Assembly (NCBI GenBank): GCA_021791345.1
Contig: JAJYWT010000099.1
Coordinates: 1-34,422, forward strand
Source of the DNA: a bacterium
Lineage (GTDB): Bacteria > Chloroflexota > Dormibacteria > UBA8260 > Bog-877
DNA: 34,422 bases
Direction of reading: 5' to 3'
Both the position numbers and the translations under genes were made by a program. Shown in pieces: positions 1 through 34,422 of the stretch. The notes below the pieces were generated by a model that was not told the origin of the DNA, did not search any database, and was given only the letters and a program-made list of their open reading frames with translations. How positions within the stretch are numbered: the first letter of the stretch is position 1; each line of letters starts with the position of its first letter.

Positions 1-47
1 AGCCGGAGCTCTTCCCCGAGGACGAGCCGCAGGCTGTCAGCGCCTGA
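1..47 (+). CDS. 3' end of an unidentified upstream gene (partial)
   Basis: The third forward frame is open from the window edge to a TGA at 45-47 and would encode a tail ending PELFPEDEPQAVSA. An acidic, proline-containing tail is plausible for a real C-terminus, and no other frame ends in a more gene-like way before metE. Too little is present to name the product. That it is coding at all is an inference from frame and composition. Confidence 0.4.
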   Translation, partial: PELFPEDEPQAVSA

Positions 48-85
48 TCTCGACCCGGTGATTCCTCGCCGACCGCGTCGGTCGG

Positions 86-91
86 TAGACT
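86..91 (+). promoter_or_regulatory. Possible -10 element upstream of metE
   Basis: TAGACT fits a TAnnnT -10 hexamer. No good -35 is visible 17 bases upstream; TTCCTC at 62-67 is the nearest T-rich candidate. The same hexamer occurs in tandem upstream of maf. The assignment is weak. Confidence 0.25.
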
Positions 92-167
92 GGAAGGCTC
101 AGCCAGCACGATTCGTGGAGCCCTCGTGGGGGCGCCCACGGGTCGCTTTCAGGATCATCACTTGACC

Positions 168-2492
168 ATGTCTTCCACAACTTCGACTCGCATCGTCTCC
201 GCCAACCTCGGCTACCCGCGCATCGGCCGAAGCCGGGAGCTCAAGTGGATGCTGGAGGGGTACTGGTCCGGCAAGCTTGGACGCGAGGAGCTGGTCGAGC
301 GTGCCCGGGCCCTGCGGGCGGACCGTTGGCAGGAGCAGCGCTCCGCCGGCATTGACCACATCCCGAGCAACGACTTCTCGCTCTACGACCACGTGCTGGA
401 TCTCTCGCTGACCCTCGGAGTGGTTCCCGAGCGCTTCGAGGCGCTGCGCGGTGGTGATCCCCTGGACCTCATGTTCGCGATGGCCCGGGGTGCCAGCGTC
501 GGCGGCCGTGAGCTCGCGGCGCTGGAGATGACCAAGTGGTTCGACACCAACTATCACTATCTGGTGCCTGAGCTGGGGCCGCGCCAAGAGTTCTATCTGG
601 CTTCCCTCAAGCCGGTGGAGGAGTTCCAGGAGGCCCTCACTTTGGGTATGGAGACCAGACCGGTCCTGCTGGGGCCGGTCAGCTACCTGAGGCTGGCCAA
701 GGGGACCACGCCCGGCCTGTCGACCCTGTTGCTTCTCGACCAGCTGCTCCCGGTCTACGCGGACTTGCTCGGCCGGCTGCGGGCGGCGGGGGCGCACTGG
801 GTGCAACTGGATGAGCCGTGCCTGGCCCAGGACGCGCCGGTGGAGGTGCTGGAGGCGGTCGAGGATGCGTATTCGTACCTGCGCAGCCACGTCCCCGACC
901 TCAGGATGCTGGTCGCCTCCTACTTCGCCGGCCTGGGTGCGAACCTGCAGGCGGCGCTGATGCTTCCCATCGATGCCCTCCATCTGGACCTGGTGAGGGG
1001 GTCAGCCGACCTCGAGCCCGCGTTGGCGCTGGCACCCGACGCGATCTCGCTGTCGCTGGGGGTGGTGGACGGACGCAACGTTTGGACCCTCGATCCGGAT
1101 CCCGCCCTGCGCATGATCGAGCTGGCGGTGTCCAAGCTGGGGAGCGAGCGGGTCATGGTCGCGCCGTCCTGCTCGCTCATGCACGTGCCGGTGAGCCGCC
1201 GCGGCGAGGACCGGCTGGAGCCGGAGCTGCTCACCTGGCTCGCCTTTGCCAACGAGAAGCTGCGGGAGGTCGCCGCACTGGCCGACGGAGAGGGGGCCGT
1301 GGCGGCCCAGGAGCTCAGCCGACTGCGAGAGGTGGCCAGGTCCCGCACCTCCTCGACGCTGCGGCACGACTCCGCGGTCCAGCAGCGCCTGGCCGCGGTC
1401 ACTCCCGCCGATCTGAGCCGCCCCGGAGACCCCACCGAGCGCCGTCGGCGGGCCCGTTCCGAGCTGGGGCTGCCGCTGCTGCCGACCACCAGCATCGGGT
1501 CCTTCCCGCAGCGGGCCGAGCTGCGCCAGGCCAGGGCCAAGCTGCGCCGCGCGGAGATCGGGGAGGAGGAGTACGTCGGTGTGATTCGCGACGAGGTCCG
1601 GCGCGTGATCTCCTTTCAGGAGGAGGTCGGGCTGGACGTTCTGGTCCATGGCGAACCGGAGCGCAATGACATGGTGGAGTACTTCGCCGAGCAGTTGCGC
1701 GGGATCGCCACCTCCCAGGGCGGCTGGGTGCAATCCTACGGTTCGCGCTGCGCCAAGCCACCCGTCATATTCGGAGACGTCTCCCGCGACCGCCCGATGA
1801 CCGTGGGGTGGTCGACCTTCGCTCAGAGCCTCACGGCCAAGCCGGTCAAGGGGATGCTCACCGGTCCGGTGACGATCCTGCAGTGGTCCTTCCCGCGCGA
1901 GGACGTGCCCCGCGGTCAGACCAGCCTGCAGATCGCCCTGGCGCTGCGCGACGAGGTCAGTGACCTGGAGCGCGCCGGGATCCGCATCATTCAGATCGAC
2001 GAGCCCGCCCTTCGGGAGGCGATGCCGCTCAGGCGGGCGGACCAGCCCGCCTACTGGCGCTGGGCGATCGACAGCTTCCGGCTCACCGCGGCGGGCGCCG
2101 GCGAGCGGACCCTGATCCACACCCACATGTGCTATTCGGAGTTCGGCGACATCATCGAGTCCATCGCCGAGCTGGGGGCGGACGCGCTCTACATCGAGGC
2201 GGCCCGCTCCGGCATGGAACTGCTCTCCGCCTTCGCTGCGATCGGATACCCCAGTGAGGTCGGTCCCGGGCTCTATGACATCCACTCGCCGGTGGTCCCC
2301 ACCACCGACGAGATCGCGGAACGGTTGCGGGCGGCGGCCGCGGTCATCCCCGCGGAGCGCCTGTGGGCCAACCCCGACTGTGGCCTCAAGACCAGGCATT
2401 GGCGCGAGGTCGACCCAGCGCTCCGGCACCTGGTGGCAGCTGCGCGGCAGGTGGCGGGTGAGCTGGGGGCCGTCCCGGTCACCTCGGGCTGA
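168..2492 (+). CDS. metE: Cobalamin-independent methionine synthase
   Basis: This enzyme transfers the methyl group of 5-methyltetrahydropteroyl-triglutamate to homocysteine, the last step of methionine synthesis, in the cytoplasm. The protein is 774 residues, normal for the two-barrel MetE family. The N-terminal domain opens with NLGYPRIG, typical of the family. The C-terminal domain carries the zinc and homocysteine ligands: H653 and C655 in HTHMCYSEF, E677 in YIEAARS and C738 in NPDCGLKTR, each offset by 12 from the E. coli positions. I chose the ATG at 168 because family homology starts just after it; a GTG at 126 is in frame but would add 14 residues without family resemblance. The valS start follows 9 bases after the stop, so co-transcription is likely. 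I see no cobalamin or S-adenosylmethionine riboswitch in the 120 bases upstream. Confidence 0.96.
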   Translation: MSSTTSTRIVSANLGYPRIGRSRELKWMLEGYWSGKLGREELVERARALRADRWQEQRSAGIDHIPSNDFSLYDHVLDLSLTLGVVPERFEALRGGDPLDLMFAMARGASVGGRELAALEMTKWFDTNYHYLVPELGPRQEFYLASLKPVEEFQEALTLGMETRPVLLGPVSYLRLAKGTTPGLSTLLLLDQLLPVYADLLGRLRAAGAHWVQLDEPCLAQDAPVEVLEAVEDAYSYLRSHVPDLRMLVASYFAGLGANLQAALMLPIDALHLDLVRGSADLEPALALAPDAISLSLGVVDGRNVWTLDPDPALRMIELAVSKLGSERVMVAPSCSLMHVPVSRRGEDRLEPELLTWLAFANEKLREVAALADGEGAVAAQELSRLREVARSRTSSTLRHDSAVQQRLAAVTPADLSRPGDPTERRRRARSELGLPLLPTTSIGSFPQRAELRQARAKLRRAEIGEEEYVGVIRDEVRRVISFQEEVGLDVLVHGEPERNDMVEYFAEQLRGIATSQGGWVQSYGSRCAKPPVIFGDVSRDRPMTVGWSTFAQSLTAKPVKGMLTGPVTILQWSFPREDVPRGQTSLQIALALRDEVSDLERAGIRIIQIDEPALREAMPLRRADQPAYWRWAIDSFRLTAAGAGERTLIHTHMCYSEFGDIIESIAELGADALYIEAARSGMELLSAFAAIGYPSEVGPGLYDIHSPVVPTTDEIAERLRAAAAVIPAERLWANPDCGLKTRHWREVDPALRHLVAAARQVAGELGAVPVTSG

Positions 2493-2501
2493 CAAGATGG
2501 C

Positions 2502-5126
2502 GTGCTGGTGAAGGGGTCATTCGATCCGGCTGCGACCGAGGCTATCTGGCGGGGTCGCTGGGAAGAGCTGCACCTGGGTGAGGCCGACGTCGACAGTCCG
2601 CGCCCCTCGTTCTCCATAGCTCTGCCTCCGCCCAACATCACCGGGGCGCTTCACATGGGGCATGCGCTCAACGCGGTCATCCAGGACTCGCTGAGCCGGT
2701 TCCACCGGATGCTGGGTTATGAGGTCTGCTGGGTGCCGGGGACCGACCATGCCGCGATTGCCACTCAGAATGTGATCGAGCGCCAGCTCGCCCAGGAGGG
2801 GACCACCAAGGAGCAGCTGGGGAGGCAGGCGTTCAACGAGCGCGTGGACGGCTGGTATCGCACCTATCAGGGACGGATCGTCGAACAGCTGCGCCGGATG
2901 GGGGCCAGCTGTGATTGGAGCCGGGAGCGCTTCACCCTCGATGACGCCTACGTCCGCGTCATCCGCACCGCCTTCAAGGAGCTCTTCGACCAGGGCCTGA
3001 TCTATCGTGGCCCCCGCATCGTCAACTGGTGCCCGCGCTGCCACAGCGCCATCTCCGACGAGGAGGTGGAGTACCGCGAGCACCACGACACCTTCTACTT
3101 CGTGCGCTACCGCAGCCCCGACGGGGGCGGCGGGCTGGTGATCGCCACCACCCGCCCGGAGACGATCGTGGCCGATGTGGCGGTGGCGGTGGCGCCGGGC
3201 GACCCCCGTTACGCCGGGCTGGTGGGGCAGTCGGTGATCGAGCCCCTGACGGGCCGGGCCGTTCCGGTGATCGAGGATGAGGCGGTGGACCCCGACTTGG
3301 GCACCGGGGCGCTCAAGATCACCCCCGGCCATAGCCCCGAGGACTTTGAGGTCGGGCTGCGGCACCACCTCCCCACTCTCACCGTCATCTCCCTGGACGG
3401 CATCATGATGGTGCCCGAGCTGCCCGCCCTCGACGGGCTCGCCGTGGAGGACGCCCGCCAGGTGGCGGCTGACCTGCTGAGGCGCAGCGGGGCACTGGAG
3501 CGGGAGCAACCGCTGGTCCACCAGGTAGGTCACTGCGACCGCTGCGGCGCGGTGATCGAGCCCCTCATCACCCCGCAGTGGTGGGTGCGGGTCGCCGAGC
3601 TCGCGGGCCCCGCGATCGCGGTGGTGGAGGAGGATCAGCTGACGCTGCACCCGCCCCACTTCCGCCGCCAATACCTGGAGTGGATGCGCGGCCTCAAGGA
3701 TTGGTGCATCAGCCGCCAGATCTGGCTCGGGCATCGGATCCCGGTCTCCACCTGCGACCGGGGACACACCTTCGCCTGGATCGAGGAGCCGGAGTCCTGC
3801 CCCGAGTGCGGGAGCCGGGTTCTCACCGCCGACCCCGATGTGCTCGACACCTGGTTCTCGAGCGCGCTCTGGCCGTTTGCGATCCTGGGATGGCCCGAGC
3901 AGACCAAGGAGTTGAAGCGCTTCTATCCGACCAGTGTCCTCAGCACCGGCCGCGACATCCTCTGGCTCTGGGTGACGCGCATGGTGATGATGGGCCTGCG
4001 CTTCACCGGTGAGATCCCCTTCCGCGACGTCATCCTCCACGCGATCATCCTGGGCGCGGACGGGGCCCGCCAGTCGAAGTCCAAGGGGAACGTGGTCGAT
4101 CCGCTCGAGATGGTGGACCGCTACGGCGCGGATGCGCTCCGGGGGTGGGGCGCCACGGTGGCCATGGGAACCCAGGACTCCAAGTTCGACGAGTCGCGGC
4201 TGGATGGCTTCGCCAAGTTCGCCAACAAGCTCTGGAACATGGTCCGTCTGCTCCACCTGATCCACTTCCCGAGTGGGGAGGGCCGAATTCCCTGGGGCTC
4301 TCAACCCGAGGCCTCAGAGGTCACCATCGTCGACCGCTGGATCCTCTCGCGACTAGCCCACCTGGTCGAGGTCGTCACGACGGCGATGACGGAGTTCGAA
4401 CTGGGCACCGCCATCGAGGCGATTTACGCCTTCGCGTGGAGGGAGCTCGCCGACTGGTACCTGGAGCTGGCCAAGCCGCGGCTCCAGAGCCACGACCGGA
4501 GCGCGCTCTGGACGACCCGCATGGCCTTGGTCACGATGCTTGAGCTGCTGCATCCCATCATGCCGTTCATCACGGACGCGCTGGCCGAGCAGTTCGAGGA
4601 GATGCCCCCCACTTTGGACATGGCCCAGTGGCCGGTGGCATCTCCCGCCTGGCTGGATCCCCAGGCAGAGGCGGTGCTGGCGGAGTTCCAGCAACTCACC
4701 GGCGGTCTGCGCAGCTGGCTGCAGGATCTAGGGGCCGGGTTCGGGCGGCAGGCACCGCGGGTGCCGATCAGCCTCACCTCCACAGCGGACCCGGTGCTGG
4801 CGGAGCTCATCCGGCAATGCCTGCCCTTGCTGGTGCCGGTGGAGTGGGTCGACTCCCGGGTCGACGAGATGGATGGGGTGGCTCCGCTGGTGGTGGGCGG
4901 GACCACGGTCCGGCTCGCTTCCAGCGCCGCCTCTGCCAGCCCCCAGATCCGCACGCGGATGGAGCGCGAGCTGGACCAGCTGGGGCAGCTCAGGGCGCGG
5001 CTGGAGGCGCACCTCAGCGGACCCTTCGCCACCAACGCTCCGGAGGCCGTGGTGCAGCGAGAACGGGATCGGCTGGCAGAGGCTTCCCGCCGCGAGGCGG
5101 CCTTGCGCAGCTCGCTCGGAATCTGA
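2502..5126 (+). CDS. valS: Valyl-tRNA synthetase
   Basis: Class I synthetase that charges tRNA-Val. The protein is 874 residues, usual for bacterial ValRS. Visible in order: the ATP-binding HIGH motif as HMGH at residues 51-54 within PPPNITGALHMGHAL; Cys pairs around NWCPRCH and HCDRCG; the CP1 editing insertion with TTRPETI; the second ATP motif near residues 523-527; the anticodon-binding domain; and a charged C-terminal coiled-coil arm. The second motif reads RQSKS instead of KMSKS, with the second Lys kept and followed by KGN. The start is a GTG at 2502, and another GTG at 2508 is possible; neither has a strong ribosome binding site. The gene sits 9 bases after metE and 15 bases before a membrane-protein operon, so it may lead a long transcription unit. 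Confidence 0.96.
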   Translation: MLVKGSFDPAATEAIWRGRWEELHLGEADVDSPRPSFSIALPPPNITGALHMGHALNAVIQDSLSRFHRMLGYEVCWVPGTDHAAIATQNVIERQLAQEGTTKEQLGRQAFNERVDGWYRTYQGRIVEQLRRMGASCDWSRERFTLDDAYVRVIRTAFKELFDQGLIYRGPRIVNWCPRCHSAISDEEVEYREHHDTFYFVRYRSPDGGGGLVIATTRPETIVADVAVAVAPGDPRYAGLVGQSVIEPLTGRAVPVIEDEAVDPDLGTGALKITPGHSPEDFEVGLRHHLPTLTVISLDGIMMVPELPALDGLAVEDARQVAADLLRRSGALEREQPLVHQVGHCDRCGAVIEPLITPQWWVRVAELAGPAIAVVEEDQLTLHPPHFRRQYLEWMRGLKDWCISRQIWLGHRIPVSTCDRGHTFAWIEEPESCPECGSRVLTADPDVLDTWFSSALWPFAILGWPEQTKELKRFYPTSVLSTGRDILWLWVTRMVMMGLRFTGEIPFRDVILHAIILGADGARQSKSKGNVVDPLEMVDRYGADALRGWGATVAMGTQDSKFDESRLDGFAKFANKLWNMVRLLHLIHFPSGEGRIPWGSQPEASEVTIVDRWILSRLAHLVEVVTTAMTEFELGTAIEAIYAFAWRELADWYLELAKPRLQSHDRSALWTTRMALVTMLELLHPIMPFITDALAEQFEEMPPTLDMAQWPVASPAWLDPQAEAVLAEFQQLTGGLRSWLQDLGAGFGRQAPRVPISLTSTADPVLAELIRQCLPLLVPVEWVDSRVDEMDGVAPLVVGGTTVRLASSAASASPQIRTRMERELDQLGQLRARLEAHLSGPFATNAPEAVVQRERDRLAEASRREAALRSSLGI

Positions 5127-5141
5127 GTCGGGGACGGCGCC

Positions 5142-6878
5142 TTGCTGTCCCTGACTGATCTGCCCCTCACCCTGCTGCTGGTGCTCGCGGCGGCCACCTT
5201 CATGGCGGCGGCCAGCTCCAGGACCCTGTTTCCCAACCCCGGAGTGGTGGCGGGCTGGTCTGTCCGGATCGGGCTGTTGCTGGCGCTGGCGGTGGTGGCC
5301 GCGATGGTCGTGCAGGTGCAGCCCGCGGGGACCGTGGCTGTGACCCTGTGGCGGATCGACCCCGAGCTGCCGGTGACCCTTCAGTTCGGTATCGGGGGCC
5401 TTGGCATCGCCGCGGTCGCGCTCCTGGCCGCGTTGGTGGTCAGCTTTGCCGCCGCCGACCGGCGCCCGCTGGTGTACGCGGCGCTGGGCGTGGCGGCCCT
5501 GGGCTCGGTGATGGCCGCCCTGGCCGGGGACCTGGTCAGCCTGTTCGTGGGGCTGCAGCTCTCAGCGGCCGGCGGCATCGGGATCAGCTATGCTCGCTCG
5601 CCCCGACGTGCCAGCCATCGCATCCTCTGGGCGGGTGTGGCCGACCAGTCGGTCGCTCTGGTGTGGCTGGGAGCGGCGGTGGCTCTCTACCACAGCGCGG
5701 GCACCGTCCAGTTCAGCGACGTCCCGACCAGCTCCGTCAACTACGTTCTCGCGGCTCTCCTGCTCCTGCCGGCGCTGGTGCGGCTGGGCTCGGTGACACT
5801 GCTGCTGGGGGCGCCCGGCCAGCACCCTGGAGAGCGTGGGCTGGATGTGGCCGACTGGCTGGTGGTGGCGGCGGTGCCCACGGCGCTGGTGGTGCTGCTG
5901 CGCGACCTCCAGCTCAGTGGGGGGACGTGGCCGGCCCCCTCCTTCGGCACCATCCTGGATGCCCTCGGACTGGGGCTGGCGCTGGCGGTCTCGGCCCTGG
6001 TCTGGCGCGAGCACCGCTCCGCCGCCGCGTCCGCGGCACTGCTGCCGGCCGCGGCCAGCCTGATGCTGCTGGGGTTCGGCCTGGACTCCCCGGCGGGTGT
6101 CGAGCTCGCCGTCGCCGCCGCCCTCTTCCTGGAGGCGCTGGCCGGCTTCCTGCCCCGGGCCATCGGCCCTGCAACAGTGGTGCGTCCCGAATCCGCCCAC
6201 CCGGTCGGCACCGCCCTCTGGGTCGGCGTCATGGCGGCCGGCTCGCCCCTGTCTCTGGGCTTTGCCGCTGCTCTGTTGGGTCTGGCTCTGGGTCTCCGAT
6301 CCGGTGGCGGCACCGGCTTGATGCCAACCTTGGGTTATGCGGCCTGCCTGTTCCTGCTCTGCCTGATCATCCCCGCCTGCCTTCGCCGCCCACAGGCGCC
6401 CCCCTCCTGGCGCCTGTGGTTTCTCATCGTTCCGGGCGGGTTCTTGGTGGTCGGGGCGATCGCCGGCGGCTGGGTGCTGACGGGGCTCGGCGCTGCCCTG
6501 GCGTTCTCCGGCGCCAACGTGCCGGTCCCGGTGACCGCACCGGACCCCCTGCTGCTCCAGCTCCCGGGGATCCTCTTTCCCCAGGGGTATTTGGCGGTGC
6601 TGGCGGGACTCCTGTTGCTGGCCGTCCTGGCGTTCCGCTACGCCGCCGGCCTTCCGGTGATAGCCGGTGCGAGCGCCGAACCCGCACTGGTCGGCGGGGT
6701 CGCCCCACCCGGATGGGCTCGGCGGCTCGACTTCCAGGGGGTGCAGTCGGCGCTGAGCCGCGCCCGTCAGGTGGCGGAAACCGGGCTGGCGCTAGCCGAG
6801 CGCGAGCTCGCGGAGCGGCCGGTGTGGCTCTGGCTCACGACCGCGGCGGCGATCGCCTGGTTGATGGCCCAGCGATGA
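5142..6878 (+). CDS. NuoL/HyfB-like antiporter-type membrane subunit, degenerate
   Basis: A 578-residue, very hydrophobic protein with many membrane segments, starting at a TTG 15 bases after valS. Residues about 110-190 align by eye with the core of NuoL/MrpA-type antiporter subunits: GDLVSLFVGLQL corresponds to the family's NLLxxYLGWEG, and ALYHSAGTVQF to LYNELGTLNF. The channel Glu of the GWEG motif is Gln here (Q139), and the key Lys region (GKSAQ in NuoL) reads VRLGS (R214). I see no equivalent of the following conserved His. Known members translocate protons or sodium; this one looks unable to use the standard path. It overlaps the next gene by ATGA. The remote-family call is my reading and needs a profile search. 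No quinone- or iron-sulfur-binding partner is encoded nearby. Confidence 0.6.
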   Translation: MLSLTDLPLTLLLVLAAATFMAAASSRTLFPNPGVVAGWSVRIGLLLALAVVAAMVVQVQPAGTVAVTLWRIDPELPVTLQFGIGGLGIAAVALLAALVVSFAAADRRPLVYAALGVAALGSVMAALAGDLVSLFVGLQLSAAGGIGISYARSPRRASHRILWAGVADQSVALVWLGAAVALYHSAGTVQFSDVPTSSVNYVLAALLLLPALVRLGSVTLLLGAPGQHPGERGLDVADWLVVAAVPTALVVLLRDLQLSGGTWPAPSFGTILDALGLGLALAVSALVWREHRSAAASAALLPAAASLMLLGFGLDSPAGVELAVAAALFLEALAGFLPRAIGPATVVRPESAHPVGTALWVGVMAAGSPLSLGFAAALLGLALGLRSGGGTGLMPTLGYAACLFLLCLIIPACLRRPQAPPSWRLWFLIVPGGFLVVGAIAGGWVLTGLGAALAFSGANVPVPVTAPDPLLLQLPGILFPQGYLAVLAGLLLLAVLAFRYAAGLPVIAGASAEPALVGGVAPPGWARRLDFQGVQSALSRARQVAETGLALAERELAERPVWLWLTTAAAIAWLMAQR

Positions 6879-7483
6879 TCGAGGCGGCGCTGCTGGCCAC
6901 GGCGGGGTTTCTGGCGGTGGCGGTGATGCTGGTCAGCGTCGGCCCCACCGGCACCGCTCTCAGTGCACTCGCGCTCGGCCTGGGGATGGGTGGCCTGGCA
7001 TCCCTGACCAGCGGCGTCGCCGCCTTCCTGACCGTGAGCGGCCTCGGCGCACTGGCCTTCGTGCTCATCCTCTGGGGAGGTCACCTGCCGCGCCTGGCCA
7101 GTGCCGGATGGCTGCTTGGCCAGGCTCCGATCGTGGGCCGAGAGCGGGTGTTCGACGTCAGAAGCCTGCGGCTGTTGGCCGGCGTGGGCAGCCTGATGGC
7201 GGCCCGCCTGCTCTCCGGTCATCTCACGGCCGGCACCGTCTCGACCCAGGGGCCTGCGTTCGCCTGTCTGTTCGCGTGGGAGGCTGGAGTCATCCGGGCC
7301 GTCACCGGCAGGGGGCCGGCCGACCTGGCGCTGGGGGCGTTCAGCGCGGCGATCGGGACCAGCTCCTTCCTGCTCCTGAGCTCGGCTCATAACACCCTGG
7401 GGTGGGCCGCCCTGCTCACCGCCGTGCCGGCCGTGCCCCTGGTGGTCCTGGCGCGGTCCTCGCCGTGGGAGACCGGGTCTTGA
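6875..7483 (+). CDS. Multi-pass membrane protein, possibly HyfE/NuoK-like
   Basis: A 202-residue protein starting at an ATG that overlaps the previous stop, as ATGA. It is almost wholly hydrophobic, with perhaps six membrane segments: residues about 3-65 are continuously hydrophobic, a short polar loop (VGRERVFDVRSLR) follows, and then more segments. Its size and its place between two antiporter-like genes match HyfE (about 216 residues) in hydrogenase-4-type operons, but I see no diagnostic motif, so the family call rests on context. It is translationally coupled at both ends; the next gene starts within its stop codon. Another possibility is an unrelated membrane assembly factor. Confidence 0.5.
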   Translation: MIEAALLATAGFLAVAVMLVSVGPTGTALSALALGLGMGGLASLTSGVAAFLTVSGLGALAFVLILWGGHLPRLASAGWLLGQAPIVGRERVFDVRSLRLLAGVGSLMAARLLSGHLTAGTVSTQGPAFACLFAWEAGVIRAVTGRGPADLALGAFSAAIGTSSFLLLSSAHNTLGWAALLTAVPAVPLVVLARSSPWETGS

Positions 7484-8727
7484 TGGGGGCTCCCAAGTGG
7501 CCCGGCGGCGAGTCCGCCGCCCAGGCTCACCGGTCACGGGGCGGGCACTCCCGCTGGATCGCGACCGCGCTCTCCCTGGCGTTACTGCTCCTGGGAGCGG
7601 CACTGGCCGCGCACCTGCTCCGCTCCCCTGTCGCCTCGGCTCCCGGATGGGTCGGTGGGCTGGGGGTGCTGCGGGTCAGCCGAGTCGCCGGCGGGGTTTT
7701 GCTGGGGGCCGTTGCCGCGATGGCCCTGATCGCGCTGGTGGCGGGCAGTGACGCCCCCACCGCCGCCGGTCAGGCCCTGTTCCTGGCCCTGGCGGCGGCA
7801 GCGGCCGTGCTGGTCGCAACCGACTCGCCGGTGGTGGTGGCCTTCTTGGCCGGGGGGCTCAGCGCTGCTTTGTGGCTGCGCTGGCAGCGGGTCGTGGGGC
7901 CGCAGCTGGTGGTGCGGTCGGTGGCTCGCCAGGGGGTAATGGTCTTCAGCGCCTGGCTGGCCGCGGCCGCCCTCCTCCCCGGCGTCCGCACCGGTTCCTC
8001 CCCGCCGGCCCTGGTCGCGATCCTGCTGGCGCTCGGGCTGGTGGGCCTGATGGGGGTGATGCCCTTCTCCAGCTGGGTCTCTGCCGCCGTCCGCCTGGAT
8101 TCGCGCGAGATGCTCTACTGGCGGGTGCTCCTCCTGCCGGCCGGGGCCCTGCTGGAGGCCCGGGCGGTCGCGCTCAGCCCGGCTCTGGTCGCCACTCCGC
8201 TGCGCGAGCTGCTGATCGCCCTGGGTCTGGCAACCGCACTCTTCTGGGGCGGGTGGGCGCTGCTGGGCCCGGAGCGGGGACGATACCCCAGGGCGCTGGC
8301 CTGCGATGCGGGGCTGGTCTGCCTGGCGGTTGCCCTGGGCACGGTGGAGGGGCTGACCGCCGCCTTCATCCTGGTTGCGCTCCACTGGCTGGCGGGCGCC
8401 GTCCTCAGCGAACCACGGGGGCAGAGGTCGCGGCTGGTCGCCTGGGTGGGGCTCTCGGGTCTACCGCCGTTCGGGGGATTCTCGGGGAGGCTGCTGGTCG
8501 TTCTGGCGGCGGTCTCGGTCAGCCCGGTGCTGGCAGCCGTGGTGCTGCTGGTGGGAGGGCTCCAGTTGGGCGCCGCCACGGCCGGCATGCGTTCCAGCCT
8601 GAGGCCGGACCGGGCGCCGGTTGCCTGGGGCCCGGAGCTGCTCGGTCTGGCCGTGGGGCTGGTCGTCCTGGCGCTCGGGGTGGTCCCGGTGGCCGCCACC
8701 CAGGTGCTCTTGGGCTTCCGGCCTTGA
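7483..8727 (+). CDS. NuoN/HyfF-like antiporter-type membrane subunit, degenerate
   Basis: A 414-residue multi-pass membrane protein whose ATG overlaps the previous stop by one base (TGATG). I chose this start rather than an upstream in-frame codon because the first membrane segment begins at about residue 26. The clearest family sign is LSGLPPFGGFSGR (residues about 325-336), matching the SLAGIPPTAGFIGK motif of NuoN/NuoM-type subunits. GLVGLMGVMPFSSWV matches the GLxFKxxxxPFHxW region, but without its Lys. The Glu that normally follows the DLLxFFVALE-type segment also seems absent (SPVVVAFLAGGLSAALW). So the fold looks kept while the proton-path residues are lost. It is probably a membrane-arm partner of the proteins on either side. 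Confidence 0.6.
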   Translation: MGAPKWPGGESAAQAHRSRGGHSRWIATALSLALLLLGAALAAHLLRSPVASAPGWVGGLGVLRVSRVAGGVLLGAVAAMALIALVAGSDAPTAAGQALFLALAAAAAVLVATDSPVVVAFLAGGLSAALWLRWQRVVGPQLVVRSVARQGVMVFSAWLAAAALLPGVRTGSSPPALVAILLALGLVGLMGVMPFSSWVSAAVRLDSREMLYWRVLLLPAGALLEARAVALSPALVATPLRELLIALGLATALFWGGWALLGPERGRYPRALACDAGLVCLAVALGTVEGLTAAFILVALHWLAGAVLSEPRGQRSRLVAWVGLSGLPPFGGFSGRLLVVLAAVSVSPVLAAVVLLVGGLQLGAATAGMRSSLRPDRAPVAWGPELLGLAVGLVVLALGVVPVAATQVLLGFRP

Positions 8728-9452
8728 GCCACATCCTGATCGGCCTCGCCGTCTGTGCGAGCCTGCTGATCTACCCCGGTGGACTGACCCTGCTATGCGG
8801 CGCCTGGCTGCTCTCCAGGGGCAGTTCGATGGCGGCCGCCGGATGGCGCCGCCGGACTCAGGTGGACAAGACCATCGTCCCGCTGGCCCTGGCGTCACTG
8901 GCGGTGGTCCCGTTGCCGTGGCCGGGCAACCCGGCGTTGGCGCTGACGGCGGGTGGGCTGAGCCAGGTCGGTGTCGGAGGGCTCGGGCTGACCGCGCTCG
9001 GGCTGTTGGGGATGGAGCTCTGGCTGGCAAACGGCAAGCGCACGAGCTCGCCCCACACGCTGCTGCCGGTCCTCACCGTGCTGGCCATTCTGGTCCTGGC
9101 GGAGGTGGTGGCGGCTCCCGACTGGGCCAGCCTGCTCGCGGCGACCGGGACGGGTGCCGAGGCGGGCCGGGTGGGGGTGGGAGTCGCCTGCCTGCTGGCT
9201 TTCCCATGGGCCTCCGGGGACCCCGCCGGGAGCCGGCTGGCGGTGGCCTGCGCCGCGGCCACCCGGTTCGCCGTCGCCGCCTTCCTGATCTTCCCCCAGG
9301 TGGCCAGGACGCCGGTTTGGCTGGGCCTTGGGGTCTGGCTGGCCGCGTGCCTGGCGTTTGGTGCGCTCTGGGGCGTTGCCCGTCGCTTCGAACTCGGGCG
9401 GCCCGCCAAACCGGGTCTTCCCGGCTCCGCTGATAGACTTAGACTCCCGTGA
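8724..9452 (+). CDS. Multi-pass membrane protein ending the complex-I-like operon
   Basis: A 242-residue hydrophobic protein. The likely start is a TTG at 8724 overlapping the previous TGA; no ATG or GTG fits better without losing the first membrane segment. It begins SHILIGLAVCASLLIYPGG and has about seven membrane segments, a short basic loop (WRRRTQVDK) and a basic C-terminal end. Position and size would suit a NuoH/HyfC-type quinone-module subunit, yet I do not see the Glu-rich loop or the RxGPxRVG motif of that family. I therefore leave the function open. The end of the gene overlaps two tandem -10-like hexamers that may serve maf. Confidence 0.5.
   Translation: MSHILIGLAVCASLLIYPGGLTLLCGAWLLSRGSSMAAAGWRRRTQVDKTIVPLALASLAVVPLPWPGNPALALTAGGLSQVGVGGLGLTALGLLGMELWLANGKRTSSPHTLLPVLTVLAILVLAEVVAAPDWASLLAATGTGAEAGRVGVGVACLLAFPWASGDPAGSRLAVACAAATRFAVAAFLIFPQVARTPVWLGLGVWLAACLAFGALWGVARRFELGRPAKPGLPGSADRLRLP
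9431..9445 (+). promoter_or_regulatory. Tandem -10 hexamers for the maf transcript
   Basis: TAGACT occurs twice back to back (9434-9439 and 9440-9445). The first copy is preceded by TG one base away, making an extended -10. A start near 9452 would give a leader of about 70 bases that includes the AGGAGG before maf. The site lies inside the last codons of the preceding membrane gene. No clear -35 is seen. Confidence 0.35.
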
Positions 9453-9504
9453 AGGATTCACACGGGGACCGGCCGGGCGAGGGCCACGGCCACTCACCGG
9501 AACC

Positions 9505-9510
9505 AGGAGG
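9505..9510 (+). promoter_or_regulatory. Shine-Dalgarno site fixing the maf start
   Basis: A perfect AGGAGG lies 12 bases before the GTG at 9523. It supports that GTG over longer in-frame versions reaching back into the previous gene. Confidence 0.6.
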
Positions 9511-9522
9511 CATATCAAGGAC

Positions 9523-10200
9523 GTGGCGGAGTTAGTCCTGGCCTCCGGCTCCAAGCGTCGGCGCGAGCTTCTGGTGCGGCTGGGATTGCGCTTCACGGTA
9601 GTCCCCCCCGATATCGAAGAGACGATGGTGCCCGGGATGTGCGCCGATCTGGCGGTCCAGCTGGTGGCACGGGCCAAGGCTCACGCCGTGATATCTCAGC
9701 TCGACGGGCGGAGTGCGGCCTACGTTTTGGCGGCCGACACCGTGGTGATGGGCCCCAGCGGCCTCATGGGCAAGCCGCTGACAGAGGCCAGGGCGAAGGA
9801 GATGCTGCGGGCGCTGCGGGGACAGCGTCACGTGGTGCTGACCGGGGTTTGTGCTCTCTGCCCCGCCACGATGAAGGAGAGCACCGCCGTCTCGCGGTCG
9901 GCCGTGCGCATGCGGGTGTTCGACGATGAGGAGCTGGAGCAGTACGTGGCCGGGGGCGAGCCTCTGGACAAGGCCGGCGCCTACGCCGTCCAGGGGCTTG
10001 GCGGCGCTCTGGTGGATGCGATCGGGGGCCGGACCGACACCGTGATCGGGCTGGACTGCCAGATGGCGATGCAGCTGCTCAGTGACGTCGGCTACCCTGA
10101 TCCGCTGCCAACCGCACCCGACCACCCGGTGCCACTGGGCAAGTCCGCCACCACCAGGCGGCCTCTGGCCAGCTCCAACCGCGCTGGAGGGACGCGCTGA
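9523..10200 (+). CDS. maf: Maf-family nucleoside triphosphate pyrophosphatase
   Basis: Maf proteins hydrolyse dTTP, UTP or modified nucleotides to the monophosphate and pyrophosphate and are linked to housecleaning and septum control. The 225-residue protein opens with LASGSKRRRELL, the family's LASxSPRRxELL loop with Lys in place of Pro. It carries AADTVV with the catalytic Asp at about residue 72, GKPLTEARAKEML, and EPLDKAGAYAVQGLGG, the characteristic EPxDKAGAYxIQG block. The C-terminal 30 residues or so (after SDVGYPDPL) are a Pro/Ser/Arg-rich tail beyond the usual end. The start is GTG, chosen from the AGGAGG upstream. The stop is 14 bases before the next gene's ATG. Confidence 0.93.
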   Translation: MAELVLASGSKRRRELLVRLGLRFTVVPPDIEETMVPGMCADLAVQLVARAKAHAVISQLDGRSAAYVLAADTVVMGPSGLMGKPLTEARAKEMLRALRGQRHVVLTGVCALCPATMKESTAVSRSAVRMRVFDDEELEQYVAGGEPLDKAGAYAVQGLGGALVDAIGGRTDTVIGLDCQMAMQLLSDVGYPDPLPTAPDHPVPLGKSATTRRPLASSNRAGGTR

Positions 10201-10214
10201 AGCTCGGGCGACAC

Positions 10215-11153
10215 ATGGGGGTGGCAGCCTGCCTTCCCGTGATCGGGTTGGCGGCGGCGCTGACGACTTCCTGCGGGGGCTCGTCGATCCCCAACACGCT
10301 CCAGGTCACCTCCGAGGTGATCTCGCCGGCCGGCAACTCCGGGCCATCGGAGCAGATCGCCCAGGGAACGGTGGGGCAGGTACAGGTGACCGTCACCAAC
10401 CTTGGGGGCTCCTCCTTCCGTGGGGTGACCGTCCGCCTGCAGGTCCCGGCCGGATTCGTGTACACCAGCACCGCCTCGGTGGTCGAGAATGGCGACGCCG
10501 TCCGCTCCGCCGACATCGTCCCCGCCTCCCGTGACGCCACCCTGACCTGGGGAAGCTGGACGATCGGGCCTGGCGTCACCGGCCAGGCCAGCCAGGTGGT
10601 TATCACCGCCAACCTGGAGGCGACCGGCGGGGCGGGCTCGGTCCATCTTTATCCCGAGGTCTTCGCCAGCGGCTACCAGAACTATCTGAGCGGGCGGCTG
10701 CTCACCATGGAGATAACTCCGGCGCCCTCCCTGAGCCTGAGCCTGCATGTGAACCCGCAGGCGGTGGCGGCCGGGTCGACGGTCACCTACGAGGCCGTCA
10801 TCACCAACACCGGCAGCGGCTCCGCCTCCGGCACCACCCTCGCGATCACGCTGCCATCCGACTTCGACTACGTCACCACCCAGTCGACGTCAGGCAACGC
10901 GAGCACCTCGGGGGCGACCTATCCTGTCGTCGGGACGGTGATCCCCACCTGGTCGGGCTTCGACATCCCCGGCCAGTCCGGAGCGGGCCCGGGCCTGTTG
11001 ACCCTGACCTTCCAGGTCGAGGTCCTGCCCGACGTCGGCCGCGGTGTCTACTCGGCCACGGCCGGGCTGGTCGCCAGCAATGGCTCAGCCTCCCAGAATG
11101 ATCTGCAATTGAACTACGGCCCTCTGGCTGCCGTGACCGTCACCGGCCCCTAG
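10215..11153 (+). CDS. Secreted DUF11-like repeat lipoprotein
   Basis: A 312-residue exported protein. After a hydrophobic leader, a Cys at residue 20 (ALTTSC, a weak lipobox) is followed by Gly and Ser. Two immunoglobulin-like beta domains follow, each with the DUF11 hallmark of a conserved-repeat cell-surface module: VTVTNLGGSSFRGVTVRLQVPAGF (about residues 55-80) and VTYEAVITNTGSGSASGTTLAITLP (about residues 190-215). Such domains are known from surface adhesins and scaffolds; no catalytic motif is seen. With the ATG at 10215 the leader lacks a basic N-terminus. An in-frame CTG at 10197 overlapping the maf stop would add KLGRH and give a normal signal peptide, so the true start may be there. 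It lies between maf and rplU, an unusual site for a surface protein. Confidence 0.75.
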   Translation: MGVAACLPVIGLAAALTTSCGGSSIPNTLQVTSEVISPAGNSGPSEQIAQGTVGQVQVTVTNLGGSSFRGVTVRLQVPAGFVYTSTASVVENGDAVRSADIVPASRDATLTWGSWTIGPGVTGQASQVVITANLEATGGAGSVHLYPEVFASGYQNYLSGRLLTMEITPAPSLSLSLHVNPQAVAAGSTVTYEAVITNTGSGSASGTTLAITLPSDFDYVTTQSTSGNASTSGATYPVVGTVIPTWSGFDIPGQSGAGPGLLTLTFQVEVLPDVGRGVYSATAGLVASNGSASQNDLQLNYGPLAAVTVTGP

Positions 11154-11196
11154 GACCCCGGCCGCGCACTCCAGCGATCTGGGACCGGCATCAGTC

Positions 11197-11205
11197 TGGT
11201 AAACT
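11197..11205 (+). promoter_or_regulatory. Extended -10 promoter upstream of rplU
   Basis: TGGTAAACT fits TGnTAnnnT. A start near 11212 would give a leader of about 75 bases. A pairing GGGCG (about 11215) with CGCCC (about 11240) is possible in that leader. No -35 is obvious. Confidence 0.4.
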
Positions 11206-11285
11206 CCGACTTCGGGCGGTTGCAGGATGTAAGCTCTGACGCCCACCACGGGGCTCTCGGCTCCGCCCATTCCCAGGAGTTCTGA

Positions 11286-11786
11286 ATGTACGCCATAGTC
11301 CAGATTGGCGGCCGCCAATATCGGGCCATACCCGGCACGCGGGTAGTCGTCGATCGGCTGGAGGTGGAGCCGGGGGACGAGGTCCAGCTGCAGGATGTGC
11401 GGATGGTCGTGGCCGAGGCCGGCGACCGGGAGCCGACCGCGGTGGGCACGCCGACGGTGGACGGGGTAACCGTCACCGCCACCGCGCAGGGCCACCTCCG
11501 CGGCGAGAAGGTGCTCGTCTTCAAATACAAGCCGAAGAAGCGCTACCGGCGGCAGCGGGGGTTCCGGGCCGAGCTCACCGAGCTTCGGATCGACGCGGTG
11601 GGAGCCGTGCCCCGGCGTGCCGCCAAGGCCAAGGATGCCGAGGAGGCTCACGGCGGCACCGAGGATGTCGAGGTTGCCGCGGCTGTGACTCCGAAGCGAC
11701 CCCGTGCCTCCAGGCCCCCCGCCAAGCGGGCTGCCAAGGCGGTGGACAAGGAGTCTGAGGTGGAGGAGCCTGGCGATGGCGCATAA
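11286..11786 (+). CDS. rplU: 50S ribosomal protein L21 with long tail
   Basis: L21 binds 23S rRNA in the large subunit. The first 103 residues or so are standard: [13 protein letters not shown] at the start, the [25 protein letters not shown]-binding loop near residues 77-98, then the final strand. The protein is 166 residues, so about 60 residues are added at the C-terminus. That tail is Ala/Lys/Glu/Pro-rich and probably disordered, with alternating basic and acidic runs. AGGAG lies 6 bases before the ATG. The end of the gene overlaps rpmA by 11 bases, so the two are translationally coupled as well as co-transcribed. Confidence 0.95.
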
Positions 11787-12045
11787 GAAGGGCGGCGGCA
11801 GCAGCCGCAACGGTCGGGACAGCAACTCCCAGCGTCTGGGGGTCAAGGTGTATGGGGGCGAGGCGGTGTCGGCCGGAGCCGTGCTGGTGCGCCAACGCGG
11901 AACCCGGATCCTGGCCGGGCCCGGGGTCGGAGTCGGCAAGGACCACACCCTGTTCGCCCTCAGCAGCGGTCAGGTGGTCTACCAGCCATATCGCACCAGC
12001 CGGACCCGGGTCACGATCACCCCGGCGGGCGCCTCGGCCGACTGA
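11776..12045 (+). CDS. rpmA: 50S ribosomal protein L27
   Basis: L27 reaches the peptidyl-transferase centre with its N-terminal tail. The 89-residue protein begins [19 protein letters not shown], the canonical start, without the cleavable leader found in Firmicutes. It continues with [22 protein letters not shown] and [13 protein letters not shown], all family signatures. The ATG at 11776 lies inside the rplU reading frame; an earlier in-frame ATG at 11704 would add unrelated sequence and is rejected. GGAG at 11763-11769 within rplU can serve as ribosome binding site. obgE follows after 30 bases. Confidence 0.96.
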
Positions 12046-12075
12046 AGTAATTCGGGCCCTGGCCCGGTTCGCATC

Positions 12076-13383
12076 ATGTTCCTAGACGAGGTGGTGCTGT
12101 CGCTGAGCGCGGGTCGCGGAGGCGCCGGCTCCAACAGCCTGCGGCGAGAGAAGTTCGTCCCCAAAGGTGGGCCAGATGGCGGTGACGGGGGCCGCGGTGG
12201 GGACATCTTGGTCAGGGCCGAGCAGGGGATCAGCTCGCTGCAGCGCTTCCAGCTGGAGCGCACTTTTCGGGCCAAGCCGGGTGGGGGCGGTGAGGGGTCC
12301 AAGCGCCACGGGTCCGACGGCGCCCCGGTGGTTCTTCCGGTGCCGCCGGGGACCATGGTGTTCGATGCCGAAACCGGACAGCTGCTGGCGGATCTGGAAC
12401 GGGCCGGGGCGGAGGTGGTGGCCGCCCGCGGGGGGAGGGGAGGACGGGGCAACACCCACTTCGCGACTCCCACCTACCAGGCGCCCCGCCGCCGGGAGCT
12501 GGGCGAGCCGGGCGAGACCCGGCGGGTGCGTCTGGAGTTGCGCCTCATCGCCGACCTAGGGCTGGTGGGGTTGCCCAACGCCGGCAAGTCGACCTTGCTC
12601 GCCCGGCTCACCGGTGCCCACCCCAAGATCGCAGACTATCCCTTCACCACCCTTTCACCCAACCTCGGGGTGGTCGATCTGGCATCCGGGCAAAGTCTCA
12701 CCGCGGCCGACGTGCCCGGGTTGATCGAGGGGGCGCACCGGGGAGCTGGGCTCGGCGTGGGATTCCTGCGCCACCTCTCCAGGACTCGGGTGCTGGTGCA
12801 TCTGGTGGACGGGACCCTCGGCAGGGACCGGGTGGCCGCCGCCTATCGTCAGGTGCATGGCGAGCTCTGCCAACACAGCGCCGACCTGGCTGCCAAGCCG
12901 ACCGTGGTGGTGCTGAACAAGATCGATCTGATGCCGGAGGATGAGGCTTCCCTCACCGCGGAGGCACTGCGGGCGGAGCTCGCGGCGGACGCTCCCCTCG
13001 TCCGGATCTCGGCCAGCACCGGGGCCGGCACTGACCGCTTGCTGGAGGCGTGCGCGGTCCTGATGTCCGCGGCGTCGGCAGGCCCGGAGCATGGCGGCAC
13101 CTTTCGTCTCTACCAGGGCCCGGTGGCCAGGGATCGCAGCTTCCAGGTGGCTGTCGAGGAGGGCCGCGTCGAGGTCACCGGCGAAGCGCTCGTACATCTG
13201 GTGGAGATGACCGATATGGACGACGAGGCGTCGGTCCTCAGGTTGCAGCGCCAGCTGCTGAGAATGGGAGTCGAGGACGCGCTCGCGGAGCGGGGGGTAT
13301 CCCCGGGGACCGAGGTCCAGATCGGCAGGGTCTCCTTCACCTATTTCCCGGAGGTGGCGGCGGCGGAGCTCCCCGCGCCGTGA
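12076..13383 (+). CDS. obgE: Obg/CgtA GTPase
   Basis: Ribosome-associated GTPase needed for large-subunit assembly and stress control. The 435-residue protein has the three Obg parts. The glycine-rich N-terminal domain (residues about 1-158) includes GGRGGRGNTHFATP. The G domain has the P-loop GLPNAGKST from residue 165, the switch-II motif DVPGLIEGAH, the specificity motif NKID and the SAST loop. The C-terminal OCT domain (about 340-430) includes GVSPGTEVQIGRVSFTYFP. The ATG follows rpmA by 30 bases, and the stop overlaps the nadD start (GTGA). The order rplU-rpmA-obgE-nadD-rsfS is common in Gram-positive-type phyla. Confidence 0.96.
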   Translation: MFLDEVVLSLSAGRGGAGSNSLRREKFVPKGGPDGGDGGRGGDILVRAEQGISSLQRFQLERTFRAKPGGGGEGSKRHGSDGAPVVLPVPPGTMVFDAETGQLLADLERAGAEVVAARGGRGGRGNTHFATPTYQAPRRRELGEPGETRRVRLELRLIADLGLVGLPNAGKSTLLARLTGAHPKIADYPFTTLSPNLGVVDLASGQSLTAADVPGLIEGAHRGAGLGVGFLRHLSRTRVLVHLVDGTLGRDRVAAAYRQVHGELCQHSADLAAKPTVVVLNKIDLMPEDEASLTAEALRAELAADAPLVRISASTGAGTDRLLEACAVLMSAASAGPEHGGTFRLYQGPVARDRSFQVAVEEGRVEVTGEALVHLVEMTDMDDEASVLRLQRQLLRMGVEDALAERGVSPGTEVQIGRVSFTYFPEVAAAELPAP

Positions 13384-14036
13384 CGCGAGAGCTGGTCATC
13401 TTCGGTGGCACCTTCGACCCTCCCCACCTCGGCCACATGGCGGTCATCTCAGGGCTGCGCGAGCGGCTGTCGCTGCCGGTGGTGGCCATCCCCAATGGGC
13501 AGCCCCCTCACCGCGAGCCGCCGGTCGCCTCGCCGGAGGAGAGGCTGCATCTGGTGCGCCTCGCGGTGGCCGCGCTCGGCGACCCGCTGGTGACGGTGAG
13601 CGACGTGGAGGTGCGCCGCGGGGGTCCGTCCTACACCGCCGACACCCTGGAGGAGCTCCATCGGGAGGTCCAAGGGGTGCGCCTCCTGCTCGCGTTGGGC
13701 AGTGACGCCGCGGCCACCCTGCCGGATTGGGAGCGCGCGGAGGTGATCGCCCAGCTGGCGCGGCTGGTCGTCTTCGACCGTTCCGGGACCGCTGAACGCG
13801 CCACCTCGGTGATCGCCGAGCTGAGAAAGGCCGGGTATCTGCTCCCCGATGCGCTGGCGATCGGGGTCATGGCCCCGGAGTTGGAGGCATCCGACATCCG
13901 GGACCGCCTGGCCCAGGGGGCCGACTGCTCCGCCCAGCTGGCGCCCCCGGTCTGGCGGGAGATCCGCCGCGTCGGTCTGTATGGCGCCGCGCCGGATTTG
14001 GTCTCCGGTGAGCGTGGGATAATCGCCCCCGCATGA
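13380..14036 (+). CDS. nadD: Nicotinate-nucleotide adenylyltransferase
   Basis: Joins nicotinate mononucleotide and ATP to form deamido-NAD in NAD synthesis. The 218-residue protein starts at a GTG overlapping the obgE stop. The nucleotidyltransferase motif GGTFDPPHLGH is at residues 9-19, followed by PNGQPPHR and SYTADTLEEL, both typical of NadD. Near the C-terminus ASDIRDRL stands for the family's SSTxIRxRL motif. The stop overlaps the rsfS ATG by four bases. Length and motif order match bacterial NadD rather than the archaeal/eukaryotic type. Confidence 0.94.
   Translation: MTRELVIFGGTFDPPHLGHMAVISGLRERLSLPVVAIPNGQPPHREPPVASPEERLHLVRLAVAALGDPLVTVSDVEVRRGGPSYTADTLEELHREVQGVRLLLALGSDAAATLPDWERAEVIAQLARLVVFDRSGTAERATSVIAELRKAGYLLPDALAIGVMAPELEASDIRDRLAQGADCSAQLAPPVWREIRRVGLYGAAPDLVSGERGIIAPA
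14015..14023 (+). promoter_or_regulatory. Possible extended -10 for rsfS
   Basis: TGGGATAAT inside the end of nadD fits TGnnATAAT-type extended -10 sites and lies 9 bases before the rsfS ATG. It could give rsfS and the oxidoreductase a near-leaderless transcript of their own. Confidence 0.3.
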
Positions 14037-14401
14037 CGCCCCTTCAGCTGAGCCGCCTGGTTGCGGACGCGGCGCTCTCCAGGAAGGCTCGCAATGTGGT
14101 CAGGGTCGATCTCCGGGGCAAGACCACCATGGCGGACTACTTCGTCATCTGCGAGGGTGACACCGACCGGCAGGTGAGGGCGGTGGCGGAGGCGATGGTG
14201 GAGGATGCGGGCAAAGCCGGGGTCCATCCGCTGGCCCGGGCCGGCCTCGAAGAGGCCTCCTGGATCTGTCTCGACTTCGACTCCGTGATCGCCCACGTCT
14301 TCTTACCGGGGGAGCGGGCCTACTACGACCTGGAGGGGCTGTGGGGCCCCGCCCGCAGGGTCCGCCCCCGCCCGGCGAGGGAGCTGGTAGCGGCGCGGTG
14401 A
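14033..14401 (+). CDS. rsfS: Ribosomal silencing factor RsfS
   Basis: RsfS (YbeB/Iojap family) binds ribosomal protein L14 and blocks subunit joining under starvation. The 122-residue protein carries the family blocks: a KARNVVRVDLR-type strand, the TTMADYFVICEGDTDRQVRAVAEAM core (residues about 31-55), and DFDSVIAHVFLPGERAYYDLEGLW near the C-terminus. The ATG overlaps the nadD stop; the stop overlaps the next gene's GTG. The last 15 residues are Arg/Pro-rich. Confidence 0.95.
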   Translation: MTPLQLSRLVADAALSRKARNVVRVDLRGKTTMADYFVICEGDTDRQVRAVAEAMVEDAGKAGVHPLARAGLEEASWICLDFDSVIAHVFLPGERAYYDLEGLWGPARRVRPRPARELVAAR

Positions 14402-15360
14402 CCGAACTCAGGCTGGGGTGCTTCGTTCCCCAGGGGTGGCGGAGCGATCTCCCCCTAGCCGCTCCTGCGGCGCCGCTGTTCGAGACCATGGTCGAGGTGG
14501 CGCTCAGGGCCGAGCGCAGTGGTTACGGGGCGGTCTGGGTGTACGACCATCTGCAGGGTGTTTTTGCGGCCGACCGGTCGCCGGTGCTGGACCCCCTGAT
14601 CAGCCTGGCGACCCTGGCCTGGGCGACCACCAAGGTGAGGTTGGGGGCGATGTGCCTGGCGCTCCCCCTGCACCAGCCCACCCAGCTGGCCCATCAGCTG
14701 GCCTGCCTGGACGTGCTGAGCGAGGGCCGGCTCGAGGTCGCCCTGGGTGCGGGATCCGACCCCGACGAGGTGCTCTCCTTCGGGCTGCCTCTGCGGTCGC
14801 TTCGGGAGCGGATCCTTGCCTGCGGGGAGGCGGTCGAGCTCTTCCGCGCGTGCTGGGAGCACGAGTCGACCCACTTCGAGGGCCGCTACACAGTGGTCGA
14901 AGACGCGCGGGTGTACCCCAAGCCGGTCCAGCGGCCCTCGCCCCCGATCTGGATCGCCGGCGGAGGTGAGCGGCTCACCCTCTGGCAGGTGGCCCGCCAC
15001 GCCAACGGCTGCAGCCTCTTCGGACCGCCGCAGCGGGTCGCGCGCAAGCTGGACGTGCTGGCCGAGCATTGCCGGGCCCTGGGGCGGCCCCTGAGCTCGA
15101 TCCGGGTGGGCGTGGTGCTGGACTGCCTGGTGGCGGACACCGAGGCGGCGGCCGATCGGATGGCCGACCATTACAACCGCCACGGCGAGGATGCCCGCGC
15201 CTATCGGGCGCGGCGACTGGTGGGGACGCCGGCCGCCTGCGCACAGCAGCTCCAGGCCTATCTCGACCTCGGGGTGTCCGAGGTCTGTTGCCACTTCCCC
15301 GATGCCGTCACGACCGACTCCCCGGAGCGGCTGGCCCGAGCGGTGTTGGGGGCCTCCTGA
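14398..15360 (+). CDS. LLM-class flavin/F420-dependent oxidoreductase
   Basis: A 320-residue luciferase-like monooxygenase-superfamily protein starting at a GTG overlapping the rsfS stop (GTGA). Family features are the N-terminal strand LRLGCFVPQG, AERSGYGAVWVYDHL, LGAMCLALPLHQPTQLAHQLACLDVLSEGRLEVALGAG without a break in the barrel, and RPSPPIWIAGGGE for the cofactor phosphate site. The strong match to F420-type members (EGRYTVVEDARVYPKPVQ) favours coenzyme F420 over FMN, but this cannot be settled by eye. The substrate is unknown. It appears co-transcribed with the NAD/ribosome genes and is followed by a terminator-like hairpin. Confidence 0.85.
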   Translation: MTELRLGCFVPQGWRSDLPLAAPAAPLFETMVEVALRAERSGYGAVWVYDHLQGVFAADRSPVLDPLISLATLAWATTKVRLGAMCLALPLHQPTQLAHQLACLDVLSEGRLEVALGAGSDPDEVLSFGLPLRSLRERILACGEAVELFRACWEHESTHFEGRYTVVEDARVYPKPVQRPSPPIWIAGGGERLTLWQVARHANGCSLFGPPQRVARKLDVLAEHCRALGRPLSSIRVGVVLDCLVADTEAAADRMADHYNRHGEDARAYRARRLVGTPAACAQQLQAYLDLGVSEVCCHFPDAVTTDSPERLARAVLGAS

Positions 15361-15364
15361 GGCT

Positions 15365-15397
15365 GTCCCCGGGCAGGATCTCATCCTTTTGGGGGAC
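15365..15397 (+). terminator. Hairpin after the LLM oxidoreductase
   Basis: GTCCCC pairs with GGGGAC as an outer stem, and AGGAT pairs with ATCCT as an inner stem around a three-base loop. A run of four T occurs inside rather than after the outer stem. It is terminator-like but not a classic intrinsic terminator. Confidence 0.35.
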
Positions 15398-15417
15398 GGT
15401 GGGCTTCTGGCAGGTTC

Positions 15418-15426
15418 TGGTAGCGT
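15418..15426 (+). promoter_or_regulatory. Extended -10, likely leaderless promoter of first binding protein
   Basis: TGGTAGCGT fits TGnTAnnnT and is followed by six bases and then the ATG. No ribosome binding site precedes the ATG. The fourth binding-protein gene has the same TAG-x-GT, six bases, ATG layout. The leaderless reading is an inference. Confidence 0.5.
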
Positions 15427-15432
15427 CCGCCC

Positions 15433-17409
15433 ATGTTGCGTACGCGGGGCGTCCCCTTCGGCTGGAGGCCGCGCCTGCGCCCGGCGGGGCGGCTCGCCCC
15501 CGTAATCCTGGGGGTGGCGCTGCTGGTCGTGGCTTGCGGCAACACCGCTCCGGCTCACACCGTGCGCGGCGGGACGGTCACCTTCGCGGAGCTGCCCGCC
15601 GACACGCCCACCTACATATTTCCGATGATGCCTGGCGCCTTCTTTGGCAACCAGAACCTCTACCAGTTCTCCAATGAGTTCTTCCTGCCGCTCTACTGGT
15701 TCGGGGACCACGGCCAGCCGGTGCTGAACCGTCAGCTCAGCATCGCCAATGTCCCCATCTTCACCGACGGCAACACCGTGGTGGACATCTCCCTCAAGCA
15801 CTGGCGGTGGTCGACCCGGCATCCCATCACCGCCCGCGACGTGGTCATGTGGATGAACCTGCTCAGCGCTGCCACCGACCCCAAGGCCCCGGTGCTCGGG
15901 AGCACGAGCCTGCCCGGTCCCGGCTGGGGAGCGGCGGTGGCCGGGGGCTTGCCTGAGAACGTGTTTTCGTATGCGGCCACGGGCACTCACATCCTCACCA
16001 TGAAGCTCAACGCGTCCTACAACCCCACCTGATTCCTCTACAACGAGCTGAGCCAGGTGTTCCCCCTGCCGCGCTTTGCCTGGGACAAGCTGTCGGCTGC
16101 GGGGGCGGTCGGAAACTACGACGCCTCCGCGGAGGCTCGGGTGCCGGCGCCGGTTTCCGCGGGACTTCCGGCGAACTCATACATCCCGGCCGATCCCGGC
16201 ACCGCCACCAGCGGCGCGCTCGGGGTGGCGCAGTTCCTCAACAGCCAGTCTGAGAACTCCGCGAGCTACGACACCAATCCGCTGTGGCAGGTGGTCGACG
16301 GTCCCTTCCGGCTCAGCCAGTACACCTCGTCCGGCTACGTGAAGATGGTGCCCAACAAGGGCTACTCCGGCACTCCCAAGCCCACCATATCCGCCTTCGT
16401 CGAGGAGCCCTTCACCAGTGACACCGCCGAGTTTGACGCCCTGCGCACGGGCAGCCTCACCATCGGCTACGTGCCGGTCCAGGACCTACCCCAGAAGGCG
16501 GCGCTGGAGCGCTGCCAGGGCTACTCCTTCGCCCCCTGGTACGGGTTCGGCTTCGTTTACCTCCCGCTCAACTTCACCAATCCCACCAGCGGGCCGCTGC
16601 TGCGCCAGCTGTACCTCCGCCAGGCGCTGCAGTCGCTGATCAACCAGCCGCAGGACATCAAGGACTTCGACGCCGGGTACGGCAACCTCGAGAACGGGCC
16701 CGTGCCCACCTATCCGCCGGGGAATGCGGATGAGAGCCCACTTGAGGCCAGGAGCCTGATCTATCCGTACTCGCCAACGCGAGCCGTCACCCTGCTCAGG
16801 GACCACGGCTGGAGCGTTGAACCTGGCGGGACCAGCTACTGCGCCCACCCGGGCACCGGCCCCGGTGAGTGCGGAGCCGGCATCAGCCTGCACCAGGCGG
16901 CGAGCCTTCCCCTGCTGGTCACCAGCGGCAGTGTCACCACCACCAACGAGATGGAGGCGCTGCAGTCGACCTGGAAGCTGCATGCGGGCATCGACGTGAG
17001 CATCTCCCAGGAGCCGTTCAACCAGGTGATCAGCACCATGTTCAACAGCTGCAGCTACGCCCATCCCTGCCGGGGCTGGACCATCGTGGCGGGGATCGCA
17101 TGGACCTATTCCCCGGACTACCTGCCGACCGGCGGCGAGCTGTTCGCGACCGGCTCATCCAGCAACGCCGGCGACTACTCCAGCCCCACCAACGACGCCA
17201 ACATCCACGAGACCCACGTGGCCAGCTCCGCCTCGGCCGAGACCAAGGCGCTGTTCAAGTACCAGGACTACCTGGCCCGCAACCTTCCGGTGCTGTTTCT
17301 TCCCGACACCCCGCTGCAGTTCACCATGTACAAGAGCAACCTGAAGGGCCTGGTCCCGCAGGACGTGTTCGACATCATCTACCCGCAGGACTACTACTTC
17401 GGCGGTTGA
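15433..17409 (+). pseudogene. Family-5 solute-binding lipoprotein with one in-frame TGA
   Basis: One continuous frame of 659 codons interrupted only by TGA at 16030-16032 (codon 200). The other three copies in this window have a Trp codon there (NPTW followed by YLYNELSQ or similar), so a single TGG-to-TGA change explains it. The N-terminus is a lipoprotein signal with lipobox LVVAC, Cys at residue 35. The body is an SBP_bac_5 (oligopeptide/DppA-type) binding protein: GGTVTFAELP, YIFPMM, YQFSNEFFLPLYWFG, DPGTATSGALGVAQFLN and YSPDYLPTGGELF. Two Cys pairs (SYC...GEC and NSC...HPC) are kept. The 458 codons after the stop are undamaged and end in YPQDYYFGG. It may be a fresh pseudogene, a read-through gene, a polymorphism or a sequencing error. 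Re-initiation at GTG 16057 would give a protein without an export signal. Confidence 0.85.
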
Positions 17410-17605
17410 CCGGTCCCATCCCCCGCTGCGCGGTGACGCGTGACCGGACCCGCCCCGATTGCCCAGTCCTTCCCCGCCGATCCAGCGTCGCCGAAGGCCG
17501 CCAGGGTGGCGCTCGCTCCGGCATGCCGCGAGCAGCCGGGGAGGCGCTGGGGTTCCCTGCACACCGGTGAAGGCGGTTCCTCCGGGGGCGGAGCCGCTGG
17601 GAGAG

Positions 17606-17628
17606 CCGGGCGGCGCAGCGCCACCCGG
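17606..17628 (+). terminator. GC-rich hairpin upstream of the second binding protein
   Basis: CCGGGCGGCG pairs with CGCCACCCGG, nine of ten positions, around the loop CAG. No T-tract follows. It could end transcription from the first binding protein, or act at the overlapping promoter region. Confidence 0.35.
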
Positions 17629-17631
17629 GGC

Positions 17632-17640
17632 TGGTATGGT
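17632..17640 (+). promoter_or_regulatory. Extended -10 upstream of the second binding protein
   Basis: TGGTATGGT fits TGnTAnnnT. A start near 17647 would leave a leader of about 74 bases containing the AGGAGGT site before the ATG. No -35 is recognisable. Confidence 0.4.
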
Positions 17641-17720
17641 TGTGCACCAATCGCTGCCGCGGCAGGGCGTGAGTGCGCCCGCAGCGCAGCACATTTAACT
17701 GGCCCAGGAGGTGGGCGCGC

Positions 17721-19667
17721 ATGATCAGACCGGGCACCCTTACCCTGCTGCGGACCGCGGCCGTGGCGCTGGCCGTGACCCTCTTGGTGGCCGCCTGTGG
17801 CGGGACCAGCGCCACCCCCAAGCCGACCAGTGGAGGCACCGTCACCTTCGCCGAATTGCCGGCGACGCCGCCGAATTACATCTTCCCGATGATGAGCGGG
17901 CCCTATTTCGCCAACGCCAACCTCTACCAGTTCTCCAACTTCATGTACCTGCCGCTCTACTGGTTCGGCGACGCGGGCAAGCCGGTCTTCAATCCCGGGC
18001 TCAGCATCGCCAACCCGCCCAAGTTCAGCGACAACAACCAGGTGGTGAGCATCACCATGAAGCACTGGCAGTGGTCGGACGGCACCCCTGTGACCGCCCG
18101 CGATGTCATCATGTGGCTCAATCTGCTGAGCGCGGTCACCGATCCCAAGGCGCCGTCGGTGGGCAGCAGCAGCGCTCCGGGGCCCGGATGGGGAGCGGCG
18201 GTTCCGGGGGCGTTTCCCCAGAACGTGGTGAGCTACACCCAGACCGGCACCTACAGCCTGTCGCTGCGGCTGAACGCCTCCTACAACCCCACCTGGTATC
18301 TCTACAACGAGCTGAGCCAGGTGTTCCCGCTTCCGCAGCAGGCCTGGGACAAGCTCTCGGCCGCCGGCACCGTGGGCAACTACGACCAGGCTGCCCAGGC
18401 CCGGGTGACGCTTCCCAACACCTCGCCCTCGTGGTACGTCCCGGCCGACCCGGGGACCGCCACCAGCGGGGCGCTGGGGGTCGCCCAGTTCCTCAACAGC
18501 CAATCGGAGGATCCCAGCACCTTTGCCACCAACCCCCTCTGGAAGGTGGTTGACGGGCCCTTCAAGCTGAGCCAGTTCACCACCACCGGCTTTGCCAAGT
18601 TCATCCCCAACCGGGCCTACTCGGGCAGCCCCAAGCCTCGCATCAGCGCCTTCGAGCTGGAGCCGTACACCAGCGACACCGCCGAGTTCAACGCGCTGCG
18701 CAGCGGGGCGCTCACGATCGGCTACATCCCGACCCAGGATCTCAGCCAGAAGGCCAGCCTGGAAAAGCAACAGGGTTACTCCTTCAGCCCCTGGTACGGG
18801 TTCGGGTTCGTGTACTTTCCGTACAACTACACCAATCCCACAGTCGGCCCCATCTTCAAGCAGCTGTACTTCCGGCAGGCGTTCCAGTCGCTGGTCAACC
18901 AGCCCGAGTACATCAAGGAATTCGACGGCGGCATCGGCCAGGTCGAGAACGGTCCGGTGCCGATCTACCCACCCCACAATCCCGACGAGAGCTCCCTGGA
19001 GGCCAACGGACAGGTGTATCCATACAGCCCCAGCAAGGCGGTGTCGCTGCTCAGGGACAACGGCTGGACCGTGGTTCCGGGAGGGGTCAGCTACTGCTCC
19101 AAGCCCGGGACTTCGACAGGCGAGTGCGGAGCCGGGATCAGCGCCAATGAGAAGCTGAACTTCACCCTCCTGTACGCAACCGGCAGTGTGGAGGCCGCCA
19201 ACGAGATGGCGGCCCTGCAGTCGACGGTGCAATCCAAGGCCGGCATCCACCTCACCCTGACCACCGCCCCCTTCTCCCAGGTGATCGGGACTGCCTTCAA
19301 CAACTGCACCATCGCCACCCCCTGCAAGGACTGGGAGATGGCGAACTGGCTGGGAGGCTGGACCTATTCGCCGGACTATCTCCCCACCGGAGGGGAGCTG
19401 TTCGCGACCGGCGGCGGGAGCAACGGCGGCGACTACTCGAACCCCACCAACGACGCCAACATCAGGGCGACCCACACCGCGCCGTCGGCGAGTGCGGAGA
19501 CCGCCGCCTTGATCCGCTATCAGAACTTCCTGGCGCGGCAGCTGCCGGCCGTCTGGCTGCCCGAGGTGCCCCTGCAGCTGACCATGTACAAGAGCAACCT
19601 CAAGGGCCTGGTTCCCCAGGACGTCTACGACATCATCTACCCGCAGGAGTACTACTTCTCCAGCTGA
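17721..19667 (+). CDS. Family-5 ABC solute-binding lipoprotein (second copy)
   Basis: A 648-residue extracytoplasmic binding protein of the SBP_bac_5 (peptide/nickel/opine) family. The leader ends in the lipobox LLVAAC with Cys at residue 26, so the mature protein should be lipid-anchored to the outer face of the membrane. A short Ser/Thr/Pro linker follows, then GGTVTFAELPATPPNYIFPMM and the ligand-binding lobes, including WSDGTPVTARDVIMWLNLL, the family signature region. Two conserved Cys pairs (SYC...GEC and NNC...TPC) suggest disulfides. AGGAGGTG at 17706-17713 lies 7 bases before the ATG and selects it over an upstream in-frame ATG at 17673. It is most similar to the broken copy upstream, so the two look like a recent tandem duplication. 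No permease or ATPase gene adjoins it; the ligand is unknown, with peptides the default guess. Confidence 0.92.
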   Translation: MIRPGTLTLLRTAAVALAVTLLVAACGGTSATPKPTSGGTVTFAELPATPPNYIFPMMSGPYFANANLYQFSNFMYLPLYWFGDAGKPVFNPGLSIANPPKFSDNNQVVSITMKHWQWSDGTPVTARDVIMWLNLLSAVTDPKAPSVGSSSAPGPGWGAAVPGAFPQNVVSYTQTGTYSLSLRLNASYNPTWYLYNELSQVFPLPQQAWDKLSAAGTVGNYDQAAQARVTLPNTSPSWYVPADPGTATSGALGVAQFLNSQSEDPSTFATNPLWKVVDGPFKLSQFTTTGFAKFIPNRAYSGSPKPRISAFELEPYTSDTAEFNALRSGALTIGYIPTQDLSQKASLEKQQGYSFSPWYGFGFVYFPYNYTNPTVGPIFKQLYFRQAFQSLVNQPEYIKEFDGGIGQVENGPVPIYPPHNPDESSLEANGQVYPYSPSKAVSLLRDNGWTVVPGGVSYCSKPGTSTGECGAGISANEKLNFTLLYATGSVEAANEMAALQSTVQSKAGIHLTLTTAPFSQVIGTAFNNCTIATPCKDWEMANWLGGWTYSPDYLPTGGELFATGGGSNGGDYSNPTNDANIRATHTAPSASAETAALIRYQNFLARQLPAVWLPEVPLQLTMYKSNLKGLVPQDVYDIIYPQEYYFSS

Positions 19668-19679
19668 TTCGACCACGGC

Positions 19680-19717
19680 GGCAGCCGGGGTGGGACCTTG
19701 TGTTCACCCCGGCTGCC
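19680..19717 (+). terminator. Perfect 13-bp hairpin after the second binding protein
   Basis: GGCAGCCGGGGTG at 19680-19692 is exactly complementary to CACCCCGGCTGCC at 19705-19717, with a 12-base loop, 12 bases after the stop codon. There is no T-tract, as is common for hairpin terminators in high-GC bacteria. Confidence 0.6.
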
Positions 19718-19896
19718 AGGGCGGTCCTCGGCCCGGGCCGTCGGCTCTCACGGCTTCGCCCCGCAGGCCCAGTGACAACCGGGTGTCGCCAGGCGACCGC
19801 CACGGTTGCAGACAGGCTTGGCGGTGCCCTCGGGCCGGCCACCCCCAATCGGTTCAAGGTTGGCGTGCGGTCTGCGGGCGTCGCGATGAGGGTGCT

Positions 19897-19989
19897 TCGC
19901 GAACTTAGGCTCTCGTCTTGGGGCGGCTCTGGGTCGGACAGCGGCCGCCGACTGGCCGGTGCCCCGTCGCCGGCATCCTGAGTTCGCGA
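19897..19989. repeat. Long inverted repeat with nested stems, possible structured RNA
   Basis: TCGCGAACTTAGG (19897-19909) pairs with CCTGAGTTCGCGA (19977-19989) over 13 positions, 12 Watson-Crick and one G-U, enclosing 67 bases. Within the loop GGGGC (19920-19924) pairs with GCCCC (19961-19965), and CGGCC (19942-19946) pairs with GGCCG (19954-19958). The nested arrangement could be a small structured RNA or the remnant of a short inverted-repeat element. No flanking direct repeat is seen. Confidence 0.4.
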
Positions 19990-20142
19990 CGGCCCACCCC
20001 GTCGACGCCGCCCCGTTCCGACCCCGGCCGTCGGGCGGAGGGTGGGGATTGACGCCGGGCGTCCCCCGCCATCTGATCCGGGCAAACGGAAGGTTAAATA
20101 TCGGTAGCGCACTCCATAAGTACTGCGATCTGCCGAGTGGAT

Positions 20143-20171
20143 TTGACTGACAACCATTGCACCAGTAGAAT
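20143..20171 (+). promoter_or_regulatory. Strong housekeeping-type promoter of the third binding protein
   Basis: TTGACT (20143-20148), a 17-base spacer and TAGAAT (20166-20171) closely match the sigma-70 consensus. Transcription near 20178 would leave a leader of about 73 bases ending in AAGGAGAGG. It is the best-matching promoter in the window. Confidence 0.75.
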
Positions 20172-20250
20172 GCCTGGACAAACGGCAAGTTGACTGCGGC
20201 CCCTTGGCCTTCGGTGGCTCGCCAGGTGCGGAACGACAAGGAGAGGGGCG

Positions 20251-22200
20251 ATGCGACTTCCGCGGACAGCAGCTACCTGGCGGCCAATTGCCCTGGCGGT
20301 TGTGGCCATGATCGGAGTCACCGCCTGTGCTGGCGGCACCACCCCGAGGCCATCGGCAAACGGTGGCGTGGTCACCATCGCCGAATCCCCAGGGGCTCCA
20401 CCCAACTACATCTTCCCGTTGATGTCGGGCAGCTATTTCGGCAACACCAATCTGTTCGGCTTCGACAACTTCATGTATCCGCCGCTGTATCAGTTCGATG
20501 TCTACGGCAAGCCCGGCTTCGACGAGGCGCTCAGCATCGCCAAACCGCCTGTGTTCTCGGATGGGAACCGCGTCGTGTCCATCACCTTGAAGCACTGGGC
20601 GTGGTCCAACGGGGCCCCACTCACAGCTCGCGACGTGATCTTCTGGCTCAACTTGCTGAGCGCGGCCACCGACCCCAAGGCGCCCTCGGTCGGGAGCACC
20701 TCGGCGCCGGGACCGGGATGGGGCAATGAGGTCCCAGGTCAGTTTCCCCAGAACGTTGTCAGCTATCGGCAGACCGGGACGTACTCGCTGCTGCTGAACC
20801 TGAATGGCTCGTACAACCCCACCTGGTTCTTGTACAACGAACTCAGCCAGATCACTCCCATGCCGCAGTCGGTATGGGACAAATTGTCAGCCCAAGGGAC
20901 GGTTGGCAACTACGACGCCTCGGCGCAACCCCGCGTCGCGCTCCCGGGGACTTCGCCGGGGTGGTACGTGCCCGCTGACCCGGGCACGGCCACCAGCGGT
21001 GCCCTCGGGGTGGCCCAGTTTCTGAACCTGCAGTCACAGGACCTCGCGTCCTATGCCACCAACCAACTGTGGAAGGTGGTGGACGGGCCCTTCGCCCTCA
21101 CTCAGTTCACCACCTCCGGGTTCGTCAAGTTCGTTCCCAACAAGAGCTACTCGGGGTATCCCAAGGCGACGATAGCGGCGCTCGAGGAGCTGCCATACAC
21201 CTCGGATTCTGCCGAGTTCAATTCCCTCGAGAACGGGGCGCTGACGGTCGGCTACCTGCCCACCCAGGACCTCGCTCAGAGAGCCGCCTTGGAAGCCAAG
21301 GACGGCTACAACTTCAGCCCGTGGTACAACTACGGCACCGGATTCTTTCCCTACAACTTCACCAATCAGCGGACCGGCCCCATGGTGGGCCAGCTCTACT
21401 TCCGCCAAGCCTTTCAGTCCCTGGTCAACCAGGGGCAGTGGATCAGAGACTTTCTAGGCGGCTATGGCTTCGTCGACAACGGACCCGTGCCGCTGTATCC
21501 ATCGGGAGATCCGTTCCTCTCTCCGCTGGAGGCTGGCAAGCCGCTGTACCCCTATGACCCCGCTCGCGCCGTGGCCCTGCTGCGAGCGCATGGTTGGGAC
21601 GTCGTGCCGGGTGGCACCAGTTCCTGCGTGCGCGCCGGCTCCGGCCCGGCCGACTGCGGGGCCGGCATCGCCAAGGGCCAATCTGCGAGCCTCACTCTCT
21701 ATTACGACTCGGGCGTGACCGCGCTCACCAATGAGATGGAGGCCCTGCAGTCAGTGACCCAGAAGGTGGCCGGGATCGACCTCACGCTGAAGCAGGTCAG
21801 CGTGGCGTCGCTCGCCAGCATCCTGTTCAATGGTTGCAGTCCGAAGACTCCCTGCAACACGTGGTCGATGGGGGTGTTCACCGCAGCGGGAGGCTATTCA
21901 TACTCTCCCGACTACCTTCCCACCGGCGGGCAGCTGTACGCGACCGGCGCCGGAACCAATCCCGGGGACTATTCGAATGCCACCGCAGACCGGCTGATCG
22001 CCGCCACCCACACGGCGCCCAACTACGCATCCGAGCTCCGTGACCTGTTTCAGTACGAGAACTTCATCAGTGAGAATCTGCCAATGGTCGAGCAGCCCGC
22101 GGGACTGGTGCAGCTGACCCTGTACAAGCGCAATCTCCACGGCCTGGTGCCGCAGGGGATTGGCAACCAGTTCTTCCCGCAGTTCTATCGTCTCGGGTAG
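20251..22200 (+). CDS. Family-5 ABC solute-binding lipoprotein (third copy)
   Basis: A 649-residue paralogue of the neighbouring binding proteins and the most divergent of the four. The signal peptide ends in the lipobox GVTAC with Cys at residue 26. The mature part starts GGVVTIAESPGAPPNYIFPLM and keeps the family regions (WSNGAPLTARDVIFWLNLL, NPTWFLYNELSQ, YSPDYLPTGGQLY). The Cys pairs are present as SSC...ADC and NGC...TPC. Its end differs (FFPQFYRLG instead of IIYPQxYY). The AAGGAG site at 20238-20243 lies 7 bases before the ATG. It has its own strong promoter and is followed, without a hairpin, by an Ntn hydrolase 52 bases on, so these probably form one operon with the SDR after it. Ligand unknown; the divergence suggests a different specificity from the other copies. 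Confidence 0.92.
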   Translation: MRLPRTAATWRPIALAVVAMIGVTACAGGTTPRPSANGGVVTIAESPGAPPNYIFPLMSGSYFGNTNLFGFDNFMYPPLYQFDVYGKPGFDEALSIAKPPVFSDGNRVVSITLKHWAWSNGAPLTARDVIFWLNLLSAATDPKAPSVGSTSAPGPGWGNEVPGQFPQNVVSYRQTGTYSLLLNLNGSYNPTWFLYNELSQITPMPQSVWDKLSAQGTVGNYDASAQPRVALPGTSPGWYVPADPGTATSGALGVAQFLNLQSQDLASYATNQLWKVVDGPFALTQFTTSGFVKFVPNKSYSGYPKATIAALEELPYTSDSAEFNSLENGALTVGYLPTQDLAQRAALEAKDGYNFSPWYNYGTGFFPYNFTNQRTGPMVGQLYFRQAFQSLVNQGQWIRDFLGGYGFVDNGPVPLYPSGDPFLSPLEAGKPLYPYDPARAVALLRAHGWDVVPGGTSSCVRAGSGPADCGAGIAKGQSASLTLYYDSGVTALTNEMEALQSVTQKVAGIDLTLKQVSVASLASILFNGCSPKTPCNTWSMGVFTAAGGYSYSPDYLPTGGQLYATGAGTNPGDYSNATADRLIAATHTAPNYASELRDLFQYENFISENLPMVEQPAGLVQLTLYKRNLHGLVPQGIGNQFFPQFYRLG

Positions 22201-22252
22201 ATGCGGCTGCGGGCGAGGTCGGACCAACGGCAGGCGATTGGAGAAACACCAG

Positions 22253-23170
22253 ATGCTCTTGATTGCTAGCGCGAACGGATCGGTCGGGATGGAAGCCGGA
22301 TGGGAGATCCTGAGCTCTGGGGGCACCGCCCTCGACGCGGTCGAGGCGGCCGCCCGGGAGGTCGAGGACAACCCCGACGACCATTCGGTCGGCTTCGACG
22401 GGTACCCGAACCTCTTGGGGGTCGTGGAGTTGGACGCATCCTTGATGGACGGCGCCACCCGCCGCGCCGGCACGGTCGGCGCGGTCCGCGGCTACCGTCA
22501 TCCGATCTCGATCGCCCGGGCAGTGCTGGATCGGCTGCCGCACGTGATGGTGGTGGGAGAGGGGGCCGAGAGGCTGGCTGCGGAGCTGGGCATGGAGCCG
22601 GAGGACCTCCTCACCGAGGAGACCCGCCAGGTCTGGCGCGACGGGATGGAGGGACATCTCGCGCCCGGCGACTCCCGGCGGCGGCTCCTGGACCGGATCT
22701 CCAGCCTGTTCGCGGATCCCGAGCACGTGGCCGGGACGGTCAACTTCCTCGCCATCGACCGCTCCGGCCATATCGCGTCGGCGGTCAGCACCAGCGGCTG
22801 GGCCTGGAAGTACCCCGGCCGGCTGGGGGACTCTCCGGTGATAGGCGCGGGGAACTACTGCGACGACCGCTACGGCGCCGCCGCCTGCACCGGTTGGGGA
22901 GAACTGGCGATCCGGGGGGCGACCGCCCACACCGTGGTGAGCGGGCTGGCCTTCGGGCTCGGGGTCGAGGAGGCGGCCGACAAGGCGATCCGGGAGCTGA
23001 GGGGGCTGGACGTGCCCGGTGGCGACCCGATCATGAACCTGGTCGCGCTCGACGCCAGGGGCCGCCACGTGGGCCTCTCGACCCAGCCGGGCAACAGCTA
23101 TGTCGCCTGGGAGGAGGGTGAGTCCTCCTATGCCACGCTGCCGCGCCGAGTGGTGCCTCTTGGTGATTGA
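22253..23170 (+). CDS. Aspartylglucosaminidase/isoaspartyl-peptidase-like Ntn hydrolase
   Basis: A 305-residue asparaginase_2-family enzyme of the self-cleaving N-terminal-nucleophile type. It resembles N4-(beta-N-acetylglucosaminyl)-L-asparaginases, which cut the sugar-asparagine amide bond; related enzymes cleave isoaspartyl dipeptides. Visible signatures are GGTALDAVEAA, SVGFDGYPNLLGVVELDASL, PISIARAVLDRLPHVMVVGEGAE, the cleavage site before Thr162 in GTVNFLAID, the later KYPGRLGDSPVIGAG block with its Arg and Asp for substrate carboxylate binding, and CTGWGE. There is no signal peptide, so it acts in the cytoplasm. GGAGA lies 8 bases before the chosen ATG. Being directly behind a binding protein suggests it processes what that protein helps import. 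Glycoasparagine versus isoaspartyl substrate cannot be decided here. Confidence 0.88.
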   Translation: MLLIASANGSVGMEAGWEILSSGGTALDAVEAAAREVEDNPDDHSVGFDGYPNLLGVVELDASLMDGATRRAGTVGAVRGYRHPISIARAVLDRLPHVMVVGEGAERLAAELGMEPEDLLTEETRQVWRDGMEGHLAPGDSRRRLLDRISSLFADPEHVAGTVNFLAIDRSGHIASAVSTSGWAWKYPGRLGDSPVIGAGNYCDDRYGAAACTGWGELAIRGATAHTVVSGLAFGLGVEEAADKAIRELRGLDVPGGDPIMNLVALDARGRHVGLSTQPGNSYVAWEEGESSYATLPRRVVPLGD

Positions 23171-23224
23171 ACAGGGGCGGTGGCGGCCTGGCCGCGGTAC
23201 GCACCCAGCTGTGGGGCAGAAGTC

Positions 23225-23983
23225 ATGAGCGATCCCGCAGCGCCGTCCCTGCCCGGCGCGCGCCGGGTGGCCGTGGTCACGGGAGCCGGCGGAGGGATCG
23301 GCGCCGCCGTCGCCGGGCGGCTCGCCGCTGACGGCTTCCGGGTTGCGGGAGTGGATCTGGATCTCGACTCGGCCAGGGCGGCTCTCACAGGACTTGCCGG
23401 GGCCACCGCCTTCCACTGTGACGTGTCCAACGCCGAGTCGGTGTCCCGTCTGGGTCAGGCGGTGGCCCAGACTCTGGGGATCCCCTGGTTGGTGGTGAAC
23501 GCCGCTGGGGTGTTCTTCACCCACCACGTGCCCGAGCTGAGCGAGGAGGCGTGGGACGAGACGATCGACGTCAACCTCAAGGGTCCGTTCCTCATCTGCC
23601 GGCAATTCCTTCCCGCAATGATCGCCGCCGGCAGCGGATGCGTCGTCAACGTGGCCTCGACCGCGGGACTGCGAGGCGGCCACGACCGCGCCGCCTACTG
23701 CGCCTCCAAGGCCGGCCTGGTGATGCTGACCCGTTCTCTGGCGCTCGACCACGGGCGCGACGGGATCAGGATCAACTGCGTGTGCCCGGGGCTTATCGAC
23801 ACCCCGATGGCGGACTGGATCACCTCCCGCCCGGAGGCTCTGGAGAGTTGGCGCCGTTCGGTTCCCGCGCAGCGGATCGGGAAGCCAGACGACATCGCCG
23901 CGATGGTGTCATTCCTCGCCTCTCCGCAGGCCGACTACGTGCACGGGGCGGTCCTGCTCGTGGACGGGGGCGTGAGCGCCTGA
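23225..23983 (+). CDS. Short-chain dehydrogenase/reductase
   Basis: A 252-residue classical SDR. The NAD(P)-binding motif TGAGGGIG is at residues 19-26, preceded by VAVV; an acidic residue after the second strand (GVDLDLD) favours NAD over NADP. NAAG follows mid-protein, then the catalytic Ser in VASTAG and the YxxxK pair Y158 and K162 (YCASK). The C-terminal DGGVSA is the usual end of the family. The substrate is not predictable; 3-ketoacyl-ACP-reductase-like and sugar or alcohol dehydrogenases all share these features. It lies 54 bases after the Ntn hydrolase, and a small stem (CTCCC with GGGAG, 24021-24047) follows it. The start ATG has only a weak ribosome binding site. Confidence 0.88.
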   Translation: MSDPAAPSLPGARRVAVVTGAGGGIGAAVAGRLAADGFRVAGVDLDLDSARAALTGLAGATAFHCDVSNAESVSRLGQAVAQTLGIPWLVVNAAGVFFTHHVPELSEEAWDETIDVNLKGPFLICRQFLPAMIAAGSGCVVNVASTAGLRGGHDRAAYCASKAGLVMLTRSLALDHGRDGIRINCVCPGLIDTPMADWITSRPEALESWRRSVPAQRIGKPDDIAAMVSFLASPQADYVHGAVLLVDGGVSA

Positions 23984-24211
23984 CCCAGACCGCATCCACA
24001 TTCCCCTCGCCGGCGGCGCGCTCCCGGACCCCATGGGGCTCAGGGAGTGACCCGGAGCGGACGAGGTCCTGGTCCCACCGGCCGTCTCGCGGTTGGCTGA
24101 GCCGATCCTGGTTGCTCCGCCCATCCAGGCCAGGGCCCAGCCGGTGCCCGCTGTCCCGGTCCCGGCGACCAGGGCTGGCGGAGGGTTGCATGCCGCAGGC
24201 TGGTCCCCCCA

Positions 24212-24219
24212 TATACAAT
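24212..24219 (+). promoter_or_regulatory. Possible distal -10 for the fourth binding protein
   Basis: TATACAAT contains TACAAT (24214-24219). A TTGCAT lies upstream at 24186-24191, but the gap of 20 to 22 bases is too long for a standard pair. The inverse, ATTGTA, recurs at 24267-24272, forming a spaced inverted repeat around the proximal region. Confidence 0.3.
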
Positions 24220-24270
24220 CGATGGAGCTGGTCCTCATCCAGAACCATGTTGCATACGCCTGGAACATTG

Positions 24271-24276
24271 TAGGGT
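24271..24276 (+). promoter_or_regulatory. Proximal -10, likely leaderless promoter of fourth binding protein
   Basis: TAGGGT is followed by six bases and the ATG, the same spacing as TAGCGT before the first binding protein. TTGCAT at 24250-24255 could be a -35 with a short 15-base spacer. No ribosome binding site is visible, which fits a leaderless message. Confidence 0.45.
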
Positions 24277-24282
24277 GGACTT

Positions 24283-26232
24283 ATGAAGGGAAAGTTCGTG
24301 AAATCGACTTGGCGGCCCCTGGCGGTGGCCGCGGCTGCGAGCATGCTGCTGGCAGCTTGCTCCAGCACGTCCCCCACCTCCCATCACTCGGGGGGTGGCG
24401 TCGTCACCTACGCGGAGCAGGTGGGTGCGCCTCCGAACTACATCTTCCCGCTGCTCCCCGGAGCCTACGAGTCCAATGCCAACCTGTACCAGTTCGCGAA
24501 CCAGCAGTACCTGCCGCTGTACTGGTTCGGCGACCACGGCAAGCCTCTGTTCAATCCGCAGCTCAGTGTTGCCAAGCCGCCGGTGTTCTCCGACAACAAC
24601 ACCGTGGTCTCGATCACCTTGAAGCACTGGGAGTGGTCCAACGGCGCACCGATCACGGCCGCCGACGTCATCTTCTGGATGAACCTGGTGAGCGCTGCGA
24701 CCGACCCCAATGCCCCCACCGTCACCGGCGCCAATGGAGCGGCCGGACCGGGCTGGGGCGGATTCGTTCCCGGCGGGTTCCCGGAGAACATCGTGAGCTA
24801 CCAGCAGACCGGGACCTACACCCTGACGATGACGCTGAACCACTCGTACAACCCGACCTGGTACCTGTACAACGAGTTGAGCCAGGTGTACCCGATGCCC
24901 AAGACGGTTTGGGACAAGCTCTCCACCTCAGGATCCGTGGGCAACTACGACGCCTCCGCCGCGGCCCGGGAACCGCTTCCCGGCACCTCGCCGGTCGAGT
25001 ACGTCCCGCGTGACCCCGGGACGGCCACCTCTGGGGCTTTGGGGGTCGCCCAGTATCTGAACAGTCAGTCCCAGCAGCTGACCACCTACGCCACCAACCC
25101 GCTGTGGCAGGTGGTGGATGGCCCCTTCCGGATGAGCCAGTTCACGACCAGCGGCTACGTCAAGCTGGTCCCGAACCGAGCGTACTCCGGATCACCCAAG
25201 CCCACGATCTCGGCCTTTGAGGAGCTCCCCTTCACCAGCGAGTCGAGCGAGTTCGACGCGCTGCGCTCGGGGTCGCTCACGATCGGGTACATCCCGGTCC
25301 AGGATCTCGGCCAGCTGCATTCGTTGGAGAAGCAGCAGGGCTACAGCTTCTCGCCCTGGCGTGGGTACGGGTTCGACTACATCCCCTTCAACTTCACCAA
25401 CCAGACGGCGGGCCCGATCTTCGACCAGCTTTACTTCCGCCAGGCGATGCAGTCGCTGGTGAACCAGCCGGCCTACGTCAAGGATTTCCAGGCCGGTTAC
25501 GGGTCGATCGACAACGGCCCGGTGCCCACCTATCCCCCCAACCCGTTCGCGAGCCCCCTGGAGAAGCACGGCCAGGTGTATCCCTACGATCCCACCAAGG
25601 CGGTGCGCCTGCTCAGCAGCCACGGCTGGAAGGTGGAGCCCGGGGGCACCAGCTACTGCGAGCACCCGGGGTCGGGAACCGGCGAGTGCGGTTCCGGGAT
25701 CGCGGCGGGGCAGCAGGCGAACTTCAAGCTGCTGTACTCGAGCGGCACACCCGAGCTGACCAACGAGATGGAGGCGCTGCAGTCGACCCTCAAGGCCAAG
25801 GCAGGGATCTCGCTGGCCCTCTCCCAGGAGTCCACGGCTGATGTCGCCTCCACCATCCAGGACGGCTGCAGCCAGGCCAAGCCGTGCAACGACTGGGATC
25901 TCGCCGACGTGGCGCTCAGCTTCACCTGGACCTATGGTCCCGATTTCCTGCCCACCGGAGAGGAGCTGTTCGTGTCCGGGGCGGTGGACGACTCCGGAGG
26001 GTACTCGTCCCCTGTGAATGACGCCAACGTGGCCGCGACCAACACCGCTCCCAACAGCGCCGCCGAGATCTCCGCCCTGTACCGCTACCAGGACTACCTG
26101 GCGAAGCAGCTGCCAGTCCTGTACATGCCCCTGGGCAACATCCAGCTCACCATGTACAAGAGCGACCTGCGCGGTCTGGTGCCGCAGGATCCCTTCGACA
26201 TCATCTACCCGCAGCAGTACTCGCTGGGGTGA
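24283..26232 (+). CDS. Family-5 ABC solute-binding lipoprotein (fourth copy)
   Basis: A 649-residue SBP_bac_5 lipoprotein. The basic N-terminus (MKGKFVK) and hydrophobic core lead to the lipobox LLAAC with Cys at residue 26, followed by a Ser/Thr/His linker. The mature part begins GGVVTYAEQVGAPPNYIFPLL and keeps YLPLYWFGDHGKPLFNPQLS, WSNGAPITAADVIFWMNLV, NPTWYLYNELSQVYP and DPGTATSGALGVAQYLN. Cys pairs SYC...GEC and DGC...KPC are conserved. It is separated from the third copy by two enzyme genes, which suggests each binding protein is tied to its own downstream enzymes. It is followed by a 160-base gap with hairpins and then an amidohydrolase. No transport channel genes are present in the window, so it must share a permease encoded elsewhere or serve as a capture protein only. 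Confidence 0.92.
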   Translation: MKGKFVKSTWRPLAVAAAASMLLAACSSTSPTSHHSGGGVVTYAEQVGAPPNYIFPLLPGAYESNANLYQFANQQYLPLYWFGDHGKPLFNPQLSVAKPPVFSDNNTVVSITLKHWEWSNGAPITAADVIFWMNLVSAATDPNAPTVTGANGAAGPGWGGFVPGGFPENIVSYQQTGTYTLTMTLNHSYNPTWYLYNELSQVYPMPKTVWDKLSTSGSVGNYDASAAAREPLPGTSPVEYVPRDPGTATSGALGVAQYLNSQSQQLTTYATNPLWQVVDGPFRMSQFTTSGYVKLVPNRAYSGSPKPTISAFEELPFTSESSEFDALRSGSLTIGYIPVQDLGQLHSLEKQQGYSFSPWRGYGFDYIPFNFTNQTAGPIFDQLYFRQAMQSLVNQPAYVKDFQAGYGSIDNGPVPTYPPNPFASPLEKHGQVYPYDPTKAVRLLSSHGWKVEPGGTSYCEHPGSGTGECGSGIAAGQQANFKLLYSSGTPELTNEMEALQSTLKAKAGISLALSQESTADVASTIQDGCSQAKPCNDWDLADVALSFTWTYGPDFLPTGEELFVSGAVDDSGGYSSPVNDANVAATNTAPNSAAEISALYRYQDYLAKQLPVLYMPLGNIQLTMYKSDLRGLVPQDPFDIIYPQQYSLG

Positions 26233-26302
26233 CCCGGGTGACCCCGTTGGCGACTGCGGCCCGCCCCGGCTCGGCTCCACCCAACACGGCCCTCCCGCCC
26301 AC

Positions 26303-26334
26303 GCTCCGCCCGGGGTCCAGGGCGGAGCTGGACC
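26303..26334 (+). terminator. Two mutually exclusive hairpins after the fourth binding protein
   Basis: GCTCCGCCC (26303-26311) pairs with GGGCGGAGC (26320-26328) as a nine-base stem. GGTCCAG (26314-26320) pairs with CTGGACC (26328-26334) as a seven-base stem. The two share bases and cannot form together. No T-tract follows. This could be a weak terminator or an attenuator-like switch before the amidohydrolase. Confidence 0.35.
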
Positions 26335-26392
26335 GCGGCTCACGGAGCTCGGTCACGCGCTCGCCGCATCGGCTATCGCAGGGGAGTGACGG

Positions 26393-27652
26393 GTGGTGGC
26401 CGTGGTGACAGCCGGTCGGAAGCCCGCCGACAGCCAGGTGCGCGGCCCCGACCGCCCCTGGGCGGTAAGGGCTCGGCGGGTGCTTGACGCTTCCGCCTCC
26501 ACCTGGCTCGAGGGGGTGGTTGTCATCTGCCAGGGGGATCGGATCCTGGAGGTGACGCGGTCAGCGCCGACCGGTGTTCCCGTGTCCGACTTGGGCGAGA
26601 GGAGCCTGCTCCCCGGGCTGATCGACACCCACACCCACATCTTTCTTCAGGGGAATCACGATCAGCAGGAGTACGCGACCCAGATCCTGGCTGAGGACCC
26701 GGCCCACCGGGTGGCGCGTGCGGTGCGCGCGCTGGGAATCGCCCTCCGGCACGGCTTCACCACCTTGCGTGATCTGGGGACCGAGGGAGCCGGCTTCGGG
26801 GATGTGGCTCTCCGGGCTGCGGTCGAGGAGGGGGTTGTGGCCGGGCCGCGACTGCAGGCGGCGGGCCCGGCGATCGGCGCCACGCACGCCTATCCAATCT
26901 CGAACTACCGTGACGACTGGAGCTTCCCGGTCGGGGTCGCCGAGTGCGATGGTGCCGAGGGGTGCCGACGCGAGGTGCGCCGGCAGATCGCTCGCGGTGT
27001 TGACTGGATCAAGGTGTACGCGACCGCCGGCAGTCGGATGGGGCTCGACCCCGCCGGGTATCCGGACTCGCCTCCACCGTGGACCCAGGTTGAGCTGAAC
27101 ACCATTGTGGAGACCGCCCACGAGCAGGGGGTGCGGGTCGCGGCCCACGCCATGGCCGCCACGGGCACCGACATGGCGGTCGCGGCGGGGGTCGACTCCG
27201 TCGAGCATGGCAATGCGATCCGGCCCGAGACCGCCGAAGCGATGGCCGAGCGCGGGATCTATCTGGTGCCCACGCTGCTGGCGCTGCGGGAGCAACCCCG
27301 GACCTCGTTCGAAAACTGCCGGCGCGCCGGGGTGCGGGTCGCCCTTGGCACCGACGTCGGTGCCTTCTACTGGGATGAGCACAACCAGGCGCGCGAGCTC
27401 GAGCTGCTGGTGGGCTTGGGCCTGACCCCGGCCGAGGCGGTCCGGAGCGCCACCGTGGTCGCGGCGGAGATGCTGGGGCTCAGCGGGGAGGTCGGCGAGA
27501 TCGGGCCGGGGAGGTGCGCCGACCTCATCGCATGCCCGGGCGATCCACTCTCGGACGTCGCCCTTCTGCAGCAGGTCGATGTGGTGATCCGTGCCGGCCG
27601 GTTGGTGACCACCGTCGACCGTCAGCCATCGGGGCCGGTGGCGGTCGGGTGA
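26393..27652 (+). CDS. Metal-dependent amidohydrolase, imidazolonepropionase/prolidase-like
   Basis: A 419-residue amidohydrolase-superfamily enzyme. After a small beta domain, GLIDTHTHI supplies the first metal ligands H80 and H82. The probable bridging Lys is K207 in DWIKVYATAG, followed by H252 in AAHAMA, H272 in VEHGN and the catalytic Asp D321 in GTDVGAF. The late GEIGPGRCADLIACPGDPL is typical of the group. Relatives in this subgroup hydrolyse Xaa-Pro, Xaa-Arg or Xaa-Lys dipeptides or acyl amides, which would suit the peptide-type binding protein upstream; the exact substrate is unknown. GGGGAG at 26381-26386 precedes the GTG start. No signal peptide is seen, so it is cytoplasmic. The first 20 residues are not conserved-looking, and a later GTG start is possible. 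Confidence 0.85.
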   Translation: MVAVVTAGRKPADSQVRGPDRPWAVRARRVLDASASTWLEGVVVICQGDRILEVTRSAPTGVPVSDLGERSLLPGLIDTHTHIFLQGNHDQQEYATQILAEDPAHRVARAVRALGIALRHGFTTLRDLGTEGAGFGDVALRAAVEEGVVAGPRLQAAGPAIGATHAYPISNYRDDWSFPVGVAECDGAEGCRREVRRQIARGVDWIKVYATAGSRMGLDPAGYPDSPPPWTQVELNTIVETAHEQGVRVAAHAMAATGTDMAVAAGVDSVEHGNAIRPETAEAMAERGIYLVPTLLALREQPRTSFENCRRAGVRVALGTDVGAFYWDEHNQARELELLVGLGLTPAEAVRSATVVAAEMLGLSGEVGEIGPGRCADLIACPGDPLSDVALLQQVDVVIRAGRLVTTVDRQPSGPVAVG

Positions 27653-27863
27653 GGGGTCCGCGCTCGCACCGGGTTGCGGCGGAGCGGCTGCAAGCCTGCC
27701 TGGTCGATGCAGGTCGGGCCCGGCATGGGCGCCGCTTCCGCACGATCCCGACCCTGCCGCCGGATGTCGTCCGCCCCGGTGATCAGGGATGAAGCAGCGA
27801 GGAACCGAAGTGGGGGCTCAGCGCTCATGCCCGCGGCCAGGGTGGGCCAGCAGACCCGAGTCG

Positions 27864-27871
27864 GAAAGGGG
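27864..27871 (+). promoter_or_regulatory. Ribosome binding site deciding the start of the fusion gene
   Basis: GAAAGGGG lies 6 to 7 bases before the TTG at 27878, directly ahead of the dinucleotide-binding strand QLTIIGAGAIGG. This supports the short start over in-frame ATG 27827. Confidence 0.4.
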
Positions 27872-27877
27872 CATCCG

Positions 27878-30034
27878 TTGCAGTTGACAATCATCGGCGC
27901 CGGTGCGATCGGTGGGACCATCGGTGCGCACATGCTGCGCGCGGGTCACGAGATCCTCTTCTGTGACAGCGATGTGGAGCATGTGAACGCCATCAACTCC
28001 CACGGCCTCACGATCGAGGGACCGGTCGTCAACTTCACGGTGCCGGCGCGGGCGGTGACTCCCCAGGACCTGCCCGCGCAGCTTCACCATGTGGCGATCG
28101 CCGTCAAGAGCCAGCACACGGCCTCGGCCGCCGAGCTCCTCAGAGGCAGGCTCGCCGCCGATGGCTACGTGGTCAGCTTCCAGAACGGTTTGAACAATGA
28201 GGTGTTGGTCGCCGTGGTGGGCGAGGACTCGGTCATCCTGAGCTTTGTGAACTTCGGCGCCGACCTGATCGCCCCGGGCCGGATCATGCAGGGCAACATC
28301 GGCACCTTCCGGGTGGGTGAGCTGCCCGGTCGGGGCATCACCCCGAGGGTCCGGGAGCTGGTGGCCGCGCTGCCCTACGCCCAGGCCACGGACAACATCC
28401 TCGGCTACCTCTGGGGCAAGGAGGCATACGGGGCGATGCTCTTCGCCGGGGCGGTCTCGGACCTCTCCATCGCGGACTCACTGGAGCAACCGGAGTGGCG
28501 GCCGCTGATGCTGGCGGTGGCCCGGGAGGTGCTGGCCCAGGCGCCGGTGACGCCGGAGGGCTTCGACGGCTTCGAGCCCGGCGACCTGGAGGGGTCGCTC
28601 CCGCGCCTGGCGGAGTTCAATCGCCAGAGCGCCAAGTCCCACAGCGGGATCTACCGCGACCTGGTGGTGCGCCATCGCCCCACCGAGGTGGATGGACAGC
28701 TTGGTGCGCTGCGGGGGCCGCTCACCCAACACACCACAGCGCTCATCCACGCGATCGAGCGGGGTGAGCGGTCCTGCGAGGTTCCCAATCTGAAGTTGCT
28801 GGCGGCGCTGGAGCGGGCCGAGCGCCTGGGTCGGCCGCTGCAGGCGGTGGTGCGCCTGGTTTCCGCGCCCCGGCGGGCGCCCGGGGGCCCGCTCCTGGGC
28901 CACCCGGTGGCGGTCAAGGACATCTTCAGCGTCGCCGGGCTGCCCCGCGGCAATGGCAATCCCAGCGCGATGGCCGGTCCGGCGGAGCCTGAGGATGCCG
29001 CCGTGGTTGCCCAGCTGCGCACTCTGGGCGCCGACGTCTTCTGCACGACCGCGATGTTGGAGTACGCCGCGGGGGCGACCCACCCGCAGGTCCCTGAGAC
29101 CCTGAACCCGTACGACCTGACCAGAACCGCGGGGGGCTCCAGCGGGGGCTCCGCGGCGGTGGTGGCGGCGGGCGTCTGCGATCTCGCGCTCGGCACCGAC
29201 ACCGGTGGGTCGGTGCGCATTCCCGCCTCGTATTGCGGGGTGGTCGGGCTCAAGCCGTCACATCTGGCGCTGAGCTCGACCGGGGTCCAGCCGCTGGCGC
29301 CGTCGCTGGACGACGTCGGCATCCTGGCGCGGGATGTCCCGGCCGCCGAGTTCCTGTTCGCGGCTCTCCGGCCCGGGCCGGCGGCGGCCCGCAAGCAGCG
29401 GCTGCGGATCGGGTACTTCGAGAGCGGTATGGCCGAGGTGCACCTCGACCCCGAGGTGGATGCCGTGGTCTCCGGTGCTCTGCGTGCTCTGGCCAATGCC
29501 GGCTGTGACCTGGTCGCGATCCCTGCTCACCCGTTCCGCGAGCTGGGATCCCTCTTCGATGACATATTCCTCTTCGAGGCGGGGCGGGTTCACGCCCAGC
29601 GGGTGCTTTCCGATCCGGCGCACTACGGGCCTGAGACCCTGCGCCTGCTCCGGGCGGCCGTCGGCGCCGAGGAGCGCGTTCACGGGCTGGCCCTGGCTGC
29701 TCGGGAGCGGCTCCTGCCGGCGGCGGCGGCGGAGCTGGGCAAGGTCGATGTGCTGCTGACACCCGCAGTCCCGTTCGTCGCCCCTGCCACCACACCGCCG
29801 GTCGACACGCCGGAGGGGCGCGACGAGGGCGCCTTCACCGGCGTCTTCAACGTGATCGGAGCCCCAGCGCTGGTGCTTCCCGGCGGCTGGTCTGAGGCGG
29901 GGCTGCCGATCGGCCTACAGCTGGTCGCCGGCTTTGGCTCGGACCGCCAACTCCTGGCCGACGCCCACTTGGTGGAACGTATGCTGGAAGTCCCCCGTCG
30001 TGAGCCCGTGGCAGTCTCAGGAGCCGATGCATGA
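27878..30034 (+). CDS. Ketopantoate-reductase-like dehydrogenase fused to amidase
   Basis: A 718-residue two-enzyme fusion. Residues about 1-310 form a 2-dehydropantoate-2-reductase (ApbA/PanE) family unit: the dinucleotide motif GAGAIGG at residues 7-13, AIAVKSQHT, the QNGLNNE loop, the catalytic Lys K181 in GKEAYGAMLFAG, and RPTEVDGQLGAL for the C-terminal helical domain. Residues about 335-710 form an amidase-signature hydrolase with the Lys-Ser-Ser triad region: K347 in VAVKDIF, GGSSGGS at 419-425 and the nucleophile S445 in TDTGGSVRIPAS. The amidase has a shortened N-terminal helix region, partly replaced by the reductase. Both active sites look complete. The join is within one uninterrupted frame with even codon use, so a frameshift artefact is unlikely. 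A longer start (ATG 27827) is possible. The stop overlaps the dehydrogenase gene that follows. The likely role is hydrolysis of an amide coupled to reduction or oxidation of a keto or hydroxy acid; the substrate is unknown. Confidence 0.85.
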   Translation: MQLTIIGAGAIGGTIGAHMLRAGHEILFCDSDVEHVNAINSHGLTIEGPVVNFTVPARAVTPQDLPAQLHHVAIAVKSQHTASAAELLRGRLAADGYVVSFQNGLNNEVLVAVVGEDSVILSFVNFGADLIAPGRIMQGNIGTFRVGELPGRGITPRVRELVAALPYAQATDNILGYLWGKEAYGAMLFAGAVSDLSIADSLEQPEWRPLMLAVAREVLAQAPVTPEGFDGFEPGDLEGSLPRLAEFNRQSAKSHSGIYRDLVVRHRPTEVDGQLGALRGPLTQHTTALIHAIERGERSCEVPNLKLLAALERAERLGRPLQAVVRLVSAPRRAPGGPLLGHPVAVKDIFSVAGLPRGNGNPSAMAGPAEPEDAAVVAQLRTLGADVFCTTAMLEYAAGATHPQVPETLNPYDLTRTAGGSSGGSAAVVAAGVCDLALGTDTGGSVRIPASYCGVVGLKPSHLALSSTGVQPLAPSLDDVGILARDVPAAEFLFAALRPGPAAARKQRLRIGYFESGMAEVHLDPEVDAVVSGALRALANAGCDLVAIPAHPFRELGSLFDDIFLFEAGRVHAQRVLSDPAHYGPETLRLLRAAVGAEERVHGLALAARERLLPAAAAELGKVDVLLTPAVPFVAPATTPPVDTPEGRDEGAFTGVFNVIGAPALVLPGGWSEAGLPIGLQLVAGFGSDRQLLADAHLVERMLEVPRREPVAVSGADA

Positions 30035-31074
30035 AAGCTGCGATCTACCGAGGTGCCGGACAGGTCACGGTGGAGGAGGTCCCCGATCCCAGGCTGGTCG
30101 AGCCCACCGACGCCGTGGTCCGCGTGTTGCGTTCGTGTGTCTGCGGGTCGGACCTGTGGGCCTACCGGGGAGTCATCCAGCGCGCCGTGCCGGCACGGCT
30201 CGGCCATGAGTTCCTGGGGCTGGTCGAGGAGGTGGGGTCTCAGGTCTCCACGATCTCGGTCGGAGATCTGGTGGTGGCACCCTTTCAGTGGAGCGACAAC
30301 ACCTGCCCAGCCTGCCGCGACGGAATCCAGACATCCTGCGTGAACGGGGGCACCTTCGGGGCGCCCGGCACCGACGGGGGGCAGGGGGAGGCGGTCCGGG
30401 TTCCCCAGGCCGACGGGACCCTGGTCGCGGTCCCGGGCGGCCTGTCGCCGACCACAGAGGGGCTGCTGCCGGCGCTACTGGCGGCGACCGACGTGGCGGC
30501 CACCGGCCTGCATGGCGCGGTCCTGGCTGACACCGCGCCGGGCTCGACCGTGGTCGTCATCGGTGACGGAGCGGTGGGGTTGTGTGCGGTGCTCGGCGCG
30601 CGCTCGATCCTGGGTGCCGAGCGGGTGATCCTGATGAGTCGCAACCCCACCCGGCAGGCTGTCGGGCGCTCCTTCGGGGCCACCGAGGTGATCGCGGAGC
30701 GCGGCCCGGAGGCGGTGAGCCTGGTCCGGGATCTGACCCAGGGGCTGGGCGCCCGGCACGTGGTCGAGGCCGTGGGGACTCCGGAGTCCTGGGAGATGGC
30801 GGTAGGGATGGCCCGAGAGGGCGGCACCATCGGAGCGGTGGGCGTACCCCACACCACCCCCTCCTTGCCTCTTTTCGATCTGTTCCGCCACCACCTCCGG
30901 GTCCACGCGGGAGTGGCACCGGTGCGGCACTACCTGCCCGACCTGATCGCGAGGATTGTCGAGGGCGGCTACGATCCCAGCCCGGTGTTCGACATGTCAC
31001 TGCCGCTGGCAGAGGTCGCCGAGGCCTATCGGGCGATGTCCGAGCGGCGGGCGATCAAGGTGATGCTCACGTGA
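30031..31074 (+). CDS. Zinc-dependent medium-chain alcohol dehydrogenase
   Basis: A 347-residue MDR-family dehydrogenase whose ATG overlaps the fusion gene's stop. Catalytic zinc ligands are C38 in CGSD and H59-E60 in GHEFLG. The structural zinc loop has three of four Cys (C92, C95, C103), with Asp (D89) in the first position, as in some subfamilies with the DNTCPxC pattern. The cofactor site is VVVIGDGAVGLCAVLGA in the Rossmann domain. FGAxxGxGxGGE-type residues appear as FGAPGTDGGQGEAVRVP, which fits the subfamily. It likely oxidises a secondary or primary alcohol with NAD(P). It is coupled to the M19 gene by a GTGA overlap. Confidence 0.92.
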   Translation: MKAAIYRGAGQVTVEEVPDPRLVEPTDAVVRVLRSCVCGSDLWAYRGVIQRAVPARLGHEFLGLVEEVGSQVSTISVGDLVVAPFQWSDNTCPACRDGIQTSCVNGGTFGAPGTDGGQGEAVRVPQADGTLVAVPGGLSPTTEGLLPALLAATDVAATGLHGAVLADTAPGSTVVVIGDGAVGLCAVLGARSILGAERVILMSRNPTRQAVGRSFGATEVIAERGPEAVSLVRDLTQGLGARHVVEAVGTPESWEMAVGMAREGGTIGAVGVPHTTPSLPLFDLFRHHLRVHAGVAPVRHYLPDLIARIVEGGYDPSPVFDMSLPLAEVAEAYRAMSERRAIKVMLT

Positions 31075-32321
31075 GCCAGGAGGGGCCTGCGGCGCGGGAC
31101 CGGGCGCGCAAGGCGGCGGCCTACAGGGGCTATCGCTCCTACCAGTACCTAGAGCCCGGGGTGGACTACCGGGAGTTCGACCTGGCGGAGGAGCTCGACC
31201 GGGTGCCCTCCGCCGGGGTGGCGACCACGCCCGAGCAGGAGCAGCGGGTGCAGCGTCTGCTGGAGGAGGGCCCGATCATCTCCCTGCACGACCACCCCTC
31301 GGTCATGCCCAAGGACATCGACCAACTCTTCGAGTACCGCCGTCACGGGCGCGACTTCACCGGCTATCTGGGGCTCAGCCGCTCCGGCCTCGACGCCGTG
31401 TTCGACAACCTCGCGGACGGGGAGGGGCAGATCACGTCTTTGTCGGGCTGGAAGTGGGAGGACACCCTGGTGGATCTGGGCATGCGCCTCTGCGACATCG
31501 CCCACCAGGACTACGTCACCGTGATCCACCGCCTGGCCGACCTCGACCGTGCCCGTGAAAACGGGCAGCTGGGGTTGGTGCTGGCGATCGAATCGGCCGC
31601 GCCGATCGAGAACGAGCTCGACCGTCTGGACATCCTCTATGGCTTCGGGATCCGCTCCATCGGCGTCACCTACAGCGAGGCGAATCTGCTGGGCAGCGGC
31701 CTCGGCGAGCGGTCGGACGCGGGGCTGACCGCATTCGGCCGTCGCGCGGTGCGGCGGATGAACCAGCTGGGGATCCTGATCGACTGCTCCCACGCCGGTG
31801 ATCGCACGACCCTGGACACGATCAATGCCAGCTCCCAACCGGTCTCGATATCCCACGCCGGTGCTCGCGCGCTCTGGCCCACCGCCAGGATGAAGCCCGA
31901 CGATGTGATCCGCGCCTGCGCCGAGTCGGGCGGGGTCATCGGCATCGAGGCCGCGCCCCACACCACCCTCACCAGAGAGCATCCCCGGCACTCGATCGAC
32001 AGCTACATGGCCCACTTCGAATACTGCTGTGAGCTGGTGGGGCTGGAGCACGTCGGCTTCGGTCCGGACACCCTCTTCGGCGACCACGTCGGCCTCCACC
32101 GGGTGATGGCGGAGCGTTTCGGCCAGCAGCTGCCCCCATCTTCCCTGCCCATCGAGCGGGTCCCCTACGTTGATGGGCTGGAGAGCCCCGCGGAGACCCT
32201 CCCCAACATCGTGCGCTGGCTGGTGGTGCACGGCTACAGCGATCCGGACATTCACCTAGCGGCGGGCGGCAACGTCCTCAGAATGCTGGAGGAGGCGTGG
32301 CGGCCGGGTGAGGGTGGCTGA
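31071..32321 (+). CDS. Membrane-dipeptidase-like (M19) metallohydrolase
   Basis: A 416-residue peptidase M19 family protein starting at a GTG that overlaps the dehydrogenase stop. Family members cleave dipeptides, including those with a D-residue at the end, at a two-metal site. The usual HxD motif (GHNDxP) appears as LHDHP with H73-D74-H75, so the Asp ligand position holds His. Other ligand regions are present: LAIESA with its bridging Glu, DCSHAG, SISHAGARAL and GFGPDTLFG. A longer N-terminal extension of about 65 residues precedes the barrel. No signal peptide, so cytoplasmic. The changed ligand may alter the metal or the reaction. Its place after an amidase fusion suits breakdown of a peptide-like compound. 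Confidence 0.83.
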   Translation: MSQEGPAARDRARKAAAYRGYRSYQYLEPGVDYREFDLAEELDRVPSAGVATTPEQEQRVQRLLEEGPIISLHDHPSVMPKDIDQLFEYRRHGRDFTGYLGLSRSGLDAVFDNLADGEGQITSLSGWKWEDTLVDLGMRLCDIAHQDYVTVIHRLADLDRARENGQLGLVLAIESAAPIENELDRLDILYGFGIRSIGVTYSEANLLGSGLGERSDAGLTAFGRRAVRRMNQLGILIDCSHAGDRTTLDTINASSQPVSISHAGARALWPTARMKPDDVIRACAESGGVIGIEAAPHTTLTREHPRHSIDSYMAHFEYCCELVGLEHVGFGPDTLFGDHVGLHRVMAERFGQQLPPSSLPIERVPYVDGLESPAETLPNIVRWLVVHGYSDPDIHLAAGGNVLRMLEEAWRPGEGG

Positions 32322-32967
32322 GCCAGCTGCAGCTGAGAGGGTGGGATGGTACCGGCCGCCGACGGGGCCCGTGCCCGATTTCGCACGCCTGAGCCGGGAC
32401 ACCATCGAGCGACTGGCCCGGATCACGTCGGTTACCAGCGAAGTGAGCGACATCCTCGACGGCATGGGATTCGTCACGGCCGTCGATGCCGGTGCCGTCC
32501 TCCATCGTCTGGGTCCGCAGACCCTGGTCGGGCACGCCCTGACGCTGGCCTATCTGCCGGAGCAGGATTCATCCGGTTCCCCGGCGGGTCGCCTGGCTCA
32601 CCACACCGCCGCTGCGATGGCCGTGCACGCCGACGTGCTGGTGGTGTCGTCTCCGCCCCGGCAAGACTGGTCGGTCCTCGGGGGCGACGGGGCCAGGGCG
32701 CTGGCCGCCGCGGGCGTGAGCGGCGCGATCGTGGACGGGGGAATCCGCGACCTGGACGAGCTGGTCGGCTCGGGGCTTGCGGTCTGGTCGCGAGCCTTCG
32801 GTCCGCGGCGGGGGGTGGGCCGGCTGGAGGCCTCCGCGATCAACTCGCCGATCTGCTGCGGTGGAGTCCAGGTACGGCCCGGGGATCTGGTGGTCGCAGA
32901 CGTCTCGGGGGTTGTATTTATCCCCGTCGCCGCGGTTTCGAAGGTGGTGGCGCAGCTGCTCGGATGA
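32308..32967 (+). CDS. RraA-like aldolase/decarboxylase
   Basis: A 219-residue member of the RraA/4-hydroxy-4-methyl-2-oxoglutarate-aldolase family, overlapping the M19 gene by 14 bases. The family core GAIVDGGIRDLDEL carries the Arg-Asp pair that binds the keto-acid and metal, and the C-terminal GGVQVRPGDLVVADVSGVVFIP is typical. Enzymes of this family split pyruvate from 4-hydroxy-2-oxo acids or decarboxylate oxaloacetate; bacterial RraA itself regulates RNase E but is shorter. In this operon an aldolase role on a keto-acid intermediate is more likely. GGAGGAGG at 32288-32295 is 12 bases before the GTG; a GTG six bases later is also possible. Confidence 0.87.
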   Translation: MRVAEPAAAERVGWYRPPTGPVPDFARLSRDTIERLARITSVTSEVSDILDGMGFVTAVDAGAVLHRLGPQTLVGHALTLAYLPEQDSSGSPAGRLAHHTAAAMAVHADVLVVSSPPRQDWSVLGGDGARALAAAGVSGAIVDGGIRDLDELVGSGLAVWSRAFGPRRGVGRLEASAINSPICCGGVQVRPGDLVVADVSGVVFIPVAAVSKVVAQLLG

Positions 32968-33046
32968 CCATGGGATGGGAACTTTGGCCGTGCTCGTATC
33001 CCCGCCACGGTGCGGGCGGCTGCCCCGACGGCTGGCGGGGCGCGTC

Positions 33047-33052
33047 TACAAT
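33047..33052 (+). promoter_or_regulatory. Possible -10 before the second SDR
   Basis: TACAAT, the same hexamer as upstream of the fourth binding protein, lies in the 150-base gap after the RraA gene. A -35 is not evident. If real, it separates the SDR and M20 genes from the upstream operon. Confidence 0.3.
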
Positions 33053-33117
33053 CCTGGGCCGGGGTGAGCGGCGGGCGACGGGACACGGCCTTAATTCAAT
33101 AGATGGGAGGGCGCACA

Positions 33118-33816
33118 GTGAGTGTGGATGAGCCCAAGGTGGCGGTGGTGACCGGGGTCGCCCACGGCATCGGAGCCGCGATCGCGGCCGGGCTGAGCGC
33201 CGACGGGATGGTGGTCCATGGCATCGACAAAGATCAGGTCGACGTCACCGACTCCGCCCAGGTCGCTCGGTTCTTCCGATCGCTCCCCAGGGTCGACGTC
33301 CTCGTGAACAACGCCGGTGGCGTCTGTGGGCAGACCTTCGCCCCCCTGGAGGAGATCACGGACGAGCAGTGGCATGCGGTGGTCGACGCGAATCTGACGG
33401 GCGCCTTTCACTGCACCCGGGCGGTGGTGCCCGGGATGAAGCTGAGAGGCTGGGGACGGATCGTCAACATCTCCTCCGGAGCGGGCCGGAGCATCAGCCT
33501 GACGGGGATCCAGGCCTACGCCTCGGCCAAGGCGGGGCAGATCGGCTTCACCCGCCAGATGGCGCACGAGTTGGGGCGCTTCGGAATCACGGTCAACTGC
33601 ATCGCCCCGGGCTTCATCCTTTCGAATCCCACCAGCCAGGCGCAGTGGGACAGCTACGGAGAGCAGGGCCAGGCCCGAGTGCTCGAGGGTATCGCGGTCG
33701 GGCACCTGGGCAGGGCCGAGGACATCGCCCATGGAGTTCGCTTCTTCTGCGCCGAGGAGTCCTCCTGGATTACCGGCCAGACGCTCTCGATCGATGGCGG
33801 CAGTGCTCTCTTTTAG
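33118..33816 (+). CDS. Short-chain dehydrogenase/reductase (second)
   Basis: A 232-residue SDR. GGGAGG at 33105-33110, 7 bases before the GTG at 33118, chooses this start over the in-frame ATG at 33103. TGVAHGIG is at residues 12-19; NNAGG follows; then a Ser in NISSGAG and the catalytic Y134 and K138 in YASAK. IDGGSALF ends the protein. The segment between the second strand and the fourth is shorter than usual (GIDKDQVDVTDSAQV), so the cofactor pocket may be trimmed. The Asp after the second strand favours NAD. It overlaps the M20 gene by 23 bases. Its substrate is unknown; with the RraA protein and alcohol dehydrogenase it could act on hydroxy- or keto-acid products. Confidence 0.9.
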   Translation: MSVDEPKVAVVTGVAHGIGAAIAAGLSADGMVVHGIDKDQVDVTDSAQVARFFRSLPRVDVLVNNAGGVCGQTFAPLEEITDEQWHAVVDANLTGAFHCTRAVVPGMKLRGWGRIVNISSGAGRSISLTGIQAYASAKAGQIGFTRQMAHELGRFGITVNCIAPGFILSNPTSQAQWDSYGEQGQARVLEGIAVGHLGRAEDIAHGVRFFCAEESSWITGQTLSIDGGSALF

Positions 33817-34422
33817 CTCCGACCCCCAGGCCTACCTGCCCGAGCTCGCCGAGTATGTGGCGATCCCCAGCGTGAGCCGGGACGCGGATCCAAAGACCAT
33901 GAGGCAGGCCGCGGAGTGGCTGGCGTCCCAGCTGGCTGCGGTCAACGGGAGGGTGGAGGCTGGCACCGGACATCCGGTGGTGGTGGGGGAGTGGCTGGAG
34001 CGGTCGTCGGCACCGACCGTGCTCATCTATGGCCACTACGACGTCCAGCCCACCGGCGATCTCCGAGAGTGGCTGTCGCCGCCGTTTGCACTCACCAGGG
34101 AGGGCGAGGTGGTGCGCGGCCGCGGCGTCTCCGATGACAAGGGGCCGGTCTACATGGTCCTCAAGGTGGTGCAGGCCTTCCTGGAGCAGGAGGGTCGGTT
34201 GCCCCTCAACGTCCGTTTCCTGATCGAGGGGGAGGAGGAGATCGGGAGCCCCAACCTGGCGGAGTTCGTCCGGGACCGGGCCGGGGATCTCCGCGCCTCC
34301 CTGGTGGTCTCCGCGGACGGCGCGATGTGGCGGCCCAACGAGCCATCGATCTCCTTGGGGTCCAAGGGGCTGGTCGGCCTCACCGTGGAGGTGACGGGGG
34401 CCACCGAGGACCTGCACTCGGG
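33794..34422 (+). CDS. M20-family metallopeptidase (5' part, runs off the window)
   Basis: The frame is open from the ATG at 33794 to the window end, about 209 residues, and overlaps the end of the SDR by 23 bases; a GTG at 33803 is an alternative start. It matches the dipeptidase branch of M20 (CNDP/ArgE/DapE-like). LIYGHYDVQP supplies zinc ligand H81 and D83; GRGVSDDKGP supplies the bridging Asp D115; EGEEEIGS (from about residue 145) supplies the catalytic and metal Glu pair. LGSKGLVGLTVEV begins the lid domain, and the visible part ends at LHSG. The missing C-terminus should hold the last zinc ligand. It likely cleaves dipeptides or acyl-amino acids in the cytoplasm, adding a further peptide hydrolase to this region. 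Confidence 0.9.
   Translation, partial: MAAVLSFSSDPQAYLPELAEYVAIPSVSRDADPKTMRQAAEWLASQLAAVNGRVEAGTGHPVVVGEWLERSSAPTVLIYGHYDVQPTGDLREWLSPPFALTREGEVVRGRGVSDDKGPVYMVLKVVQAFLEQEGRLPLNVRFLIEGEEEIGSPNLAEFVRDRAGDLRASLVVSADGAMWRPNEPSISLGSKGLVGLTVEVTGATEDLHS

Follow-up and report, generated by a model that had tools for sequence, protein, structure and literature searches.

The window, meaning the whole stretch of DNA analysed (34,422 nucleotides), carries at 27878..30034 (+) one open frame of 718 amino acids plus a stop, in which a PanE/ApbA-type dehydrogenase and an amidase-signature hydrolase are fused. It lies in a row of genes on one strand, being preceded by those for an Asparaginase_2 hydrolase, a short-chain dehydrogenase (SDR), an oligopeptide-type solute-binding protein and an amidohydrolase, and followed by those for a Zn-dependent alcohol dehydrogenase (Zn-ADH), an M19 hydrolase, an RraA-like protein, an SDR and an M20 peptidase (Table 1). 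The earlier note had placed the fusion at the head of a tightly overlapping operon; the Zn-ADH, M19 and RraA-like genes downstream were upheld, but with further genes upstream on the same strand the fusion does not have to stand first in the operon.

Table 1. Features around the dehydrogenase-amidase fusion in the window
Feature	Position	Strand	Evidence or remark
Asparaginase_2 Ntn hydrolase, glycosylasparaginase-like	22253..23170	+	profile match, structure alignment
Short-chain dehydrogenase (SDR)	23225..23983	+	profile match
Oligopeptide-type solute-binding protein (SBP_bac_5)	24283..26232	+	Pfam
Amidohydrolase	26393..27652	+	PF01979; best NCBIfam NF051886 Xaa-Pro dipeptidase, under cut-off
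PanE/ApbA-type dehydrogenase-amidase fusion	27878..30034	+	ORF, Pfam, homologues, alignment
Dehydrogenase half, residues 1-318 (GxGxxG, D30, N103, K181, S256, E270)	27878..28831	+	Pfam, structure alignment
Junction helix shared by the halves, residues 302-321	28781..28840	+	AF2 model, malonamidase E2 alignment
Amidase core, residues 329-704 (K347, S421/S422, S445)	28862..29989	+	Pfam, structure alignment
Zn-dependent alcohol dehydrogenase (Zn-ADH)	30031..31074	+	Pfam; 4-base overlap with the fusion
M19 (membrane dipeptidase family) hydrolase	31071..32321	+	4-base overlap with Zn-ADH
RraA-like aldolase family protein	32308..32967	+	profile matches
Short-chain dehydrogenase (SDR)	33103..33816	+	profile matches
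M20 peptidase, truncated where the window ends	33794..34420	+	PF01546, 71.4 bits

The fusion starts with TTG at 27878, upstream of which GGAAAGGGG was found with 6 bases between its end and the start. The N-terminus read from this codon agrees with the MQLTIIGAG of relatives, and the frame is open 5' of it as far as a TTG at 27674. The third-position GC was 0.83-0.95 along the entire gene. A protein search returned P0002 (735 aa, 99% identity, 100% query coverage) from a contig of 3901 bases, which makes an assembly frameshift unlikely; by this copy, the single open frame, the even third-position GC and the full-length relatives, a frameshift or chimera was ruled out. One uninterrupted frame with both enzymes, as described in the earlier note, was thereby borne out, both PF02558 and PF01425 scoring over their cut-offs.

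In the dehydrogenase half, PF02558 (ApbA) was matched at residues 4-150 (94.6 bits, cut-off 22.2) and PF08546 (ApbA_C) at residues 188-278 slightly under its cut-off (20.9 and 22.7 bits, respectively), the latter region being PanE-like in fold in the predicted structure of the half despite the sub-threshold score. The hits of the whole-fusion structure search were filled by amidases, and the dehydrogenase half was therefore modelled and searched separately; residues 1 to about 299 then aligned with solved PanE-family structures. K181 and N103 were aligned with solved PanE-family members and E270 with 8wl1 and 3hwr, the catalytic Lys, the Glu and the Asn of QNG being presumably the functional residues of this family. 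The curated cut-off of TIGR00745 (2-dehydropantoate 2-reductase, EC 1.1.1.169) was not reached (118.2 versus 141.35 bits). Four residues past the catalytic Lys, at position 185, the Asn expected of that enzyme is Gly in the fusion, and the 68 ungapped rows have Gly (65) or Gln (3) there. In an alignment read by eye, G185 and F189 replace both post-Lys Asn residues of the solved ketopantoate reductases and of D-mandelate dehydrogenase 8wl1, so that the Asn contacts of neither activity are retained. The PanE/ApbA-family NAD-dependent D-2-hydroxyacid dehydrogenases of the D-mandelate dehydrogenase type (5x20, 3wfj, 8wl1) share 21-24% identity with the half and differ from it at these two positions and at the C-terminal helix, which in the fusion runs on into the amidase. 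The end of strand 2 in the PanE fold was found to be acidic, and an acidic residue there points to NAD over NADPH. Fold and strand-2-end residue fit a predicted NAD-dependent D-2-hydroxyacid dehydrogenase.

For the amidase half, PF01425 (Amidase) was matched at residues 333-693 (237 bits, cut-off 27), and the amidase-signature hydrolase spans about 298-704, malonamidase E2 being aligned with the model from 298/299 to 704. The nearest hydrolases of this kind are malonamidase E2 (1obj, 1ocl) and 2dc0, from which the fusion differs in sharing the N-terminal helix of the amidase with the dehydrogenase half. Each residue of the Lys-cisSer-Ser triad (K347, S421 and S445) was present in 65/65 ungapped rows. 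The Arg three residues past the nucleophile of malonamidase E2 (R158), which we take to be a functional residue, corresponds by spacing to I448, with an Arg at 447; R158 and S155 of that enzyme were identified from structure entry titles. Helix 302-321 is both the last of the dehydrogenase and the first of the amidase (AF2 model, pLDDT 94.6, pTM 0.92). Residues 285-345 are gap-free in 23/23 aligned sequences (the window protein and 22 relatives, these 62-80% identical to it), in which the catalytic residues are invariant; K181, K347, GGSSGGS and S445 had been placed correctly in the earlier note.

A search of 5.8 billion proteins with the fusion gave 6746 matches among 7996 scored candidates. 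PF02558 and PF01425 were both present in 120/120 homologues listed of the 6746 (704-735 aa), by which a fusion unique to the window was ruled out, and the recurrence that the earlier note had proposed for checking was found. The sources mostly name these proteins after one half, as '2-dehydropantoate 2-reductase' or 'amidase family protein', and a few give both. All eight tested catalytic-site residues (four of the dehydrogenase, namely N103, K181, S256 and E270, and four of the amidase) are kept in 135 of the 144 fetched proteins longer than 600 aa, the window's included, which agrees with the natural fusion claimed before. No paper on the fusion was found by title in literature searches, and three papers co-mentioning both names were, as far as the portions seen go, unrelated. 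The domain architecture is real and conserved and is built from two known families, no description of it having turned up in these searches.

Genome contigs were scanned with two peptide patterns, both within the PanE half, so that standalone amidases and decayed fusions are under-sampled in the following counts. A relative was encoded in 198 of the 323 matched stretches, and the best 80 of these 198 comprised 44 fused and 36 unfused PanE forms; thus relatives are not all split at the junction, the outcome named in the earlier note as speaking against the fusion, and separate genes also occur. By record title the fused loci belong to Actinomycetota or Candidatus Dormiibacterota, save one 'Acidobacteria' (L045) and one 'Spirochaetaceae' (L032). 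Spread to these two groups was not relied on; the L032 genome was among those of the class of G017, itself actinobacterial by its locus title, and the record title of L032 may be wrong. The Dormiibacterota loci L001 and L004 are the rows nearest to the window in both the PanE tree and the amidase tree. In the order to which Planotetraspora (G031) belongs, Streptosporangiales, the fusion is present in 14/200 genomes, and in the class of G017 matches were obtained in 9/394 genomes, 6 of them fused, few candidates being scored per genome for so long a query (5 in the order of 200 and 2 in the class of 394, respectively). The fusion family is not common.

In nine of the 144 proteins, K181, N103 and S256 are lost with the amidase residues intact, and the dehydrogenase half of these is likely a pseudo-enzyme half. 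The nine (P0122, P0124, P0125, P0126, P0131, P0133, P0134, P0148 and P0150) are 683-701 aa long, and four of them form one clade of the amidase tree. A close amidase was found in 11/30 genomes with an unfused PanE (E 5.4e-106 or better, the next match being 3.0e-53), 8 as standalone genes and 3 as fusions (G003, G009, G019), and none was found in the other 19/30; because possession of PanE was the criterion by which the 30 genomes were picked, the pairing of standalone amidase and PanE is partly due to selection. In the importer operon of G005, G016 and G018, the standalone amidase is flanked by the solute-binding protein and the first permease; it lies about 9 to 16 kb from the unfused PanE on the same contig in G012, G016, G017 and G018, and on a different contig in G005, G007, G008 and G014. 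Among 31 further fusion genomes no other close PanE was found (the runner-up match, in G050, having E 5.6e-56), and no close PanE was found in the amidase-only genomes G496 and G589. At L116 and L117, whose genomes measure 1.3 and 1.5 Mb, a 43%-identical standalone amidase adjoins the solute-binding protein of the importer in the same locus type, and neither a close PanE nor a methylaspartate ammonia-lyase was found in these genomes.

Standalone amidases are interspersed with fused forms in the amidase tree, which leaves the number of separations unfixed; in the PanE tree the fused label needs 3 changes, 2 of them forced by starred branches, both trees having many open forks. Standalone amidases were searched for a PanE C-terminal remnant by scoring against P0018 and against the window protein, in comparison with the best of 200 shuffles. 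For the Geodermatophilaceae amidases L088, L089 and L090, the scores were 77 (shuffle best 49), 76 (51) and 52 (49) against P0018 and 63 (42), 61 (53) and 46 (48) against the window, respectively, L090 being marginal; with the remnant clear in L088 and L089, at least these two were once fused. No remnant was found by the same test in L091, L108, L112 and L114.

The loci of relatives were fetched, and their genes and starts were obtained with our own codon-score caller. Common to fused and unfused loci are an oligopeptide-type ABC importer (oligo_HPY ATPase, BPD_transp_1 permeases and SBP_bac_5), an M55 D-aminopeptidase and an Asparaginase_2 hydrolase, and the variable members are M19 and M20 peptidases, DUF885, creatininase-like and AspA-like proteins, alpha/beta hydrolases, SDR and Zn-ADH. 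Permease cluster 4, Asparaginase_2, M55, Zn-ADH and methylaspartate ammonia-lyase (MAL) were present in 24, 26, 25, 17 and 21 of the 44 fused loci, many of which are cut by contig ends, and in 24, 29, 26, 20 and 15 of the 36 unfused loci, respectively. A gene of the Zn-ADH family directly follows the fusion in 17/44 fused loci. For the RraA-like protein, tblastn at E 1e-6 gave no match across the 118 loci fetched, so that the recurrence of the gene order which the earlier note wished to see checked failed for this gene, and it was ruled out as part of a common pathway. The window amidohydrolase gave weak matches only, in L017, L038 and L079 (30-31% identity), among the same 118. The Asparaginase_2 protein of the window is nearest to glycosylasparaginase (163.5 bits), its Thr162 being aligned with residue 1 of the solved beta chains. 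No gene called in the window belonged to the importer permease clusters. The locus is judged from these gene contents to be variable and catabolic-looking, and in its wider form it points to peptides with unusual residues. Among the carriers are genomes as small as 1.3-1.6 Mb, and the keeping of a large catabolic locus in these suggests a worthwhile substrate.

For the METHYLASPARTATE link, the MAL of the locus was assigned by its copy in the unfused locus L052, which passes TIGR01502 (550 versus 286 bits). Among the 200 genomes of the actinobacterial order, with MAL counted only at 299 bits or more, a strong match (337 bits or more) was found in 13/14 fusion genomes, where it shares a contig with the fusion at a distance of 4.6-8.1 kb, and in 2/186 genomes without the fusion (299-300 bits), the Fisher value of 1.6e-17 overstating independence since the genomes are related. 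Counting a broken hit in G055, the latter became 3/186 (Fisher 9e-17). The Pfam MAL family was over its cut-off in 65/200 genomes, mostly at 27-34 bits, and it also matched in 11/14 control genomes. MAL was present in 11/11 unfused-PanE genomes with a close amidase versus 8/19 without (p 0.0016), and in 33/49 genomes examined. Among these 49, none was found in G051-G053, which are Dormiibacterota kin of the window, nor in G250 and G252; nor was MAL found in the amidase-only genomes G496 and G589, in the fused G183 or in the window. Its absence in the nearest kin of the window counts against a fixed pathway.

A class III CoA-transferase like that neighbouring MAL was found in 12/13 genomes, in ten adjacent to MAL or no more than about 1.2 kb from it and in two at 12-16 kb. 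The flanks of L106, L108 and L112 each hold a hydratase scoring nearest to RipB/Ich (206, 214 and 153 bits, respectively; cut-off 340) and a lyase that comes closest to RipC/Ccl (156, 147 and 172 bits, respectively; cut-off 375); in the L107 flank a hydratase-like gene is present and no lyase-like gene was seen. Glutamate mutase is the usual source of methylaspartate. Glutamate mutase E was over its cut-off in 2/38 locus genomes, one of them marginally (27.4 versus 26.6 bits), and in the control only Haloferax volcanii matched, under the cut-off.

By analogy with the reactions of methylaspartate and mesaconate breakdown given in PMC5592240 and PMC12290011, MAL, CoA-transferase, hydratase and lyase could convert 3-methylaspartate to mesaconate, then to its CoA ester and finally to acetyl-CoA and pyruvate. 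The methylaspartate cycle of haloarchaea (PMC5592240) likewise handles 3-methylaspartate and mesaconate by MAL, a class III CoA-transferase and a hydratase, whereas the locus genomes are almost without glutamate mutase E, and their hydratase and lyase are nearest to RipB/Ich and RipC/Ccl and stand beside peptide import and hydrolases. The itaconate/methylsuccinate degradation cluster (PMC12290011) shares with the locus the families of its CoA-transferase, hydratase and citramalyl-CoA lyase; in contrast, the locus members of these families are all under the NCBIfam equivalog cut-offs and entry is via an ammonia-lyase. No paper on the locus or its methylaspartate link was found by title among those listed in literature searches, which in one search were 15 of 333.

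The fusion may be, as a tentative reading held with a little less than even confidence, a conserved bifunctional catabolic enzyme acting on the amide of a D-2-hydroxy or 2-oxo acid. This reading is founded on the architecture, its conservation, the intact sites, the gene neighbourhood and the separate forms, all of which were observed; the fusion, its separate relatives and its decayed copies indicate a shared function. The amidase half would hydrolyse the amide bond by the Lys-Ser-Ser triad K347, S421 and S445, and the PanE-fold half, like an NAD-dependent D-2-hydroxyacid dehydrogenase of the D-mandelate type, would interconvert the 2-hydroxy and 2-oxo acid, either released or still amide-bound. 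The enzyme would work intracellularly on material imported by the oligopeptide-type ABC importer and trimmed by the Asparaginase_2 hydrolase, the D-aminopeptidase and other peptidases, further oxidations being probably performed by the neighbouring Zn-ADH and SDRs. In this scheme we infer the cofactor, the direction, the order of the steps, the handling of one molecule by both halves and the substrate class. Each half is also found alone, G496 and G589 having just the amidase and 19/30 genomes with an unfused PanE yielding no close amidase, so the steps need not be consecutive. The nine fusions without the dehydrogenase lysine count against this reading, as do G185 and F189 in place of the two post-Lys Asn residues, and large hydrolase clusters of any sort can mimic a pathway.

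Rather unlikely is a fusion for co-expression only, in which the halves would serve the same locus on unrelated molecules: each half does occur without the other near the same importer, M55 and Asparaginase_2 genes, but a one-helix junction, modelled at high pLDDT and gap-free in every aligned sequence, is closer than co-expression needs. It is also unlikely that only the amidase matters today, the PanE half being a decaying scaffold or sensor. The loss of K181, N103 and S256 beside an intact amidase site in 9/144 proteins, the standalone amidases placed among fused ones in the tree, of which two clearly and a third marginally retain a piece of the PanE C-terminus, and the two genomes with the amidase only would agree with such decay, whereas N103, K181, S256 and E270 are kept in 135/144 and the unfused PanE is retained in the same locus type.

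Pantothenate is itself the amide of a 2-hydroxy acid, and the chemistry would fit an amidase half acting as pantothenase and a PanE half oxidising pantoate to ketopantoate. This is very unlikely in spite of the PanE family match and the RraA-like aldolase downstream in the window, since neither post-Lys Asn of the solved ketopantoate reductases is present, the RraA-like gene is missing from the other loci fetched, and pantothenate catabolism has no place for the D-aminopeptidase, the Asparaginase_2, M19 and M20 hydrolases or the MAL of many relatives. It is most improbable that the fusion is the biosynthetic ketopantoate reductase of the cell with an added amidase: the PF02558 match, the PanE-family fold and the lack of another close PanE in the 31 fusion genomes searched are set against a sparse distribution (14/200 genomes of an order, fused in 6/394 of a class), the importer and hydrolase neighbours, and the acidic strand-2 end, which by general knowledge suggests NAD and not NADPH.

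Beyond the bifunctional enzyme itself, the locus might be an undescribed route degrading peptides with D-, iso-linked and 3-methylaspartyl residues, in which methylaspartate would, without glutamate mutase, be converted via mesaconate to acetyl-CoA and pyruvate, and in which the fusion would remove and oxidise a 2-hydroxy- or 2-oxo-acyl group passed between the joined sites; such a route is decidedly doubtful. Cyanobacterial peptides of the microcystin or nodularin type, or acidic lipopeptides, would fit such a residue make-up. Microcystin as the substrate of the fusion is an idea only, for which literature searches gave no support. The linked MAL offers a way into a catabolic route that has apparently gone unrecognised.

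Some further observations were made in the window and around relatives. Four SBP_bac_5 genes of the window (16057-17409, 17721-19667, 20422-22200 and 24283-26232) lie within about 10 kb, and a luciferase-like monooxygenase gene (PF00296, 14488-15360) adjoins a 199-aa frame with no assigned family. The Chloroflexota PanE relatives L077, L079 and L080 (50% or less identical) adjoin SDRs, with a creatininase-family gene in 2/3, and neither a close amidase nor MAL was found in their genomes. Another pairing of the PanE and amidase families was seen next to the fusion locus of an Amycolatopsis MAG: in a second operon-like row (L038:13676-21868), importer genes stand with those for a PF01979 amidohydrolase, a standalone PF01425 amidase of 476 aa and a standalone, distant PanE of 344 aa.
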